Assembly (NCBI GenBank): GCA_030748575.1
Contig: JASMLR010000001.1
Span: 262,568 to 326,567 of the forward strand
Source of the DNA: Phycisphaerales bacterium
Lineage (GTDB): Bacteria > Planctomycetota > Phycisphaerae > Phycisphaerales > SM1A02
Length of the DNA: 64,000 bases
Reading direction: 5' to 3'
A program made the translations under genes and the position numbers. Shown piece by piece: positions 1-64,000 of this stretch. Position 1 is the first letter of the stretch. Every line of letters starts with the position of its first letter. The notes under the pieces were generated by a model, which was not told the origin of the DNA, ran no database searches, and saw only the letters and a program-made list of their open reading frames with translations.

Positions 1-444
1 GTGACGCCGAGGGTCACAAATGAGATAGTGGGTCGCATGGGGGGCTCGATGCGCCGAATTGAAAGGGACTGCGGGGCGGATGATAGCTCACCTGATCTCG
101 GACTCCGCCGTGGCAGTGGGGTGGCTGCGACACATCCTTGGGACATGTTGCGTTGGCATCTGCCCATGGTGGGGTCAAGCCTTGTGGCATGCGGTGTCCG
201 CTTGGCCGTGCTGTCGGTGCCCGAAGACAATCCGTCGATTCCGCAGCCGCGGCTGGTTCCGCGAACAGCCGAACGTCGGACGCGACGATGTACGTCGACT
301 CGCGCCTTCTCTGGCGTGATAAGGCGGCCCGGATCGACGGAAGTTGGACCGAGATTCGGCCGGTCGATATCGAGCCCGCCTGCACATGTGTTGCGGGTCT
401 CGTTGGGGATGCGTTTGCGTGGGGGGGCGTGCCAGTCGTTCGTG
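1..444. other. No gene recognised
   Basis: The first 444 bases contain open frames, but none gives a protein with recognisable domains, sensible composition or a supported start. Frame 1 happens to be open up to a TAG that lies just before the BNR gene in the same frame. Its translation is arginine- and serine-rich and looks like non-coding GC-rich sequence. I see no RNA gene or terminator here. Confidence 0.5.
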
Positions 445-450
445 TAGGCT
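445..450 (+). promoter_or_regulatory. Leaderless-type -10 box (TAGGCT) of the BNR gene
   Basis: TAGGCT is followed by six bases and then ATG at 457. It fits the TAnnnT rule seen at many gene starts in this window. No Shine-Dalgarno is present, so the transcript probably begins at or next to the start codon. Confidence 0.4.
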
Positions 451-456
451 TTGGGC

Positions 457-1581
457 ATGCTTTCACTTGCGCTGACGGCCTGTCTGACCCCGATTCCTGT
501 CGATCTCGCAACCCGGAGCGACCTGCACACGACGGTTGATCGAGAGGCGGGGCAGTACCTCGGGCACCCCAGCACCCATCTGGCATCGGATGGGACGACG
601 CTGTTGTGCGTGTACCCGAAGGGGCACGGCAGGGGCCCGCTCGTGCTCAAACGCAGCGAAGATGGTGGTCGCACCTGGAGTGATCGTCTGCCCGTGCCGG
701 ACTCCTGGGCATCATCCAAGGAGACGCCACACCTCTACGAGTTGGAGGACGCCGCCGGTGTGCGGCGGCTGCTGCTCTTCAGCGGTCTCCATCCCATCCG
801 GACCTCCATCAGCGAGGATGGCGGCGACACCTGGACCGAACTGGAGGCGATCGGGGCGTATGGGGGCATTGTGGCTGTGGCGGACGTCATGCCGACCGGA
901 AAGCCCGGGTGCTATTCGGCGTTCTTCCATGATGACGGCCGATTTCTCCGTCCCGGCGGCGGTGGTGAACCCGGATTCAAGGTGTATGCGATCGATACCA
1001 CCACCGGGGGGCTGACGTGGAGCGAGCCGCGAGTCGTCGCGGCCGACTCGTTCCTGCACCTCTGCGAGCCAGGGTTGGTGCGGTCGCCGACCGGTGACCG
1101 ATGGGCCATGCTGCTTCGCGAGAACAGCCGGGCGAAGAACAGCCACGTGTGCTTCAGTGACGATCACGGCGTGACATGGTCGACGCCGCGTGAACTCCCC
1201 GCCGCCTTGACCGGCGATCGTCACCAGGCCGTCTATCTGACCGACGGTCGCCTTCTGGTGTCCTTTCGTGATACGCACCCGGAGAGTCCCTGGCTCGGCG
1301 ACTGGGTGGCGTGGATTGGCACGTGGGATGCGTTGGCCGGGGGGGTTGACGGCGAGTATCGCATCCGGCTGAGCGACAATCACCACAGATGGGACTGCGC
1401 CTATCCGGCTATCGAGCGGCTGGCGGACGGCACGGTCGTTGCGATCACCTACGGTCACTGGGTCGAGGGCGAGCAGCCGTTCATTCGGGCCGTGCATGTC
1501 TCGCCTGCGGAACTGGCGCGGTTTCCATCTGGCGGTGACATGAGCGAGCAACTGCCTGCACCGCCATCTTCGGTCCAGTGA
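457..1581 (+). CDS. Sialidase-like BNR-repeat protein
   Basis: A 374-residue protein of the sialidase/neuraminidase beta-propeller superfamily. Asp-box (BNR) motifs of the S-x-D-x-G-x-x-W type are visible: SEDGGRTW near residue 70, SEDGGDTW near 122 and SDDHGVTW near 230. The spacing is that of a six-bladed propeller. Homologues are often annotated as exo-alpha-sialidase, but I cannot confirm the catalytic arginine triad, so sialic acid hydrolysis is not established. The N-terminus is short, hydrophobic and contains LTAC, a possible weak lipobox, yet lacks a basic n-region, so export is uncertain. ATG 457 was chosen because a TAGGCT box sits six bases upstream; a TTG two codons earlier is the alternative. 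The gene stands alone. Confidence 0.75.
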   Translation: MLSLALTACLTPIPVDLATRSDLHTTVDREAGQYLGHPSTHLASDGTTLLCVYPKGHGRGPLVLKRSEDGGRTWSDRLPVPDSWASSKETPHLYELEDAAGVRRLLLFSGLHPIRTSISEDGGDTWTELEAIGAYGGIVAVADVMPTGKPGCYSAFFHDDGRFLRPGGGGEPGFKVYAIDTTTGGLTWSEPRVVAADSFLHLCEPGLVRSPTGDRWAMLLRENSRAKNSHVCFSDDHGVTWSTPRELPAALTGDRHQAVYLTDGRLLVSFRDTHPESPWLGDWVAWIGTWDALAGGVDGEYRIRLSDNHHRWDCAYPAIERLADGTVVAITYGHWVEGEQPFIRAVHVSPAELARFPSGGDMSEQLPAPPSSVQ

Positions 1582-1639
1582 AGCCAGGCGGGGTTGGTCG
1601 GCCGGGAACATCCGGAGCTCGCGCCACAGGCACGCAGGG

Positions 1640-1681
1640 GATAATCTGAGCCCTTCGATTCCTGCGGCACATGCAAGAGGA
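1640..1681 (+). promoter_or_regulatory. -10 box and Shine-Dalgarno for the methyltransferase
   Basis: GATAAT at 1640-1645 is a good -10 hexamer. AAGAGGA at 1675-1681 lies six bases before GTG 1688. No convincing -35 is visible. This start is of the leadered kind, unlike its neighbours. Confidence 0.35.
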
Positions 1682-1687
1682 CACATC

Positions 1688-2437
1688 GTGACGGACATGG
1701 AAGCCTTCTTCACGCTCCACTCCAACATTCCTCGGGAGGGCCCGGGGAGTGACGAGGCCACCAGAGAAGCCATTCGGCGGTTACCCCCGCTGCCGCCCGC
1801 ACCTCGCATACTCGATCTGGGGTGTGGTCCCGGCAAGCAGACACTGGTCCTGGCTCGACACTTTCGCACGTTGATCACCGCGGTGGATCTCCATGCCCCT
1901 TATCTGGATCGCCTTTGCCAGTCGGCCGCAGCGGAGGGACTGGCTGATGTGGTCGAGACACGGCTTGGCCGCATGGAAGAGCTCCAGGAGCCGCCCGGCA
2001 GCGTGGACCTGATTTGGATCGAAGGTGCCATCTACATGGTGGGGTTCGCCGCGGGATTGCGTCTTTGGCGTCAGCTTCTACGTGATGGCGGCCTGGTGGT
2101 GGCGAGCGAAGCGACGTGGTTCACGGACGCTCCGCCGGCGGACGTGCGGTCGTTCTGGCGGGAGGAGTATCCGGCCATGACGACCGTTGATGGCAACATC
2201 AAGCGTGCAGCGGAGTGCGGATTCGAGGTTCTTGATCACTTTGCACTTCCAACGTCAGCGTGGTGGGACGAGTACTACACGCCGCTGTCAGAACGGATGG
2301 CCCAGTTGCGTCAGGCGGCCATGGCCGATTCCGATCTGGCCAATGTCCTGGATGAGACCGAACGCGAGATGGCGATGCACGAGCGCCACAGCGACTCGTA
2401 CGGCTACGTGTTCTACTTGATGCAGAAGACCAATTGA
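1688..2437 (+). CDS. Class I SAM-dependent methyltransferase
   Basis: A 249-residue soluble methyltransferase with the Rossmann fold for S-adenosylmethionine. Motif I is ILDLGCGPGKQ at residues 41-51, followed by the acidic end of beta-2 at AVDLH (about 65-69) and the motif IV region DLIWIEGAIY around 115. The substrate cannot be told from sequence; the layout resembles small-molecule methyltransferases of the Methyltransf_11/25 type. GTG 1688 is chosen because AAGAGGA precedes it at proper distance; an ATG three codons later is less likely. It is followed at once by a tRNA gene on the opposite strand, so it is probably monocistronic. Confidence 0.8.
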   Translation: MTDMEAFFTLHSNIPREGPGSDEATREAIRRLPPLPPAPRILDLGCGPGKQTLVLARHFRTLITAVDLHAPYLDRLCQSAAAEGLADVVETRLGRMEELQEPPGSVDLIWIEGAIYMVGFAAGLRLWRQLLRDGGLVVASEATWFTDAPPADVRSFWREEYPAMTTVDGNIKRAAECGFEVLDHFALPTSAWWDEYYTPLSERMAQLRQAAMADSDLANVLDETEREMAMHERHSDSYGYVFYLMQKTN

Positions 2438-2480
2438 TGCCCAGAAGCCCCATCAAGCCTCCGAGAGGCAGGTCTCTCAA

Positions 2481-2555
<75 letters not shown>

Positions 2556-2622
2556 GGCGGAGGGGCATTGTAGGGTGAAGGCGCGGCGGGTCATCGCCAC
2601 GCCTTGCGGCGCCCCGTGGGGG

Positions 2623-2697
2623 GAGAACCGTCGGGGGGAGAACCGGCGGGGCGAGAACCGTCGGGGCGAGAACCGTGGAGGCGAGGACCGGAGGGAA
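2623..2697. repeat. Five 15-bp tandem repeats
   Basis: Five head-to-tail 15-bp units (consensus GAGAACCGTCGGGGC) run from 2623 to 2697. The first four differ at a few positions and the fifth is degenerate. They lie between the tRNA and the pseudouridine synthase start. The array keeps the synthase frame open and would encode repeated GENRR, but the synthase start at 2806 makes that an unlikely protein sequence. Confidence 0.85.
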
Positions 2698-2793
2698 AAA
2701 TCGGGCGGGCCTTCAATCGTGGAGGCGAGGACGGCGGGGGTCAGGACTGCCGGGCCGCCCGGACGTCGGGCGGAGCCGCCGGGGCGTGCACGC

Positions 2794-2799
2794 TACGCT
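2794..2799 (+). promoter_or_regulatory. Leaderless-type -10 box (TACGCT) of the pseudouridine synthase
   Basis: TACGCT, then six bases, then GTG 2806. There is no Shine-Dalgarno. It supports the GTG as the true start over the longer open frame. Confidence 0.4.
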
Positions 2800-2805
2800 C
2801 TTCCT

Positions 2806-3444
2806 GTGTCGGACGAACCGGTCATTCTTCATCGCGGGCACCGGTGGCTTGTCGTGAACAAGCCGGCGGGGTGGCATTCGGTTGCCGGTCGAGGCGACGA
2901 GCCGGATGTCGAGGGCTGGCTCCGGCAGGCCGTCCCGGACTGCGCGGCGCTCCACGAAGGTGGGCTGGTGCATCGACTGGATCAAACGACGTCGGGATGT
3001 CTGCTCGCGGCGACGCGTGAAGCGGAGCGGGTGTCGCTTCGCGCGGCCATGTCGGGGCGGGGCGGCATCGTTGTTGGCAAGCGATACCTCGCCCGGGTTG
3101 GCGCCGGCGTGCGCTCAAGCGGGCAGTTCGACCTGTACTTCACGCGGCGTCATCGCGGGTCCAGAAAGGTGACGGTTCGAGGGGTGGGCGAAGATGCCGA
3201 GCGGGGCCAGTGCGCATGGCGGGTGCTGTCGCGCGACGCCAGCCGCGGGGATCTCATCGAGGTTGATCTGCTCGGGCCCGGGCGGCGGCACATCATTCGC
3301 GCCGGCATGGCCTTTCTGGGCCATCCGCTTGTGGGCGACGCGATGTACGGCGGTGGCGTGGGGGGCGCACGCTTGCATAGCGCGTCGCTGACGGTTGATG
3401 GGCAGACGGTGGCGGCGCCGGCACCGGAGTGGGCGCGGGACTGA
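2806..3444 (+). CDS. RluA-family RNA pseudouridine synthase
   Basis: A 213-residue enzyme that isomerises uridine to pseudouridine in rRNA or tRNA. The RluA-family active-site motif HRLDQTTSG lies at residues 56-64, with Asp59 the expected catalytic base. The NKPAGWHS segment near 18-25 and the C-terminal block ending HPLVGDAMYGG (about 177-187) are also typical. There is no S4 domain, so it resembles short RluA/TruC-type members; the target base is unknown. The frame is open upstream to 2554 through a tandem repeat, but homology begins just after GTG 2806, which has a TACGCT box six bases upstream. Confidence 0.85.
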   Translation: MSDEPVILHRGHRWLVVNKPAGWHSVAGRGDEPDVEGWLRQAVPDCAALHEGGLVHRLDQTTSGCLLAATREAERVSLRAAMSGRGGIVVGKRYLARVGAGVRSSGQFDLYFTRRHRGSRKVTVRGVGEDAERGQCAWRVLSRDASRGDLIEVDLLGPGRRHIIRAGMAFLGHPLVGDAMYGGGVGGARLHSASLTVDGQTVAAPAPEWARD

Positions 3445-3476
3445 CAAAGGATTCGGCGGTACCCGGGTGGTGGACG

Positions 3477-3764
3477 CTACGAGGCGGGCTGCCTCCGCCC
3501 TGCTTCACCGCCTCCGTAGGAGGCGAAGTCGTAGAGCACGGCGGCCGCGATCACGATGATGCCGCTCAGGCTTCCGGCGCCGCCTTCAAAGGTGACGGCC
3601 CAGGCATAGGCGAGCGTCGTCATGGGCAGCAGCAGAAAGCCAATGACTGGCAGGAGCCACCCGTTGTACGGCGTGAGGATGAACGGCGGGTCCAGGATCC
3701 AGGTCGCGGCGAGGGCGACCCGCGGGAAGAGGAGGGCCAGCGCGATGACGAGGCAGCAGGGCAT
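3477..3764 (-). CDS. Small membrane protein downstream of nuoA
   Basis: I do not recognise this 95-residue protein. It has a hydrophobic N-terminus and about three membrane segments (near residues 4-20, 34-52 and 66-84), with a polar, Arg/Gly-rich tail. It starts 18 bases after the nuoA stop on the same strand and so is probably co-transcribed. The pairing hints at a role linked to the membrane or to complex I, but nothing in the sequence proves it. No clear Shine-Dalgarno is visible. Confidence 0.55.
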   Translation of the reverse strand: MPCCLVIALALLFPRVALAATWILDPPFILTPYNGWLLPVIGFLLLPMTTLAYAWAVTFEGGAGSLSGIIVIAAAVLYDFASYGGGEAGRRQPAS

Positions 3765-3782
3765 GCTGGGGGCGAGGCCGCG

Positions 3783-4178
3783 TCAGTCCCAGCGGAATAC
3801 GCCCTTCTTCCAGGCGTACACGTAGGCGATGATCGACATCAACAGGAAGAAGAGGATGCGGCCGAGAAAGAGCCCCGACTCGGGGCTTCCAGGCTCCAAC
3901 TGGGCGAAGTCCACCGCCCATGGGTACAGGAAGATGATCTCCACGTCGAAGACCAGGAATGTCATCGCGAGAATGTAGAAGCGGACGTTGAAGCGGCGAC
4001 GCGCTGTGCCGATCGGATTCATGCCCGACTCGTAGGTGCTCATCTTGACTTCGCCGTGGGCGGTCGGCCCGAGCAGATGAGAGGCCACGATGTTGACGAC
4101 GCCAAACCCGACGGCCATCAGCACGAGGATGGCGATGGGGATGTAGAGCGGGAGTTGGCTGGCAAGGAGGATGGACAT
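3783..4178 (-). CDS. nuoA: NADH-quinone oxidoreductase subunit A
   Basis: A 131-residue subunit of respiratory complex I, embedded in the membrane arm beside the quinone site. It has the expected three helices (about 10-32, 72-94 and 100-122) and family signatures: YESGMNPIG in the loop after helix 1 and FVLFDVE-like LVFDVEIIFLYPWA at the start of helix 2. The start at 4178 was chosen from homology and from the TACAAT box eight bases upstream; the frame is open much further but without similarity. Oddly, nuoB and the other complex I genes do not follow. Confidence 0.92.
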   Translation of the reverse strand: MSILLASQLPLYIPIAILVLMAVGFGVVNIVASHLLGPTAHGEVKMSTYESGMNPIGTARRRFNVRFYILAMTFLVFDVEIIFLYPWAVDFAQLEPGSPESGLFLGRILFFLLMSIIAYVYAWKKGVFRWD

Positions 4179-4186
4179 GGGCGGAG

Positions 4187-4192
4187 ATTGTA
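4187..4192 (-). promoter_or_regulatory. Leaderless-type -10 box (TACAAT) of nuoA
   Basis: On the minus strand TACAAT matches the -10 consensus at five of six positions and is followed by eight bases and the nuoA ATG. A poor -35 (GGCACA) lies 17 bases upstream. Transcription should begin at the start codon. Confidence 0.5.
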
Positions 4193-4376
4193 CGGGCCGT
4201 GGCAGTGGGTGTGCCTGAGTCCGGGGCGTTGCCTCCGCATCGAGTTCACGCACGCTTTCTGCAGGGACGCCTTCATGGGTCGCGGGCGTGCTGGGCGGGT
4301 CGGTGGCGAGGCGGCGGCGGCATCCACGCCGGGTCCGGTCAGGGGCCCGGGGGGTCCCCGCCACCCTGAAGGCAAA

Positions 4377-4409
4377 CCCCCGAACCGGCGGTGGGAGCCG
4401 GCCCGGGGG
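4377..4409 (-). terminator. Intrinsic terminator after the ribonucleotide reductase gene
   Basis: On the minus strand a 13-bp stem (arms 4397-4409 and 4377-4389) with a 7-base loop is followed by TTTGCCTT. Two G-U pairs complete the stem only when the minus strand is transcribed, which gives the orientation. It lies about 270 bases past the ribonucleotide reductase stop. I see no gene in the rest of 4193-4675. Confidence 0.7.
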
Positions 4410-4675
4410 GGAGGGAAGAGAGGAAGGGTGCTCACGCGGGAGCGCAAGCCAGACCTTCCTGAGTGCCAAGGAGGTGCGACCGGACGGGTCGCCGGATGGA
4501 TGGGGGGCCCTGGCGGGCATCCTGCCCCGCGGATCGCTCCCTCGTCCGCTGGATCGATCGACTTCCTGTCGTGTCGATCCAAGATGGTGTCGGGCGCTTC
4601 CTGCTCCCTGTCCCCACATCCGATGCCCCCAGCCGACCTTGGCGTCCGGCTGGAGGCGTGGTGTCTCCTACGTCG

Positions 4676-7600
4676 TCAACTGCATCCCATCGAGTTGCCG
4701 CAGTTCATGCACTTGTAGCACGTGCCGTTCCGAACCGTGATGGCGCCGCAGTTGTCGCATGGCGGCGCGTCGCCCATGAGCGCTGCCGTCGACTGGTTGA
4801 GGCCGGAGGTAGCTTCGGCCGTGCCGTCCGTGCTCGATGTGCCTGCCGACGCGACGGGCGTCATCTCCGGGGCGGCGTCGTGACTGACCGCAGCCCGCTT
4901 CGAGGTGCCGTCCGTCCGTCCCTGGATGACCGGCGGGTCGTGCTGTGTGGTTGTCCGATCGGTCGACGTCCTGTCGTCCTTGCATGCGGCGTCCTCCTTG
5001 GTGCCTGCTGACTCACGAGCGGTTGTTTCCAGAGCCTTGGGGCGTGCCGGTGCATTCGCTTCCCGGTAGCCGTCCACGAACTCCATGCCCATCCAGCGGA
5101 AGATGTAGTCCACAAGGCTCTTGGCGAACGGGATATCCGCATTCGTCGTCATGCCCTGTGGTTCGAATCGCTGATGCGCGAATTTGGTGACAAGGCTCTT
5201 GACTGGCACGCCATACTGCAACGCGACGCTGATGGCCGTGCCGAGGCTGTCCATGAGCCCGCCGATTGTTGAGCCTTCCTTGGACATCGTGATGAAGAGT
5301 TCGCCCGGGCCTCCGTCTTCGTACATGCCGACGGTCAGGTAGCCCTCGTGACCTGCCACGTTGAAGTGGTGGGTGGTGCTCCGTCGCGTGTCATTGAGAC
5401 GGCGACGCATCGGCCGCTCGATGATCCGCTCGACGACCCGCTCCACGTAGTCGACACGAGCCACCGTCGACGCCGCTTCAGCGGCCGTCGCAACTTCGTC
5501 GGCGACTTCATCGCGGGCGAGTCCCAACTCCACGTCGTCTTCGTCTTCTTCAAGGACTTGCTCGTCAGACGTGGTGTTGAGGGGCTGGCTCAGTTTGCAT
5601 CCGTCTCGGTAGAGGGCGTTGGCCTTGAGTCCTGACTCCCAACTGAGCCGGTAGCACCGGTCGATGTCCTCAGTGGACGCTTCGTGCGGAAGGTTGATCG
5701 TCTTGGAAATGGCGCCAGAGATGAACGGCTGGGCCGCGGCCATCATGAGGATGTGTCCCTCGGCGCGGATGAACCGTTCTCCCAACGGACCGCAGCGGTT
5801 GGCGCAGTCGAACACGGCCATGTGCTCATCTTTCAGGTTGGGGGCGCCTTCGATCGTCTGGGTGCCGCAGATCAGTCGATTGAGCGTCGAGACCTGCCGC
5901 TTGGTGAGCCCGATCGCGGCCAGGCCGTCGAAGTCAGATCGCTTTCGCAGCGTCTCGATGTCGACCGTGCCGCACTTGGCAAGCACTTGCTCGGGCATGT
6001 TCCAGGCCGTGAATGCGAACTGCAACTCAAAGACGGTCGGAAGCTGCGCCATGACCGCCGCCAGATCGTCCGCGGAGTAGCCCTGGTCGACAAGGTAGTC
6101 TCGGAACGTATCGCCGTCGGAAACGACTTCGCCTTCATCGTTGGGCATCGGCACGTCCAGATCCAGCGTGCCCATCACCCAGCGAAGGATTTCACTGGTC
6201 TGGTCCTCGGTGTAACCCAGTGACAGAAGTGACGGGCGAAGCGACTGGTTGGCGATCTTGAAATACCCGCCTCCGGCGAGCTTCTTGAACTTGGTCAGAG
6301 CGAAGTCCGGCTCGACACCTGTTGTGTCGCAGTCCATGAGCAGGCCGATCGTGCCCGTGGGCGCAATCACCGATACCTGCGCGTTGCGGAAGCCGTGCTT
6401 GGTTCCGAGGTCGAGGGCACGTCCCCACACCAGGATCGCTCGATCCAGGAGTTCGCCTGCATTCGCGACATTGATGTTGCCACTTCGAGCGCACTCGTGG
6501 TCGATTGGTACCGGGCGAATGTCCAGAGACTCCCACTCATCGGACGCGCGAGCGATGCCGTCCGCGGCCCGTTTGTGATTGCGAATCACGCGGAGCATGT
6601 CGTCGCGGTTGTCCTCATAGCCTGCGAACGGCCCGAGTTCTTCCGCCATCATGGCACTCGTGGCATAGGAGCGACCAGTAAGAATGGACGTCAGCATGCC
6701 CGCGACGCAGCGTCCCTCCTCTGAGTCGTACGGAATGCCGGCCTGCATCAGAAGGGCGCCGAGGTTTGCATACCCGAGTCCCAGCGTGCGGTAGCGCCAA
6801 CTCCGTTCGGCAATCGACCGCGATGGGAATGCGGCCATCAGCACCGAGATTTCCAGCACCATCGTCCAGATGTCGATGGCGTGTTCGTACCCCTTGACGT
6901 CAAAGGTCTGCCGCTCCGTGCTCCAGAACTTCAGCAGGTTGACCGATGCAAGATTGCACGCGGTGTCGTCAAGGAACATGTATTCACTGCATGGATTCGA
7001 AGCATTGATCCGACCGCTCGAGGGGCAGGTGTGCCACTCATTGATCGTGCCGTCAAACTGCAATCCCGGGTCGGCGCACCGCCATGCGGCGCGGCAGATC
7101 TGGTTCCACAGGTCGCCCGCCTTGAGCGTCTTTGTGACCGATCCGTCCGTGCGGCCGATGAGGTCCCAGTCAGTGTTCTGCTCCACTGCATGCATGAACG
7201 CGTTGGACAGACGAACAGAGTTGTTGGAGTTCTGGCCGGAGACGGTCTGGTAGGCCTCTCCATTGAAGTCGTAGTCGAGGTGCAGTGACAGGTCTTCCGC
7301 CATCGCGGCCTGGTCCGGTGCAAGGGACTTCATGCCCTCGACCATCGCGGCGACCTTGAGTTCCTCGCGAGCCTTCCAGTTGACGAACGCTTCGATGTCC
7401 GGGTGATCAGCGTCAAGGCAGACCATCTTGGCCGCGCGGCGGGTCGTTCCGCCCGACTTGATGGCGCCGGCAGCCCGGTCGCCGATCTTGAGGAAGCTCA
7501 TCAGCCCGCTGCTCTTGCCACCGCCCGAGAGCGGCTCATCCTCGCCTCGCAGGCTTGAGAAGTTGGTGCCGGTCCCGGAGCCGTACTTGAAGAGTCGCGC

Positions 7601-8215
7601 TTCCCGGGTCCAGAGGTCCATGATTCCACCGGGGGACACGAGGTCGTCATCCACGGCCTGAATGAAGCAGGCGTGGGGCTGCGGATGCGAATAGGCGTCG
7701 TCAGCGAGCATCTGTCGGCCGGTCGCCGGATCGTTGACCCAGTGGCCCTGAGGAGGGCCGCTGATGCCATAGGCCCAGTGGAGGCCTGTGTTGAACCACT
7801 GTGGGCTGTTTGGCGCAGCCACCTGGTTCAGCATCATCCAGCAGAGTTCGTCATAGAACGCGGCTGAATCGTCTTCTGAATCGAAGTAGCCGTGTTTGTC
7901 GCCCCATGCCTGCCAGCATCCGGCCAGGCGGTGAATGACCTGGCGGGCGGAACGCTCGGGGCCGAGTTCCGGGCGCCCCTGTCCGTCCACGATTGGTTCG
8001 CCGGCATCGTCCACCTGAGGCACGCCGGCCTTCCGGAAGTACTTGCTCACCATGATGTCGGTGGCAAGTTGGCTCCATGACTTTGGAATCCACGCGTCGT
8101 TCATTTCGAACACGACGGAACCGTCGGCGTTTGAAATGCAACTGCTCCTGCGTTCCCACTCCACACAGGCGAACACGTCTGTTCCGGCTTTCGTAAATCG
8201 TCGCTTGACCTTCAT
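4676..8215 (-). CDS. nrdJ: Adenosylcobalamin-dependent (class II) ribonucleotide reductase
   Basis: A 1179-residue enzyme that reduces ribonucleotides to deoxyribonucleotides using a radical made from coenzyme B12, independent of oxygen. Family blocks are clear: the first redox cysteine in PHACFIQ (about 183), FKYGSGTGTNFSSLRG (209-224), the active-site loop NPCSE with Cys409 and Glu411, and APTGTIGLLMDCDTTG. A Ser/Thr/Ala-rich linker of roughly 110 residues leads to a cysteine-rich tail (CDNCG...CYKCMNCG...C) that may bind zinc and re-reduce the active site. ATG 8215 is preceded by AAGGAG seven bases away and matches the usual MKVKRRF start. It follows dcd on the same strand after 105 bases. 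I found no B12 riboswitch in that gap. Confidence 0.95.
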   Translation of the reverse strand: MKVKRRFTKAGTDVFACVEWERRSSCISNADGSVVFEMNDAWIPKSWSQLATDIMVSKYFRKAGVPQVDDAGEPIVDGQGRPELGPERSARQVIHRLAGCWQAWGDKHGYFDSEDDSAAFYDELCWMMLNQVAAPNSPQWFNTGLHWAYGISGPPQGHWVNDPATGRQMLADDAYSHPQPHACFIQAVDDDLVSPGGIMDLWTREARLFKYGSGTGTNFSSLRGEDEPLSGGGKSSGLMSFLKIGDRAAGAIKSGGTTRRAAKMVCLDADHPDIEAFVNWKAREELKVAAMVEGMKSLAPDQAAMAEDLSLHLDYDFNGEAYQTVSGQNSNNSVRLSNAFMHAVEQNTDWDLIGRTDGSVTKTLKAGDLWNQICRAAWRCADPGLQFDGTINEWHTCPSSGRINASNPCSEYMFLDDTACNLASVNLLKFWSTERQTFDVKGYEHAIDIWTMVLEISVLMAAFPSRSIAERSWRYRTLGLGYANLGALLMQAGIPYDSEEGRCVAGMLTSILTGRSYATSAMMAEELGPFAGYEDNRDDMLRVIRNHKRAADGIARASDEWESLDIRPVPIDHECARSGNINVANAGELLDRAILVWGRALDLGTKHGFRNAQVSVIAPTGTIGLLMDCDTTGVEPDFALTKFKKLAGGGYFKIANQSLRPSLLSLGYTEDQTSEILRWVMGTLDLDVPMPNDEGEVVSDGDTFRDYLVDQGYSADDLAAVMAQLPTVFELQFAFTAWNMPEQVLAKCGTVDIETLRKRSDFDGLAAIGLTKRQVSTLNRLICGTQTIEGAPNLKDEHMAVFDCANRCGPLGERFIRAEGHILMMAAAQPFISGAISKTINLPHEASTEDIDRCYRLSWESGLKANALYRDGCKLSQPLNTTSDEQVLEEDEDDVELGLARDEVADEVATAAEAASTVARVDYVERVVERIIERPMRRRLNDTRRSTTHHFNVAGHEGYLTVGMYEDGGPGELFITMSKEGSTIGGLMDSLGTAISVALQYGVPVKSLVTKFAHQRFEPQGMTTNADIPFAKSLVDYIFRWMGMEFVDGYREANAPARPKALETTARESAGTKEDAACKDDRTSTDRTTTQHDPPVIQGRTDGTSKRAAVSHDAAPEMTPVASAGTSSTDGTAEATSGLNQSTAALMGDAPPCDNCGAITVRNGTCYKCMNCGNSMGCS

Positions 8216-8320
8216 CGCTGCTCCTTGGGCGTCCGTGCCCGCGTCTTCCCTGAAATCACTCGGCTTCATTGCGAAGCACTCGGCGGGTCTGCGTCGTGGA
8301 CGCAGCACCCTTCATCTTGT

Positions 8321-8893
8321 TCACGTGTCGACGCGTGGAAGCGTCAGACCCTCCTGATCCTGGTACTTGCCCTGCTTGTCCGCGTAACTGACGCGGCACT
8401 CCTGGGCGGCTTTCAGGAACACCATCTGGGCAATGCCCTCATTCGCATACACCTTGGCTGGCAACGGCGTGGTGTTGCTGATCTCAAGTGTCACCTTGCC
8501 TCGCCATTCCGGCTCGAGCGGTGTGACATTGACGATCAGCCCGCACCTGGCATAGGTGCTCTTGCCCACACAGATCGCCAGCACATCACGTGGAATCTCG
8601 ATCCACTCCACGGTCTCTGCCAGCGCGAAACTGTTCGGTGGAATCAGCACGTGGTCCCGCCCGGTGTCAACCGTGTCCACGGTGACGAAGAGATCGTCGG
8701 TGAAACACTTCGGGTCGACCACGGCGGTGCCCCCGCTGGTCGTGTTCGTGAAAATCTTGAACCGCGTGCCCACCCGAACGTCGTAGCCGTAGCTCGACAC
8801 GCCGTACGAGACGGTGTCCTGCCTTGGTTGGTTCGTCGCGAACGGCTCGATGCCGATGGCGTCCTGAATCTGCTGGTCGCACAACACGGTCAT
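8321..8893 (-). CDS. dcd: dCTP deaminase
   Basis: A 190-residue member of the dUTPase-fold deaminases, converting dCTP to dUTP on the way to dTMP. The signature GKSTYARCG (110-118) supplies Ser112 and Arg116. The block ending KVTLEISN carries Glu137, matching Ser111, Arg115 and Glu138 of the E. coli enzyme. I cannot tell whether it also hydrolyses dUTP, as some archaeal forms do. The start at 8893 (MTVLCDQQI) is fixed by similarity; the frame is open further upstream without homology. It sits upstream of the ribonucleotide reductase gene on the same strand, a coherent nucleotide-supply pair. Confidence 0.93.
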
Positions 8894-9085
8894 GGCCCGT
8901 CGCCTCGCTCCATGGGGGCCCTGGTCTGGCCCACCGCCGTCTTCCACGCCACCTGACCCACACCAGAGGTCGGCGGCCCTCGCTGCCTGCGAAGGTCCGG
9001 CTGTGCCGGGGCCTCCGCCCAGAACCACGCAAAGAGCTGCCCACTGACCGCTCATCGCTTCTTCAGAGGCCGCACACGACCTCAA

Positions 9086-9144
9086 ATGGGGCATGGGGAG
9101 CCCCATATGGGGGCGTATCGTACTACTACATGTTGTGGCATCAA
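9086..9144 (-). promoter_or_regulatory. Candidate dcd promoter and leader hairpin
   Basis: On the minus strand TTGATG (9144-9139), a 16-base spacer and TACGAT (9122-9117) form a plausible promoter. Just downstream lies a perfect 7-bp inverted repeat ATGGGGC/GCCCCAT with a 7-base loop (9086-9106). The resulting dcd leader would be about 215 bases, unusually long here, so it might carry regulation. The rest of 8894-9324 shows no gene. Confidence 0.3.
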
Positions 9145-9324
9145 GATCCGTACATACCCAATCTTGTGAATTGGGGCCCTCCAGCCGGGCAAATCGCCTC
9201 CATGCCGGCGGTTAGCCGTCGCGCACTTTCTGCACCGCCCGGTGGATGACCTGTCGATATCCCTCGTGGCGGGCCCTCAATCGGTGCTTTGGCCTCTTGG
9301 AGGGGTCTGGAGGCGGGGCCGAGG

Positions 9325-9330
9325 TAGCAT
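9325..9330 (+). promoter_or_regulatory. Leaderless-type -10 box (TAGCAT) of the helicase gene
   Basis: TAGCAT, then seven bases (TCCGCCC), then ATG 9338, with no Shine-Dalgarno. Confidence 0.4.
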
Positions 9331-9337
9331 TCCGCCC

Positions 9338-11512
9338 ATGACGGCAGCATCAGAGCTCTTGCGCGGCCTGACGCCGCCTCAACAGGCTGCAGCGGCCCAC
9401 CGGGACGGCCCGCTGCTGGTGCTGGCGGGGCCGGGTTCAGGGAAGACCACCGTGGTGACACGGAGAATTGCGCTGTTGCTGGAGCAGGGCGTCCCGCCGT
9501 GGTCGGTGCTGGCCCTGACCTTTACCAACAAGGCCGCCGGTGAGATGCGCGACCGCGTGCAGGCATTGATCGGCCCGACCGGCGCCCGCGGGCTGACCAT
9601 TTCCACGTTTCACGCCTTTGCCGCCCGCCAGCTTCGCGCCATGGGCGACCGCCTCGGCGCGCCTGATGACTTCACGATCTTCGACGCGGCAGATCAGAAG
9701 GCGGCGGCCAAGCAGGCAGTGATCGACGCCGGTATGGAAGTGTCGAACTGGCCGCCTGCCTCCGTGCTTGCCTCGATTGGCCGGGCCAAGCAGGCGCTGC
9801 AGTCTCCACGCGAGATTGAAGCGGCCGCCGGCGACTTCTACAGCCGCTCCATGGCGAGGATCTACACGGCCTACCAGCGGATACTTGAGCGTTCCCACGC
9901 GGTGGACTTCGACGATCTGCTCCGCCTTCTGGCCGTGGCGCTTCGAGATGATCAAGGCCTGCGATCGCATCTCGGCGGCAGATATCGATACCTGATGGTG
10001 GACGAGTATCAGGACACGAACCACGCCCAGTTCATCATCGCGACGACGATTGCGCAGGCGCACGGAAACATCTTTGTGGTCGGTGATCCCGACCAGTCCA
10101 TCTATGCGTGGCGGGGCGCGGACATCTCCAACATCCTCGACTTCGAGTCTCAATACGCCGGCGCCGTGTCGGTGTCGCTCGGCCGCAACTTCCGCAGCAC
10201 CTCACACATCGTTGAAGCTTCGGCCGGGCTCATTGCCTGCAACGAAAGCCATCGCGCCCGCGACCTGCATACTGAACTCGAGGGCGGTGACCAGCCAGTG
10301 CTTCTGACGGCGCTCGATGAACATGATGAGGCCCGCGAGATTGTCGATCGGTTCAGGCATCTTCATGACGAGCAAGGCGTCCCCTGGAACGAGATGGCGG
10401 TCCTGTACAGACTCAACGCGCTCAGCCGTGTCGCCGAGGAGGTCTTTCGGAACGCCGGGATCCCTCACGTCGTTGCCCGCGGCACGGCGTTCTACCAGCG
10501 CAAGGAGATCAAGGACGCGCTCGCATACCTGCGGGTGATTCGCAACGAATCGGATGACATTTCGCTGCGCCGCATTGTGAATGTCCCCGCGCGGGGTATT
10601 GGCGGCACGAGCATGGAGCGGCTTGAGCGGTTCGCGGCGAGGCAGGACGTGACCTTGATCGAAGCGATGCGCCGCTGCAATGAGATTGACGGGCTCGCAG
10701 CGCGATCAACCAAGGCCATCGGTCGGTTCACGGCACTGATCGACGGGTGGAAGTCAATTCTGACCGGCTCGCTGATCGAGGTCGGACTCGCCGATCTGGT
10801 GGCCCGCGTCCTGGATGAGTCCGGGCTGGAAGCCATGCTTCGAGCGCGGTCCGGGGAGGAGGACGCGGACCGTCTGGCCAACCTGCAGGAGTTGGTCAGC
10901 GCAGCAGCCGATCGGGACGGCATGGTGGATGACGGGGAAGGTGGCTCGGTCGCAGTCAGACTTGCCGAGTGGCTGGAGTCGATCTCGCTCGTGGCCGACG
11001 CTGACACGATCGACCCGGAGCAGGGCGCGGTGACGCTCATGACCCTGCACGCGGCCAAGGGACTTGAGTACGACGCCGTGGCGATCATCGGATGCGAGCA
11101 GGGCATTCTTCCCCACGCCCGAGCGAGCGATGACATGGCCCAACTCGAGGAGGAGCGGCGGCTCTGCTATGTCGGCATGACGCGGGCCCGTCGGCACCTG
11201 TTCTTGTGCCGCGCTTTGTCGAGGACGCAGCGGGGCATTCAGGAGCGGCAGGCCGAGAGCCGCTTCTTCGGCGAGATTCCGGTGGAGTCGGTTCGCCGCG
11301 TGGAGCCCGACGATCCGTGGGGGGCGCCGCCGCCGGTGATCACCGTGCACCCCGGCCAACCTGTCCGGCATCCGCGGTTCGGACTCGGCCGCGTGTTGCG
11401 GCTCGGTCGAAGGCCGCAGGGTGCGACCATCACCGTGGACTTCGTCGAGTTTGGGCCGCGGACCCTTCCAGCCGCCCATGCCGCGCTTGAGCCGACCGAC
11501 GGCGGAACGTGA
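9338..11512 (+). CDS. uvrD: UvrD/PcrA-type DNA helicase
   Basis: A 724-residue superfamily 1A 3'-5' DNA helicase acting in DNA repair and replication restart. Helicase motifs appear in order: Q-motif LTPPQQAAA (11-19), Walker A GPGSGKTT (31-38), motif Ia ALTFTNKAAGEMRDR (about 59-73), Walker B VDEYQDTN (221-228), motif III GDPDQSIYAWRGA (249-261), motif V TLHAAKGLEYDAV and motif VI VGMTRARRHLF. The C-terminus has the small HPRFGLGRV... domain found in PcrA, which contacts RNA polymerase in Bacillus. The length is normal. ATG 9338 follows a TAGCAT box by seven bases. Its stop overlaps the queG start (TGATG). Confidence 0.93.
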   Translation: MTAASELLRGLTPPQQAAAAHRDGPLLVLAGPGSGKTTVVTRRIALLLEQGVPPWSVLALTFTNKAAGEMRDRVQALIGPTGARGLTISTFHAFAARQLRAMGDRLGAPDDFTIFDAADQKAAAKQAVIDAGMEVSNWPPASVLASIGRAKQALQSPREIEAAAGDFYSRSMARIYTAYQRILERSHAVDFDDLLRLLAVALRDDQGLRSHLGGRYRYLMVDEYQDTNHAQFIIATTIAQAHGNIFVVGDPDQSIYAWRGADISNILDFESQYAGAVSVSLGRNFRSTSHIVEASAGLIACNESHRARDLHTELEGGDQPVLLTALDEHDEAREIVDRFRHLHDEQGVPWNEMAVLYRLNALSRVAEEVFRNAGIPHVVARGTAFYQRKEIKDALAYLRVIRNESDDISLRRIVNVPARGIGGTSMERLERFAARQDVTLIEAMRRCNEIDGLAARSTKAIGRFTALIDGWKSILTGSLIEVGLADLVARVLDESGLEAMLRARSGEEDADRLANLQELVSAAADRDGMVDDGEGGSVAVRLAEWLESISLVADADTIDPEQGAVTLMTLHAAKGLEYDAVAIIGCEQGILPHARASDDMAQLEEERRLCYVGMTRARRHLFLCRALSRTQRGIQERQAESRFFGEIPVESVRRVEPDDPWGAPPPVITVHPGQPVRHPRFGLGRVLRLGRRPQGATITVDFVEFGPRTLPAAHAALEPTDGGT

Positions 11513-12573
11513 TGCCCGAGCAACTCGATGCGGCGCCGTTCCTTGACGACTGCCTGGCAGCAGGCTTCGCCCTTGCAGGCGTTGCGGCCGCCACACCGCC
11601 GCCCCACGGCGAGGCCGTCGGTCAATGGATTGCCGACGGCATGCATGGGTCCATGGGTTGGATGGCGCGACATCAGGACGTCCGATCCGATCCGGCGCTG
11701 TTGCTTGAAGGCGCTCGATCGATCATCTGCGTCGCCGACCGCTACGAGCCGCCGGAGCCCACGGAGCAGGGGGGCGGTCGCATCGCCGCGTACGCCCGGG
11801 GCCGCGATTACCACCGCGTCATCAGGAAGCGGCTGCACGGGCTGGCCGATCGGTGGCGGGCGCGGTGTGAGGGGGCCGACTTTCGCGTCTGCGTCGACAC
11901 GGCACCGCTGCTCGAGCGGCCGGTGGCCGAGGCTGCTGGCCTTGGCCGTGTGGGCAAGAACACCCTGTTGATAGACCCGGGGATCGGGTCCTGGATGCTG
12001 CTCGGAGAGGTCGTGACGACGCTTTCGATCGCGACCACTCCTGGCGGGGGCGGCGACCCGTGCGGAACCTGCACCCGCTGCATTGACGCGTGCCCGACCC
12101 AGGCGTTGTCACCTTGGAAACTCGACGCCAGGGTTTGCATCTCGGCGTTGACGATCGAACACCGGGAGACCATTCCGGCGGCGATGCATGCGGGCATCGG
12201 AGACTGGCTGTTCGGATGCGATGTGTGCCAGACGGTCTGTCCGCACAACGCGCCCACGCTGCGGACACGCCAGACGCCCGTCCACGACGAGTACGCGCCT
12301 CGCTTCACCTCGTGGGATGTGGCCTCCGTCCTCGACTGGGGTGCGGAGGCGAGGTTGAAGACCGCCGCCGGCACGCCAACCATGCGAGCGACCCTAGACA
12401 TGATCCGCCGAAACGCCTGCATCGTGGCTGGGGGGATGGTGGAGCGGCAGCCCGGCTCGCCGCTTGCATCGCGCCTGCGGGCCATTGCGTCGGACGCTGC
12501 GGAGCCTGAGATGGTTCGCGACGCCGCGGCTGCCGCGATCACGCGGGCAGATGGCGGGCGAGCGGGACGCTAG
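11512..12573 (+). CDS. queG: Epoxyqueuosine reductase
   Basis: A 353-residue cytosolic enzyme of the last step of queuosine tRNA modification, reducing epoxyqueuosine to queuosine with cobalamin and two [4Fe-4S] clusters. It shows the QueG core with DTAPLLERPVAEAAGLGRVGKN (Asp129 the likely proton donor), the ferredoxin motif CGTCTRCIDACP (Cys184, 187, 190, 194) and second-cluster cysteines (Cys209, CDVCQTVCPHN 236-246). A short C-terminal HEAT-like region follows. ATG 11512 is used because it overlaps the helicase stop; a GTG one codon earlier is possible. It is the second B12-dependent enzyme in the window. Its stop shares CTAG with the convergent lipoprotein gene. Confidence 0.93.
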   Translation: MPEQLDAAPFLDDCLAAGFALAGVAAATPPPHGEAVGQWIADGMHGSMGWMARHQDVRSDPALLLEGARSIICVADRYEPPEPTEQGGGRIAAYARGRDYHRVIRKRLHGLADRWRARCEGADFRVCVDTAPLLERPVAEAAGLGRVGKNTLLIDPGIGSWMLLGEVVTTLSIATTPGGGGDPCGTCTRCIDACPTQALSPWKLDARVCISALTIEHRETIPAAMHAGIGDWLFGCDVCQTVCPHNAPTLRTRQTPVHDEYAPRFTSWDVASVLDWGAEARLKTAAGTPTMRATLDMIRRNACIVAGGMVERQPGSPLASRLRAIASDAAEPEMVRDAAAAAITRADGGRAGR

Positions 12574-13868
12574 TCGTCGGACGGCGGGTCGGTCTCGACC
12601 ACACCGAGGAGCAGGGCGCTGAGGTCGTCGCCCATGCCGCTGGCGAGATCGGCCGCCGCCGCGCCGGCCTTGGCCGCCGCTGACGAGGCTTCGTCGAGCC
12701 GCGTCTGCAGCACCTGACGGGTCTCGCCCCAGCGTCCCGCGACATCCTGAACCTCACCAATGTTCGAGACGAGCTCGAGCAGTTGGATGGCGTCGGCGAG
12801 CCGAGCCTCTCTCGCCTCGGCGAGCGTCAGGATCGCGAGTTGGACTCGGATGGAGGCCAGTCGATCTGCATCCTTGGCGGTTCGACCGCCGAGCCGCATC
12901 GCTTTGGTCGCAGCGGATGCCGACGCCTCAAAGTGGTTGAGCGTCGCTTCGTATGCCTGTTGGGTTTGACCGGTCAGCAACTCGACCAGCGATGCAGCGG
13001 TACCGCCCAGATCGCGGGACAGTTCGGACATGTCCTGATGCGCCGCTTTGGATTGGGCGCGGGTTTCATCGGCCAGTTCACGCGTGCGGCTGATTTCGCC
13101 GTCCACGACCTGCAGCAGGTCGGCTGCGGCATCGACCCTGAGCCCCAACTGGTCAAGCACCTGCCGGTGCTGCAACTCGATCTCCGCCGATCGACGCTCC
13201 ATGTCGGCTTCGACATCCGCGGCCCGCAGTTCCAACTCGGCCGCGCGAATGCGGAGCGGCTGTCCGTTCACGCCGTCAACGCCGTCAGCCTGTCTGCGAA
13301 GCGCCGCTGCCTCCACCCGAAGGGCCAGCGACTCCGCCTTGGCCTGTTCGTTCGCCGCTTCAAGGGCTCGGAGGTCCGGCATGCGGTCGGATTGGAACCG
13401 AGCCGCGGCCTCGTGCTGGTGCGTCGTGGCCATGCGGACGGCTTCGAGTTGGTCCGTGGTCAGATTGGAAACCAACGCGTCATGGTGCTCGGCGTGCCCC
13501 AGGCGACGCTCCACGGCTGCGGCAAACGCGGCGACGGTCATCGATGCCGCGGTCGCCTCGTCCCGCGCCGTCGTGCCGGCATGCCAGGCGTACTCGCCAA
13601 GCCGAAGCTCTGCTTTGGCGAGCAGGCGTTGGGCGCTCGCTTCAAGTGTTCTGGACCCGCCACGCAGACCGCGGAGGTCGCGTGCCACGCCTTGCAGCGC
13701 CGAGGCGGCCTTGTCGGCGTTCGCGGGCAGAGACTGCATGGTGACCGTGGCGGTTCTGACGGCTTCAGTGGCGGCCCGGTGCTGGGCGGCCTCCTGATTC
13801 TCGCATGCGGTCAGCGTGGCTGTGGCGAGAGCTGCCGACATGAGCAGCGTGCGTGAATGGACGGACAT
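12570..13868 (-). CDS. Coiled-coil lipoprotein of unknown function
   Basis: I do not recognise a family. The 432-residue product has a signal peptide ending in a lipobox (TLTAC, Cys22), so it should be lipid-anchored. The rest is Ala/Glu/Arg-rich heptad-like helix with almost no aromatic residues, expected to form long coiled coils. It ends in an acidic DPPSDD tail. Such proteins often act as periplasmic spacers or peptidoglycan-layer ties, which is only a guess. The start at 13868 is preferred because GGAGAG lies seven bases upstream; an in-frame ATG five codons earlier lacks this. Confidence 0.7.
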   Translation of the reverse strand: MSVHSRTLLMSAALATATLTACENQEAAQHRAATEAVRTATVTMQSLPANADKAASALQGVARDLRGLRGGSRTLEASAQRLLAKAELRLGEYAWHAGTTARDEATAASMTVAAFAAAVERRLGHAEHHDALVSNLTTDQLEAVRMATTHQHEAAARFQSDRMPDLRALEAANEQAKAESLALRVEAAALRRQADGVDGVNGQPLRIRAAELELRAADVEADMERRSAEIELQHRQVLDQLGLRVDAAADLLQVVDGEISRTRELADETRAQSKAAHQDMSELSRDLGGTAASLVELLTGQTQQAYEATLNHFEASASAATKAMRLGGRTAKDADRLASIRVQLAILTLAEAREARLADAIQLLELVSNIGEVQDVAGRWGETRQVLQTRLDEASSAAAKAGAAAADLASGMGDDLSALLLGVVETDPPSDD

Positions 13869-13926
13869 GAAGCGGCTCTCCATTGCTCCGCGCCCAGGCC
13901 CTCGTGTGCGGGCTGCGGAACCCGAA

Positions 13927-13932
13927 ACTATA
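13927..13932 (-). promoter_or_regulatory. -10 box (TATAGT) for the coiled-coil lipoprotein gene
   Basis: TATAGT on the minus strand is the closest match to the -10 consensus in this region. It would give a leader of about 50 bases that includes the GGAGAG ribosome site. No good -35 is visible. Confidence 0.35.
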
Positions 13933-13955
13933 GCAGGCCCGGGCGAATTGGCCCC

Positions 13956-15392
13956 CTAGCGTGGCATGCGGGGGGCGGTCTGGGCGGGTGTGGCCGGCCA
14001 GGCAGGGGCTGCAACCGGATACACCGGCCGCGGGTCGGAGAGCATGGACTCGATCCACTCGAGGGTCAACGTGGCCCTGCGGCTCTCGATGCCGTCCATC
14101 GCCGGCCGCCAGCCGGCGACCGGTGGGTGGGGCAGGGTCGCGGCTTCTCGAGGCAATGCGTACTGAATGAGAAGCGACTGCTCGGGCGACGCCCAGTTGA
14201 TCATGGGCCTGCCCTGGTCTGAGAAGGCCTCCAGCAGCAGCAGGTTGCTCGCGCGAATCCGGTCATTGATGCGGCCCCGCCGAACCAGCGAGAATCTGCC
14301 ACCATCGGTCCCGCCGTGGCAGGACCGCATGCCACACCGTGGCAGGAGCCACGCGTCATGCACGCTCTGTCGGAACCGCCGAAGGGCTTCGGGTTCATCG
14401 AGCACCTGCACGCGGCCGTAGAACTCGCGGGCGCGGTGCGCAAACATGAGCTTCAGCAACTCGAGCGGATCGCCGTCTCGCAGCGCCTCCCGTTCGGGTC
14501 CGGGCGGGGGCAGGAGCGAACTGGTTGCGTAGGCATCGAGAAACGCCGCTCGCGTTTCCCGGTCGATGCGAAGTGGGGGAGGGTCGTTGAAGTCCATCTC
14601 ATAGACCCGAATCAGATTGACAGCTGCCTGGTCGACGGGCTCGAGCCGGTCGATCGCCGGAGTTGGTGTGTCCGGAGATGGTGACGAGGACGCGGTGTCG
14701 GCGAGCTTCCGCTGCGCGCGGGCCAGATTCAACAGCCTCGCCGCTTCAACGGACCGATGAGCCGCGGTGTGGGCCTCCAGTTCGGTGACGGCAAGGTCCC
14801 ATGCACGCTCCGAAATGAGCCACCTGCACATGGAGAGGTGCGGGCCGGGCCGGTCCACCGTCATCATCGGTTTCATGGCGGCGTGCCGCACATGGACCGG
14901 TTCGAGCAGCCACACGGCGGCGACGTTGTCGCGTTCGATGACGAGCGGCACGTCGTGCAGCAGCAGATCGACCGCGTCACACGCATCGCGTCTGAGCAGG
15001 CCGCGGAATCGTCGGCCGTCGGTCAACTGGACGATGCCTTCCGCTGGCGTGGGCAGGTTCAGCAGCGGCTCGACCGCCACGATGCGAAGCCGCTCGATGT
15101 GCTGGCGTGTTCCGTCATCGGTTCGGACCGTGACGCCTTCCGGGGTGTCTTCTTCGAGTGTGCCGCACAGGCGGTGGCGTCCGTCGTAGTGGACGATGAC
15201 CTGCGTCGCCGTGGCGGCGGCTTGCTCCGAGGCTTGCTCCGAGGCTTGCTCCGAGGCTTGCTCCGAGGCTTGCTCCGAGGCTTGCTCCGAGGCTTGCTCC
15301 GAGGCCGGTTCGCCGGCTGGCTGAGGAGTCGCCGCAGGTGCGGCCGGGGCGATCAGGCTCGCAAGGACCATGCCCGTGGCCGCGAAGATCAC
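13956..15392 (-). CDS. Exported protein with (SEQA)7 repeat and heme-like CxxxxCH motif
   Basis: A 478-residue protein without a recognised family. A signal-peptide-like N-terminus (1-21) is followed by seven perfect SEQA repeats (31-58). A region with small beta-strand modules (VIVHYDGRHRLCGTLEED, VQLTDGRRFRGLL) comes next, then a helical part. Near the C-terminus is C353-GMRS-C358-H359-G, resembling the CxxCH heme-attachment signature but with four residues between the cysteines. Planctomycetes have many divergent cytochrome-like exported proteins, so heme binding is possible but unproven. The GTG start overlaps the glutamate dehydrogenase stop by four bases (GTGA), showing translational coupling; an ATG seven codons later is an alternative. 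Confidence 0.65.
   Translation of the reverse strand: MIFAATGMVLASLIAPAAPAATPQPAGEPASEQASEQASEQASEQASEQASEQASEQAAATATQVIVHYDGRHRLCGTLEEDTPEGVTVRTDDGTRQHIERLRIVAVEPLLNLPTPAEGIVQLTDGRRFRGLLRRDACDAVDLLLHDVPLVIERDNVAAVWLLEPVHVRHAAMKPMMTVDRPGPHLSMCRWLISERAWDLAVTELEAHTAAHRSVEAARLLNLARAQRKLADTASSSPSPDTPTPAIDRLEPVDQAAVNLIRVYEMDFNDPPPLRIDRETRAAFLDAYATSSLLPPPGPEREALRDGDPLELLKLMFAHRAREFYGRVQVLDEPEALRRFRQSVHDAWLLPRCGMRSCHGGTDGGRFSLVRRGRINDRIRASNLLLLEAFSDQGRPMINWASPEQSLLIQYALPREAATLPHPPVAGWRPAMDGIESRRATLTLEWIESMLSDPRPVYPVAAPAWPATPAQTAPRMPR
15220..15303. repeat. Seven perfect 12-bp tandem repeats
   Basis: GCTTGCTCCGAG is repeated seven times without a single mismatch (84 bp). On the minus strand it encodes SEQA repeats just after the signal peptide. 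The unit is a multiple of three, so copy-number change keeps the frame. Confidence 0.97.
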
Positions 15393-18352
15393 GGGCCGTC
15401 TGCCTCGGTGCTCTGGATCGTCGACAGAATGGAGGTCGTCCGCAGGAGGTTGGCAATCTCGGCGGCATCCGCCATACGGGACCCGTCCACTTCGCCTGCC
15501 AGGCGTTCCCGCTCAATCTCTCGCTGGAGAAACTCCGCGGCCAGCGGCCCGATGGACTCGGCCTCCACGGCTTCCACCGCCTCGATGCCCTCCCGGTACA
15601 CGATGCGGGCCGCCAGCGACTTGGCAATCAGCCATCGGCGGTAGGCAGTCGGCAGACGATCGGTCAACCGATCACAGGCCGTGGTGCAGAGAATCTCGGG
15701 AAGGTGATCCCTCAGGACGGTGGCCATGACTTCGAGCTGACCATTGCCGAGCCGTTCGATAGAAGACTCGATCGCATCAGCGGTTCGAATGACCGCGCGG
15801 CTCAATCGCACACTCGCGTCGGGAAGGTGCAATCTCGGCTGCCTGCGGAGCATGCGGGCGAGCAGTTCGGCTTCCAGCCGAGCCATCTCTCGGAGCTTCA
15901 CAAGCACCTCATCCACGAACTGCTGCTTGATGGCAATGAACTCTTCCGGCGTCAGCAGCATGCTCGCGCCGATCTCGTAACTCGAGCAGATGACGCCGCA
16001 CTTGTTTGCCGAGGAGTCCTTGAAGATCACCGCGCCGGCGTCGGCCAGATGGGCCCGAGCGTCGGGCGTCAGGAACAGGTTGGCACCTTCCACGATCAGC
16101 CGGCTCGACGGCGTGCCGTCCTCTCGCAGGAACTCTCGCCAGTTGGATTCATGGATGGTCGCAGGCCGCCCTCCGCACGGGAGGAACGCGTCCGCCGCGA
16201 CACGATTGTGCAGCGTGTTGCGGAAGCGGACGCCCTCGACTTCTTCAAGGTCAGAGACGCGGCCGCCCTTGCCCAGCTTCGTTGCATCGAAGGACGCGAT
16301 CGGCAGCCCTTCGTCCACGAGCCGAAGGAGTTCCTCGTGGTCCAGTCCGTCGGGGTCCTCGGCCGACCCGCTGCCGTCGGCGACGCCGACGATGCGGGCG
16401 TTGGTGCCGAACTCGCGATGCATGATCCGAATGGCGTTCCCGCCCACGTCGCCGTCGGGGCCGCCGGTCATCTTGACGGTGAAGGTCTGAGATCTCGGGT
16501 CAATCCCGATGGTGCCCAGACCCACGTCGAGGAAGACAATGACGCCTTCGCTGGTGACACCGAATTCCTTGTGGTTGATGCCGGCGCCCGGCTTGCTGCT
16601 CATCAGCGCCGTCGGCACCGGGTAGCCACGCTGCGCCGCTCGCGCAACGATCCAGTCGATGAGCGACGGAGAGATGTTCTCGTCAGGGCCGAGGTAAATG
16701 AGTTCCTTCTGGCCAAGCCGGTCGACCACGCGGCTCGACACGTCGTCGGTGTCCACGATGAGATCGAGCATGGAGTCCACAAAGGCCTTGACGCTTCGGC
16801 CGCACAGTTCGTTCGGGTGAACGAGGATGGCCGCCTTGGAGCCGCCCTCGGGAATGTCCTTGTTCTTGAGCTGCTGCGCGGATGCCAGTCCGTAGGCCTC
16901 GTCGAAGAGCCGCTCGGCTTCCCGCGAGAACTGCGGGCCGCTTCGGGGCAGCACGGCGCGCACGCCGCCGCGGGCAATGTCGCGGAACCTGACGTGAAAG
17001 CCATTGAACCCTCGGCCATGTACGTAGAAGACCCCGTAGGGAAGATCTGGCCGCTCGGCCGACTGCAGAAGGGCCGGGTCCAGTCGCATGGACAGGGCGT
17101 AGCGGCCTTCGAGGTACACGTTGGTCCGAAGCGTCGCAAGCACAGCGGTCAGCATGGCGTGCAGAACGACGCGGGCATCCTCAAGGTCGACGTCCGCGTC
17201 GATGCGGTCGGTCAGGGCCGCGGCGCGGTCGTGGAACAGGTCCTCCCCGAGTGGATGGTCGGGCTGGAACCGGTCCAGAAAGAGGTCGACCACGGCGACG
17301 GTGAGTGCCAGGTTCTCGACCGCGAGATTACGGACTCGCTCAGACGTGAAGGCGTACCGATTGCGGTGCACCAGCGTCTGATGGACCAGATCGCTCAGCG
17401 CGACGATCGCCTCGCCGTGCGTGAGATCGAGGTCCGCATGCCGCTGGCTGAGGTCGATCGCCCGTTGATCCACCCACTTGATTCGCATGAGGTCATGCCG
17501 GACGCGTTGCCACAGCCGGCTGTTCGGATCGATCGCGCCGCCATCGGGGTTGGTGACAACAAACCCGACGAAACTCACGCTGCCGTTCGAGCCGTCGTCC
17601 AGAGTGTCGAGGTAGGCCCGGTGGATGTTGATCGAGGCGTTGCTCAGTCGCTCGGCAATGCGTTCGAGCATCGTTCGCCGCGTGCTGTTGGCCACGGCGA
17701 CGGAAATGCGGCTCTGCGAAGGATCGGCTTCCGGCTCCAGCACGACCGCTGTACCTTCCGATCCAGTGACCTGCTTGAACAGCCTCCAGTGCTGCACCAT
17801 CCGAAGCGGTGTCAAGGTCAGGGCGACATCGGACGAGCATCGCGTGAAGAAGTCGCGAATTGCATCGGGTTCCCACTCAGGCGCTTCGGTGGCCGCGTAG
17901 GCGATCGTCTGCTCGAGGCGGGCTGCTTGCGCCGGATCATTGAGATCGCATGGCTCGACCTCGCCGAACTCGAAGGTGTCGATGACCAGCGTGCCGTCGT
18001 GGGCCGTGTGAATCGTCGCCGCGCGAAGTGGCTGGTCCTTTGGCAACTCGGCCACGAGTTCGGCCAGCACGCCCGGGTAGTCCAAGGGGCGCATACTCGT
18101 CCACTCGTTAGCGTCTTCACTTCGGAGCGTCAACTCCACGGGCCGGCCGCTGGCGCGGGCCGCGATGATGGCTCGGAGGTGCACGAGCCGGGTCTCTTCG
18201 TCCGTGTCCTGAAAGTAGACGCCGGGCATCTGTTCAAGGAACCAGGGGACGACTTCTTCGGATGTGACGCGGAGTGAATCGACCACCAGATCCACGACGT
18301 TGACCGCGTCTTTGGGGTGGTGCGAGGCCGGTGTGGGTGTGCCTGCGGACAT
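15389..18352 (-). CDS. Large NAD-dependent glutamate dehydrogenase
   Basis: A 987-residue enzyme that oxidatively deaminates L-glutamate to 2-oxoglutarate and ammonia. It belongs with the large NAD-specific dehydrogenases rather than the 450-residue form. The N-terminal 400 residues resemble the ACT-like regulatory part. The catalytic core includes KNKDIPEGGSKAAI, with the lysine region of the active site, SSKPGAGINHKEFGVTSEG, and the Rossmann segment GGPDGDVGGNAIRIM. VEGANLFLTPDAR is also diagnostic. The start at 18352 fits homology and has a TACCTT box six bases upstream. It is first in a two-gene unit with the (SEQA)7 protein and divergent from ribF. Confidence 0.88.
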   Translation of the reverse strand: MSAGTPTPASHHPKDAVNVVDLVVDSLRVTSEEVVPWFLEQMPGVYFQDTDEETRLVHLRAIIAARASGRPVELTLRSEDANEWTSMRPLDYPGVLAELVAELPKDQPLRAATIHTAHDGTLVIDTFEFGEVEPCDLNDPAQAARLEQTIAYAATEAPEWEPDAIRDFFTRCSSDVALTLTPLRMVQHWRLFKQVTGSEGTAVVLEPEADPSQSRISVAVANSTRRTMLERIAERLSNASINIHRAYLDTLDDGSNGSVSFVGFVVTNPDGGAIDPNSRLWQRVRHDLMRIKWVDQRAIDLSQRHADLDLTHGEAIVALSDLVHQTLVHRNRYAFTSERVRNLAVENLALTVAVVDLFLDRFQPDHPLGEDLFHDRAAALTDRIDADVDLEDARVVLHAMLTAVLATLRTNVYLEGRYALSMRLDPALLQSAERPDLPYGVFYVHGRGFNGFHVRFRDIARGGVRAVLPRSGPQFSREAERLFDEAYGLASAQQLKNKDIPEGGSKAAILVHPNELCGRSVKAFVDSMLDLIVDTDDVSSRVVDRLGQKELIYLGPDENISPSLIDWIVARAAQRGYPVPTALMSSKPGAGINHKEFGVTSEGVIVFLDVGLGTIGIDPRSQTFTVKMTGGPDGDVGGNAIRIMHREFGTNARIVGVADGSGSAEDPDGLDHEELLRLVDEGLPIASFDATKLGKGGRVSDLEEVEGVRFRNTLHNRVAADAFLPCGGRPATIHESNWREFLREDGTPSSRLIVEGANLFLTPDARAHLADAGAVIFKDSSANKCGVICSSYEIGASMLLTPEEFIAIKQQFVDEVLVKLREMARLEAELLARMLRRQPRLHLPDASVRLSRAVIRTADAIESSIERLGNGQLEVMATVLRDHLPEILCTTACDRLTDRLPTAYRRWLIAKSLAARIVYREGIEAVEAVEAESIGPLAAEFLQREIERERLAGEVDGSRMADAAEIANLLRTTSILSTIQSTEADGP

Positions 18353-18358
18353 CCGCGC

Positions 18359-18364
18359 AAGGTA
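18359..18364 (-). promoter_or_regulatory. Leaderless-type -10 box (TACCTT) of glutamate dehydrogenase
   Basis: On the minus strand TACCTT, six bases (GCGCGG), then the ATG at 18352. No Shine-Dalgarno. Confidence 0.4.
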
Positions 18365-18424
18365 CCGGACATGGGGGTCCGGGAAAAGGGCGTGGTGCGG
18401 TTTCGGGTGGGCCGGATGGTGGGC

Positions 18425-18430
18425 TACGGT
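18425..18430 (+). promoter_or_regulatory. Leaderless-type -10 box (TACGGT) of ribF
   Basis: TACGGT, seven bases (ATGTCGC), then ATG 18438. No Shine-Dalgarno. Confidence 0.4.
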
Positions 18431-18437
18431 ATGTCGC

Positions 18438-19346
18438 ATGAGCGGCACTGCCCTGATCGTCGGTAACTTCGATGGCGTCCATCTCGGGCATGCCGCGCTC
18501 GCTGCGGCAGCTCGTGCCGAGATCGGGAAGGCCGGGCGGCTCGTCGCCCTGACCTTTGATCCACCTCCGGCGGAGGTGCTCCAGCCTGACGCGCCCAAAC
18601 GACGTCTGATGACGCTTGCCGACCGCTGCGATCGGTTGCGGGCTATCGGGGTGGATGAAGTCATCGTGAAGGAGATCGACCTGCGGTGGTTGGAGCGGAC
18701 CCCGGAGGCGTTTGTGCAGGGGGATCTGCTGGAGCATGAGCCCAACGTCATCGTCGAAGGGCCCGACTTCCGCTTCGGACGGCACCGAGCAGGCGATGTG
18801 GAACTGCTCACCACCCTCGGCCGGCGGCACGGGTTTGACGTCGTGGTGGTGCCACCTCAGGTTGGCATGCTCTGCAACCTGGAGCAGGTGCCCATTCGGT
18901 CCTCGACCATCCGGTGGCTGATCGAGCGTGGCCGGGTCCGGGACGCCGCACGTCTGCTCGGTCGGCCGTGGACCGTCGAGGGATCCGTGGTGCCCGGTGA
19001 CCGCCGCGGGCGGACCATTGGCTGCCCGACTGCGAATCTGGACCATGGGCAGGTGCTGCTCCCGGCAGACGGCGTCTACGCCGGGCGGGCGAGCGTCCCC
19101 GGGGGCGTGTACGCCGCTGCCATCAGCGTCGGCACGAAGCCATCATTCGGCCACGCGACGCGGGTACTTGAAGCGCACGTGATCGACTGGGATGGCCCGC
19201 TCGACGCCTATGGGTGGCCGCTTCAGGTCACGGTGGATCGGTGGCTTCGGGATCAGGTGGCCTTTGCGAGTGTCGACGCATTGACCGAGCAGATCGCGCG
19301 GGATATCGACGCTGCCCGTTGCGTCACGGCAACCACACCCGGCTGA
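18438..19346 (+). CDS. ribF: Bifunctional riboflavin kinase / FAD synthetase
   Basis: A 302-residue enzyme making FMN from riboflavin and then FAD. The N-terminal nucleotidyltransferase half has GNFDGVHLGH (9-18), TFDPPPAEVL (about 42-51), EGPDFRFGRHRAGD and the ISSTRIR-like IRSSTIRWLI near 155. The C-terminal flavokinase half has GRTIGCPTANL (about 190-200) and GVYAGRASV, then HVIDWDGPLDAYG in place of the usual EVHLLDFDGDLYG. The length is normal for RibF. The start at 18438 is supported by homology and the TACGGT box. It is followed after 20 bases by nrnA, which has its own box. Confidence 0.92.
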   Translation: MSGTALIVGNFDGVHLGHAALAAAARAEIGKAGRLVALTFDPPPAEVLQPDAPKRRLMTLADRCDRLRAIGVDEVIVKEIDLRWLERTPEAFVQGDLLEHEPNVIVEGPDFRFGRHRAGDVELLTTLGRRHGFDVVVVPPQVGMLCNLEQVPIRSSTIRWLIERGRVRDAARLLGRPWTVEGSVVPGDRRGRTIGCPTANLDHGQVLLPADGVYAGRASVPGGVYAAAISVGTKPSFGHATRVLEAHVIDWDGPLDAYGWPLQVTVDRWLRDQVAFASVDALTEQIARDIDAARCVTATTPG

Positions 19347-19351
19347 ACGGG

Positions 19352-19357
19352 TACCCT
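19352..19357 (+). promoter_or_regulatory. Leaderless-type -10 box (TACCCT) of nrnA
   Basis: TACCCT, nine bases (TTGCCGCCC), then ATG 19367. Confidence 0.35.
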
Positions 19358-19366
19358 TTGCCGCCC

Positions 19367-20377
19367 ATGACCTATGCATCGACTGCCACCCTGGAGGACC
19401 TCGCCGCGCGCATCGGCGCCGCCGAGACCATCGTCTGCACTTCACACGAGAAGCCGGACGGGGACGCGATGGGGTCCGTCATGGGCCTCGTCCGCGCCTT
19501 GTCGAGTTCGAAACGCATGCATGCGTGGCTGCTCGGCTCCGTTCCACCACCCATCGCGGGGCTGGCCCGCGACACCGAATGGGTGCAGATTGCGGGCCCC
19601 GAAGACATCCCTTCGGTCGAACCTGATCTGATCATCCTGCTTGACACCGGCGCCTGGAGCCAGATCAAACCGCTTGCGGGCTGGTTGGCCGACCGGGCAG
19701 ATCGAGTCATCGGAATTGACCATCACGCCAGTGGCGATGATCCCGCGCCCGTCCGGTACGTCGATGCGACAGCGGCCTCCTGCACCATGCTCGTGCAGTC
19801 CCTGCTTGGCGTTCTGGGCATCGAACTCGACGTGGCCGTGGCGGAGCCACTCTTTGCCGGGCTCGCAACGGACACCGGATGGTTCCGGCAGGCTAACGCC
19901 GACGCGGCCGCGTTCGAGGCCGCGTCCCATCTGCTCGCGACGGGAGTCGACAAGGACCGGTTGTTCCGAGAGATTGAAGAGACCGCCCGCCCCGCGCGGC
20001 TTTCGCTCGTCGCGCGAGCGCTCGCAAGCGTGCAGTGGAGTCGAGGCGGCGCGGTCGCCACGATGCGACTCACCAGAGCGGACTTTGACCAGACCGATGG
20101 TCGGAGGAGTGACGTGACCGGATTGGTGAACGCGCCGTTGGTCGTCTCCGGTGCGGAGCTTTCGGTACTCCTGATCGAGGAGCGTGATGGCGGCGTGAAG
20201 GCCAGCCTCCGATCCAAACCGCCCGCGACCCCGGGGGGACCGTTCGTGGATGCACGCGCGATCGCGCAGCACCTCGGGGGTGGGGGGCACGTGCACGCAG
20301 CCGGTGTCTCGCTCGAAGGGCCGATCGACTGCGGGGCTGACGCCATCGCTGAGGCGATTGCGGCGGTCAGCGTGTGA
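19367..20377 (+). CDS. nrnA: NrnA-like DHH/DHHA1 phosphoesterase
   Basis: A 336-residue cytosolic hydrolase of the DHH superfamily. It most likely degrades nano-RNAs to mononucleotides and may dephosphorylate 3'-phosphoadenosine 5'-phosphate, as Bacillus NrnA does. Metal-binding motifs are seen in order: DGDAMGS (31-37), LLDTG (Asp93), DHH (118-120) and ATDTGWFRQ (about 164-172). The C-terminal DHHA1 motif GGGGHVHAAG lies near 304-313. Length and order match NrnA. The downstream membrane-protein gene starts within its stop codon (GTGA), so the two are coupled. Confidence 0.9.
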   Translation: MTYASTATLEDLAARIGAAETIVCTSHEKPDGDAMGSVMGLVRALSSSKRMHAWLLGSVPPPIAGLARDTEWVQIAGPEDIPSVEPDLIILLDTGAWSQIKPLAGWLADRADRVIGIDHHASGDDPAPVRYVDATAASCTMLVQSLLGVLGIELDVAVAEPLFAGLATDTGWFRQANADAAAFEAASHLLATGVDKDRLFREIEETARPARLSLVARALASVQWSRGGAVATMRLTRADFDQTDGRRSDVTGLVNAPLVVSGAELSVLLIEERDGGVKASLRSKPPATPGGPFVDARAIAQHLGGGGHVHAAGVSLEGPIDCGADAIAEAIAAVSV

Positions 20378-20910
20378 GTCCCCGTCGGCTCGCTTGGGTG
20401 GCCGTGGCGTGCGGCTTTGCTGCCATGGCGCTGCCGCTGATCGGCGCCGTGGCGTCGGTGTCGATGTTCGACCTGAAGACGATGGCCGTCGAGCAGGAGG
20501 CGTCGTTTGTGGTCGATCGCCCGGGCCCCTGGGTGCTGGCAAGTGAGACCCGCAGCGTCCTGGATGGGGCGGCCCACCTGAGCGAGGCGGTTGCCCTTGC
20601 CGATGTGACGCTGGTGGACCCCGAGGGCGCAGACGTGGAGGTTGGCGTTCCGCCGCGGGGGGTTCGGTACGAGACGCCCGACCGATCCGGCGTGATCATC
20701 GGGTCGTTCGAGGCCTCCACGCCGGGCGCGTGGACGCTCGTCCGTCGCGAGCCTGCGGTGCCGGCCGTCTTGATGGCCGTTGGCCCCGACCCCGCCTCCG
20801 CGGCCGTGTGGTGGCTTCTGATCCCCGGCGGTCTGGCCGTCGTGCTGCTGGGCGCTGCGGGCGGGTGTGGATGGGTCGCATTTCGTGCGGCGCGGCGAGC
20901 TGCCGGCTGA
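20374..20910 (+). CDS. Two-helix membrane protein of unknown function
   Basis: An unrecognised 178-residue protein. One hydrophobic segment lies near the N-terminus (7-30) and one near the C-terminus (142-170), flanking a roughly 110-residue soluble beta-rich region (DVTLVDPEGADVEVG, GSFEASTPGAWTLV). This suggests a domain outside the cytoplasm held by two helices. GTG 20374 overlaps the nrnA stop by four bases. It may be the tail of the nrnA transcript. Confidence 0.6.
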   Translation: MSPRRLAWVAVACGFAAMALPLIGAVASVSMFDLKTMAVEQEASFVVDRPGPWVLASETRSVLDGAAHLSEAVALADVTLVDPEGADVEVGVPPRGVRYETPDRSGVIIGSFEASTPGAWTLVRREPAVPAVLMAVGPDPASAAVWWLLIPGGLAVVLLGAAGGCGWVAFRAARRAAG

Positions 20911-20938
20911 CCGCCGTGGCCGCCGCGCCGGTCGGCCG

Positions 20939-20944
20939 TACACT
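20939..20944 (+). promoter_or_regulatory. Leaderless-type -10 box (TACACT)
   Basis: TACACT, six bases (TCATGC), then ATG 20951. This would start the long operon that runs to 32775. Confidence 0.45.
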
Positions 20945-20950
20945 TCATGC

Positions 20951-22570
20951 ATGGCCGATTCTGGCACGGCATCTCTGGATCCAGCCATTCGCCGGCTCGC
21001 GTCGCGGGCAGCGAGGCGGTTGACGCTCAATGCTGCCCTGCGGCATGCCGCTCGCGCCGGTGTGGTGGTCTCGGCTGTGGCCGTGCTGCTTGCGTGCGTG
21101 GAGCGGTTCGGTGGGTTCGACGGTTGGCCCTGGGGATGGATCGCGGGTGCCATGGCGGTCATCGTGTGCGGGGCCGGGGTCGTGGGGGGCCGCGGCAATC
21201 GCGCATCACTCGCCGACGGCGCGGTGGTGCTGGATGAACGGCAATCACTTCATGACGCGTTATCCACGGCCCTCATGTACGAAGGGGCGGCGGGTCCCAT
21301 CGCCGAGGCGCAGCGAGCCGCTGCCGGCCGCGCTGCTCGGCGCAGCGGCCGAGTCGCCGGTGTGGTTCCGCTGCGGGTGCCGCAAGCCTGGTGGGCCGTT
21401 GCCGTGTTGACGACCACTGCGGTCGGCGTGGCCACGACGCCCTCGCTCTTCGGTCAGCAGTCGGCGCCTGCAACATTGGATCTGGCGGAGGCAACCATCG
21501 AAACAGAAGCAGCCCTCGCCGACATGCAGGCAGCGCTCGACGCGGCGCCTGAACTGCGTGACCGACTCGGCGCTGGCCAGTTGGACGCCGGGGAGCATCG
21601 GCCGGCGGACGCGGCGCAGCTGCGACAGGATGCGCTTCAGTCGCTGACGGACCTGCAGAAGGCGCTCGACGACTTTGCACTTGATCCTGCGCAGCAGCGG
21701 CTCGCAGGGCTTCGAGGCCGACTGGAAGATCTGGAGCAGGCGACCGGCGATTCCGGGGGAGAGGCCCGCACCGCGCTGGCGGACGGAGACTTCCAGCGGG
21801 CGGCCGAGGCCATGGACGCCATGCGGGCCGCGGGAGGTGAGTCGCAGGCCCGAGCCTTCGATCAGCTTGCCCGCGATCTCGACGCGGCCTCCGAGGGAGA
21901 TGACGACATTCGAAAGATGCTGCAGGACGCGGGCGTCGCTGCAGAGGAGGGGCAGACCCTGGCCGGGGCATTGCAGGACGCAGAGCATCTCGATGATGAC
22001 TCGCGGCGGTCGCTTGAAGACCTCATCGAGGCTGACCGGGCGGCCCGCCGGTCGCTTCAGAAGATGGGTCAGGACTGCCGAGAGGCGGCGTCGGCATGCC
22101 GCGGCGGCGATGGCGACTCCGACGGGTCGCTCGGGCAGTCGGCATGCAGGCAGATTGCGGAGGACCAGAAGGCGCAGGAGCAGGCCGGCGCGTGCAAGTC
22201 CGCATGCGCTCGCAGCCGCGCAGCGGTCGGGCAGGGGCTGGGCGGCGGACGCGCCCCCGCGGCAGCGGATGCGCCGACCGACGTGGCGACGGCCGTGAAG
22301 GCCGCTACCGAGGTTGATGCGACGGCGCCCATCGTGACCGCGTCGCCCGTGGCTGGCCCGCTGCATCGAGGCGACACGTCCGAGGCGGGCAGCCGGGCGA
22401 TGGCTGCCGCCCAGCGGCGTGTGCAGCGGGGGATTGACGTGCAGCGGATTCCCAAGCGGTATCGCGAGGCGGTCGCCGCCTGGTTCAAACTGGTGCAGAC
22501 CGAGCCGGAAGACGCAGACGGTCCCGACGACGCGGCCGAGCCCACCGAGGCGGAGCCCGATCCGTCGTGA
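20951..22570 (+). CDS. Membrane-anchored coiled-coil protein of the MoxR/Bat operon
   Basis: A 539-residue protein with two N-terminal hydrophobic segments (about 36-52 and 60-78), a third near 145-165, and a long Ala/Asp/Gln-rich helical region expected to form coiled coil. Near the C-terminus IPKRYREAVAAWF resembles the closing motif of DUF4175-type proteins that accompany MoxR and DUF58 in planctomycetes and relatives; this assignment is by pattern only. The precise function is unknown. ATG 20951 has a TACACT box six bases upstream. Its stop overlaps the next ATG (TGATG), so it leads a coupled operon. Confidence 0.65.
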   Translation: MADSGTASLDPAIRRLASRAARRLTLNAALRHAARAGVVVSAVAVLLACVERFGGFDGWPWGWIAGAMAVIVCGAGVVGGRGNRASLADGAVVLDERQSLHDALSTALMYEGAAGPIAEAQRAAAGRAARRSGRVAGVVPLRVPQAWWAVAVLTTTAVGVATTPSLFGQQSAPATLDLAEATIETEAALADMQAALDAAPELRDRLGAGQLDAGEHRPADAAQLRQDALQSLTDLQKALDDFALDPAQQRLAGLRGRLEDLEQATGDSGGEARTALADGDFQRAAEAMDAMRAAGGESQARAFDQLARDLDAASEGDDDIRKMLQDAGVAAEEGQTLAGALQDAEHLDDDSRRSLEDLIEADRAARRSLQKMGQDCREAASACRGGDGDSDGSLGQSACRQIAEDQKAQEQAGACKSACARSRAAVGQGLGGGRAPAAADAPTDVATAVKAATEVDATAPIVTASPVAGPLHRGDTSEAGSRAMAAAQRRVQRGIDVQRIPKRYREAVAAWFKLVQTEPEDADGPDDAAEPTEAEPDPS

Positions 22571-23607
22571 TGCGCCGCCTGATCAGTGCGGCGGTCTGGG
22601 CGGTGGTCGGGGCCTGCGCCGTGGCGTGCATGGGGTGCGATCGATCCGAGCCCACCGTCGTGGTCTACGTGTCGGCGGACGACTATGTGGCCAAGCCGAT
22701 TCTGGAGGCGTTTGAGGATCGCTCGGGCATTCGTGTCCTCATGGTGGGTGATACGGAAGCGAGGAAGTCGACCGGCCTGATTGAGCGGCTTCGCCGCGAA
22801 GGCGCGGCGCCTGTGGCGGACGTGCTGTGGTCCTCCGAACTGCTTGGGGTGGTCTCGCTGTCCCGCGACGGCCTTCTGGCTCCGCATGTGTCAGCGGACT
22901 GCCAGGACTGGCCGCCGCTCTGGCGTGACCCGGAGTATCGCTGGTACGCCTTTTCGCCCCGCCCACGGGTGCTGGTCTATGACCCTGAGCGACTGCATCC
23001 ATCCGAGTGTCCGGCGGAGTGGGCGGACCTCGCCGACCCGCGATGGCGCGGCGAGATCGTTGCGGCCGACCCCCGCTATGGAACGACCGGCACGCATCTG
23101 GCCGCACTTCGGTGGGTGCTCGGTGACGCCTGGCCGGCGTGGCTGGACGCCCTGGCCCGGAACGAGGTGCGTGTCCTGCCTGGCGGCAACGCCGCGTGCG
23201 TCGATGCGGTGTATCGCGGCGAGGCGCTGCTCGGCATGACCGACGCCGACGATGTGCGAGCGGCCAACCGAAACGGCGCCGCGCTGGCCATGACGCTGCC
23301 CGGCCATGGCTCGGGCCGTGGACCCATGCTCACGCCCAACACGGTTGCCATCCTTCAGGGGGCACCCCACCCGGCCGAGGCGGCGGCGCTGGTGGACTGG
23401 CTCCTCTCACCGGACGTGGCCCGGCGGTTGGCAGCGTCAGTGTCCGGCAACGTGCCGCTCCACGCGTCGGTCGCGATGGAGTTTCCGGATCTCGCGGTCG
23501 GCTCGCCACTGCCTCTGGACGCGGCTCAGATCCACGCTCACCATGGGCCTGCAGTCGCCCAAGCGGTCGACGCGTGGGGAGGCGGGGCAAACGCCGGTGG
23601 TCCGTAG
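22570..23607 (+). CDS. Iron-type ABC transporter substrate-binding lipoprotein
   Basis: A 345-residue extracellular solute-binding protein resembling the Fe(3+)/AfuA-FbpA class. A signal peptide with two possible lipidation cysteines (Cys20 or Cys23 in ACAVACMGC) is followed by the mature start VVVYVSADDYVAKPILEAFE. Then comes the usual VADVLWSSE strand and SPRPRVLVYDPERLHPSECP. The ligand could be ferric iron or another small anion complex. ATG 22570 overlaps the upstream stop. The following permease starts inside the end of this gene. No ATPase gene lies nearby. Confidence 0.8.
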   Translation: MRRLISAAVWAVVGACAVACMGCDRSEPTVVVYVSADDYVAKPILEAFEDRSGIRVLMVGDTEARKSTGLIERLRREGAAPVADVLWSSELLGVVSLSRDGLLAPHVSADCQDWPPLWRDPEYRWYAFSPRPRVLVYDPERLHPSECPAEWADLADPRWRGEIVAADPRYGTTGTHLAALRWVLGDAWPAWLDALARNEVRVLPGGNAACVDAVYRGEALLGMTDADDVRAANRNGAALAMTLPGHGSGRGPMLTPNTVAILQGAPHPAEAAALVDWLLSPDVARRLAASVSGNVPLHASVAMEFPDLAVGSPLPLDAAQIHAHHGPAVAQAVDAWGGGANAGGP

Positions 23608-26011
23608 GGGACTTCTGATCTCGCTGTGGTGCCTGGTCATCGGGTGGCCGGTGCTGGCACTCGCCGTCATGGGCGTCGAGTCGTCGGAGGCCCGCGCGGA
23701 CGCGGGGCTGCGGGCCACCGGGCCCCCGGTCTGGCCCCCGGTCTGGACGACGGTCCGCTGGTCGATCGGCATGGCCCTGCTGGCCGTGGTGGCCGCCATC
23801 CCGGCCGCTCGGCTGCTTGCCGGCGTCGGACGCAGGCTGCGTGGCGTGCTGCTCGGGATTGCATGCAGCGGCCTGCTCCTTCCGCCCTGGGCGCTCTACT
23901 ACCTCTGGTGGTCGAGCATGCCCCCGGGGTCCGTGCTGCATGATCTGGCGGCGGGATCGAATCGCCTGGCCGTGCTTCGGGGCGGCCTGGCGGCGGCCGC
24001 TGTGCTGGCGAGCGTCTGGCCCATCGCCGTGTGCTGCATCACGCCCGCGTCGATGCGATGGTCCGGCCAGCATGAAGACGAGTTGCGACTGGATGGCGTC
24101 GGCCGCGTCGGGCGGTCCCTGAGACGCCTCCGGTGCGAGGCGCCGGGCCTGGCGGCGGCCGCCATCGTCGTCGCGGTGCTGACCGCCGGGTGCACGACCG
24201 TCTTTGACCTTGCCGGTGTGGCCACACTTGCCAACGAACTACGGGCTCGGTCCGATCTCGGCGGGTCCGGGCTCGCCGTGCTGGGTGTGGCGTGGCCGCT
24301 GGTGCCGGCGGCCCTTCTCGGCGCCGCAGCCGCGTGGTGGTGGGCGGCCAGGCCGCCGATGCAGGCGGAGCGGCGCCGAGGCGTCTCCGCAGGTCCGGCG
24401 GTGGTGTCGGCCGCGATCTGGCTCGTCGTTGTCGGACTCCCGCTTGCGCTGCTGGTGTCACTGAGTTGGCGTGTGGAGCCTGCGGCAGGCGGATCAGCCT
24501 GGCATCTGGTCGAGGGCGTCGCTCGGACCGTCGGTCGGGGACTGATCGTGGGCGCGATGGCCGCCGTGCTTGCCGTGGCGACGCGGGATCTCTGGTCCCG
24601 CTGGGTGTGGTCCCTGCTCGCGTGCAGTTGGGTGGCGGCGGCGCTGCTGCCCTCGCCGCTGGTGGGGGCAGTCGTGGCGGAGGCGTGGCCGGGAGCGGTT
24701 GCGGCAACCGGCGGCACCTGGGTATTGGCGTTGTTGGTCCGCGGCGGCGCTATCGGCCTTTTGGCGTCACGGTGGCTGGCCCGAACGGAACCGACCACTC
24801 GCCGCGACCTGCGCCGGCTCGATGGGTGGGTTGACCTTGTGAGCGATCCCGTCACCCGGACTGCGGGCGCCGCGGCGCTGCTGATTGCTCTGGCCATCAG
24901 CGCAGGCGACATCGTGCTGGCAGGACGGCTCGCGCCGCCCATGGCGTCACCTCCCATTGCGGTGACGCTGCTCAACGCGATTCACTATCAGCGGCCCGAG
25001 ACGGTCGTGGCCGTGCTTCTGCTGCTCCCGGCGCCGATGCTCCTGCTGCTGCCGGTGCTCATGCGGCACACGGCCCGCCGCGCTGCGCCGCTGGTGCTGT
25101 GCGGGGCGGTGATTGGTCTGTTCGGATGCGGTTCGGTGGAGGATGAACCGATCGCGGCCCTGCCGATTGAAGGGTGGAGTGGGCTTCCCGGCCGCACGCC
25201 GGGCCGGTTTGATGTTCCTCGGGGCATCACGATCGACGCCAACGGGGATGTGTACATCGTCGACAAATCCGCGCGAGTGCAGCGACTGGACGGCGAGGGC
25301 GCGGCCCTGTGCTGGTGGACCATGCCCGCAAGCGACAACGGCAAGCCGGCTGGCTTGACCGCGCTGGATGGCGGGGTGATCGCTGTCGCCGACACGCATG
25401 AGTATCGCGTGGCCATCTTTGACCGGTGCGGCGCGTTGAAGCGCACGTTCGGGGGCTACGGCATGGAGCCGGGCGCGATGGTCTACCCGACCGATGTTGC
25501 CGTGTCGCCGGAGGGGGAGTGGTTTGTGGCGGAGTACGGGGGGAACGACCGGGTGCAGGTATTCGATGAACGTGGCCGGGTGCAGCGGGTGCTCGGAGGC
25601 CCGGGCCGCGGGCCTGGCGCGTTCCGAAGGCCCCAGTCGCTGGCCATCGACGGCGACGTGATGTGGGTTGCGGACTCCGGAAATCACCGGGTGCAGGGAC
25701 TTGACCTGCAGACCGGGCTGATGGTGGCCGAGATCGGCGTCGGGGTCCTTCGCTCCCCGTGGGCGGTGGCGGTGGGTCCTGACGGATCGCTGCTCGTGGT
25801 CGACCAGGGCACCCATACGCTCACCAGGTGGGCGAAGGATGGTGAACACCTCGGCACGTGGGGCGGGTGGGGCCGCGCGCCTGGGCGACTGCGCATGCCG
25901 TGGGGGGTGGCGATTGACCCCTCCGGGTCGACGGTCCATGTGCTCGATACCGGCAATGCGCGTGTACAACGCGTGCCGTGGCGGGCGCTCCTGATGGGCC
26001 CGCAGCAGTAG
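23597..26011 (+). CDS. ABC permease fused to an NHL-repeat propeller
   Basis: One uninterrupted 804-residue frame holds two proteins. Residues 1-488 form a two-domain binding-protein-dependent permease (FbpB/ThiP type) with about 12 membrane helices. An EAA-like cytoplasmic loop (DELRLDGVGRVGRSL) is visible in the first half. Residues 489-804 look like a complete lipoprotein: signal peptide, lipobox LFGC (Cys511), then a six-bladed NHL propeller with repeats such as FDVPRGITIDANGDVYIVD and GAFRRPQSLAIDGDVMWVADSG. In a split version the second part would start at ATG 25061, but neither a Shine-Dalgarno nor a TAnnnT box precedes it. GTG 23597 overlaps the upstream stop by 11 bases; ATG 23543 is the alternative. 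Confidence 0.75.
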   Translation: MVRRGLLISLWCLVIGWPVLALAVMGVESSEARADAGLRATGPPVWPPVWTTVRWSIGMALLAVVAAIPAARLLAGVGRRLRGVLLGIACSGLLLPPWALYYLWWSSMPPGSVLHDLAAGSNRLAVLRGGLAAAAVLASVWPIAVCCITPASMRWSGQHEDELRLDGVGRVGRSLRRLRCEAPGLAAAAIVVAVLTAGCTTVFDLAGVATLANELRARSDLGGSGLAVLGVAWPLVPAALLGAAAAWWWAARPPMQAERRRGVSAGPAVVSAAIWLVVVGLPLALLVSLSWRVEPAAGGSAWHLVEGVARTVGRGLIVGAMAAVLAVATRDLWSRWVWSLLACSWVAAALLPSPLVGAVVAEAWPGAVAATGGTWVLALLVRGGAIGLLASRWLARTEPTTRRDLRRLDGWVDLVSDPVTRTAGAAALLIALAISAGDIVLAGRLAPPMASPPIAVTLLNAIHYQRPETVVAVLLLLPAPMLLLLPVLMRHTARRAAPLVLCGAVIGLFGCGSVEDEPIAALPIEGWSGLPGRTPGRFDVPRGITIDANGDVYIVDKSARVQRLDGEGAALCWWTMPASDNGKPAGLTALDGGVIAVADTHEYRVAIFDRCGALKRTFGGYGMEPGAMVYPTDVAVSPEGEWFVAEYGGNDRVQVFDERGRVQRVLGGPGRGPGAFRRPQSLAIDGDVMWVADSGNHRVQGLDLQTGLMVAEIGVGVLRSPWAVAVGPDGSLLVVDQGTHTLTRWAKDGEHLGTWGGWGRAPGRLRMPWGVAIDPSGSTVHVLDTGNARVQRVPWRALLMGPQQ
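25061..26011 (+). other. NHL-repeat lipoprotein module within the fused frame
   Basis: From ATG 25061 the frame reads as a stand-alone 316-residue lipoprotein: basic n-region MRHTARR, hydrophobic core, lipobox ending at Cys23, then NHL repeats. Fused to the permease, the signal peptide would act as an extra membrane helix, placing the propeller outside the cytoplasm. Whether it is also made separately by internal initiation or freed by signal peptidase II is unknown. Confidence 0.5.
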
Positions 26012-26014
26012 CAT
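26009..26014 (+). promoter_or_regulatory. Leaderless-type -10 box (TAGCAT) of the VWA gene
   Basis: TAGCAT, eight bases (TGGACGCG), then ATG 26023. It overlaps the stop of the upstream frame, so a second promoter could serve the VWA-MoxR-DUF58-BatA part. Confidence 0.35.
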
Positions 26015-26022
26015 TGGACGCG

Positions 26023-28890
26023 ATGCACTTTGAACATCCAGGCTGGCTGGTGCTGCTGCTTGTTCTGGTGCCAGTTCTGTGGCGATCACGCGGGGCGCGG
26101 ACCACGCTCGGGTCGGTTCGAGGCGTTGTGGTGCCGGCGCTGCGATGCCTGCTGGTTGCGGCCGTGGTTCTGGCGCTTGCTGATCCGGTTCTTGATCTCC
26201 GAACCGATCGCCTGACGGTCGCCGTCGTGCTTGACCGCAGCAGGTCCTTGTCCGAGGAGGAAGTGGACCGGGCCGTTCAGTGGTTGCAGCATGCAACGCA
26301 GCACCGAAGCGAATCGGATCTGCTCGCCGTCGTGCATGCCGCCGAAGATGCGTCCGCGGTCCTGATGCCCGACCCGCATGGTCAGGTCGGGGTCGAGCCG
26401 CTGCAGGGGGGAGACGCGGGAACGGATCTGGCCGCTGCCATCGAGTTCACCAAGGGACTGCTCCCGAAAGACGGGAGGCACCGCATCCTGTTGGTCAGTG
26501 ATGGCAATGAAACCCGCGGGTCCGTGTCCGAGGCGGCGGATCGAGCCGGCGAAGCGGGGATTCCGATCGATGTGCTTCCCCTTGAGTATCACCGCAGCAG
26601 CGAAGTCATGGTGGAGCGTCTGGTGGCGCCGGCCGAGATTCGCTCCAACGAGCCCGCCGACCTGCAAGTCGTCCTCCGCGCCGAGTCGGCAACGTTCGGA
26701 ACACTGCACCTGCTCTCGGAAGGCCTTCCGATCTCCGAGAAGATCCCGCTGCAGTTGGAGGCCGGCACGACCATCGTGCCCATGCGTGTGCCGCCCGCAG
26801 CGCGGGCCATGCAGCGGTATGAAGCCGTGTTTGAGCCAGTCGCCGGGGCGGCCGATCGGGTGGCTGCCAACAACTCCGCAGCGGCCATCACGCTGCAGGT
26901 GGGCCGGGGGCGGGTGCTGGTCGTGTCGGATGGGGGCGGCGGCGATCACCTGATCAGCCTGTTGGGCGACCGCGGCCTCTCCGTCCACGCAGCCGGCGTG
27001 GAAGCGTTGCTTGGGGGTCCACCTGCGCTTGCCGCCTGGGACGCCATCGTGCTCGCGGGCGTCCCGCGGTGGAGCCTGCCGGACAGGCTGGACGGGGAAC
27101 TGACTGAGTGGGTCCGGTCCGGCGGCGGGGGACTGCTGATGACGGGCGGGCCGACCGGCCTTGGGGCGGGCGGGTGGATTGGCTCGAGCGTTGCGGATCT
27201 GCTTCCGGTCGGGCTCGACCCGCCCGCCGATCGCCAAGTACGGCGGGGCGCGCTGGCGATCATTCTCCACTCCTGCGAGATGCCCAAAGGCAACGTGTGG
27301 GGGCGGCGCGTCGCGGAGGCGGCCATCGAAGCGCTCTCGAGCCAGGACGCGGTCGGGCTGCTGGAGTACGAAAATCGCAAGGGCCGTGTGAACTGGGCGT
27401 TGCCCATGCAGCGGGCAGGTGACAAGAAGGCGGCGCTGCACGCCGCAGCGTCCCTCCTGTACGGCGACATGCCTGACTTCGCGGAAGCCATGGAAGCGGC
27501 GCTTGCAGGCGTGACGGGCGTCGTGGCCGGTCAGCGGCACGTCATCATCATCTCGGACGGTGACCCGCAGCCTCCGAGCCCCGCCCTGCTGGACGCGTAC
27601 AAGGCTGCTCGCGTCAGCGTCACCACCGTCATGGTCGGGGGGCACGGCACCCCGGTTGACCGGAGGCGCATGGCCGCGGTGGCGTCGATGACCGGGGGTC
27701 GTTTCTACGATGTGGTTGACGCCTCCCAACTTCCGCAGATCTTCATTCAGGAAGCGCAGGTCGTGTCCCGTTCGCTCCTGCAGAAGGGGACGTTTGCCGT
27801 CGACTGGAACGGACCGGGTGGCGGGCCCGTGACGGGCGGTGACATGGCCGCGATCGGGCCCATTCCCTCGGTGAACGGGTACGTGCTGACCGAGGCGCTC
27901 GGGGGCTTGTCTCAGGACGCGATGGTGGTGGCCGGTTCAAAGGGCAGCGACCCGCTGCTCGCCTGGCGGAACGCCGGGCTTGGTCGAGTGGCGGTCTTCA
28001 CAAGCGACGTGGGCGGCCCCTGGACAAGCGGATGGGCCGGATGGGCTGGCGGCGGCGCATTGTGGGAGCGAACGGTGGGCTGGCTGCTCCGTCCGGGCGA
28101 CGAGGGGCTTCTGGCGATGCACCTTCGAGAAGGCGACGACGGGGAAGTGCTCGTTGATCTCGAAACGGTGGAAGCGGACTTTGCCAACTTCCTGCAGATG
28201 GAGGCGGTGGTCCTCGGCCCGGGCGGTGGCGGCGGCGCGATGTCGCTGCAGCAGGTCGGCCCCGGACGGTATCGCGGTGTGTTCGACATGGATCGGTCCG
28301 GAGGATGGGTCGTCGGTGTGAAGTACCGGGGCATTGACCCCCGCACCCATGCGCCGGTTGATGGGTGGGTGCAGGGCGCGGTTGTCCGGAACTGGCCGAG
28401 TGAAGATGGCACGGTTCGAAGCAACGCGTCGCTGCTCGCGGATGTGGCCTCACGAAGTGGTGGCCGTGTCCTGTCGATCGACAGTGATCCGGCCGAAGTG
28501 CGTGTGTTTGAGCGAGCGGGTCTGGTCGCGTCCGCCGGGCAGCGGCGGATCTGGGTGGCGCTGGCCATTGCAGCGGCCCTGCTGCTGCTGTTAGACGTGG
28601 CGGTCCGTCGCATTGTGCCGGACGGGCAACGACGAGCGGTTCTGGCTCGCCGCGCCGCGGAGGCGTCGGCCGGTGCGGCGCAGGCAGCGGACGCGGCCTG
28701 GAAAAAGGCGAGGGCGCGTCGCAAGATGGGTGGCCAGGCATCAACACCGAACGTCTCGCCCTCTCCGGAGCCGCCAGCCGAGCCGCCAGCCGAGCCGCCT
28801 CCCGCCGCGGAGGACGACGCCGAACCACAAGACACCATGGCCAGACTTCGCGCCACGCGGCGGCGGTTGCGTGACGAGGACGACGCATGA
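26023..28890 (+). CDS. Membrane protein with VWA and glutamine-amidotransferase-like domains
   Basis: A 955-residue BatA-like protein. Two N-terminal helices (about 7-20 and 36-54) precede a von Willebrand factor A domain whose MIDAS motif is DRSRS (71-75). A GATase1-like segment follows (VLVVSDGGGGDHLISLLGDRG, then GGGLLMTGG near 367-375), and a second VWA-like region comes later (RHVIIISDGDPQPPSP). A third helix (about 848-866) and a charged, Pro/Glu-rich cytoplasmic tail end the protein. This architecture is common in planctomycete MoxR operons; the function is not established. Start 26023 follows a TAGCAT box. The stop overlaps the MoxR start (ATGA). Confidence 0.8.
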   Translation: MHFEHPGWLVLLLVLVPVLWRSRGARTTLGSVRGVVVPALRCLLVAAVVLALADPVLDLRTDRLTVAVVLDRSRSLSEEEVDRAVQWLQHATQHRSESDLLAVVHAAEDASAVLMPDPHGQVGVEPLQGGDAGTDLAAAIEFTKGLLPKDGRHRILLVSDGNETRGSVSEAADRAGEAGIPIDVLPLEYHRSSEVMVERLVAPAEIRSNEPADLQVVLRAESATFGTLHLLSEGLPISEKIPLQLEAGTTIVPMRVPPAARAMQRYEAVFEPVAGAADRVAANNSAAAITLQVGRGRVLVVSDGGGGDHLISLLGDRGLSVHAAGVEALLGGPPALAAWDAIVLAGVPRWSLPDRLDGELTEWVRSGGGGLLMTGGPTGLGAGGWIGSSVADLLPVGLDPPADRQVRRGALAIILHSCEMPKGNVWGRRVAEAAIEALSSQDAVGLLEYENRKGRVNWALPMQRAGDKKAALHAAASLLYGDMPDFAEAMEAALAGVTGVVAGQRHVIIISDGDPQPPSPALLDAYKAARVSVTTVMVGGHGTPVDRRRMAAVASMTGGRFYDVVDASQLPQIFIQEAQVVSRSLLQKGTFAVDWNGPGGGPVTGGDMAAIGPIPSVNGYVLTEALGGLSQDAMVVAGSKGSDPLLAWRNAGLGRVAVFTSDVGGPWTSGWAGWAGGGALWERTVGWLLRPGDEGLLAMHLREGDDGEVLVDLETVEADFANFLQMEAVVLGPGGGGGAMSLQQVGPGRYRGVFDMDRSGGWVVGVKYRGIDPRTHAPVDGWVQGAVVRNWPSEDGTVRSNASLLADVASRSGGRVLSIDSDPAEVRVFERAGLVASAGQRRIWVALAIAAALLLLLDVAVRRIVPDGQRRAVLARRAAEASAGAAQAADAAWKKARARRKMGGQASTPNVSPSPEPPAEPPAEPPPAAEDDAEPQDTMARLRATRRRLRDEDDA

Positions 28891-29924
28891 GTCGTCCACT
28901 CGCACCACCGCCCAACCCCGATCCGCAGGATGCTTCGGAAGTGGCCGCGTCGGTGGCCGCCGTCACCAGCGGTCTGGACGCGATGCGAAGCGAAATTGCC
29001 CGCGTGATCTCGGGCCAGGAGGCGGTGGTCGGCGCGGTCCTTGCGTGCCTGCTGGCCGACGGCCATGCGCTGCTGGAGGGTGTGCCGGGGACCGGGAAGA
29101 CCCTTCTGGTTCGAACGGTTGCGGCGGCCGCCGGGCTGGATGTCGGTCGCGTGCAGTTCACGCCCGACCTGCTTCCTGCCGACATCACAGGAACCACCAT
29201 CGTTGCCGAGGGGGCGAGCGGGTTGCGGGGCACCGTGTTTCGACCGGGACCCATCTTCCACGCCGTGGTCCTTGCCGATGAGATCAATCGCGGCTCGCCA
29301 CGAACCCAGTCCGCGCTGCTCGAGGCCATGCAGGAGCGGGGCGTGACGATCGCCGGCACCCGCCACCCGCTGCCGGCGCCGTTCATCGTGCTGGCGACGC
29401 AGAATCCCATTGAGCAGGAGGGCACGCACCGGCTTCCGGAAGCGCAGGTGGATCGCTTCCTCATGCAGATCAACGTCACGCCGCCGGAGGCGGATGTGTT
29501 GGCCCGCATCATCGAGGGAACGACGGGGCCTGACGTCGATGAGATTGAGCCCTGCCTTACGCCGGACTTCCTCTGCGCAGCCACCCAACTCAGCCGCCGG
29601 ATTCTGGTGGCGCCGCACGTGGACGGCTGGATCGCTTCGCTGGTGCTTGCGACGGGTGCCGCCGGCTCGCAGGTTGCCGATCGCTTGACGGCGCCTTGCA
29701 GTCCGAGAGCGGCCATTTCCATGCGCCGCGCCGCCCAGGTGGCGGCCATGGCTTCGGGACGGTTGGCCGTGTCGTGCGCCGATGTGCGTTCGGTGGCGGC
29801 CGCGTGCCTGCGTCATCGAATGGTGCCCGACCCGGTGGCTCGAGGCGAGGGCCTGACCGCCGACGATCTGGTGGCCATGTTGCTCGACGAGGTGCCGACA
29901 CCGGCCGGGGAGGTCCTGGCATGA
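28887..29924 (+). CDS. MoxR-family AAA+ ATPase
   Basis: A 345-residue AAA+ chaperone-like ATPase of the MoxR class, thought to assemble or activate partner proteins with VWA domains. Walker A is GVPGTGKT (65-72), Walker B VVLADEIN with Asp131-Glu132, followed by the family block RGSPRTQSALLEAMQE. The sensor-1 segment is FIVLATQNPIEQEGTH. ATG 28887 overlaps the VWA stop by four bases and its stop overlaps the DUF58 start in the same way, so stoichiometric translation with its likely VWA partners is expected. Confidence 0.92.
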   Translation: MSRPLAPPPNPDPQDASEVAASVAAVTSGLDAMRSEIARVISGQEAVVGAVLACLLADGHALLEGVPGTGKTLLVRTVAAAAGLDVGRVQFTPDLLPADITGTTIVAEGASGLRGTVFRPGPIFHAVVLADEINRGSPRTQSALLEAMQERGVTIAGTRHPLPAPFIVLATQNPIEQEGTHRLPEAQVDRFLMQINVTPPEADVLARIIEGTTGPDVDEIEPCLTPDFLCAATQLSRRILVAPHVDGWIASLVLATGAAGSQVADRLTAPCSPRAAISMRRAAQVAAMASGRLAVSCADVRSVAAACLRHRMVPDPVARGEGLTADDLVAMLLDEVPTPAGEVLA

Positions 29925-30862
29925 TTCCCGGTTTCGGCATCGACTCGTCGCCTCCGCCCGCAACGGTTGAGGACCTGCTCGGTCCCTCCCTGCTGGCCGC
30001 CATGGATGGGCTGGAGATCACGTCGCGAAAGGTCCTGTCGGGTCGCTTGCACGGTGAGCGGCGGAGCAGGCGGCGGGGGTTCAGTATCGACTTTGCCGAT
30101 CACCGCCCGTACGTCGCGGGTGATGATCTGCGGTACGTCGACTGGAATGTGTACGCCCGGCTCGATGCGCTCTTCCTGAAGTTGTATCTGGACGAAGAGG
30201 ATCTCAGCGTTCTGATCGTCCTGGACGCGACGCCATCCATGGATTGGGGCGCTCCGTCCAAGTGGACGTTTGCCAGGCGACTGGCGATGGCACTTGGGAG
30301 CATTGGACTGGCCGCCAAACACCGGGTGAGCCTTGCATGCTGCAGTGGCAGCGACGTGTCGCATCTCCGCGATCTGCGAGGCCGAGGCCGAACTGCCGAA
30401 CTCGGCCAATGGCTTCTCCAACGTTCCATCCGCGACCACGGCGGAGGCGAACCACTTGGTGAAGCGCTGCGAGCCGTCGCGCCGACACGACGGGGCCGCG
30501 GCGTGGCGATCATTCTGAGCGACTTTCTGGGCGCTGACGATCCACTGCCTGCGCTGCGGACGCTGGCAGGTGGAGGCGACGATCTTCACTGCCTTCAGGT
30601 TCTGAGCCCCCAGGAGACCGATCCGGGTGGTCATGGTCTGGCCGGAGACATGCGGCTTGAAGACCAGGAGGGTGGCCCCCCGCGGGAGGTGACGGTGACG
30701 CCTTCGCTGCTGCGGGCCTATCGAGCTCGGCTTGACGAGCGGGTGCGTCTGGTTCGCGATGCAGCGCGGCGGTGTGGTGGAAGCCACCTCGCGGTTGAGA
30801 CGGACGCCGACGTGGCCGACCTGCTCCTGGGTCAACTGCGAAGGGGTGGGCTGATCAGATGA
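29921..30862 (+). CDS. DUF58 protein of the MoxR operon
   Basis: A 313-residue cytoplasmic DUF58 protein, the usual partner of MoxR. The diagnostic motif runs through FSIDFADHRPYVAGDDLRY to DWNVYARLD (54-82). A degenerate VWA-like fold follows with VLDATPSMDWG (about 102-112), where the metal site is D-x-T-x-S. GGAGG lies upstream of ATG 29921, and the start also overlaps the MoxR stop (ATGA). Unlike many DUF58 proteins it lacks N-terminal helices. Confidence 0.9.
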   Translation: MIPGFGIDSSPPPATVEDLLGPSLLAAMDGLEITSRKVLSGRLHGERRSRRRGFSIDFADHRPYVAGDDLRYVDWNVYARLDALFLKLYLDEEDLSVLIVLDATPSMDWGAPSKWTFARRLAMALGSIGLAAKHRVSLACCSGSDVSHLRDLRGRGRTAELGQWLLQRSIRDHGGGEPLGEALRAVAPTRRGRGVAIILSDFLGADDPLPALRTLAGGGDDLHCLQVLSPQETDPGGHGLAGDMRLEDQEGGPPREVTVTPSLLRAYRARLDERVRLVRDAARRCGGSHLAVETDADVADLLLGQLRRGGLIR

Positions 30863-32775
30863 GTTGGCTTGCACCATGGACTGCATTCTGGGTGCTGCTC
30901 GCCGTCATTCCCGCGCTCCTGGCGCTGTACATCCTTCGCTTGCGGCGTGCCCGGCAACTGGTGCCGACGACGACCCTCTGGACGGCCGCAGCGGAGGACA
31001 TACAGGCCAACACGCCGTTTCAGCGGCTGCGGCGGAACCTCCTTCTGCTGCTTCAACTCGTGGCCCTGGCGATGCTCGCGCTGGCGGTGGCCCAGCCCCG
31101 GCTGGAGATGGCAGCGGGCCGCGGCGCGCGGACGGTTCTGTTGATTGACTGCTCCGCTTCGATGCAGGCCGTCGAGGGCGGTCAAACGCGTTTCGAGCAG
31201 GCGATCGAGGCCGCCATGCAGGCCGTGGACCGCCTGCACCCCGGTATCTGGTTTGGGGATGCGGGCGGGCAGACCATGGTCGTTGCGATGGGGGACGAGG
31301 CGGAGATCATGCAGCCCTTTACCGGCTCGCGTGGGGCGCTGCGAGCGGCGCTGGAACGCATGGAGCCGGCCGACACCACGGCCCGTCTGGACCGCGCGCT
31401 TGCCATGGCCCGAGCATGGTCGGCCGAGCCGGATCCCGATGCGCCTCGTGTAACCGATGGCCCGGCTCGCCTCGAAGTGTTCACCGACGGCGGCCTGCCT
31501 GATCTCGACCAGGCCACCCTGCTGGGTGCCGAGACGCTTGTGCATCTGGTTGGAGATTCAACCGCCGGCAACCGCTCGGTACAGATGGTGGCGGCCCAAC
31601 GCGACTCGGATGATCCACATCAGGTGCAGGTCTTCGCCACCCTCTGGAACTGGGAGCGATCGCCGCGTGACGAGCGTGTGCAGATGTCCATCGAAAACGC
31701 CGCCGTGCACGTGGAAGACATGACGCTTCCGGCCGCAACGCTCGACGATGCAGGCGAGGTGCGGCCTGGCGTGCAGGACCTGGTGTTCACGAAGGCCCGG
31801 CATTCCGGCGAGGCCCTGATTGAGGTCAGGCTGGTGGGGGAGGATGCGCTGCCGCTTGACGATGCAGCGTGGGCCGTCGTTCCGGAAGTGGCGCCGCTGC
31901 GGGTCCATCTCGTTTCCGAAGACCCCGACTTCTGGTCCCGCGCGTTGTCGGTCGTTCCGGCCGTTGACGTGACGACCTCCACAGCCGCGGCGGATGTCGA
32001 CCTCACCGTGTACGACGGTGTTTCGCCGGAAACGTTGCCGGACGGCCCCACGCTGTCGATCAATGCGCCGTTCCCTTCGGCGCTGCTCGAGTTTGGGTCG
32101 GTCAGGCCTGCGGAGTCGGTTGCCCTCGGAGACCCGAAGCACCCTGTGTTCCGGGGCGGCGCGCCCGGCGACCTGTGGGTACGCGCGCCCCAGCAGGTCG
32201 AGTTGGATACGCAGGTTCGTCCCGTGCTGCGGGGCGCGGATGGCCCGCTTGTGCTGGCCTGGGAGGAAGGTGGGCACCGGCGAGTACACATCGCATTCGA
32301 TCCGACCGAGAGCACGTGGCCACTGCATCCGACCTTCGTGAGTTTCCTCGTTGACGCGTTGGAGTGGATGGCGTGGCGTGGCGCGGATTACCGAGGAGCC
32401 GCCATGGCTGGCGATCGCGCGTCGGTTCGCCTGCCCGAGGGCGTTCAAACGGCCATCGCGACCGGGCCCGGTGGGGTGCGTCGTCCCCTGGCGGTACACA
32501 GCGGGCGTCGCGCCGGGTGGGGCCCCGTCGATCGGGCGGGGCCGTGGGTGGTGCGGTGGGACGAGCCGACCGCGGGGCACCGCTTTGTTGCGGTTCGCGT
32601 CCCGGTTCAGTTGGAAGGTGATCTGCGGGTGCCGGAAGCCATGCACATCGGCGGCGTTGAGGCGACTGCGGCCGGCAACGCGGCCGCCTCGACACCCCTG
32701 TGGCCGTGGGCCCTGTGCGGTTCGCTTCTGGTGCTCTTGATCGAGTGGGCCGTGTACACGTCGAGGATCCGCTGA
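30859..32775 (+). CDS. BatA-type VWA membrane protein
   Basis: A 638-residue protein with an N-terminal aerotolerance (BatA) region containing two helices (about 9-28 and 60-79), then a VWA domain with MIDAS DCSAS (97-101). A beta-rich region of about 350 residues follows, and a last helix near 612-634. The bulk between helices is probably outside the cytoplasm. It closes the coupled series VWA-MoxR-DUF58-BatA (ATGA overlap with DUF58). Homologous operons are linked to stress tolerance and envelope integrity, but the role here is unknown. Confidence 0.87.
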   Translation: MSWLAPWTAFWVLLAVIPALLALYILRLRRARQLVPTTTLWTAAAEDIQANTPFQRLRRNLLLLLQLVALAMLALAVAQPRLEMAAGRGARTVLLIDCSASMQAVEGGQTRFEQAIEAAMQAVDRLHPGIWFGDAGGQTMVVAMGDEAEIMQPFTGSRGALRAALERMEPADTTARLDRALAMARAWSAEPDPDAPRVTDGPARLEVFTDGGLPDLDQATLLGAETLVHLVGDSTAGNRSVQMVAAQRDSDDPHQVQVFATLWNWERSPRDERVQMSIENAAVHVEDMTLPAATLDDAGEVRPGVQDLVFTKARHSGEALIEVRLVGEDALPLDDAAWAVVPEVAPLRVHLVSEDPDFWSRALSVVPAVDVTTSTAAADVDLTVYDGVSPETLPDGPTLSINAPFPSALLEFGSVRPAESVALGDPKHPVFRGGAPGDLWVRAPQQVELDTQVRPVLRGADGPLVLAWEEGGHRRVHIAFDPTESTWPLHPTFVSFLVDALEWMAWRGADYRGAAMAGDRASVRLPEGVQTAIATGPGGVRRPLAVHSGRRAGWGPVDRAGPWVVRWDEPTAGHRFVAVRVPVQLEGDLRVPEAMHIGGVEATAAGNAAASTPLWPWALCGSLLVLLIEWAVYTSRIR

Positions 32776-32802
32776 CGCGGCGTGCTACGCGCCGTCAGCG
32801 GA
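32768..32802. terminator. Bidirectional hairpin between convergent genes
   Basis: A perfect 10-bp outer stem (TCCGCTGACG, 32768-32777, with 32793-32802), a two-base bulge and a 5-bp inner stem close on a 3-base loop. It spans the last codons of both the BatA gene and the TPR-YggX gene, so it can act in either direction. There is no T-run. Confidence 0.5.
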
Positions 32803-33408
32803 CGCAACGTCTTCCGGGACGCCGAGGTACTCGTGCATGTGCTGGTCGTACATCGCGGTGTCCTGCGGCTGTGACAGATCCAACCTGAGTTCGTTGATGA
32901 CCTTGGTTCCCTGATGAATCCACGCGTCCCATGTTTCAGCGCTGATGTGCTGGCTGATCCAATCGCCGACAGGGCCGCGGAAGGGGGGCTCACTGAGCTG
33001 CGTGCCGCCGCGACCGGTTCGCTGGCAGACGAAGTCGCCCTCACCGTCGGAGGTTGGCGGGGCATCCGCGGACACCTCCGGGACCGCTCGGCCGATGTCG
33101 GTGAGCATGCCGGCGATCGCATCCTGAGGCATACGGTCGCCCCGTCCTGCCGCCACCTGGAACCCGCGTGTGAGCACCTCCGCAGCCCGGTCTTCCCACC
33201 CAGCGGCAAGCATGGCCTGGCCACAGAGTTCATACGCCTTGCTCATCTCCGGGGACAATTCAATACATCGCTCCAGCGAGGCTGCTGCGTCTGCTGGCCT
33301 GCCGGCCTGGAGATAGGCTGATCCGAGGCTGAAGTGCGCCATCTCGTTTTCGGGATCGGCCGAAGCCATGTTTTCAAACTGTGCGATGCGGTCTGCAGCG
33401 GTGTCCAT
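32785..33408 (-). CDS. TPR domain fused to an Fe(2+)-trafficking (YggX) domain
   Basis: A 207-residue fusion. Residues 1-95 contain two TPR units (EMAHFSLGSAYLQAGRPADA and KAYELCGQAMLAAGWEDRA). Residues 125-197 match the YggX/Iron_traffic family: FVCQRTGRGGTQLSEPPFRG with Cys128 at the position of the conserved YggX cysteine, then ISAETWDAWIHQGTKVINE and a C-terminal helix. Free-standing YggX is about 90 residues and protects Fe-S clusters from oxidation; here the TPR part may bring it to a partner protein. The start at 33408 has a TACCCT box seven bases upstream. It is divergent from pyrD across 50 bases. Confidence 0.85.
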   Translation of the reverse strand: MDTAADRIAQFENMASADPENEMAHFSLGSAYLQAGRPADAAASLERCIELSPEMSKAYELCGQAMLAAGWEDRAAEVLTRGFQVAAGRGDRMPQDAIAGMLTDIGRAVPEVSADAPPTSDGEGDFVCQRTGRGGTQLSEPPFRGPVGDWISQHISAETWDAWIHQGTKVINELRLDLSQPQDTAMYDQHMHEYLGVPEDVASADGA

Positions 33409-33415
33409 GGGCGAC

Positions 33416-33421
33416 AGGGTA
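33416..33421 (-). promoter_or_regulatory. Leaderless-type -10 box (TACCCT) of the TPR-YggX gene
   Basis: Minus strand TACCCT, seven bases (GTCGCCC), then the ATG at 33408. Confidence 0.4.
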
Positions 33422-33444
33422 CCGCGACTGTCTTCCCGGGCGGG

Positions 33445-33450
33445 TAGCCT
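33445..33450 (+). promoter_or_regulatory. Leaderless-type -10 box (TAGCCT) of pyrD
   Basis: TAGCCT, eight bases (GTACGCCC), then ATG 33459. Confidence 0.4.
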
Positions 33451-33458
33451 GTACGCCC

Positions 33459-34382
33459 ATGCCGGACCTTTCCCAAGACCTCGCGGGCATTCATCTGTGC
33501 TCGCCGCTCATTGCCGCGGCAGGTACGGCGGGGTACGGACCGGAGTTGGCGTCGGTGGACGGCCTGCGGGGGCTTGGCGCCGTGGTGACCAAGTCGATCA
33601 CGTTGGAGTCTCGGACCGGAAACCCCCCGATGCGGGTGACCGACCTCCAGTGCGGCATGATGAATGCCGTCGGCCTGGCCAACGTGGGGCTGGATCGCTT
33701 CATCGCGGAGACGGCGCTGACGATTCGCGACCTGCCCATCCCGGCCATTCCCTCGATCGCAGGCGGATCAATTGATGACTACGAGCAGGTTGCCGCCGCC
33801 ATGCAGGCCATGGCATTTGTCAAGGCCGTTGAAGTCAATGTGTCCTGTCCGAACACCGATGATGGCCGCGCCTTCGCCGAGTCCCCCGAAAGCCTGCAGT
33901 CCTTGCTGGTCGACATTCGCAGCGTGCTCAAGCGGACCGCGATGATCGTCAAGTTGCCGCTTGACTTCGGAAAGCCGAGTGCCGCGGCCGAAGTTGCCGT
34001 CGAAGCTGGGGCTGATGCCCTGACCATCATGAACACGGTCCCGGCCATGGCGATCGACGTCCGCACCAGACGGTCCCGTCTGGGACGCATGGCCGGGGGC
34101 GCAAGTGGCCCGGGGATTCATCCGCTGGCGGTTCGCATGGTGGCGGACGTGCATCGCGATGTCGCAGGGCCGGCCGGCGTTCCAATCATTGGTCTCGGCG
34201 GCGTCATGCGGTGGCAGGATGCCGCCGAGTTCATTCTTGCCGGTGCTTCCATGGTCGGCATCGGAACGGCCCTCTTCGTTGACCCCCGGAGGCCGCGCAA
34301 GATCCTGAAGGGCCTCACCAGATGGGTGCGTTCACAGGGCTGCCAGCGTCTTGACGAACTGGTCGGGGCGATGGAGCGGTGA
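33459..34382 (+). CDS. pyrD: Dihydroorotate dehydrogenase, class 1B type
   Basis: A 307-residue FMN enzyme that oxidises dihydroorotate to orotate in pyrimidine synthesis. Cys130 in VEVNVSCPNT is the catalytic base typical of class 1; class 2 enzymes have Ser. GNPPMRVTD, the substrate-loop NAVGLANVG and the phosphate-binding IIGLGGVMRWQDAAEFILAGA fit class 1B. Class 1B enzymes use NAD through a PyrK subunit, but no pyrK is adjacent; it would have to lie elsewhere. ATG 33459 is supported by the TAGCCT box. The gene ends three bases before the convergent murD stop. Confidence 0.92.
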   Translation: MPDLSQDLAGIHLCSPLIAAAGTAGYGPELASVDGLRGLGAVVTKSITLESRTGNPPMRVTDLQCGMMNAVGLANVGLDRFIAETALTIRDLPIPAIPSIAGGSIDDYEQVAAAMQAMAFVKAVEVNVSCPNTDDGRAFAESPESLQSLLVDIRSVLKRTAMIVKLPLDFGKPSAAAEVAVEAGADALTIMNTVPAMAIDVRTRRSRLGRMAGGASGPGIHPLAVRMVADVHRDVAGPAGVPIIGLGGVMRWQDAAEFILAGASMVGIGTALFVDPRRPRKILKGLTRWVRSQGCQRLDELVGAMER

Positions 34383-34385
34383 GGG

Positions 34386-35606
34386 TCACGAGGACACGAG
34401 ACTGGTGAAGCGGCGTCCACGCTCGCGGTAGTCAGCAAACTGATCCCACGAGGCGCAGCCCGGGCTGAGCAGCAGGATGTCCCCGCCACGCATGCGTGGC
34501 ATGGCGGCCGCCACGGCCTGCTCAAGCGTTTCGCTGGCGATGCCGCCGCCGGCCGCGGCGAGCGGCGGGCCGGTCTCACCGAAGGTGTACAGCCCCGCCA
34601 GCGATTGAGCAGCATCGGCGATCGGTTGGAGCGACACGCCCTTGTCGTAGCCGCCGGCAAGCAGATGAATGCGGGTCGGATCGGGAAACGACGCAATGGC
34701 GCGAAGCGTGGCTTCGGGCGTCGTTGCCTTGGAGTCGTCGTAGAAGCGTGGTGGGTCGTCGGTGCCGACGGGGCGGAGCCGGTGCGGCAGGCCCTCGAAG
34801 CCCGCGAGCATGGACGGGTCGATGGACGGATCGACCAGCCGGGCCAGGGCGACGGCCATGGCGGCGTTGATGCGATTGTGTTCCCCGGGCACCCGCAGCG
34901 GCGCATCAACCGGCGGGCATGCGTGACCATGAATGCACGGGTCGGACGTCGCTCCGTGGCGGCAGATGGCCGCCTTGCACCGTCGGTAGTCGGCTTCGTC
35001 CTCATGCCAGTCCAGATGGTTGGGAGACACGTTGGTGATGCCGGCGATGGCGGGGGACCATCCCGGGTCCAGATCCAGCCAGTGAAGCTGCGCGCTTGAA
35101 AGTTCCAGTACGACCCATGTGTCTGGTTCAATACGGTCGAGTTCGCACAACAGGCTGCCCCCGATGTTGCCGCCCAGTCGCGCGTCCAGCCCGCCGCGAG
35201 TGAGCAGGTGATGGGTCATGGCGGCCGTCGTCGACTTGCCTGCCGTGCCAGTGATGCCGATGCATCGGGATCGATCCAGATGCTGAACGAGGAGACGAAT
35301 CTCGGTCGTCAGCGTTGCGCCGTGGGCGCGGGCGATGGCCAGCATGGGATTGCTCGCCGGTCGGGGGACGGCAGGGTTGACGACGACCAGATCCGCCCGC
35401 TCGAAGTCGGCTGGACTGTGGCCGCCCAGAGCCAGTCGGCAGCGGGCGGTGTCCAGCCGGGACAGGGGCCCTGCAAGCGAAGATTCATCCCGCAGGTCCG
35501 TGATGGTCACCTCCGCGCCGCTGCCAAGCAGCCACTGCACGACCCCTTCGCCGCCGCCGAAGGCCCCGAGGCCCATGACCAATACGTTGCGTCCGTCCAG
35601 ATCCAT
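34386..35606 (-). CDS. murD: UDP-N-acetylmuramoyl-L-alanine--D-glutamate ligase
   Basis: A 406-residue Mur ligase adding D-glutamate to the peptidoglycan precursor. The N-terminal Rossmann domain (NVLVMGLGAFGGGEG) is followed by the ATP loop GITGTAGKSTT (117-127), ELSSAQLHWL, ITNVSPNHLDWH and the C-terminal FYDDSKATTPEAT and LLAGGYDKG motifs, in standard order. With murA in the same window it shows that the organism keeps peptidoglycan synthesis, consistent with current views of planctomycetes. The start at 35606 follows a TACACT box by nine bases. Confidence 0.93.
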   Translation of the reverse strand: MDLDGRNVLVMGLGAFGGGEGVVQWLLGSGAEVTITDLRDESSLAGPLSRLDTARCRLALGGHSPADFERADLVVVNPAVPRPASNPMLAIARAHGATLTTEIRLLVQHLDRSRCIGITGTAGKSTTAAMTHHLLTRGGLDARLGGNIGGSLLCELDRIEPDTWVVLELSSAQLHWLDLDPGWSPAIAGITNVSPNHLDWHEDEADYRRCKAAICRHGATSDPCIHGHACPPVDAPLRVPGEHNRINAAMAVALARLVDPSIDPSMLAGFEGLPHRLRPVGTDDPPRFYDDSKATTPEATLRAIASFPDPTRIHLLAGGYDKGVSLQPIADAAQSLAGLYTFGETGPPLAAAGGGIASETLEQAVAAAMPRMRGGDILLLSPGCASWDQFADYRERGRRFTSLVSS

Positions 35607-35615
35607 TCGGTCGTG

Positions 35616-35621
35616 AGTGTA
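35616..35621 (-). promoter_or_regulatory. Leaderless-type -10 box (TACACT) of murD
   Basis: Minus strand TACACT, nine bases (CACGACCGA), then the ATG at 35606. Confidence 0.35.
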
Positions 35622-35623
35622 CG

Positions 35624-35629
35624 TACCAT
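35624..35629 (+). promoter_or_regulatory. Leaderless-type -10 box (TACCAT) of the DUF4190-like operon
   Basis: TACCAT, ten bases, then ATG 35640. It lies only two bases from the opposing murD box, so the two promoters overlap back to back and probably compete. Confidence 0.3.
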
Positions 35630-35639
35630 TCGTACCCGC

Positions 35640-36302
35640 ATGGTTGATCAATCTGCCCCTGAGAGCGCACAGCCCACTCGCCCGATCTCCTCGCTGGCGA
35701 TCATCGGGCTGGTGGTGGCCCTGATCCCCATGTGCCTGCCCCTCAACCTGATCGGGTGCCTGCTTGGACTTCTGGCGTTGCTGCGGATCTCATCCTCGGG
35801 CGGGGCGATGGGCGGCGCGGGCGCGGCGAAAGTGGCGATGTGGGGCGGCGCGATCATGTTCGCGCTCGGCTACTGGGGTGTCACCTCGCTGGCCGACTGG
35901 GGACAGGGGCAGGTCCGGGAGCAGGGCGCCCATGCGGCGACCGAGTTCGTGCGTGCCGTGCAGGATCACGAATATGAGGCGGCTCGCCGGTGGTGGTCCC
36001 GCTCGGCCGAGCCGGTGTCCGATGACGCCCTTCAGGCGTTTGCTGAGGCGCTTGAGCGTGTTGGAAGAATCGAGCAGGTTGGCATACGCAGCGTGCAGCC
36101 CGTACCGGCCGGGATGTTCCAGGCAGCGTGGTCGGCAAGCATGGCGTTTGTCGGAGACGATGAAACGCACCGCGGCGCCGGGCGGTTTGACGTGAGCGCG
36201 GGGGCGGCGAGCCTGGACGATCTGGTTCGCATCCGCCGCATGGTGATTTCGGGGCCCGATGGCGACATCACGCTGCCTGCGACCAAGGAGTCGACGCCAT
36301 GA
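35640..36302 (+). CDS. DUF4190-like two-helix membrane protein
   Basis: A 220-residue protein. Its N-terminal SSLAIIGLVVALIPMCLPLNLIG and the following GLLALLRI... segment form the paired helices of DUF4190-like proteins (about 17-60), and a third helix lies near 65-82. A soluble domain of about 130 residues (EFVRAVQDHEYEAARRWWS) follows. The function is unknown. It leads a coupled operon and overlaps the next gene by four bases (ATGA). The following gene has the same plan, so the two may be paralogous partners. Confidence 0.65.
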   Translation: MVDQSAPESAQPTRPISSLAIIGLVVALIPMCLPLNLIGCLLGLLALLRISSSGGAMGGAGAAKVAMWGGAIMFALGYWGVTSLADWGQGQVREQGAHAATEFVRAVQDHEYEAARRWWSRSAEPVSDDALQAFAEALERVGRIEQVGIRSVQPVPAGMFQAAWSASMAFVGDDETHRGAGRFDVSAGAASLDDLVRIRRMVISGPDGDITLPATKESTP

Positions 36303-36922
36303 GTAACGCACCGGGCAAGCTCAGCCCATGGGCGATCTTCGCGTTCGTTCTGTCGATCGGGCTGTGCCCCGTGGTCACCATTGCGGCGATCCCTGCGGGG
36401 CTCTGGGCGCTCCGGGATGTCAGGGTGCACGGCCGGCGAGGCCGCCGTCTGGCGATGGTCGCCATCGCCATTTCAGCGGTCGTGACGCCGCTCGTTGTGA
36501 CGGCGGGGTGGTGGTGGAACAAGCACGTTCGTGAACCCCTGATGGCTGGGCCGGCCGCCGTCATCGCCCAGGGGCAGGGCGGCGATCTCCGCGCGTTTCT
36601 CGAAGGGACCGGAGGGGGCGGCACGGAATCGGAGGCCGAGCACTTCCTGCATCGGCTGTCGGCGTCCTTTGGGGAGATTCGCTCCACGAGGCTCGCCGAT
36701 GAGCCCGAGGCCGATGCTCAGCGTGAGCAGGACGCCACCGGCTGGTGGATCTGGGTACCGTACGAGGCGATGTTTGACCGAGGCGCCGCTTCCATCAACA
36801 CGAGGTTTCTCATCAGCGATCCGCAGCGGGGTTGGGTGACTTCGTTCGACCGATTGATTGTGGAGATGCCCGACGGCGGCACGCTTCACTGGCCGGCTGC
36901 CATCGAGGGCGACGGCCGGTGA
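36299..36922 (+). CDS. Second DUF4190-like membrane protein
   Basis: A 207-residue protein with the same plan as its upstream neighbour. Two N-terminal helices (about 9-38 and 50-72) are linked by the basic segment RDVRVHGRRGRRL, and a soluble C-terminal domain follows. Its function is unknown. It overlaps the upstream gene (ATGA) and the downstream MlaF-like ATPase gene (GTGA), so all three are probably made together. This suggests the two membrane proteins might stand in for the permease missing from the Mla-type cluster, but their helices do not resemble MlaE. Confidence 0.6.
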   Translation: MSNAPGKLSPWAIFAFVLSIGLCPVVTIAAIPAGLWALRDVRVHGRRGRRLAMVAIAISAVVTPLVVTAGWWWNKHVREPLMAGPAAVIAQGQGGDLRAFLEGTGGGGTESEAEHFLHRLSASFGEIRSTRLADEPEADAQREQDATGWWIWVPYEAMFDRGAASINTRFLISDPQRGWVTSFDRLIVEMPDGGTLHWPAAIEGDGR

Positions 36923-37872
36923 GTGATAGCGACATCGTGATTTCGATGCGAAACCTTGTCAAACGCTTTGGCGGGCAGACGGTGCTTGATGGCGTGAATC
37001 TCGACGTCCGCCGCGGCGAGACGGTTGTGATCATGGGCGGCTCTGGCTGCGGAAAGTCGACGACCCTGCGGCATATGGTTGGGTCGCTTATCCCCAACGA
37101 GGGGTCTGTCGAGGTGTTGGGTAAGGACCTTGCGACGCTGGACGAGGACGAACTCAACGAGGTCCGCAAGAAGTTCGGCATCCTGTTCCAGTCCGGCGCC
37201 CTGTTCAACTCAATGACCGTCGCGGACAACGTGGCGCTCATTCTGGAAGAGCACACGGATCTGGACGCCTCCATCATCGACATGATGGTGAAGATCAAAC
37301 TCGAACTTGTGGACCTTCGGGAGGCAGCGGACAAGTATCCCGCGCAGATCAGCGGCGGCATGAAGAAGCGTGCCGGCCTTGCCCGGGCCCTGGCGCTCGA
37401 CCCGGAGATTCTCTTCTACGACGAGCCGAGCGCGGGGCTCGATCCGGTGACCTCGGCGGCGATAGACCAGTTGATCATCGACCTGACCAAGCGGCTTGGC
37501 GTTGCGAGCGTCGTCGTCACACACGAAATGGACTCCGCGTTCACGATTGCCGATCGAATGGTCATGCTGCACAAGGGCCGGGTGCTCATGAATGAACCCA
37601 GGGCCGAGTTCGAGAGGCTCAGGGACTGGCCGGAGTCGGATCTTGGGTCGCTGGACGAATCTCAACAACTCATCCGGCAGTTTCTCCGGGGTGAGCCGGA
37701 CGGGCCGATGACGGCGCATGACACCGAAGGGCAGGGCGGCTACGCCGCGGACCTTCTGGGCGTGGACAACAGCAAACTCACGGGCGGTCGCTCCGTCCAG
37801 TCGACGCGAGGTGCTGGCGGGTTCTGGCGAGCCCTGCTGGGAAGGCGTGGCGAAGAAAGCGAGACAACATGA
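36919..37872 (+). CDS. mlaF: MlaF-like ABC transporter ATPase
   Basis: A 317-residue ATP-binding subunit of the Mla/Ttg2 lipid-transport class. Walker A is GGSGCGKST (40-48), the Q-loop FQSGALFNSMTVADNV is characteristic of MlaF, the signature is ISGGMKKRAGLARAL, and Walker B is ILFYDEPSAGLDP. The H-loop His is in VVVTHEMDSA. A C-terminal extension of about 60 residues goes beyond the usual 270-residue form. GTG 36919 overlaps the preceding stop. It is followed by the MCE protein with ATGA overlap. No MlaE permease is encoded here. Confidence 0.88.
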   Translation: MSDSDIVISMRNLVKRFGGQTVLDGVNLDVRRGETVVIMGGSGCGKSTTLRHMVGSLIPNEGSVEVLGKDLATLDEDELNEVRKKFGILFQSGALFNSMTVADNVALILEEHTDLDASIIDMMVKIKLELVDLREAADKYPAQISGGMKKRAGLARALALDPEILFYDEPSAGLDPVTSAAIDQLIIDLTKRLGVASVVVTHEMDSAFTIADRMVMLHKGRVLMNEPRAEFERLRDWPESDLGSLDESQQLIRQFLRGEPDGPMTAHDTEGQGGYAADLLGVDNSKLTGGRSVQSTRGAGGFWRALLGRRGEESETT

Positions 37873-39182
37873 GCGGACGGCAAGACGGAAACACTGTCAA
37901 GGCAGGCATCTTCGTGCTGGTTGCGGTGGCGGTCGGCGTGGCGGTGATCTTTGTGCTCGGGGACCTCAAGGGCGTGATCTTCGGGCCGGCGATGTCCAGT
38001 TATCAGGCGACGTTTCCGGTCAAGCAGGGCGTTGGCTTTCTGAAAGAGGGCAGTCAGGTCCGGGTGGGCGGCATCGACATGGGCGAGGTCCAGTCCGTCG
38101 AGATCATCGCCGGTGAGAACCCAATTCGGAAGATCGACGTCACGTTCACGCTGCCGTCCAGCGTGTCGCTCTATTCCAATGCCGTTGCGACCGTTCAGAG
38201 CGGCCTGATCAGTTCTGACTCGTTCGTGCTCATTACGAGCGTCGGCTTTGACACAGGGCACCGCGTGCCGGGCGATCTGGGTGAACCGGGCACGCTGCTG
38301 GCCAGCGGCGACGTGCTCGCCGGCACACCCTCGACCGGCATGCTCGGCGCCATTCTGGGAGAAGAGGCCGGGGCCAGCGTTCAGGAGATTGCAACCAGAC
38401 TGCGCGAGGACGGCTACGTGCTTGAGTGGGTGCTTGGCAATGAGCCGGCCCGCTCCTTCAGCGCCGGGGCCGAGACGGTGGGCCACGCCATGCAGCGGAT
38501 GGACCAGGACGGGTACGTCATGGAGTGGGTGCTGGGGGACGCGCCCGCCGAGGATGTTCGGTCCGCACTGAATGATCTTGAGGTTCTGGCCGCTCGGATT
38601 CGAACCGACTGGATGGGGACGGACGGGCAGCCCGGTGGTTGGTCGGCCGAGATCTCGACGGTACTCAGCAAGAGCGATGACCTCGCCAGCGCCGTGCAGC
38701 GCATCAGCGACTTCATCGACCGGAATGAGGAGTCGTTCCAGGCCATTGTCGACGACGTTGAGGTATCGGTAGCCGATGCGCGATCGGTCCTGGGAGACCT
38801 GCGAGCCAACATGCCGCTCTGGTCCGCGGATGTGGGGACCGCGCTGGCCAACGCGGATCTGGCCGCTCAGGAACTCTCCTTGCTGGTGGCCGAGGCCCGC
38901 AATGCGCCCTGGCGGCTGCTCTATCAACCGTCAGCGAAGGAAGTCAGCAATGAACTGCTGTATGAGGCATCCCGCAACTTTGTCTTTGGCGCTGCGGACC
39001 TGAAGTCCGCCGCCGACAGCGTGGACAGAATCGTGCAGGCCCGAGGGGCCGCGCTCGATCCGGATGCGGCGGATTTCACGCTGCTTCGAGACAACCTCGC
39101 GGCGGCCGTCCATCGCTATGAGCGGGCCCAGGCTCAACTCTCGCAGGTGCTCAACGGCTCGACGACGCCGGCTCCCAAGTGA
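37869..39182 (+). CDS. mlaD: MlaD-like MCE-domain protein
   Basis: A 437-residue periplasmic lipid-binding protein anchored by one N-terminal helix (about 11-31). A single MCE domain follows (SYQATFPVKQGVGFLKEG, VRVGGIDMGEVQSVEI). The long C-terminal part is helical, and probably forms a shaft as in other MCE proteins. It contains a near-duplicate: DGYVLEWVLGNEPA (about 180) and DGYVMEWVLGDAPA (about 216). It is coupled to the ATPase gene (ATGA) and to the downstream methyltransferase (GTGA). It should shuttle lipids between membranes with a permease encoded elsewhere. Confidence 0.85.
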   Translation: MSGRQDGNTVKAGIFVLVAVAVGVAVIFVLGDLKGVIFGPAMSSYQATFPVKQGVGFLKEGSQVRVGGIDMGEVQSVEIIAGENPIRKIDVTFTLPSSVSLYSNAVATVQSGLISSDSFVLITSVGFDTGHRVPGDLGEPGTLLASGDVLAGTPSTGMLGAILGEEAGASVQEIATRLREDGYVLEWVLGNEPARSFSAGAETVGHAMQRMDQDGYVMEWVLGDAPAEDVRSALNDLEVLAARIRTDWMGTDGQPGGWSAEISTVLSKSDDLASAVQRISDFIDRNEESFQAIVDDVEVSVADARSVLGDLRANMPLWSADVGTALANADLAAQELSLLVAEARNAPWRLLYQPSAKEVSNELLYEASRNFVFGAADLKSAADSVDRIVQARGAALDPDAADFTLLRDNLAAAVHRYERAQAQLSQVLNGSTTPAPK

Positions 39183-39994
39183 CGATCTCGATCTCGGATC
39201 TCGATGACCCGCGAATCGACGTCTTTCGGGACGTGCGGGACCGCGACCTCCGGGGCCGCAAGGGCGTGTTCATGGCGGAGTCGGAGATGGTCGTTCGGAG
39301 GCTGTTGCGTTCACCCGAGCGGCTGCACTCGGTACTGCTCTCGCCTGCCAAGGCGGCTCGCATGGCCGGCGAACTCCGCCACCTCCCGGACGATGTGACC
39401 GTGTACGTTGCGGAACTTCCCTTGATGGAGGCGATCGCCGGATTCCACATTCATCGGGGTGTGCTGGCGGCGGGTTGGCGGCCACATGAACAGGACCTGG
39501 CGTTCGATCGCATGCTGGACCGGCTTGAGCCCGACGGCACCTGGACCGTGCTTGCGGCGCAGGGCATCAACAACGCCGACAACATGGGCGGTCTATTCCG
39601 CACGGCCGCGGCGCTTGGTGTCAACGAGGTGCTGTTGGAGCGAGGATGTTGTGATCCGCTGTACCGAAAGGCCATTCGCGTCTCCATGGGGCATGTGTTG
39701 AGTGTCCCGTGGTGCGTGGCAGAGGACCTGTGCGAGGCGATCGGCGTTCTGCAGGTCAAGGGGTTCCGGATCACCGCGGCAGAGTCCTGCCAGCGATCGA
39801 CGCGGCTGGGCGAGGCAGTGCCCGCGGCTCGCCGCGTAGTCGTCGTTGGAGCCGAAGGGGAGGGGCTGGACGCTCGTGTTCTGGATGCGTGCGACGACGT
39901 CGTCGAGATTCCGATGGCCGCGGGCGTACCGTCCCTCAACGTCGTCGTGGCAGCTGGAATCGTGTTGGAGCGACTGCGGCCGCCTACAGCGTGA
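39179..39994 (+). CDS. SpoU/TrmH-family RNA 2'-O-methyltransferase
   Basis: A 271-residue SPOUT methyltransferase that uses SAM to methylate a ribose in rRNA or tRNA. The knotted-fold motifs are clear: NADNMGGLFRTAAALGVNEV (motif 1), VVGAEGEGLD (motif 2) and IPMAAGVPSLNVVVAAGI (motif 3). The N-terminal 100 residues form the substrate-binding part. The position modified is unknown. GTG 39179 overlaps the MCE gene stop, so an RNA enzyme is coupled to a lipid-transport operon. The 3' end overlaps the convergent murA by 11 bases. Confidence 0.88.
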   Translation: MTISISDLDDPRIDVFRDVRDRDLRGRKGVFMAESEMVVRRLLRSPERLHSVLLSPAKAARMAGELRHLPDDVTVYVAELPLMEAIAGFHIHRGVLAAGWRPHEQDLAFDRMLDRLEPDGTWTVLAAQGINNADNMGGLFRTAAALGVNEVLLERGCCDPLYRKAIRVSMGHVLSVPWCVAEDLCEAIGVLQVKGFRITAAESCQRSTRLGEAVPAARRVVVVGAEGEGLDARVLDACDDVVEIPMAAGVPSLNVVVAAGIVLERLRPPTA

Positions 39995-41291
39995 CCGGGT
40001 CTGATACGCCGAGTTCGAACCGCTCGATGCCGGCGCCCAGTTGATTGAGTTGCTCTTCGAGCCGGACGTAGCCGCGATCGAGGTGATAGACCCGTTGCAC
40101 GACCGTCTCGCCCTTGGCGACCAGGCCCGCCATGACCAGTGCCGCAGAGCCTCGCAGGTCGCCTGCCATGACGGGGGCGCCGACCAACTGGCCGCCGCCC
40201 TGAACGACCACGGTCGGACCAGATCGAAAGAGCGTGGCGCCCATTCGCGTCAGTTCGGATACGTGAAGGAACCGATCCGGATAGATCCGCTCGGTCACGA
40301 TGCTGTTGCCGTCGGCCAGGCAGAGGAGCGCCATCATCTGCGCCTGCAGGTCCGTTGGGAATCCCGGGTAGGGCTGCGTCGTGTACAGCACGGGCTGGAG
40401 CCGGCGGTCACACGTGACCCGCACGGTGCATCTGCGTGGATCTTCCTCGGGATCGACGCGATCCACATGGACGCCGGCGATGTCGAGGCGGTCGAGCACC
40501 GCAAGCAGATTGTCATGTGGGAAGTTGGTGAGGATCGCGTCGCCGTTGGTCATGGCCACTGCCATGGCAAGTGTCCCGGCCACGATGCGGTCAGGGATGA
40601 CGGTGTAGTCGACGTCTCCGAGCGACTCCACGCCTTCAATCTCGATGCGAGGTGTCCCCGCGCCCGTGATGCGGGCGCCCATCGCATTGAGCATGTCGGC
40701 CAGACCGGTGACTTCGGGCTCGCATGCGGCGCTCTCGATCACGGTGCGTCCTTCAGCCAACGCTGCCGCGGACATGACGTTGGCCGTTCCCAGGACCGTT
40801 GAGCCGAAGGGGCCGCCGAGAAAGATGGTGGTTCCCTTGAGTCGATCGGCAGTTGCAATGATGTCGCCGCCGTCGAGTTCGATGTTGGCGCCCAGGGCTC
40901 GCAGGCCGCGGAGGTGCAGGTCGACCGGGCGGTCGCCGATGGCGCAGCCTCCGGGCATGGAAACCCGGGCTTCACCACGGGCAGCGAGGAGCGGTCCGAG
41001 TACGCAGATGCTGGCCCGCATCGTGCGGACGATTTCATATCGGGCGTGGGTCTGGGTCGGGTCGGTTGTGCGGATTGTGCAGTCGCGTCCGTGGCCGGTG
41101 ACCTCACAACCGATTTCCCGGAGGAGTTTCACCATGTTTCCAATGTCGGACAGGGTGGGGATGTCCCGGAGATGCACCGTGCCGCTGGACATCAGGGCCG
41201 CTGCCATGGCCGGGAGGGCGGCGTTTTTCGAGCCGTCGACCGCCAGCGTGCCGGTCAGCCTCGCGCCACCGTGAATCCGAAGTGCATCCAT
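39984..41291 (-). CDS. murA: UDP-N-acetylglucosamine 1-carboxyvinyltransferase
   Basis: A 435-residue enzyme for the first committed step of peptidoglycan synthesis, transferring enolpyruvate from PEP to UDP-GlcNAc. Active-site residues are kept: Lys22-Asn23 in GSKNA and Cys116 in PGGCAIGDRPVD, the fosfomycin target (Cys115 in E. coli). GYPGFPTDLQAQ-like YPGFPTDLQAQ and EHRIYPDRF-like ERIYPDRFLHV also match. Of two candidate ATGs, 41291 is ten bases from AAGGGAG and is preferred; 41300 lies too close to it. Confidence 0.94.
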   Translation of the reverse strand: MDALRIHGGARLTGTLAVDGSKNAALPAMAAALMSSGTVHLRDIPTLSDIGNMVKLLREIGCEVTGHGRDCTIRTTDPTQTHARYEIVRTMRASICVLGPLLAARGEARVSMPGGCAIGDRPVDLHLRGLRALGANIELDGGDIIATADRLKGTTIFLGGPFGSTVLGTANVMSAAALAEGRTVIESAACEPEVTGLADMLNAMGARITGAGTPRIEIEGVESLGDVDYTVIPDRIVAGTLAMAVAMTNGDAILTNFPHDNLLAVLDRLDIAGVHVDRVDPEEDPRRCTVRVTCDRRLQPVLYTTQPYPGFPTDLQAQMMALLCLADGNSIVTERIYPDRFLHVSELTRMGATLFRSGPTVVVQGGGQLVGAPVMAGDLRGSAALVMAGLVAKGETVVQRVYHLDRGYVRLEEQLNQLGAGIERFELGVSDPVTL

Positions 41292-41301
41292 GCGTCTCAT
41301 T

Positions 41302-41323
41302 CTCCCTTTCGTCCCAGATCCTA
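41302..41323 (-). promoter_or_regulatory. -10 box and Shine-Dalgarno of murA
   Basis: On the minus strand TAGGAT (41323-41318) is followed by AAGGGAG (41308-41302), giving a short leader before the ATG at 41291. Confidence 0.4.
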
Positions 41324-41364
41324 CAGGCAGGCGCAGGTCGGGGGTGTATCGGCACATCGGCGCT

Positions 41365-41392
41365 TTGCCGATTCCGAGTCGAATCGTACGGT
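41365..41392 (+). promoter_or_regulatory. Promoter of the fibro-slime gene
   Basis: TTGCCG (41365-41370), a 16-base spacer and TACGGT (41387-41392). A ~55-base leader then carries TGGAG before ATG 41453. It is divergent from the murA promoter. Confidence 0.35.
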
Positions 41393-41452
41393 CCTCTGTG
41401 GCGGTGGAGCGAAGTCTTCTGCTCCAACCGGTCCCAATTCTGGAGTCTGCCC

Positions 41453-42337
41453 ATGATGACCCAACTCACCCGATCTGCCACACTTCTCGCAGCCACGTCC
41501 GTGGCGGCCTTCCTATGCCCCGACGTGTCAGCCACAGGACCGGCGACCGTCGAGCTGACCGGCACCGTCCGGGACTTCAAGGAACGGCGAACCCACGGCG
41601 GGCACCGCGACTTTGAGAGGCGTCCTCGCAAGGGATTCGGGCTGTATTGCGGCAACATCCACCCGTCCATCGGGGCCGACGGGCTTCCCGTCTTCACAGA
41701 CGATGGCAACCGGGTGGACGGTCAGGCCACCGATGCCGCGGGCAATCCCATCTGCTACCTGCTCTATGACGCCTCACTGGGTGACTCGCCCATCGACTGG
41801 GGACCTGCGTGCGATGGCGGCATTGCATCGTCCTGGTCGTTCTACTCCTGGTACCGCGATGTGCCCGGGACGAACCTCTCGCAGACGCTCTCGCTGACCT
41901 TCGTCCGGCAGGCGGACGGGAGTTACGTGTTCGATGACTCAACCGACCCGCTGTACGCGTCTCTGGGCGGCTTTTTCCCTATCGACCATCAGATGTACGG
42001 CAACAGTGGGGGGTCGCCCGACCACAACTTCCACTTCACGTTTGAACTGCACACCGAGTTCGTCTACGACGAGGACCAGACGAATTACTTTCAGTTCGTT
42101 GGTGACGACGATGTGTGGGTGTACATCGACGGGCAGTTGGTTATTGACCTTGGCGGCGTGCATGGAGCGACCGAGCAGTATGTGGATCTCGGCCGGCTTG
42201 GACTGACGGACGGGGAGACGTATTCGCTCGACTTCTTCTTTGCCGAGCGGCATCGGACTCAATCGAATTTCCGAATCGCCACGACGCTCCAACTGGTCGA
42301 GACGGGCGTCCCGTCCATCACTGCGGCGTTCGACTGA
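41453..42337 (+). CDS. Secreted fibro-slime domain protein
   Basis: A 294-residue exported protein. A signal peptide (about 1-27) is followed by a fibro-slime/PA14-like domain. Typical features are the start VELTGTVRDFKERR, the calcium-site-like FVGDDDVWVYIDGQLVIDLGGVHG and the closing FFFAERHRTQSNFRI. Fibro-slime domains occur in slime-mould and bacterial surface proteins and probably bind carbohydrate. There is no sorting signal after the domain, so the protein is probably released or held by other surface material. A TGGAG site precedes ATG 41453. Confidence 0.88.
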   Translation: MMTQLTRSATLLAATSVAAFLCPDVSATGPATVELTGTVRDFKERRTHGGHRDFERRPRKGFGLYCGNIHPSIGADGLPVFTDDGNRVDGQATDAAGNPICYLLYDASLGDSPIDWGPACDGGIASSWSFYSWYRDVPGTNLSQTLSLTFVRQADGSYVFDDSTDPLYASLGGFFPIDHQMYGNSGGSPDHNFHFTFELHTEFVYDEDQTNYFQFVGDDDVWVYIDGQLVIDLGGVHGATEQYVDLGRLGLTDGETYSLDFFFAERHRTQSNFRIATTLQLVETGVPSITAAFD

Positions 42338-42347
42338 ATCGGTCGGG

Positions 42348-43283
42348 TCAGTAGACCTCGACCATGCAGCGGGCGGCGGGCTTGATGCGCTTGATGACGC
42401 TGTGGTCGGCCTCGGCGAGATCGAGGCCCTCTTCCGGAAGTTTGAGATACGAGCCCGCGACGCCCAGCGTCTGCAGCAGCCGGTAGATGCCGACCTGCAT
42501 GCCCTCGATGCCGCAGATGTAGAGCAGTGTTCGCTCGTCAGCGAGCATGCGATGGAACGGGTCCTCGGTTTCCACGATGTACTGATCCACGTACATGCGT
42601 CGGCCCACATCCGGCCGGCTGATCACGGTGTGGTAGTGGAAGTTGGCGTGCCGCTCCGAGAGATCACGGAACCAATCGTCGTACATGAGGTCGGTGCCAT
42701 AGGGCACGCCGATGACCAGGTGGATCTCACTGCCTGATGGTCCGTCCGGGTGCTCGAGCAGTTCACCCACCATGCCGCGGAACGGGGCGATGCCGGTTCC
42801 CGTTGCCACAAACACGTAGTTGTGTGCCGAGGGTTCGGTTGGGAGCAGAAACCGCTTCCCCGCGGGGCCGGAAACGAGGACCTCATCCCCGAACTTCAGA
42901 TCGCAGAGGTAGTTGCTGCACACGCCTGTGAACAGATGATGCTCGTCCGAGTCGGGGGCGCTGTACTCGTCGATCAGGCGTTTGCAGGTCGTGGAGACCA
43001 CGCAGCCTTTGCCGTCTTCGCCCCACGTGGGCGCCGAAATCGAATACAGGCGAACGGCGTGCGGCTTGCCCTTCTCATTCTCGCCGGGTGGGATGACGCC
43101 GAATGACTGGCCAGCTCGGAATGTCCCGGCCAGCGGGGTTCCAGACACGTCAATGGCGATGTGTCGAACGTAGGAGGCCGACCGGCCCTTCATGCACGGG
43201 GTCGACTCGACGATCCGGCCGATGACCGGTGCCTTCGGCTTGACGACGTGCATCTGAACTTCACCAAACTGCGGTTCTGACAT
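42348..43283 (-). CDS. Plant-type ferredoxin--NADP(+) reductase
   Basis: A 311-residue FAD enzyme moving electrons between ferredoxin or flavodoxin and NADP(H). FAD-binding RLYSISAP is near 78-85 and GVCSNYLCDL near 119-128. The NADP-binding GTGIAPFRGM and CGIEGMQ follow, and the chain ends in the aromatic VEVY, the C-terminal tyrosine typical of plant and cyanobacterial FNR. The first 20 residues are an extension. No ferredoxin gene is adjacent. The start at 43283 has a TATGCT box eight bases upstream. Confidence 0.92.
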   Translation of the reverse strand: MSEPQFGEVQMHVVKPKAPVIGRIVESTPCMKGRSASYVRHIAIDVSGTPLAGTFRAGQSFGVIPPGENEKGKPHAVRLYSISAPTWGEDGKGCVVSTTCKRLIDEYSAPDSDEHHLFTGVCSNYLCDLKFGDEVLVSGPAGKRFLLPTEPSAHNYVFVATGTGIAPFRGMVGELLEHPDGPSGSEIHLVIGVPYGTDLMYDDWFRDLSERHANFHYHTVISRPDVGRRMYVDQYIVETEDPFHRMLADERTLLYICGIEGMQVGIYRLLQTLGVAGSYLKLPEEGLDLAEADHSVIKRIKPAARCMVEVY

Positions 43284-43291
43284 GGGCGGTG

Positions 43292-43297
43292 AGCATA
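43292..43297 (-). promoter_or_regulatory. Leaderless-type -10 box (TATGCT) of the FNR gene
   Basis: Minus strand TATGCT, eight bases (CACCGCCC), then the ATG at 43283. Confidence 0.45.
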
Positions 43298-43323
43298 CCG
43301 TGCTGCGGGCCCGGGGTGGGGCG

Positions 43324-44655
43324 TCACTCGGCGTGAAGCGATCGAACGTCCTGGCCGGTCGGTGACTGGAAAACGGCCAGCCCGAACTCGGGTACAGCGG
43401 CCAGCAGGTGGTCGAAGATGTCCGCCTGAATCTGTTCGTACGGCACCCACCGGTTGTCGTTGGTGAAGACGTAGATCTGGATCGGCAGCCCGGTGGGGCC
43501 CGGCTCGAGGTGCCGGATCAGGAAGGTGAATCCATCGCCGGTGTGGATCTTCGAGTGCTGCCGAAGGTAGGCCTCCATGTAGGCCCGGAAGACGCCCACA
43601 TTCGTCTGCTGCCGGCCATTGATCTGTTCGCTCGTATCGACGTTGTTGTTCTGGTTCCACGCGTCGATGTCAGCGATTCTCGCGTCCAGATCTTTCGCCA
43701 GTACCGTGAACTTCCGGAAGCGTTCCAGATCATTGCGATCGATGAATCGAATGGTCCCGGTATCGATGGAGATGGACCGCTTGATCCGCCGCCCACCGGA
43801 CTCGGACATGGCCCGCCAGTTTGTGAACGGATTGGAGACCAGATCGTAGGCAGGCACGAGCGACACCGTCTTGTCAAAGGCGCGGACCCGAATCGTCGTC
43901 AGTGTGATTTCTTCAACGTCTCCGTCGACGTCCTTCGAGGGAATGGTGATCCAGTCACCCACCCGAACCATGTCATTGGCGCTGACCTGAATCCCCGCCA
44001 CCAGGCCGAGAATGGAGTCCTTGAAGATCAGCATCATGACGGCTGCGAGGGCGCCCACGCCGGACAGGAACCACATAGGGGACTTGTCGAAGATCACGCT
44101 CAACGCCAAAACGATGGCGATGAACGTCGCAATGATCTTCCCGGCCTGTGAGAGGCCTGTCGCGGGCACCGTGCCGTCAAAACCGGAGTGGAGAATGGCG
44201 GCTTCCCCGATCTCGAGCACACCGAAGGTGAACAGCAGCAGTACCCAGAGGACATACAGTTCCAGCAGGGGCCGCAACCACCAGTCAACGCCATAGTCCT
44301 GAAAGGCGGGCAGGGCGAACGCGAGGATCGCGATCGGGACGAGTTGCGAGAGCCGGAGCAGCACCTTCTGGTCGATGACCGCTTTGGCCCACGCGCTGTT
44401 GCTGTGCCGGAACGGGTGATGTGCAATCCCCCGGATGAACGCCTTCCCGATCAGATTGGCCAGAATGCAGATGACCAGAACGGCCACGATGGCGATTGCG
44501 GCCGCGACGAGTTCCGCGCCCGTTTCACCCAGCCCCCAGCCGGCAGCCGTCTCCTGCAGCCATTCAACCGCACCGCGGACCGCATCGCTGGCGGCAGTCT
44601 CACCAATGAGCCCCTGCGTTGCGGAGGTGGATGCGGTGGGAGGGGGGGCGGCCAT
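43324..44655 (-). CDS. MscS-family mechanosensitive channel (YbdG-like)
   Basis: A 443-residue inner-membrane channel that would open under membrane tension. Five membrane segments are visible (about 49-70, 98-115, 126-145, 170-188 and the pore helix near 193-220, GALAAVMMLIFKDSILGLVAG). The beta domain follows (VRVGDWITIPSKDVDGDVEEITLTTIRVR), then a large C-terminal cytoplasmic region. The size and the FDKTVSLVPAYDLVSNPFTNW segment resemble the YbdG/MscM group. The start at 44655 has a TAGCCT box six bases upstream. Confidence 0.88.
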   Translation of the reverse strand: MAAPPPTASTSATQGLIGETAASDAVRGAVEWLQETAAGWGLGETGAELVAAAIAIVAVLVICILANLIGKAFIRGIAHHPFRHSNSAWAKAVIDQKVLLRLSQLVPIAILAFALPAFQDYGVDWWLRPLLELYVLWVLLLFTFGVLEIGEAAILHSGFDGTVPATGLSQAGKIIATFIAIVLALSVIFDKSPMWFLSGVGALAAVMMLIFKDSILGLVAGIQVSANDMVRVGDWITIPSKDVDGDVEEITLTTIRVRAFDKTVSLVPAYDLVSNPFTNWRAMSESGGRRIKRSISIDTGTIRFIDRNDLERFRKFTVLAKDLDARIADIDAWNQNNNVDTSEQINGRQQTNVGVFRAYMEAYLRQHSKIHTGDGFTFLIRHLEPGPTGLPIQIYVFTNDNRWVPYEQIQADIFDHLLAAVPEFGLAVFQSPTGQDVRSLHAE

Positions 44656-44661
44656 GCGGGC

Positions 44662-44667
44662 AGGCTA
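44662..44667 (-). promoter_or_regulatory. Leaderless-type -10 box (TAGCCT) of the MscS gene
   Basis: Minus strand TAGCCT, six bases (GCCCGC), then the ATG at 44655. Confidence 0.4.
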
Positions 44668-44685
44668 GCAGCCCGGGAACGAGAC

Positions 44686-44717
44686 GGCGGGCGCCCGACC
44701 GAGGTCGGACGCCCGCC
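44686..44717 (-). terminator. Hairpin terminator after the tricorn transcript
   Basis: Arms 44705-44717 and 44686-44698 form a 13-bp stem with a 6-base loop. The stem is complete, through one G-U pair, only as minus-strand RNA, which orients it towards the MscS gene. GTCTCGTTCCC follows without a true T-run. The stretch 44718-44899 shows no gene. Confidence 0.55.
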
Positions 44718-44899
44718 GGCGAAGTCGTCGCCGAGGGCAATCAGCCCGTGCAGTTCGTGCCGTCTACTTCGGTCGTGAGCGATCAGGAGAACCCCGGGCA
44801 GCAGCCGCCGATCGATCGGCCTTCGCCGGAGCGTTCGTTGCCCCAAGCTCGGAACGCTGGGGCGTCAAGGTCCAAAGCAGAGCATGGCCGTACCGCTTT

Positions 44900-44986
44900 C
44901 TAGGTGGCGTTGCCCTGGTCGCGAAGCACGCGCCACACGAGCAGGCCGACCGCGATCATGCCGACCGTGACGATGGCGGCGGTCAT
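44900..44986 (-). CDS. 28-residue single-helix membrane peptide
   Basis: This ORF is too short for usual gene callers. Its ATG (44986-44984) overlaps the tricorn protease TGA by four bases (ATGA), the same coupling used by genuine operon genes here. The peptide is MTAAIVTVGMIAVGLLVW followed by a charged tail (RVLRDQGNAT): one clear membrane helix with positive charge on the C-terminal side. A terminator hairpin follows 180 bases later. It could be a small regulator or stabiliser of a membrane-linked process. Nothing beyond position, coupling and helix supports it, and chance is possible. Confidence 0.4.
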   Translation of the reverse strand: MTAAIVTVGMIAVGLLVWRVLRDQGNAT

Positions 44987-47900
44987 GTGGCCGGCCTCGG
45001 ATGCACGGCGGGCGGCGTATCGGGCAGTTGCTGCAGCAGCGTCTGGACGGCTGTCTCCAACTGCTTGTCACGACCATCGACCTCGTCCGCGGGCATACGC
45101 TCGACCCGGATGTCGGGAATGGCGCCACGGCTCTCCATGTCCGTGCCATCTTGCAGGTACCACCCTCGGAACGGCTGGCGGACCCGGGAACCGTCGATGA
45201 GTTTGAAGGCGCCGGTGGAGATGACGCCGCCGAAGGTCTCTTCGCCAACAAGCGTTCCGCGGCCGGTTGACTTGATTGCGTGGCTGAAGATCTCGGCGTT
45301 GCTGAAGGAGTTCTCGTTGCACAGCACCACGATGGGACGCTGGTAGGCGTACAGCAGCCGACGATCCCGGGGATATGTGTCTGGCTTGATGTCCTCGGGC
45401 TTGGCGCCGCGGGGAATCGTGTAGGCATGCGCTGGCGCCGTCAGGCTTGCGAGCAGAATGTCGGTCGTATAGCCGCCTCCGTTGTCCCGGACGTCAATGA
45501 TGAGCCCGTCCTTGCCGTGCGCAGCGGCGTACAGGTCATGCTCAAACTGGTGCACGCTGGGCATGTTCATGCCGCGAATGTGCAGGTAGCCAATCCTGTC
45601 ATCGCTTGCCTGATCCACCGCCTCGCGGCGGGCCTCGATCTCGGCTGCGCGGGCCAGGCCGGTCCACCTGCCGTACGACATGGGAACCAGCAGGACCGTG
45701 CGCATCGCGCCGTCCTCACCGCGCACATCGATGAGCGTCTCCGTGTTGGCCGTGTCTTCCATGGCGGCTCTGAGGTCCCGAACGGTGCCGTCCTGCAGCA
45801 GCGGGCGGTCCGCAATGGCAACAACAACGTCGCCGACCACCAGCCCGCCCTCATCGACATCGGCGGGGCCATCCTGCAGCACGTCGGTGACGAGGTATCC
45901 GTCCTCGACGGGTACGGTGTCGATGCCGAGATGTCCGATGCCCGCCCGTGGGCCGCGATGCTCAAATCCGCCGTAGATGCCCGTGTGCGAACCGTTCACC
46001 TCGCCAAGGAGGAGATCGACGACCCGGTTGAATGCCTGGGTCGTTCGCGTCTGCGCGGCGAGGTCCTCATACCGGGCCGAGATGGCGTCCCAGTCAAGCC
46101 CCTTCAAGGTGGGGTGATAGAAGGTCCGGCCAAACGTGCGGGCCGTCTCCTGAAACTTCTGCCGCTGCTCGGACGCCACGTCGATGCGGGCGTCCGCGTC
46201 GATGGGCCAGGACTTCGTCTTGCCGCCGCCCGAGGGGGCGTGTTTGGCGGTGCTGCCTCCGACGAACGTGATGGTTGACCCGGTCCGATTGCCGCGGACA
46301 TTTGCGACGCTGCCCGAGGTGATCTTCGTGCGTTCCTTGCCGCGGTGGTCGACCGTCCAGAGGCCGGAGTCTTCCCCGACGGTGCCTGAGAACACGATGG
46401 CGTCTCCGCCCGGAGTGAGATACAGATCGTCTTCGGCGCCCTCGAGGGAGACGACTCTCCGGGTGCGTTTCCACGCGCTGTCTGCGTCGGGAAACGTCAA
46501 CACTTCGGCGTCGTCTTCGTCCGCTTGTGCGGTGTCGGCTTCGGCCTTCTCCGGGTCGTCGGCCTCATCTTCAGGGTGATCGAACGTGACGATCGGGAGG
46601 ATTTTCCGCTTGCCAGCCTGCTTGGCGGCGTCCTTGACGTACGCGTCGAACTCATAGTCGGTCATGTCTTCCAGCGCCGGGTCGAGGGCGATCGCCCAGA
46701 CGTCGTAGTCCCAGTTGTCACCGATTCGGTTCCGGTCACTGAGAAACACGAGCATCTTGCCGTCGGCCGTCAGCCTTGGGGCTCGATCAATGTCGGGATG
46801 GCGTGTGAGGTTGACCGCCTCATCCGGGGCCTGCACGTCCATGAGCCAGATGTCGGTGTTGAAGTCGACGTCGCTGACCGAGTACACGATGTGCCGCGAG
46901 TCATCGGCCCAGCGCACTTCCGCCGGATCCCAACTCTCCAGCAGGAGCGTGTCTTCACCTGTTGCGAGATCACGCAATCGGAGGTCACCATTGCCCTGCT
47001 GATAGAGCAGGGATCGTCCATCGGGAGACGGCATGGGCCGCGATGCGGCGGGGCCGTCGATGACCGGCGCGAGTTCAAACCGGAGCGAGCCTGCCCAACG
47101 CGCCCCCGACTCATTCTTTGCGTCCGACTCGTCTTCGTCCGCGTCCTCCTCGTCGGCTTCGGCGTCCTCCGGGTCGGGCTGCGCGTCCTCCTCCTCCGAT
47201 TCGTCGTCCATGGGATCGGCAGGTGGAGTGTCCGATTCCGCGTTGGCGTCCGCGGTGTCCTCCGCCTCGTCCTCGTCCGTCTGGTCAGGCTGCTCGGGCT
47301 GCTCGGGCTTGAGGTCATCGCGGGTCATCGACACGGTCGCTTCCCAGATACCTTCATCTCCACCTTCGTCGCTGGTGAAGTACAGTCGCGTGCCGTCCGG
47401 AGACCAGGCAATCTGGCCCTCACGGGCGTGGCCGCGGGTCACGCGGCGGGTGGGATGATCTTCCTGCACGTCCCGGACCAGGACTTCTCCGCGGGCGACC
47501 ACCGCAACGGCGTCGCCGGAGGGGTGCATCGCCACTTCGGAGACCTTGTTGTCCAGCCGCTCGATGCGGCGGTCAAGCGTGGACAGGTCGCCGCCGCCGG
47601 GGCCGAGCGTCACGGGCGTTGCATGGGCGTGCGGGTCCGTGAGGTCCAGGGTGTGCAGGGTGTCCCAGAGGACGAAGGCCGCCCGCGAGCCGTCGCGGGC
47701 GGCAGCGAGGTCACGCGCGCCGTGACCGATCGTTGCGTCCTGGCCGGTCGTGAACTGGGTTCGATTGACCGCTGAACCATCGGCGCCGGTGATCCAGACA
47801 TCGTTCAGTCCGTCTCGCGACGTCAGCATGACCATGCTGCCATCGGGGAGGGGGAAGGCCTCGCCTTCGTTGGCGTCGGTTGAGGCCCGCTCGGTGAACG

Positions 47901-48483
47901 CGCCGGAGTGCTGATCGACCGCCCACACATCGCGGTTGCCGCTGCCGCGATAGGCGGGCCGCTCCCACGGGGCGTACCCGCGGCTGAAGGTGAGCGTCCC
48001 GTCGCCGCTCAGGCGAGGCCAGCGACCGAATGCGTCGGTGAGTCGCTGTACCGGCCCTCCATCTCGCGGCGCCTGATACATGTGCGGAGCGCGGTAGATC
48101 TCGGGCTCCCGATAGGAGTGGAACAGCACGGCATCGCCGTCGGGCGTGACATCTGAGAGGGCTTCCCAGCGGTCCGATGTGGTGATGCGGAGGACCGGGC
48201 CTGCGGCGGTGAGCGCGCCGTTGTGCATGCGTACGGGCAGGCTGTAGATGTTTCTCGTCCCGTCCCGGTCGGACTCAAACGCAATCCAACTCCCGTCCGG
48301 CGCGAACGCTGAGCGGAGTTCGCTGGCCGGGTGGCTGGTGAGCCGCGTCGGCGTGCCGCCGGCGGCGGGCACGGACCAGAGATCGCCGCGATCGGAGTAC
48401 ACGATGTGCGATCCGGTTGGCGAGAGGCTGGGGTGCTGCGGAAAGGTCGAAGCCGTGGTTGCGAGGATGATCGAGGCGAGCAT
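44983..48483 (-). CDS. Tricorn-type protease with S41 catalytic domain
   Basis: A 1166-residue homologue of the tricorn protease. The N-terminal half has TolB/WD40-like propeller repeats (HPSLSPTGSHIVYSDRGDLW, FAPDGSWIAFESDRDG, AWSPDGTRLYFTSD). A PDZ domain follows (GPADVDEGGLVVGDVVVAI), then an S41 peptidase domain with DGLIIDVRDNGGG and NENSFSNAEIF, where Ser1061 is the expected nucleophile. A stretch of about 70 very acidic residues (about 388-459) is inserted in the propeller region. The N-terminus MLASIILATTAS is weakly signal-like, so export is uncertain. GGAGG lies 12-13 bases before ATG 48483. A 28-residue peptide gene overlaps its stop. Confidence 0.88.
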   Translation of the reverse strand: MLASIILATTASTFPQHPSLSPTGSHIVYSDRGDLWSVPAAGGTPTRLTSHPASELRSAFAPDGSWIAFESDRDGTRNIYSLPVRMHNGALTAAGPVLRITTSDRWEALSDVTPDGDAVLFHSYREPEIYRAPHMYQAPRDGGPVQRLTDAFGRWPRLSGDGTLTFSRGYAPWERPAYRGSGNRDVWAVDQHSGAFTERASTDANEGEAFPLPDGSMVMLTSRDGLNDVWITGADGSAVNRTQFTTGQDATIGHGARDLAAARDGSRAAFVLWDTLHTLDLTDPHAHATPVTLGPGGGDLSTLDRRIERLDNKVSEVAMHPSGDAVAVVARGEVLVRDVQEDHPTRRVTRGHAREGQIAWSPDGTRLYFTSDEGGDEGIWEATVSMTRDDLKPEQPEQPDQTDEDEAEDTADANAESDTPPADPMDDESEEEDAQPDPEDAEADEEDADEDESDAKNESGARWAGSLRFELAPVIDGPAASRPMPSPDGRSLLYQQGNGDLRLRDLATGEDTLLLESWDPAEVRWADDSRHIVYSVSDVDFNTDIWLMDVQAPDEAVNLTRHPDIDRAPRLTADGKMLVFLSDRNRIGDNWDYDVWAIALDPALEDMTDYEFDAYVKDAAKQAGKRKILPIVTFDHPEDEADDPEKAEADTAQADEDDAEVLTFPDADSAWKRTRRVVSLEGAEDDLYLTPGGDAIVFSGTVGEDSGLWTVDHRGKERTKITSGSVANVRGNRTGSTITFVGGSTAKHAPSGGGKTKSWPIDADARIDVASEQRQKFQETARTFGRTFYHPTLKGLDWDAISARYEDLAAQTRTTQAFNRVVDLLLGEVNGSHTGIYGGFEHRGPRAGIGHLGIDTVPVEDGYLVTDVLQDGPADVDEGGLVVGDVVVAIADRPLLQDGTVRDLRAAMEDTANTETLIDVRGEDGAMRTVLLVPMSYGRWTGLARAAEIEARREAVDQASDDRIGYLHIRGMNMPSVHQFEHDLYAAAHGKDGLIIDVRDNGGGYTTDILLASLTAPAHAYTIPRGAKPEDIKPDTYPRDRRLLYAYQRPIVVLCNENSFSNAEIFSHAIKSTGRGTLVGEETFGGVISTGAFKLIDGSRVRQPFRGWYLQDGTDMESRGAIPDIRVERMPADEVDGRDKQLETAVQTLLQQLPDTPPAVHPRPAT

Positions 48484-48831
48484 GATGGGGCTGTTTCCTC
48501 CAGTGGATGTGACGCGAGCCTCGCACCATAGGCCAGAGGCGGGCCCGCGGGGCGTCATCCGACGTAGCCAGGGCGGGGGGACCGTGGCTGACGGCGGCGT
48601 GGCAGGCCCTCCGCGGCCCCGGGGCGGGCCAGGGGACTCATCATGTTGTCAATGGGGAGGTTGCGATGGGCGCCATCCGGCACATCCGGGCAGGATCACT
48701 GGACCCGGGTGTGCTATTCTGACCCATCTGTCGCTTGCTGCTCATTCCTGCCGCCCGGGGAGCCGATCTGAGTAGCCTGAAGTGAGGCCCTTTCGACATC
48801 CATTCCCCTCTTAGATCAGGACCACGCTCCC
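48484..48831 (+). promoter_or_regulatory. Intergenic region with extended -10 promoter
   Basis: This 348-base divergent gap has no gene. TGCTATTCT at 48712-48720 is an extended -10 (TG-n-TATTCT) facing the epimerase; no good -35 accompanies it. The leader would be about 105 bases, with AGGA 12 bases before ATG 48832. I see no clear tricorn promoter beyond its GGAGG ribosome site. Confidence 0.3.
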
Positions 48832-49824
48832 ATGTCCAAGAAGACCATTCTCGTCGCCGGCGGCGGCGGTTTCATCGGCGGCCATCTCGTTCAGGAGTTC
48901 CTTGAGCAGGGGCACGATGTTCGAAGTGTGGACATCAAGCCCTACGACGAGTGGTATCAGGTTCATGATGCTGCGGACAACGTCATCGCGGATCTGCAGG
49001 AGAAGGACGCCTGTTACGCCGCCTGCGACGGCATGAACGAGGTGTATCAACTCGCCGCCGACATGGGTGGCATGGGCTTTATCGAGAACAACAAGGCGCT
49101 GTGCATGCTCTCGGTGCTCATCAACACGCACATGACCCTCGCCGCCCGTGACTGCGGCAGCGACAAGTACTTCTACAGTTCGTCCGCGTGCGTCTACAAC
49201 GCCGACAAGCAGAAGTGCGAGGACGTGGTGCCGCTCAGAGAGGAAGACGCGTATCCGGCCATGCCGGAAGATGGCTACGGCTGGGAGAAGTTGTTCTCGG
49301 AGCGCATGTGCCGGCACTTCCGCGAGGACTTCGGCATGTATTGCCGCGTTGCGCGGTTCCACAACGTCTACGGTCCCGAGGGCACGTGGGAGGGTGGCCG
49401 GGAGAAGGCGCCGGCGGCCATCTGCCGCAAGGTCATCCACGCCAAGCACACCGGTGATCACACCATTGAGATCTGGGGCGATGGCCACCAGACGCGGTCC
49501 TTCATGTACATCGATGATTGCATCAAGGGCATCCAGGACATCACCAACAGCGACATTCTCGAGCCGATCAACCTCGGCAGCGATGAACTCACGACCATCA
49601 ACGGCCTGGTGGACATGGTTGAGGACATTGCCGGCATCACGTTGGAGCGGACCCACAAACTGGACGCCCCCAAGGGCGTCAACGGTCGCAACAGCGACAA
49701 CACGATGATCCAGGAACGCCTCGGCTGGGCCCCTGGCATCAAGTTGCGTGATGGCATGGAGAAGACCTACAACTGGATCGAGGCCGAGTACCTCGCCAAG
49801 TACGGTTCCAAGACCCACGCCTGA
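48832..49824 (+). CDS. NAD-dependent sugar epimerase, GDP-mannose 3,5-epimerase-like
   Basis: A 330-residue extended short-chain dehydrogenase acting on a nucleotide sugar. The NAD motif GGGGFIGG is at 10-17. MGGMGFIENN (78-87) is a hallmark of GDP-mannose 3,5-epimerases, as are SSSACVY (116-122) and the catalytic YGWEK with Tyr149 and Lys153. In plants this enzyme makes GDP-L-galactose. In bacteria the product probably enters a surface polysaccharide. It heads the glycan cluster and is followed after 30 bases by a glycosyltransferase. Confidence 0.85.
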   Translation: MSKKTILVAGGGGFIGGHLVQEFLEQGHDVRSVDIKPYDEWYQVHDAADNVIADLQEKDACYAACDGMNEVYQLAADMGGMGFIENNKALCMLSVLINTHMTLAARDCGSDKYFYSSSACVYNADKQKCEDVVPLREEDAYPAMPEDGYGWEKLFSERMCRHFREDFGMYCRVARFHNVYGPEGTWEGGREKAPAAICRKVIHAKHTGDHTIEIWGDGHQTRSFMYIDDCIKGIQDITNSDILEPINLGSDELTTINGLVDMVEDIAGITLERTHKLDAPKGVNGRNSDNTMIQERLGWAPGIKLRDGMEKTYNWIEAEYLAKYGSKTHA

Positions 49825-49854
49825 TCGTTCGATCGTCACCACGCAGGCGCCGTT

Positions 49855-51090
49855 ATGAGTACCCCACCCGCCACACGCGGCACCATTCTGCTGCTCACGC
49901 AGGTCTACGTGCCGGACCCGGCAAGTGTCGGGCAGCACCTGCACGATGCGGCCGCGGAACTTGTGAATCGCGGCCACCGTGTGGTCGTGTACGCCGCGAG
50001 CAGAGGCTATGACGATCCGAGCCGCAAGTATCCGCTTCGGGAAACGCGGGATGGGGTGGAGATCCGCCGGCTGCCGCTCTCGAGTTTCGGCAAGAAGTCG
50101 ATTCCACTCCGGGTGCTTGGCGGCCTGCTTCTGATGCTGCAGCAGATGGTTCGGGGGATGTTTGTTGCGAGGGTCGACCGCATCATTGTGAGTACGTCGC
50201 CGCCCATGTGCCCGATCGCAGCGCTGGTGATCTCCTGGCTGCGATGGAAGCCGATCATCTACTGGGTGATGGATCTGAATCCGGATCAGGTGATCGAACT
50301 GGGCAAAGTCAAGGAAGGCTCGGTGCCGGCGCGTGCGATGGATTGGCTTAATCGACGCATTCTGGGCAGGGCTCGCCGCGTCGTCGCGCTCGACCGATTC
50401 ATGGCGGAGCGTCTGCAGAAGAAGCGGGATGTTGCCGGCAAGACGGCTGTCATGCCGCCCTGGCCCCACGATGACCACATGGAAATGATCAGCCACGAAG
50501 ACAATCCGTGGCGGGCCGACAACGTCGAAGGCAACACCTTCGTCGTCATGTACAGCGGCAACCATGGGTTTTCCACGCCCGTGAAGACAGTGCTGGATGC
50601 GGCCCTCCGCATGCAGGACGATCAGGGCATGGAGTTTCTCTTTATCGGGGGAGGCGTCGGCAAGAAGGTTGTTGACGACACGATTGCATCGGCGCGGCCA
50701 AGCAACATCCGATCGCTGCCGTACCAGCCGTTTGAGACGCTTCGCTACTCGTTGAGTGCGGCGGATGTACATCTGGTATCGGTAGGCGACGACGTGGTCG
50801 GCGTCGTTCACCCGTGCAAGATCTACGGCGCGATGGCGGTGGGGCGGCCCATTCTCCTGCTCGCCCCTGACCCGTGCCACGCATCGGACATCGTTCGGGA
50901 TAATCGCATCGGCTGGCACATTCCACATGGCGACGTGGACGGCGCTGAGCGAGTGCTTCGTGAGATCCGCCAGACGTCTCCGGAGGAACTTCGGAGCATG
51001 GGCGAGCGGGCTCAGGAGGCCATTCGCCGGGACTTCTCGAAGGCTGGATTGTGCGGTCGCTTCTGCGACGTGGTCGAAGAGCAGGCGTGA
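49855..51090 (+). CDS. GT4-type glycosyltransferase
   Basis: A 411-residue GT-B fold glycosyltransferase. The N-terminal acceptor domain begins ILLLTQVYVPDPASVGQHLH. It contains a membrane-associating stretch (RVLGGLLLMLQQMVRGMFVA). The C-terminal donor domain has VMYSGNHGFSTPVKTVLDAA, FLFIGGGVGKK and HPCKIYGAMAVGRPILLL, the last carrying the acidic/Lys-rich donor site of WcaI/WbuB-like enzymes. It probably adds a sugar to a lipid-linked oligosaccharide at the membrane. The formyltransferase starts inside its stop (GTGA). Confidence 0.88.
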   Translation: MSTPPATRGTILLLTQVYVPDPASVGQHLHDAAAELVNRGHRVVVYAASRGYDDPSRKYPLRETRDGVEIRRLPLSSFGKKSIPLRVLGGLLLMLQQMVRGMFVARVDRIIVSTSPPMCPIAALVISWLRWKPIIYWVMDLNPDQVIELGKVKEGSVPARAMDWLNRRILGRARRVVALDRFMAERLQKKRDVAGKTAVMPPWPHDDHMEMISHEDNPWRADNVEGNTFVVMYSGNHGFSTPVKTVLDAALRMQDDQGMEFLFIGGGVGKKVVDDTIASARPSNIRSLPYQPFETLRYSLSAADVHLVSVGDDVVGVVHPCKIYGAMAVGRPILLLAPDPCHASDIVRDNRIGWHIPHGDVDGAERVLREIRQTSPEELRSMGERAQEAIRRDFSKAGLCGRFCDVVEEQA

Positions 51091-51875
51091 GGAAGTACGT
51101 CTTCATTCAGAACGAGCCCTTCTATCTGCCGAAGGTGCTTGATAAGTACCTTCGCGAGTTTGCGGACTCGACGGCGGGCATCAACATTCAGTCGGTGGCC
51201 CAGGGGAAGCGGAGCGTTGTGGGCACCGCCATGGATCTCCTGAGGCTGTACGGCTTCGGCTATTTCCAGTGGAAGCTTCGGAAGTTCATCTGCAAGAAGA
51301 TCGCCGCCAAGGTGATGAACGAGTGGCTGGGGTCTACGCGCACCTGTCACAGCGTCAAGGCGGTCGCTCGAAAGTACGGCGTTCCAGTGACCGAAGCGGT
51401 GAATGTCAACAGCGAGGAGTTCCGCTCGCACCTTCGGGACGAGGGTGTCGAATTCATCGTGTCCATCAGCGGCACGCAGTTCTACGGAAAGAAACTTCGC
51501 GAGCAGACGCCCAAGGGCATCGTGAACTGTCACGGCGCTTTGCTGCCAAAGTACCGAGGCCTCATGCCCAGCTTCTGGACGCTTGCAAACGGTGAGACGG
51601 AGGGCGGAACAAGTGTGCACTTTGTCAACGAGAAGCTCGATGATGGCCCGATCATCGTGCAGAAGCGGTATCGCATCTGGCCGCACGACACGCTTGAGGG
51701 TGTCATGGCCCGCTCGAAGGACCTTGCGGCGGAGGCGATCATCGAGTGCGTGCGTCTGGTGGAGTCGGGAGACTTCACGACGATGCCCAACGACGAGGCT
51801 GACTCATCGGACTTCACGATGCCCACCCGGGCCGACCTGGCCCGCCTCCGCGCCGCCGGCCACCGCCTCCGCTAG
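51087..51875 (+). CDS. Formyltransferase-family protein (sugar N-formylation likely)
   Basis: A 262-residue member of the formyl-tetrahydrofolate-dependent transferases. The catalytic set is present: Asn147 and His149 in NCHGALLPKYRG and Asp185 in KLDDGPI, matching Asn106, His108 and Asp144 of Met-tRNA formyltransferase. It lacks that enzyme's C-terminal tRNA-binding domain, so a small substrate is likely. In a glycan cluster an amino sugar is the best guess (dTDP- or GDP-linked amino sugars are formylated elsewhere), but no aminotransferase gene is nearby. GTG 51087 overlaps the glycosyltransferase stop. Confidence 0.8.
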   Translation: MRKYVFIQNEPFYLPKVLDKYLREFADSTAGINIQSVAQGKRSVVGTAMDLLRLYGFGYFQWKLRKFICKKIAAKVMNEWLGSTRTCHSVKAVARKYGVPVTEAVNVNSEEFRSHLRDEGVEFIVSISGTQFYGKKLREQTPKGIVNCHGALLPKYRGLMPSFWTLANGETEGGTSVHFVNEKLDDGPIIVQKRYRIWPHDTLEGVMARSKDLAAEAIIECVRLVESGDFTTMPNDEADSSDFTMPTRADLARLRAAGHRLR

Positions 51876-51882
51876 CCCAACT

Positions 51883-51979
51883 GACCGCCGGTCACTTTAT
51901 GTGCCTGTCTTACAAGGGGTTAGAAAAGGCGGGGGTATGCAAGTTCTTGTCGGGGCTGGAGATAAAGTGACCGGCGGTC
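51883..51979. repeat. Inverted-repeat element with 18-bp perfect arms
   Basis: Arm GACCGCCGGTCACTTTAT (51883-51900) is repeated exactly in inverse at 51962-51979, with 61 bases between. Each arm also holds the short palindrome GACCGCCGGTC. The 97-bp block starts eight bases after the formyltransferase stop and ends just before the acyltransferase. No coding sequence fits inside. It looks like a miniature mobile or REP/RAYT-type element, or a structured intercistronic RNA. Confidence 0.85.
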
Positions 51980-52007
51980 GGTGGAGCTGCCGAGGAAGGG
52001 TGCAGTG

Positions 52008-52589
52008 ATGCCCGACGCGACCGAAAGACCGGCCCGGGCGACCAGCCCGCACTCGCTTGGCAACAAGCTGGGGCGGGTGGCGTGGGCCTGGGTCTATGTA
52101 CTGCTCTTTCGATGGACCCCTCGGCCCTGCCATGGGTGGCGGAATCTCCTGCTGCGGCTCTTCGGCGCCGAACTGCACCCGACCGCCCGGGTCTACCCCA
52201 AGGCGATCATCTGGTGCCCCGCCTATCTCAAGATGGGGGCGCACGCCTGTATCGCCAACGACGCCGACATCTACAACGTCGGGGGGGTCACCCTCGGAGA
52301 CCACGCACTGGTCAGCCAGTACGCCTACCTCTGCGGCGCCACCCACGATCATGAAGACGTCGACTTCCCACTCGTTCCCAAGCCGATCACGATCGGCAAC
52401 AGGGCGTGGGTCGCAGCCGATGTGTTTGTCGCTGCAGGCGTGACGATCGGCGACGGGGCGGTCGTCGGCGCCCGTTCCGATGTGTTTAAGGATCTGCCGG
52501 CCTGGCACGTGTGCGTCGGGAGTCCCGCGCGAGCCGTCAAACCACGGACGCTCACGCCCGCTGACTACGGCGAACAGGAAGTGAACTGA
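52008..52589 (+). CDS. Hexapeptide-repeat acyltransferase (WcaF-like)
   Basis: A 193-residue left-handed beta-helix acetyltransferase using acetyl-CoA. Hexapeptide rungs run from about residue 57 to 175 (ARVYPKAIIWCPAYLKMG, ITIGNRAWVAADVFVAAG, VTIGDGAVVGARSDV). His102 in ATHDHEDVDF is a candidate catalytic residue. The C-terminus VGSPARAVKPR is typical of the WcaF/CysE-like group that acetylates colanic-acid type sugars. ATG 52008 is preceded by AGGAAGGG; a GTG nine codons upstream is less likely. Confidence 0.87.
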   Translation: MPDATERPARATSPHSLGNKLGRVAWAWVYVLLFRWTPRPCHGWRNLLLRLFGAELHPTARVYPKAIIWCPAYLKMGAHACIANDADIYNVGGVTLGDHALVSQYAYLCGATHDHEDVDFPLVPKPITIGNRAWVAADVFVAAGVTIGDGAVVGARSDVFKDLPAWHVCVGSPARAVKPRTLTPADYGEQEVN

Positions 52590-52590
52590 T

Positions 52591-53400
52591 ATGTGTCGGT
52601 GGCTCGCCTACTGTGGCCCTGAAATCCGCATGAGCACGCTGCTGCACGATCCGGAGCACTCGCTTCTGACGCAGTCCAAGCACGCGACGCAGAGCCGATG
52701 GGTTGTCAATGGCGATGGTGTTGGCATGGGGTGGTATGACGGTGACCCCGACCCAGGTCAGTATCGTGAAACCCGCGCCGCCTGGAACGATGAAAACGTC
52801 AAGAGCCTCGCCCGCCACATTCGAAGCGGTCTCTTCCTGGCGCACGTCCGTGCTGTGACTCAGGGCATCGTGTCGAGAACAAACACGCACCCGTTTCTCA
52901 TGGGCGACTGGCTGTTTCAGCACAACGGCGACGTCGGAGGGTTCAAGTTGATGCAGCGGGCCATCGACGCCCGCCTTGCAGACCCATGGTTTGGCGATCG
53001 GCAGGGGCAGACCGACTCCGAGTCCCTGTTCGCCCTGGCCATGACGTACGGCCTTCAGGACGATCCTGTAGCGGGGATCACGGCGATGGTCAGGTCGATC
53101 CTGGAGATTCGAGAAGAGCTCGGGGTTACGGAGCCGTTCATGATGTCCACCGCCATGACCGGCGGCGACGGCCTCTGGTGCGCCAGATTTGCGGTCGGCT
53201 GCCAGGCGCCGAGTCTGTATTGGGGGGCCGGGCTCAACTTGTGCAACTCCGATGGCACCACGACCAGGCTGGACCCTTCCGCAACGGTCGTGGTGTCTGA
53301 GCCACTCGACACGGAGCAGTTCGCGTGGCAGGAGGTCCCGGAGCGGTCGATCGTACGAGTCGACACCAGCGGCGTGGATGTGCAGCCGCTCGTGGTGTAG
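52591..53400 (+). CDS. Class II glutamine amidotransferase (YafJ/EgtC-like)
   Basis: A 269-residue N-terminal-nucleophile amidotransferase. After removal of Met, Cys2 in MCRWLAYCGP is the nucleophile. NGDGVGMGWYD, the oxyanion-site-like FLAHVRAVTQG and TNTHPFLMGDWLFQHNG are the standard blocks. It resembles YafJ and EgtC and has no synthase domain, so the ammonia acceptor or amide hydrolysed is unknown. It starts one base after the acyltransferase stop. It ends directly against the convergent protease gene with no gap. Confidence 0.88.
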   Translation: MCRWLAYCGPEIRMSTLLHDPEHSLLTQSKHATQSRWVVNGDGVGMGWYDGDPDPGQYRETRAAWNDENVKSLARHIRSGLFLAHVRAVTQGIVSRTNTHPFLMGDWLFQHNGDVGGFKLMQRAIDARLADPWFGDRQGQTDSESLFALAMTYGLQDDPVAGITAMVRSILEIREELGVTEPFMMSTAMTGGDGLWCARFAVGCQAPSLYWGAGLNLCNSDGTTTRLDPSATVVVSEPLDTEQFAWQEVPERSIVRVDTSGVDVQPLVV

Positions 53401-54522
53401 TCAGCTTGCCGGCGTGCACGTGCCCCAGTGGCCGAGCACCGTGAGCAGGTCCTCGATTCCCCACATGGCCTCGGTCGCCGGATCGCAATCTTCGTGGCAG
53501 GGCGGACACTGCGCGAACCCCTGCAGCACGCCAAGCAGATCCTCGTAATCGACCACGCCATTGCCGGTGATATCACCCGCGCATGGCGTCTGGCCGGTGA
53601 AACTGGTGTCGATCAGGGCGGTCACCGCCCACGTGCCGACATTGAGACAGCCGTACTCGATCCACATGAACCCCAACTCACCCCAATCGGTGTCCCAGGA
53701 GTTCTTGATGTGCCAGGCGCCTTCGGATCCCTTGGAGTCGTCCCACCCCACAATCACGATGTAGTGGCTCATGCCTTCAGAACTGGGACAGGCGTTGAAC
53801 ACGCCACCGGTATAGGCGTGGAACGCGTCCGTGGTTTCGATTCCGACGGTGATCGGATGGTGGTCGTGGACAAATGTCTTGAGGTCATCAACCGTCGGCG
53901 TGGCGTTCCACGGCGTGTCTCGGCTTTGCAGAAAGTACTCGTGTACATAGGTGCACTCGCATGCCGCCCAACTGCCGTCGCCCGACGAGTAGGGGAACTG
54001 TGACTCAGAAACCGTGCCGGTCACACTGCAGTAATACGACGGCGTTGCGCCCGTGTTCAGATAGTTGCTGGCGGCCTGATAGGCGCTCCAGCCAGAACAG
54101 TTGTCGCTCTCGCGCAGACAACTGACCAGGTACTCCTCCGAGAGGTCTACGGTGTCGCCTGACAGGATGAGGATGGCGGACTCCATCTGCCCGTGCAGGC
54201 CAAACGCCCAGCAGCAGCCGCAACTGCCCTGATTCCCCACGGGTGTCACCTTGCCCTGGGCCGCCCAGTCAAACGAAGCTGGCAGATCCAGACGCGGTGG
54301 GGGCGCGCACCGTTCAGGGTGGTCGACGTTCGGCGGCACGCCTCCAGAGAGTGTTGACAGCGGTCGTTGTGTGGCGCCGTTGAGCCCCACGGTGAACGTC
54401 CATCCTTCCCGCAGGCCCTGTTCGGTCAGCCGATCGACGTCGGCCTGTGTGAGTTGCCCCAGCGCCGCCGGGGAAAGCAGGGCTGTGAGGCCTGTAGCAA
54501 TCAGCACGTGTTGGAAAGGCAT
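53401..54522 (-). CDS. Secreted papain-like (C1A) protease with EF-hand-like tail
   Basis: A 373-residue exported cysteine protease. A signal peptide (1-22) and a pro-region lead to the catalytic domain: Gln98 and Cys104 in NQGSCGCCWAF, His253 in MSHYIVIVGWDD and Asn274 in IKNSWDTDWGE. In the papain motif the usual GSCW appears here as GCCW, giving adjacent cysteines. The last 60 residues contain DITGNGVVDYEDLLGVLQGF and GIEDLLTVLGHWGTC, two dockerin/EF-hand-like segments common at the ends of exported Phycisphaerae proteins. The start at 54522 is chosen because AGGAG lies nine bases upstream. Confidence 0.92.
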   Translation of the reverse strand: MPFQHVLIATGLTALLSPAALGQLTQADVDRLTEQGLREGWTFTVGLNGATQRPLSTLSGGVPPNVDHPERCAPPPRLDLPASFDWAAQGKVTPVGNQGSCGCCWAFGLHGQMESAILILSGDTVDLSEEYLVSCLRESDNCSGWSAYQAASNYLNTGATPSYYCSVTGTVSESQFPYSSGDGSWAACECTYVHEYFLQSRDTPWNATPTVDDLKTFVHDHHPITVGIETTDAFHAYTGGVFNACPSSEGMSHYIVIVGWDDSKGSEGAWHIKNSWDTDWGELGFMWIEYGCLNVGTWAVTALIDTSFTGQTPCAGDITGNGVVDYEDLLGVLQGFAQCPPCHEDCDPATEAMWGIEDLLTVLGHWGTCTPAS

Positions 54523-54742
54523 GCAGTCCATCTCCTGTCGGGGGCCCGATGCGGCCTGGCCCGTGGTCGCCTTGCTCGCTGCTTGTCGCACGCTCGCTTG
54601 TACCCGCGACCTGTAACGATGCGGCGACCGTCCCACGCAAGCCTACCGGGAATGCGGGGCCAGGCGTGAGCCCCCGTCCAGAGGCCGGCCGCAGCGACGT
54701 GCCCCGCGCATCCCTCGGGCAGGCCATGAGTTCGAGTCTCCG

Positions 54743-54801
54743 TTGCTCCCATTCCTTGCTTCTTTCCCTTGCTCCCATTCCTTGCTTCTTTCCCTTGCTC
54801 C
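54743..54801. repeat. Two exact 26-bp tandem repeats plus partial third
   Basis: A 26-bp pyrimidine-rich unit beginning TTGCTCCCATTCC occupies 54743-54768 and 54769-54794 without mismatch. A third copy is cut after TTGCTCC at 54801. It lies just upstream of the TetR promoter. The T/C-rich strand bias is unlike the GC-rich surroundings. Confidence 0.95.
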
Positions 54802-54853
54802 AGAAGCCGGGCCGGTGTACGCTGGTCAAACGCCTGTTTGAAACGGATGTTTG
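54795..54853 (+). promoter_or_regulatory. TetR promoter and two-part operator
   Basis: TTGCTC (54795), a 17-base spacer and TACGCT (54818-54823) form the promoter. Across the start point lie two consecutive palindromes: TCAAACGCCTGTTTGA (54826-54841) and GAAACGGATGTTTG (54840-54853), both of the form AAACnnnnGTTT. This is the expected autoregulatory site of the adjacent TetR protein. Confidence 0.6.
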
Positions 54854-54877
54854 CATCCAGACAAGGACCCCGAGCCG

Positions 54878-55495
54878 GTGAGCACGAAGACTGACATTCT
54901 GGAAGCCGCCATGCACGTGTTCGCCGAGCGCGGATTCCGCGGCGGCACGGTGCGGGAAATCTGCGAGCGGGCCGGGGCCAACGTCGCGGCCGTGAACTAC
55001 CACTTTCATGACAAGTCGTCCCTGTACGCCGAGGTGCTTCAGCACGCCTACCGAAACGCCGGCGCGGGCGAAGCCATGCCGACGCTTGCAGACGCCCCGG
55101 ACCAGCCCGAGAAGCAACTCGCGGCCTGGATCCACTGGTACGTCCGCCGGCTCCTGCACTCCGACGGCACGCCCGTCGGTCGGCTGATGGCCCGCGAACT
55201 GGCGGACCCGACCGAGGCTCTGGACCATCTCGCCCGCGGGGCGGTGCAGCCCGTCTTCAGCGAACTCGGGCGTCTGGTGGCTGCAGTCGCCGGGGGCGGC
55301 CTGGACGACCGAAGGCTCAAACTGCAGTGCATCACCATCGTCGGCCAGTGCCTGGTGTTTCACAGTGGCAGGGCCATGCTCCAGCGGCTTGAGCCGCCAC
55401 ACTTCACGTCGGACGACGCCGAGGAGATCGCGCGGCACATCACGGCCGGGGCGATTCGCGCGTGCGACCCCACGCCGCTGGAGTCCCGAAGGTGA
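54878..55495 (+). CDS. TetR-family repressor of the RND operon
   Basis: A 205-residue DNA-binding regulator. The N-terminal helix-turn-helix domain has ILEAAMHVFAERGFRGGTVREI and the recognition segment ANVAAVNYHFHDKSSLY (about 37-53). The C-terminal ligand domain resembles the CecR/YbiH (DUF1956) type. It is first in an operon with a complete tripartite pump, so it probably represses that pump until it binds a toxic compound. GTG 54878 was chosen by homology. Its stop overlaps the next start (GTGA). An AAACnnnnGTTT double site lies in its promoter. Confidence 0.88.
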   Translation: MSTKTDILEAAMHVFAERGFRGGTVREICERAGANVAAVNYHFHDKSSLYAEVLQHAYRNAGAGEAMPTLADAPDQPEKQLAAWIHWYVRRLLHSDGTPVGRLMARELADPTEALDHLARGAVQPVFSELGRLVAAVAGGGLDDRRLKLQCITIVGQCLVFHSGRAMLQRLEPPHFTSDDAEEIARHITAGAIRACDPTPLESRR

Positions 55496-56961
55496 AGCGG
55501 TCCGGCATCGCCAGCACGAAGCGGGCGCTCACCGCGGTCGTCATGACCGCGGGCTTGGTGCCTGCGGCCTGCAACCCCGTCGAGATTCCCACGCGGACCA
55601 TGCCTGAAGTGGTGCCGCCTACGACGTACACCGCGTCTGGTGGCACGGTTCCGCCGCCGTTTCAATGGTGGACGGCATTCCAGGACGATGCTCTGAACAC
55701 CCACGTGTCACGGGCTATCGAGGCCAACCTTGACCTTCGCCAGTCGTGGGCCCGACTGGCTCAAGCAACCGCGCAGGCCCGCATCGCCGGCGCGCCACTG
55801 CTTCCCGAAGTCAACCTCACAAGTTCCGCCGCGCGGAGCAGAAGCGACGGCGGCGGCATTTCCTATCAGAGCAGTTGGGTCGTCGGCTTTGGTCTGGCCT
55901 GGGAGGTCGATCTCTGGCGGCGCATCGCCAATCGCGCCGAGGCATCCGCACGCGCCGCTGCTGCCACGAGGCAGGACGTGGAGAACACGGCGTTGGTGCT
56001 CAGCGGCACTGTGACGGACACCTGGTTTACGGTGCGGGAGCAGGCCGAACTCATTGCTGTCATCGAATCTCAGGTGGCGCTCAGTGAGAAGTTGCTTGAG
56101 ATCATCGAGTATCGCTACGCCAATGGTCTTGCTGACGCCTTGCAGGTCTATCAACAGCGTCAGCAACTTGAGGGAGTTCGTGCGCAACTCCCACCGGCTC
56201 GATCGTCGCTTGAAACATCGCTGAATGCGCTTGCCGTCCTGCAGGGAACGGTGCCCGAGGATCCTGCCGCCGTCACCGTGGCCCCATCGCTGCCGCCGCT
56301 TCCACCGCTGCCTGAACTCGCCGCACCGGCTGATCTGGTCGACGCTCGCCCCGATCTTCGCGCGGCTCGCAACCGCCTCGCAGCAGCTGATCTCGAAGTG
56401 GCAGCAGCCGTAGCCGACCTGCTGCCAACCGTGTCCCTGTCACTGGGCTACGACTTCAACTCAAACTCATTTGCCGACCCCTTCACGAGTGGAGTCAGCA
56501 GCCTTGGCGGCTCGCTCCTGCAGCCCCTCTTTGACAATGATCGCAGAGGTGCCGAGGTGGTCCGCCGGCGGGCCATCGTGCAGGAGCGACTCGACGCCTT
56601 CTCGCAGGCGTTTCTGACCGCCCTCCGTGAAGTCGAGGACGCGCTCGATCGCGAGCGGTATCAGTTGGAATTGCTCGCCGAAATCAAGCTGCAACTTGAC
56701 CTGGCTGAGAAGCAACTGAAGGCTGCGACCACCAGCTACGCCGACGGCGTGGCGGAGTATCTGGACGTCATTTCTGCCGTGCAGACGCAGCAGTCGCTGC
56801 AGCGGCAGCAGGTGACCGCTCACAAACAACTGCTGGCGTACAGGTCGACGCTGTACCGAGCCCTTGGAGGTGCCTGGATGTCGCAATTGGAACCGCCTAA
56901 GACGGATGCCAAACTCGAAGCCGACGTTGCGCAGGAGGTTCACGTGGAGGAAGACGCATGA
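55492..56961 (+). CDS. TolC/NodT-like outer-membrane efflux lipoprotein
   Basis: A 489-residue outer-membrane channel of the RND pump. The signal peptide ends in a lipobox (VPAAC, Cys27). Two OEP repeats follow: WWTAFQDDALNTHVSRAIEANLDLRQ... near 53-80, and the second beginning VDARPDLRAARNRLAAADLEV. Long helical stretches are expected to build the periplasmic tunnel. The length is normal. It is coupled to the TetR gene (GTGA) and to the adaptor gene (ATGA). Confidence 0.9.
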   Translation: MKRSGIASTKRALTAVVMTAGLVPAACNPVEIPTRTMPEVVPPTTYTASGGTVPPPFQWWTAFQDDALNTHVSRAIEANLDLRQSWARLAQATAQARIAGAPLLPEVNLTSSAARSRSDGGGISYQSSWVVGFGLAWEVDLWRRIANRAEASARAAAATRQDVENTALVLSGTVTDTWFTVREQAELIAVIESQVALSEKLLEIIEYRYANGLADALQVYQQRQQLEGVRAQLPPARSSLETSLNALAVLQGTVPEDPAAVTVAPSLPPLPPLPELAAPADLVDARPDLRAARNRLAAADLEVAAAVADLLPTVSLSLGYDFNSNSFADPFTSGVSSLGGSLLQPLFDNDRRGAEVVRRRAIVQERLDAFSQAFLTALREVEDALDRERYQLELLAEIKLQLDLAEKQLKAATTSYADGVAEYLDVISAVQTQQSLQRQQVTAHKQLLAYRSTLYRALGGAWMSQLEPPKTDAKLEADVAQEVHVEEDA

Positions 56962-58145
56962 GTCCCGTAGTGCGAGCGCTTCGGCCAGCCGCCCTCTTCG
57001 GTCGACTGGTCGCCCCGCCCCTCATTCTTGCAGCTGGCCTGTGGGCCGGCTGGGGTCTGTTCAGCAGCAGGCCTGCCGCTGAGGTCGTGGTTGCGGAAGA
57101 GATGCCCACGGCGGTGCGTGTCATCGACGTGCCGCAGGTTGATACAACGGTTGACGTTGTGGCGTGGGGGACGGTCAAGGCGTCGCGGACGCTGTCGCTG
57201 CATCCGGAAGTGGCAGGTCGGCTCGTCGAAGTGTCCGAGACATTCGTGCCCGGCGGCGTCTTTCGGGCTGGTGACGTGGCGGCCCGGATCGACAGGCGTG
57301 ACTATGAGTACGCCCTTCGCCAGGCGGAGTCCGTGCTTGAGACCGCTCGGTTCAATCTTGAGGTTGAGAAAGGGCGGGGCCGGGTAGCCCAGCGGGACTG
57401 GGATGTACTTGGCGATGAACTCGAAGACACCGGCGAAGGCAGCCGCATGGCGCTCCGCGAGCCGCATCTTGCCGAAAAGCAGGCCGCCGTGGAGTCGGCT
57501 ATGAGCCGGGTGGAGCAGGCGAGGCTGTCGCTCGATCGTACGAGCATCACGGTGCCTTTCAATGCGATGGTGCAGAGTGAAGTGGCCGAGATCGGGCAGA
57601 TTGTGTCCACGGGGACCGTGCTTGGATCACTCGTCGGGACGGACGCCTACTGGGTGGAGATCGGCGTGTCGCTTGAAGATGTCGCATCGCTTGAACTCCG
57701 CCGCGACGTGGATCGTTCGGCTGAGGTCATGCTCGCTACTGGCGGAGGTGGCGGCGTCGTATACAACGGGCTGGTGACCGGCTTGACCGGCAGTGTCGAC
57801 GGCGTCGGCCGACTGGCTCGTGTACTCGTTACGGTTCCCCTGCCGCTAGAGCAGTCCGCCGATCGGGCCGTGCCGCTCCTCCTGGGCGCCTACGTGCAAG
57901 TCACGCTGGAGGGGCCCGCCGTGCAGGGCGTACGCCACCTGCCCCGGGGGGTTGTGCGTGAGGGCGATCTGGTCTGGGTCGCGGCCGCGGACGATCGGCT
58001 CGTGTTTCGGGACATTGAGGTCGTCGGGGGAGATGCAGCCTTCGTGCTTGCCCGCGTGCCGCTTGCCGAGGGCGAGCAGATCATCAGCAGTCCGATTCCT
58101 GCCGCGGCGCCTGGCATGCTGTTGCAGCGTGAGGTTGACAGGTGA
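56958..58145 (+). CDS. RND efflux periplasmic adaptor
   Basis: A 395-residue membrane-fusion protein linking pump and channel. A hydrophobic N-terminal segment (about 16-37) anchors it. The lipoyl halves are VVAWGTVKASRTLSLHPEVAG and ITVPFNAMVQSEVAEIGQIV, separated by a helical hairpin (about 110-185). Beta-barrel and membrane-proximal domains follow. The composition resembles adaptors of HAE-1-type pumps. It overlaps both neighbours by four bases (ATGA, GTGA). Confidence 0.9.
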   Translation: MSPVVRALRPAALFGRLVAPPLILAAGLWAGWGLFSSRPAAEVVVAEEMPTAVRVIDVPQVDTTVDVVAWGTVKASRTLSLHPEVAGRLVEVSETFVPGGVFRAGDVAARIDRRDYEYALRQAESVLETARFNLEVEKGRGRVAQRDWDVLGDELEDTGEGSRMALREPHLAEKQAAVESAMSRVEQARLSLDRTSITVPFNAMVQSEVAEIGQIVSTGTVLGSLVGTDAYWVEIGVSLEDVASLELRRDVDRSAEVMLATGGGGGVVYNGLVTGLTGSVDGVGRLARVLVTVPLPLEQSADRAVPLLLGAYVQVTLEGPAVQGVRHLPRGVVREGDLVWVAAADDRLVFRDIEVVGGDAAFVLARVPLAEGEQIISSPIPAAAPGMLLQREVDR

Positions 58146-61100
58146 GCCGACCGCTTCCAAGTCAGCGTGGGGGCGCGATCGCCTGGATGGCCAAGAATCC
58201 GGTGGCCGCCAATCTGCTGATGGTGTTCTTCATCGCCGGCGGGCTGGTGCTGGGCGGCCGAGTCAAGCAAGAGGTCTTCCCCGAATTCACCATCGACATG
58301 GTCCTGGTCTCCGTGGCCTACCCGGGCGCGAGCCCGGAGGAGGTTGAGCAGGGCATTGTGCTGGCCGTCGAGGACGCCGTGAATGGGCTCGATGGCGTCA
58401 AACGGGTGACCAGTACGTCGGGTGAAGGGTTCGGATCCGTCGGCGTGGAACTCCTGCTCGGAGCCGATCTCGGCCGCGCTCAGCAGGACGTCCAGACGGC
58501 CGTTGATTCAATCGTTTCCTTCCCGGAGGAAGCCGAACGGCCGCGAATTCAACTGATATCGACCAAGAATCGTGTGGTGTCGCTGGCAGTGTCTGGTGAC
58601 TTCAGCGAGCGAGTCCTGCGAAACCGAGCGGAGCAGATACGCGACTCGCTGGTGGCTGAACCGGGCATCACGCAGGTTGAGCTCAAGTTCGTCCGCCCGC
58701 TTGAAGTGGCCGTTGAGATTCCGGATGAGACGCTTCGAGCCTATGGCCTGACGCTGGAGTCGGTGGCGTCATCACTGCGGCAAGGCGCGACCGAGTTGCC
58801 AGCAGGGTCGATTCGCGCCGAGGGTGGCGAAGTACTCCTGAGAACAACTGAGCGGCGCGACTTTGCCAGTGAGTTTGCAGCGCTGCCGCTCATCAGCCGG
58901 TCCGATGGAACGACCGTGATGCTCGGTGATATCGCCGATGTGCGAGAGGACTTTGCAGACATCGACCTGGCGGCTTGGTTCAATGGCCAGCCGGCGGCGC
59001 TGATCGAGGTCTTCCGCGTCGGTGATGAGACGCCGATCACGGTCTCAGAGGCGACCCGCGCCTGGCTGAACACATACCGCAGTCAACTGCCGCCCGGTAT
59101 GGACATCACGATCACCAATGACGACTCTGAGATCTACCAGGAGCGGATTGATCTCCTGCTTCGGAACGCCTTTGTCGGCCTGGCGCTGGTGCTGCTCATG
59201 TTGGGACTCTTCCTTGAGCCCCGCCTTGCATTCTGGGTCATGCTCGGCATTCCAATCTCGATCCTCGGCGCGTTCCTGCTCCTCCCGTTGAGCGGCGCCT
59301 CCATCAACATGATCTCGCTGTTCGCGTTCCTCGTGACGCTTGGCATCATTGTCGACGACGCGGTGGTCGTCGGTGAGAACATCTACGAGAAGCGGCAGGA
59401 GGGCATGAGCACCCTCGACGCCGCCATCCTCGGCGCGAGGGAGATAGCCGGGCCCGTGTTCTTCGCCGTGACGACGAACATGGTGGCGTTCCTGCCGATG
59501 TTCTTTGTTCCGGGCGGCGAGGGAAAGTTGTTCATGCAGATTCCGGCGGTGACGATCGCGGTGTTCTTCGTCTCGCTGATTGAATCGCTCTTCGTGTTGC
59601 CGGCCCACCTTTCGCATGAAGGGGCCGACACCATGTTCTGGCGGATCGTCTCGGCGCCCTCCAGGCTGTTCGGCCGCGGCTTGCAGTGGCACATTCAGCG
59701 GATCTATCGCCCGGTGGTTCGCGCTGCTGCCCATCATCGGTACATCACCATTTCCATCGGGCTGGCCATGCTGGCCGGCGCGGTGGGGTACATCGGGGGC
59801 GGGCACATCCCCTTCACCTTTCTTCCGGACATCGACGCCGGCGTTGTGACCGCCAGGGTCCGCCTTCCGGTCGGCGTTCCTCGGGCCGAGGCCGAACGCG
59901 TTCGAGCGGCGCTGACCGACGCGGCAGACGAGGTCATTGAAGGCCTGGGCGAGGGGTCTCGGGTGGATGGCCACATGTCGACGGTGGGGGCGGCGCTCAG
60001 CGCGTTCGGGCCCCATGGCGGTGGCGGGGTCGGCGGGGGGACATCAGTCGTTTCAGCGATGCTGCAGGTGGAGCCGGGAAGTGAGATCTCAGGCACAGAG
60101 TTCGCCGAGCGGTGGCGCGACGCGGTCGGTCCGCTGGCGGCCGTGGAGTCGTTTGTACTCGATGCCAGGATTGGCCCGGCGGAATCGGCCATTGAGGTTC
60201 AACTTTCACACGCCGACCGTGATGCGTTGGACAGTGCGGCCGCTGCGACGGCCGACCTTCTTGGCGAGTATCAGGGCGCGGCGAACATCGACAGCGGCGT
60301 AGCGAGTGGGAAGTCGCAGTTGGACTTCTCGCTCACTCCGGAGGCCAAGGCGTTCGGGCTGACCGCAGCCAGCGTGGCGCGACAGGTTCGGCACGCCTTC
60401 TACGGGGCTGAGGCGCTCCGTCAACAACGCGGCCGGAACGAAGTTCGCGTGATGGTGCGGCTCCCGGAGCAGGAGCGGCGAACGCTCGACACCATCGAGC
60501 GTCTTATGTTGCGCACGCCCAGTGGTGGTGAGGTTCCATTTGGCGAGGCGGTACAGATCAAGACGGGACGGGCGTACACGGAGATCTCCCGCCGCGAGGG
60601 TCGCCGCGTCGTGACGGTCACAGCGGACGTCAGGGAGCCAGTCGGCAACGCCAATCAGATTGTGTCCGACCTTCGATTGCGTCTGCCCGGCGAGATCGGG
60701 GCCAGATTCCCCGGTCTGACCTGGTCCTTCGAGGGTGAGCAGCGTGATCAGGCAGACACGTTCTCGCAACTCGGGGTGGGGTATGTGCTTGCGTTGCTCG
60801 GGATTTTCGCGCTGCTGGCCATTCCGTTCAAGTCGTACTCGCAGCCGCTCGTGGTGATGGCCGCGATCCCGTTCGGCATCATCGGGGCCGTCATCGGCCA
60901 TGTGCTGCTTGGGTACGGGCTGAGCATCATCAGCATGTTCGGCATCATCGCGCTCAGCGGGGTGGTGGTGAACGACTCACTCGTGCTGGTGGTGACCGCC
61001 AATATGCACCGGGATAAGAACCCGGATGAGCCGGTTCTGGAAGCGGTATGCAAAGCCGGGATGCGGCGATTCCGCCCCATTCTCCTGACGAGCGTGACGA

Positions 61101-61294
61101 CGTTCTTCGGCCTGGCGCCGATGATCTTTGAAACGAGCATGCAGGCTCGTTTCCTCGTGCCGATGGCCATCTCGATCGGCTTCGGCGTGCTCTTCGCGAC
61201 GTTCATCATTCTCCTGCTCGTTCCGGCGCTCTACCTGACCGTCGAGGATTGCCGCCGCGGCTGGCGACTCCTCTTCGCCGACAGCCACACCTGA
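58142..61294 (+). CDS. RND-family efflux pump permease (AcrB-like)
   Basis: A 1050-residue proton-driven inner-membrane exporter with 12 helices in two repeats and two large periplasmic domains. The proton-relay aspartates are in LGIIVDDAVVVGENIYE at the start of helix 4. The F-P-x-F-like start VKQEVFPEFTIDMVLVSVAYPGASPEEVE is typical. FIPLLMxG-type and GVVVNDSLVLV segments mark the second half. A Gly-rich loop (GPHGGGGVGGG) lies in the second porter domain. GTG 58142 overlaps the adaptor stop. Substrates are unknown. Confidence 0.93.
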   Translation: MSRPLPSQRGGAIAWMAKNPVAANLLMVFFIAGGLVLGGRVKQEVFPEFTIDMVLVSVAYPGASPEEVEQGIVLAVEDAVNGLDGVKRVTSTSGEGFGSVGVELLLGADLGRAQQDVQTAVDSIVSFPEEAERPRIQLISTKNRVVSLAVSGDFSERVLRNRAEQIRDSLVAEPGITQVELKFVRPLEVAVEIPDETLRAYGLTLESVASSLRQGATELPAGSIRAEGGEVLLRTTERRDFASEFAALPLISRSDGTTVMLGDIADVREDFADIDLAAWFNGQPAALIEVFRVGDETPITVSEATRAWLNTYRSQLPPGMDITITNDDSEIYQERIDLLLRNAFVGLALVLLMLGLFLEPRLAFWVMLGIPISILGAFLLLPLSGASINMISLFAFLVTLGIIVDDAVVVGENIYEKRQEGMSTLDAAILGAREIAGPVFFAVTTNMVAFLPMFFVPGGEGKLFMQIPAVTIAVFFVSLIESLFVLPAHLSHEGADTMFWRIVSAPSRLFGRGLQWHIQRIYRPVVRAAAHHRYITISIGLAMLAGAVGYIGGGHIPFTFLPDIDAGVVTARVRLPVGVPRAEAERVRAALTDAADEVIEGLGEGSRVDGHMSTVGAALSAFGPHGGGGVGGGTSVVSAMLQVEPGSEISGTEFAERWRDAVGPLAAVESFVLDARIGPAESAIEVQLSHADRDALDSAAAATADLLGEYQGAANIDSGVASGKSQLDFSLTPEAKAFGLTAASVARQVRHAFYGAEALRQQRGRNEVRVMVRLPEQERRTLDTIERLMLRTPSGGEVPFGEAVQIKTGRAYTEISRREGRRVVTVTADVREPVGNANQIVSDLRLRLPGEIGARFPGLTWSFEGEQRDQADTFSQLGVGYVLALLGIFALLAIPFKSYSQPLVVMAAIPFGIIGAVIGHVLLGYGLSIISMFGIIALSGVVVNDSLVLVVTANMHRDKNPDEPVLEAVCKAGMRRFRPILLTSVTTFFGLAPMIFETSMQARFLVPMAISIGFGVLFATFIILLLVPALYLTVEDCRRGWRLLFADSHT

Positions 61295-61301
61295 GGATCG
61301 C

Positions 61302-61531
61302 TCAGGCGTGAAGCAGTTGCTGGTAGTAGGAGACGTCCCACCATCGGCCGAACTTGACGCCACTTTCCTGGAACGTTCCGACGATGGTGAAGCCAGCGTC
61401 AAGCAAGTGCCGAGAACAGTTGGTTGCGGATCACTCGCGAATGTCGCGTGGCTCGTGGTCGGATTGGTGTTTGAAATGTCGAGCATGGCTGCCATGTCAT
61501 CCTGGACCGCTCGCCGAATGGCGTGGGGCAT
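61302..61531 (-). pseudogene. Decayed GNAT acetyltransferase
   Basis: Two separated parts of a GNAT (phosphinothricin acetyltransferase-like) protein survive in different frames. The N-terminus from ATG 61531 reads MPHAIRRAVQDDMAAMLDIS and continues for about 37 residues to an ATF..DP segment. The C-terminus reads DAGFTIVGTFQESGVKFGRW then WDVSYYQQLLHA up to the stop at 61302. Roughly 100 residues, including the acetyl-CoA loop, are missing between them and the frame is shifted. This is best explained by one internal deletion. Confidence 0.75.
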
Positions 61532-61575
61532 GGGGCGATGATGGCGCGGACACCTGCATAGGGAAGGCCCGCGGC

Positions 61576-61581
61576 TATGGT
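61576..61581 (+). promoter_or_regulatory. Leaderless-type -10 box (TATGGT) of the MFS gene
   Basis: TATGGT, seven bases (GTGTCGC), then GTG 61589. It is almost identical to the ribF arrangement and favours this GTG over ATG 61577, which lies inside the box. Confidence 0.4.
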
Positions 61582-61588
61582 GTGTCGC

Positions 61589-62857
61589 GTGAGCCAAACT
61601 GATCGCAACCGACGAACAGCCGACCTGTACCAGTGGTACGCGACGCTTGCCGAGGCGTCATTCTGGGTCCCGGTGTTCTTTCTCTACCTCGCGGCGTACC
61701 TGCCCCTCGATGCGGTGCTCATTCTGGAGGCAACGTACTTCTTTGGCGTGGTCGTCATCGAGGTGCCGAGCGGCTGGTTCAGCGATCGATTGGGGCGGCG
61801 GCCCACGATGCTCATCGGCGGTGTGTTGATGGCGGCAAGCCACGGGCTCATGTTCACGGGGCCATGGATGGCGGCCGGCGGGTCGATCGAATCCCCGTTG
61901 TTCTTCCTCTTTGGCGCGGCGTTGATCCTTCGGGCTGGCGGCATGGCATTCCGCAGCGGGACCGATACGGCGCTCCACTACGACGCGTTGTGCGCTTGTG
62001 GCGCCAGGGACGAGTTTGCCGCACGCGAAGCGAGGGCATCCAGACGCCGCTTCTATGGCGCAGCTGCCGCCGCGCTCATCGGTGGTGCCGCCGCGCTCAT
62101 CGATCTCCGAGCGCCCTATCTGCTTTCGTTCTGCGCCGCTGTGGCAATCATCCTGGTCGTGCTTCGCATGCATGAGCCGTCGGTGCATGCCGACGACCGC
62201 TCGACCGCCCATCTCGTTCGGCAAATCGGCGCGTGCATCGGGCAGTGGCGGAGCGGCTTGCTGCTGCTCCTCTTCCTGTACGCCGCGATGATGATTGTGC
62301 TCAATCACATTCCGTACGAGTACTTCCAGCCCTACATCGAGGCCGTCCTTGGCAGCGATGGCACGGCGGTCGCTGCGACGCCTGCGGTGGCGGGGGCGCA
62401 CGTTGCCGTCACCTTCTTCATTGCCGGATGGGTTGGGGCGAGAAGCATTCGGCTCCGGGACAAGGTTGGGCTCTGGGCCGTTCTGCTCCTTGCAACGGCC
62501 TTGCAGGCGGCCATCATCGGGCTCATGTGGATGTGGGTGAGCGTGCCCATCATGCTGGTGTTGCTGCTTCGCTCCTGCCCGCGAGCGCTGATGACGCCGC
62601 CGCTCAATGCTGCTGTGACCGGTGCGGTGCCGACGCGTCTTCGAGCCACCTATCTCTCGCTCCAGAGCCTCGCGGGCCGGCTGTCGTTCAGCGGCACGCT
62701 CCTGCTGTTGACGCTCGCCGTTCCCGTTACGGCCAGGGCCGAGTGGGCCACGATCCATGTGCAGATCGGGCTGTCGGCCATCGGCGGGTTGGTGTGTGTG
62801 GTATTGGTCGCGGCCGTCTGGGCCGGATCGCTGCGCCGCTCAGAGCCCAAGCGCTGA
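61589..62857 (+). CDS. MFS transporter
   Basis: A 422-residue major facilitator with about 12 membrane helices. The family loop 2-3 motif is GWFSDRLGRRPTMLIGG (near 65-81). The basic middle loop (ARASRRRFYG and RMHEPSVHADDRSTAH) divides the halves. The substrate cannot be inferred. ATG 61577 gives four more residues, but the TATGGT box supports GTG 61589. The 3' end overlaps the convergent DUF167 gene by 18 bases. Confidence 0.82.
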   Translation: MSQTDRNRRTADLYQWYATLAEASFWVPVFFLYLAAYLPLDAVLILEATYFFGVVVIEVPSGWFSDRLGRRPTMLIGGVLMAASHGLMFTGPWMAAGGSIESPLFFLFGAALILRAGGMAFRSGTDTALHYDALCACGARDEFAAREARASRRRFYGAAAAALIGGAAALIDLRAPYLLSFCAAVAIILVVLRMHEPSVHADDRSTAHLVRQIGACIGQWRSGLLLLLFLYAAMMIVLNHIPYEYFQPYIEAVLGSDGTAVAATPAVAGAHVAVTFFIAGWVGARSIRLRDKVGLWAVLLLATALQAAIIGLMWMWVSVPIMLVLLLRSCPRALMTPPLNAAVTGAVPTRLRATYLSLQSLAGRLSFSGTLLLLTLAVPVTARAEWATIHVQIGLSAIGGLVCVVLVAAVWAGSLRRSEPKR

Positions 62858-63130
62858 AGCGACCGCCTCGGGCGACATGCCTGAGACGCGTACCGTCTTG
62901 TGCGGGTGGGCATGGCCTCGCACGACGGTGGCGGCCCGATCGGTTGCGGCGGTCACCAGCCGGCACACCGCAGCATTGGCTTTCCCCGCTTCCGGAGGCG
63001 CGGTGACGCGAATCTTGAGCCGATCGCCCAGCATGCCTGCCACAGCGTCCCGCCTCGCCCCAGGGACGACCTTGACTCGAAGCATCGTGTCCGGCCCATC
63101 GGATGTCATCGCCGCATTCACGGCGGTCAT
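62840..63130 (-). CDS. DUF167 (YggU-family) protein
   Basis: A 96-residue member of the UPF0235/DUF167 family. The core is MLRVKVVPGARRDAVAGMLG, LKIRVTAPPEAGKANAAVCR and the closing SGMSPEAVASALG. The biochemical role of the family is unknown. The start at 63130 is favoured by a TAGCGT box eight bases upstream; ATG 63109 is the alternative. Confidence 0.88.
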   Translation of the reverse strand: MTAVNAAMTSDGPDTMLRVKVVPGARRDAVAGMLGDRLKIRVTAPPEAGKANAAVCRLVTAATDRAATVVRGHAHPHKTVRVSGMSPEAVASALGL

Positions 63131-63138
63131 CCTAGGAG

Positions 63139-63148
63139 ACGCTACCTT
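63139..63148. promoter_or_regulatory. Overlapping divergent -10 boxes
   Basis: TAGCGT on the minus strand (63144-63139) serves DUF167 and TACCTT on the plus strand (63143-63148) serves the mannosidase. They share two base pairs, so only one polymerase could bind at a time. Both starts are 6-8 bases from their box. Confidence 0.4.
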
Positions 63149-63154
63149 GCCCGC

Positions 63155-64000
63155 GTGCATCGCCACGATTACGACGACGTTCGGTTCCGAAACTTCCAGA
63201 ACGAAGTACTTGCCCCCGCGTCGATCGCCGCGCGCGGGCCATGCCGGGTGGACGTCTGGCAGACGCAGGAGCGGTGTCTTCCCAGCCAGGCACGGGAGGA
63301 GGCATTCGAGCCCGTGCAACTGGGATGGCGGTGGGGGCCGGCGTGGTCCACGGCATGGTTTCGGGTCGATGGCCAGGTGCCCGAAGGGGAAGGCACGCCC
63401 GCGGTGCGGTTTTCGTCGGGCACGGAGGCGTTGCTGTATCAGGGTGACGTCCCGTATCAGGGGCTGGACGCCAACCACACCGTGGCGCGGCTCGCATCGG
63501 ATGCCGAGCCTCCGCTTCTGATCGAAGCTGCATGCAACCTGCCGCTCGGCATCAGCACATTCTGGTGGGATGAAGCGGAACTTCGCGCTCGCTGGCAGGA
63601 GCAGGCACCGGGCCGTCTGGAGTTTGCCGAGTTCATTCGCATCGACGAGGCTGTCGAGACGATGCGAACTCAGTGGGACTTCGCCCGCAAGCTTCTTTCG
63701 GCGCTCCCACGGGACTCAAGCCGCGGCCAGCAGATTGCTGATGCGTTGCATGCCGCCATGGCGGCATTCGCATCGAATGGAGCGGCCGCCGCCAGCGAAG
63801 TGCTCACCGCCGCCATCGAGGACGGTGCGCCCACGTCGACGCAGTGCGCGGCCATTGGGCACGCCCACATTGATACGGCCTGGCTCTGGGGTATTGGCGA
63901 GACGATCCGCAAGTGCAGCAGGACCTTTGCCACGATGCTCCGTCACATGGAGCGGCACGATGACTTTGTCTTTCTATGCAGTCAGCCGCAGCAGTATGCC
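63155..64000 (+). CDS. GH38 alpha-mannosidase, 5' part (runs off the window)
   Basis: The first 282 codons are open to the window edge. The N-terminal domain (VWQTQERCLPSQAREEAF, WGPAWSTAWFRVDGQVPEGE, GTEALLYQGDVPYQGLDANH) matches the start of class II alpha-mannosidases. AIGHAHIDTAWLW near 247-259 supplies the first zinc-binding His and Asp of GH38. The nucleophile Asp lies beyond the window. It should hydrolyse terminal alpha-mannose from glycans. No signal peptide is visible, so a cytosolic place is likely. GTG 63155 is set by the TACCTT box and lack of any earlier start. Confidence 0.88.
   Translation, partial: MHRHDYDDVRFRNFQNEVLAPASIAARGPCRVDVWQTQERCLPSQAREEAFEPVQLGWRWGPAWSTAWFRVDGQVPEGEGTPAVRFSSGTEALLYQGDVPYQGLDANHTVARLASDAEPPLLIEAACNLPLGISTFWWDEAELRARWQEQAPGRLEFAEFIRIDEAVETMRTQWDFARKLLSALPRDSSRGQQIADALHAAMAAFASNGAAAASEVLTAAIEDGAPTSTQCAAIGHAHIDTAWLWGIGETIRKCSRTFATMLRHMERHDDFVFLCSQPQQYA

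Follow-up and report, generated by a model that had tools for sequence, protein, structure and literature searches.

The locus described here raises the question of whether an ABC permease that continues without a stop codon into an NHL-repeat lipoprotein is a genuine gene and, if it is, whether one protein or two would result from it. The window, i.e. the whole stretch of DNA that was analysed, comprises 64,000 nucleotides from a Phycisphaerales bacterium; the binding-protein gene, the fused frame with its parts and the downstream genes described below lie on its forward strand.

Layout of the fused frame

The frame at 23597-26011 is open throughout and encodes 804 aa (GTG to TAG), as the preliminary description had it when it joined a permease and an NHL lipoprotein in one frame. 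Its first part is a permease with the FbpB fold and 12 membrane helices in the model (residues 1-490, 23597..25066). It is followed by a basic stretch, MRHTARR, whose Met codon is at 25061 and which can be read as the n-region of a former or present signal peptide (25061..25081), by a hydrophobic stretch of 15 residues, a putative h-region or 13th membrane segment according to the sequence and the AlphaFold model (25082..25126), and by the lipobox cysteine, Cys511, which was located from the sequence and the alignment (LFGC, 25127..25129). The frame ends with a six-bladed NHL propeller (residues 526-794, 25172..25978), identified by Pfam NHL and by structure comparison. Residues 489-511 read MRHTARR...GLFGC and Pfam NHL matches the protein with E 9e-30, so that the basic n-region, the lipobox and the NHL repeats described earlier are indeed present. 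The fused protein shows what is expected of a lipoprotein, i.e. a cysteine after a short hydrophobic stretch with a basic n-region, and Lsp and Lgt genes are encoded in the genome. The signal peptide of the NHL part is internal here, placed after 488 residues, whereas it is N-terminal in the separate orthologues.

The AlphaFold model (mean pLDDT 81.9) leads from the 12 membrane helices through a short helix (497-508) to the propeller at about 526-794; the join residues 491-516 have values below 50. The propeller superimposes on the NHL domain of 6xg7 over 272 residues (VIA Z 39.6, rmsd 2.0).

The permease part is not matched by the PF00528 (BPD_transp_1) model in the window protein, nor in any of 21 permease parts searched at E 0.1, and the eight matches listed in a PF00528 search of the organism's own genome do not include the fused gene. 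Since PF00528 matches no member, the permease was identified by its fold and by a profile. This profile, built from the 21 permease parts, matches PDB entry 9j4r_A, i.e. FbpB of the Thermus ferric-ion importer FbpBC, with E 1e-8, and the modelled permease resembles the same chain both in Foldseek (E 3.9e-8, TM 0.73) and in VIA (Z 28.4, rmsd 4.0, 455 residues aligned), whose lists leave room for other folds. By its modelled fold this part is an FbpB-type double permease with about 12 helices. LDG-like residues are found at both places which we take to be those of the EAA-type coupling loops, and D166, R173 and D409 are conserved. Matches to LAB_N, DUF2871 and PRK12505 occurred by chance in single members and were set aside.

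Conservation of the fusion

The search for the same junction in related genomes, proposed in the preliminary description, gave at least 139 distinct fused permease-NHL frames in Planctomycetota genomes, the window's own included; this count was made without six listed rows (G024, G175, G159, G355, G320 and G306). Within the genus, the join is open in seven of the eight other genomes. In G005, which is among the seven, the frame is broken within the permease but not at the join, and its locus (L008) was for this reason left out of the separate set. The eighth genome (G003, 87% complete) gave weak matches only, the best with E 2e-7. An importer-type permease joined in one frame with an NHL lipoprotein is a real and conserved arrangement.

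Separate permease and NHL genes are found in G011, from the same family as the window, and in many genomes of family f2; in L050 the two separate genes overlap by four bases (ATGA). The preliminary description had regarded close relatives with a stop codon at the junction as evidence against a fusion. Such relatives exist, but their NHL gene encodes a lipoprotein in its own right; this accounts for the elements seen at the join and leaves the fusion described here intact. The 139 fused and 34 separate cases are no measure of frequency, as the matches listed put full-length fused proteins first, and many split or NHL-only genomes among them were left out of the counts. The fused state is stable, the fewest changes being 3 for 172 rows; L050, whose NHL part is cut by a contig end, was left out of the tree.

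The lipobox at the join

A lipobox cysteine is present at the join in 139/139 fused frames, and Cys511 is invariant in alignment A1 (15 rows). The residue before the cysteine is G in 98 permease fusions, A in 25, S in 14 and N in one. The context of the cysteine was scored by two rules of our own definition. G/A/S/N at -1 with no charge at -9 to -1 holds for 138 of the 139 fused frames (L042 fails, with Asp at -3). The second rule asks for a hydrophobic run besides G/A/S/N at -1, and it too holds for 138 of 139 (L024 fails, with a weak run); both exceptions have the lipobox cysteine. Moreover, the basic stretch has a net charge of at least +1 in all 138 fused rows scored. The separate NHL orthologues are plain lipoproteins with the same lipobox, 33/34 according to the rule; the exception, L195, has Glu at -2 (LESC) and retains the cysteine. 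The hydrophobic stretch before the cysteine has a median of 16 residues in 138 fused rows, close to the 17 of 33 separate lipoproteins, and therefore it has not been lengthened to a full membrane anchor.

Fusions to the ATPase and the transporter family

The transporter's ATPase takes the place of the permease in other families, where it continues in frame into the same NHL lipoprotein. We found 24 such frames, a number that is no frequency, as the loci were mostly picked for a long NHL frame, the cysteine being no criterion. ABC_tran and NHL were both found in the five ATPase fusions scanned, and TOBE_2 in two of the five. A lipobox is present in 24/24, with G at -1 in each, and the median length of the hydrophobic stretch is 15 residues. 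An apparent triple permease-ATPase-NHL fusion in L247 (1103-aa frame) was rejected as an open-frame run-on, its upstream part having no hydrophobic segments. Judged from the sequences, the fusion partner of the NHL protein is the neighbouring transporter gene, and the lipoprotein signal survives. The permease-NHL and ATPase-NHL fusions belong to one transporter family: the binding protein carries TDxDD in 176 of the 177 loci with an alignment spanning the motif (duplicate loci counted).

In the window this binding protein is a lipoprotein of the SBP_bac_6/11 type with a TDADD motif, encoded at 22567..23607 (Pfam SBP_bac_6, E 4e-17). TDADD presumably sits where FbpA carries its tyrosine pair. 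The genome's other Fbp-type genes, on C2 and C4, show no TDxDD in frames of at least 220 aa. The 10 kb to either side of the fused gene contain no ABC ATPase gene. The nearest one on the contig in a PF00005 search starts about 11 kb behind it and has an ISGGM signature, the ATPases of the fusion family carrying LSxGE. A phmmer search with two family ATPases matched 36778-37869 in the window and, among 217 stretches, most of which have short flanks, revealed no same-strand ATPase beside a permease-NHL fusion; in L042 a protein that contains two ABC stretches is encoded beside the fusion on the opposite strand. A further match is in L106 (family f6), where an ATPase gene precedes a separate NHL gene. 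An Fbp/MalK-like ATPase is encoded elsewhere in the genome (C55) and is 41% identical to the ATPase of L258. The earlier assignment to an importer thus stands as far as the FbpB-like fold and the binding protein just upstream are concerned, but it lacks the nearby ATPase gene. The function of the propeller in this Fbp-like importer probably lies at the outer face, alongside the binding protein.

Downstream, domain searches show a VWA + GATase1-like protein (26023..28890), a relative of which is present in the available stretch of 115/139 fused loci, many stretches ending soon after the fusion. It is followed by a MoxR-type AAA+ ATPase (28887..29924; Pfam AAA_3, E 2e-56; E 1e-9 against bpMoxR) and, again from domain searches, by a DUF58 protein (29771..30862, start position provisional) and a BatA/VWA membrane protein (30859..32775).

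Polyprotein or tethered propeller

We consider it the best reading, with a probability of about 60%, that the gene makes a natural polyprotein which would be cleaved at the internal lipobox into a permease and a lipoprotein. The 12 helices of the permease would insert in the membrane, followed by the internal signal peptide, which would form a 13th segment and expose its cysteine on the outer side. Diacylglycerol would then be placed on Cys511 by Lgt, and LspA would cleave before it, leaving the spent signal peptide as a tail of the permease and releasing the propeller as a lipoprotein of its own, next to the transporter and in a 1:1 amount. Such a fusion could have arisen when the stop that separated two adjoining operon genes was lost, and it would be tolerated as LspA restores two products; this tolerance would also explain why the partner is a permease here and an ATPase elsewhere. 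The balance tips slightly towards the more general idea that LspA of Planctomycetota serves as a polyprotein protease, with the NHL lipoprotein fused more than once behind an upstream 12-helix permease or cytosolic ABC ATPase and the internal lipobox parting the two proteins again.

The preliminary description had suggested a propeller hung outside the cytoplasm on the importer, perhaps as a sensor or dock. In this reading the chain would stay uncut, a 13th membrane helix would link the propeller to the permease, and the dock would serve the binding protein. The continuous, conserved frame agrees with this, a 13th segment fits the AlphaFold model (with pLDDT below 50 at the join), covalently linked outer domains are known from GlnPQ and OpuA, and the stability of the fused state could mean that the tether is useful. 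Nevertheless, a fixed tether needs no lipobox cysteine, and it leaves unexplained why the cysteine is invariant and preceded by G/A/S, why the hydrophobic stretch is short, and why the same protein is alternatively fused to a cytosolic ATPase. Lipidation and cleavage are favoured because the cysteine is kept (139/139 and 24/24) and the hydrophobic stretches are short (16 and 15), and we regard the uncut tether as unlikely. Still less probable is a chain that Lgt acylates at Cys511 but LspA does not cleave, so that it is anchored twice: this would account for the conserved cysteine without cleavage, but a lipid would presumably add little beyond 12-13 helices, and strict conservation of the cysteine would not be expected.

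Two proteins could also result from internal initiation, at ATG 25061 in the window and at GTG or TTG elsewhere, with permease read-through as a by-product. ATG 25061 precedes a complete signal peptide, and an ATG lies 14-40 codons before the cysteine in 83/138 permease fusions (60%), slightly more commonly than in controls (36-54%); with GTG and TTG included, the number rises to 131/138. On the other hand, 55 of the 138 permease fusions and 19 of the 24 ATPase fusions have no ATG there, GTG and TTG being absent as well in three of the latter, and the positions of the ATGs are scattered. SD-like 4-mers precede 7/115 join ATGs as against 57/1053 control ATGs, i.e. they are not above controls. 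Across the fused rows no start codon or ribosome site at the join is conserved as a rule. Internal starts may occur in some species, to judge from these codons; as an account of the fusion as such we find them very improbable. A sigma-70 scan found no promoter in 20200-33000. One terminator-like hairpin lies within the NHL part (25188-25207), and the number found in the region, three, does not exceed that in shuffled sequences (mean 4.3).

Finally, a chance run-on or a sequencing error, which the preliminary description had allowed for near 25055, is ruled out by the same open join in 139 distinct frames, and a merging of two frames by assembly has practically no probability in spite of the relatives with separate genes, as the fused frame also occurs in genomes that consist of a single contig (G017, G302) and in genomes of the same genus at 44-55% identity.

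Relation to known systems

FbpB of FbpBC has the same 12-helix double fold over its whole length. The permease described here differs in that the identity is 16% and 21/21 members have no PF00528 match; moreover, there is no ATPase gene nearby, a lipobox and a propeller follow at the C terminus, and the binding protein has TDxDD. In Bradyrhizobium, signal peptidase I cleaves the cytochrome b/c1 polyprotein FbcH. The likeness lies in a single chain that contains an internal signal peptide and unites a polytopic protein with an exported one attached to the membrane; here, however, the signal is of the lipoprotein type (Lgt/LspA) and the chain combines a propeller with an ABC permease or ATPase. 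By this analogy, a fusion cut by LspA would be the lipoprotein-signal counterpart of the FbcH polyprotein.

In GlnPQ and OpuA, too, a domain outside the cytoplasm is part of the same chain as an ABC membrane subunit, but there the linked domains are binding domains, whereas here an NHL propeller follows a conserved lipobox and the binding protein is separate. GlnPQ and OpuA are not known to have a lipobox between their domains. The propeller also resembles ScyF, an NHL propeller (NCBIfam, E 2e-28), but the 99.9 bits are well under the model cut-off of 350 and the propeller is fused here. In the MoxR-vWA-beta-propeller ternary systems (PMC7159879), a MoxR ATPase, a VWA protein and a propeller are encoded in one cluster. 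These three genes are together here as well, but the propeller belongs to the transporter genes, which in other families include the ATPase. A literature search on lipoprotein-signal polyproteins or NHL/permease fusions in Planctomycetes gave nothing on point among the matches listed; PMC5837995 concerns other proteins.

If the lipobox is processed, lipoprotein signal peptides can be internal, and Lgt and LspA are able to act even where a polytopic protein or a cytosolic ATPase precedes the signal. Lipoproteins of this sort would then escape annotation and signal-peptide tools limited to N-termini. The two different partners of the same lipoprotein provide a natural test of the tolerance of gene fusion in operons, and an accessory NHL lipoprotein is defined for an uncharacterised importer of the Planctomycetota.

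Architecture of the fused protein

An uninterrupted frame of 804 residues spans 23597-26011 (+), which confirms the preliminary description of a permease and an NHL lipoprotein in one frame. An FbpB-type permease occupies residues 1-490, an internal lipoprotein signal peptide predicted by pattern residues 489-511 (MRHTARRAAPLVLCGAVIGLFGC), and the NHL propeller residues 526-794 (Pfam NHL, E 9e-30). The modelled propeller matches an NHL domain with Z 39.6 and rmsd 2.0 over 272 residues. Sequence family libraries gave no permease family for any of the 21 scanned members; three family matches among these permease parts, in one member each, look like chance. Searched against the PDB, a profile of the 21 parts matched 9j4r_A, an FbpB chain (E 1e-8). 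When the permease was modelled by itself (pLDDT 83.6), 455 residues aligned with this chain (rmsd 4.0, Z 28.4; Foldseek E 3.9e-8). Permeases of other type I importers came next, at Z 14.7 or less and with about half of the model aligned. Elsewhere in the window, the frame 13956-15392 (-) carries ASEQ tandem repeats in its N-terminal part, after a signal-like start.

Conservation of the junction

In a first search 57 of 61 genomes matched the fused protein at E 0.001, and 285 of 400 genomes of the order matched the family profile at E 1e-30, NHL-only matches being counted in both cases. The 210 loci (duplicates counted) comprise 163 fused, 38 separate, five with the NHL part only and one with the permease only; the remaining three, further ABC loci from the same genome, served as a comparison. 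The fused loci represent 139 distinct frames, including that of the window. The junction therefore recurs in related genomes, where the preliminary description had proposed to look for it, and the lipobox cysteine is present in 139/139 frames, although its sequence surroundings and the length of the linker differ greatly between them. Two stricter lipobox rules are each satisfied by 138/139. All 138 fused rows scored have a net charge of +1 or more ahead of the hydrophobic stretch, whose median length is 16 residues (range 12-30).

Relatives with a stop at the junction, regarded earlier as evidence against the fusion, do exist, but their NHL gene is a stand-alone lipoprotein, which leaves the fusion in the window intact. 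In G011, a genome of the same family, the permease end and the NHL start overlap as ATGA, and a lipoprotein signal opens the NHL gene; many genomes of family f2 have two adjacent genes. In genome G031 about 4.5 kb separate the permease from the NHL gene. Among distinct separate NHL genes 33/34 have a lipobox by rule, the exception (L195) reading LESC. A FastTree built from 139 fused and 33 separate rows (172 in all) needs at least 3 changes of state; a tree of the NHL part by itself also needs 3, and one of the permease by itself needs 4. Families f1, f3 and f4 and part of f2 supply the fused rows; of the separate rows, 31 make up a single f2 clade, and the others are L096 (f2) and L048 (f1). 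As the root was not inferred, either state may be the earlier one within the order. Three loci labelled Kuenenia or Planctomycetaceae (L038, L040, L041) have their fused protein among the window-family rows and are perhaps mislabelled bins.

Fusion to an ABC ATPase

In other families of the phylum, and within the order in family f6, the NHL lipoprotein stands behind an ABC ATPase (42 loci read). The two share one frame, joined through a lipobox, in 24 loci (L226, L227, L229-L249, L255), and are separate neighbours in four (L257, L258, L259, L268); no ABC gene was found in 13 further loci. The lipobox is present in all 24 fusions, always as Gly-Cys, together with Walker A and signature motifs, and a domain scan of five gave ABC_tran and NHL in each and TOBE_2 in two. 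Upstream, a binding-protein relative was seen in 18/24 and a weak permease match in 6/24, several stretches being short. At L267 (also L220), outside the order, the NHL part follows in frame on the last part of a permease that reads in two frames and contains unread bases. In f6, genome G182 has an ATPase gene ahead of a separate NHL gene (L106), unlike seven other genomes (L241-L247) in which they are fused. The binding protein-permease-ATPase-NHL operon of L258 looks like the ancestral layout.

Probable processing at the junction

From the sequence evidence we think that the fused chain is probably split at its internal lipobox. The chain would be acylated by Lgt and would then be cut by LspA; both genes are encoded in the genome. 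A rival is internal initiation, by which the propeller would be made separately. Ahead of the cysteine, an ATG is somewhat commoner in permease fusions (60%) than in control stretches (36-54%), and some ATG, GTG or TTG precedes the cysteine in 131/138. However, the stretch 14-40 codons ahead of the cysteine lacks an ATG in 55/138 and any start codon in 3/24 ATPase fusions, and Shine-Dalgarno-like 4-mers are at background (7/115 vs 57/1053 in controls). Internal initiation is thus not the general answer. Lipid attachment without cleavage would gain little where 12 helices already anchor the protein, and an uncut propeller tethered to the importer, as first described, would not need the conserved cysteine. 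Cleavage by LspA is also favoured because the signal persists behind two partners that are unrelated to each other, a permease and a cytosolic ATPase; the stability of the fused state counts against it. An internal lipoprotein signal parting two proteins of one chain was not found among the first-listed papers of the largely open-access literature searched. The nearest precedent is FbcH of Bradyrhizobium.

Genomic context and transporter family

The fused gene is flanked by a binding-protein gene (22567-23607) and, directly behind the transporter, a cluster of VWA/GATase1-like, MoxR, DUF58 and BatA genes (26023-32775), an order also seen in the longest loci (L032, L033, L035-L039, L041, L042). 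The MoxR matches bpMoxR at E 1e-9. This arrangement places an importer without an ATPase in a MoxR cluster. No ABC ATPase gene lies within 10 kb of the fused gene in the window's genome; the ATPase at 36778-37869, with an ISGGM signature and presumably MlaF-like by this motif, is not part of the transporter system. Contig C55 of the same genome encodes an Fbp/MalK-like ATPase 41% identical to that of L258, with no permease among the matches listed on this contig; it is a candidate for powering the fused permease in trans. Contig C4 (L046) has an Fbp-type permease and no ATPase among the matches listed there. A permease without an ATPase and an ATPase without a permease hint at ATPase sharing.

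The binding proteins of all locus types carry a TDxDD motif (176/177 loci whose alignment spans it) and therefore belong to one transporter family. FbpA-like proteins presumably have a tyrosine pair at this place. The near-invariant motif suggests an unusual ligand site in the binding protein, and our guess, based on the acidic motif together with the fold, is that the substrate may be a metal ion.
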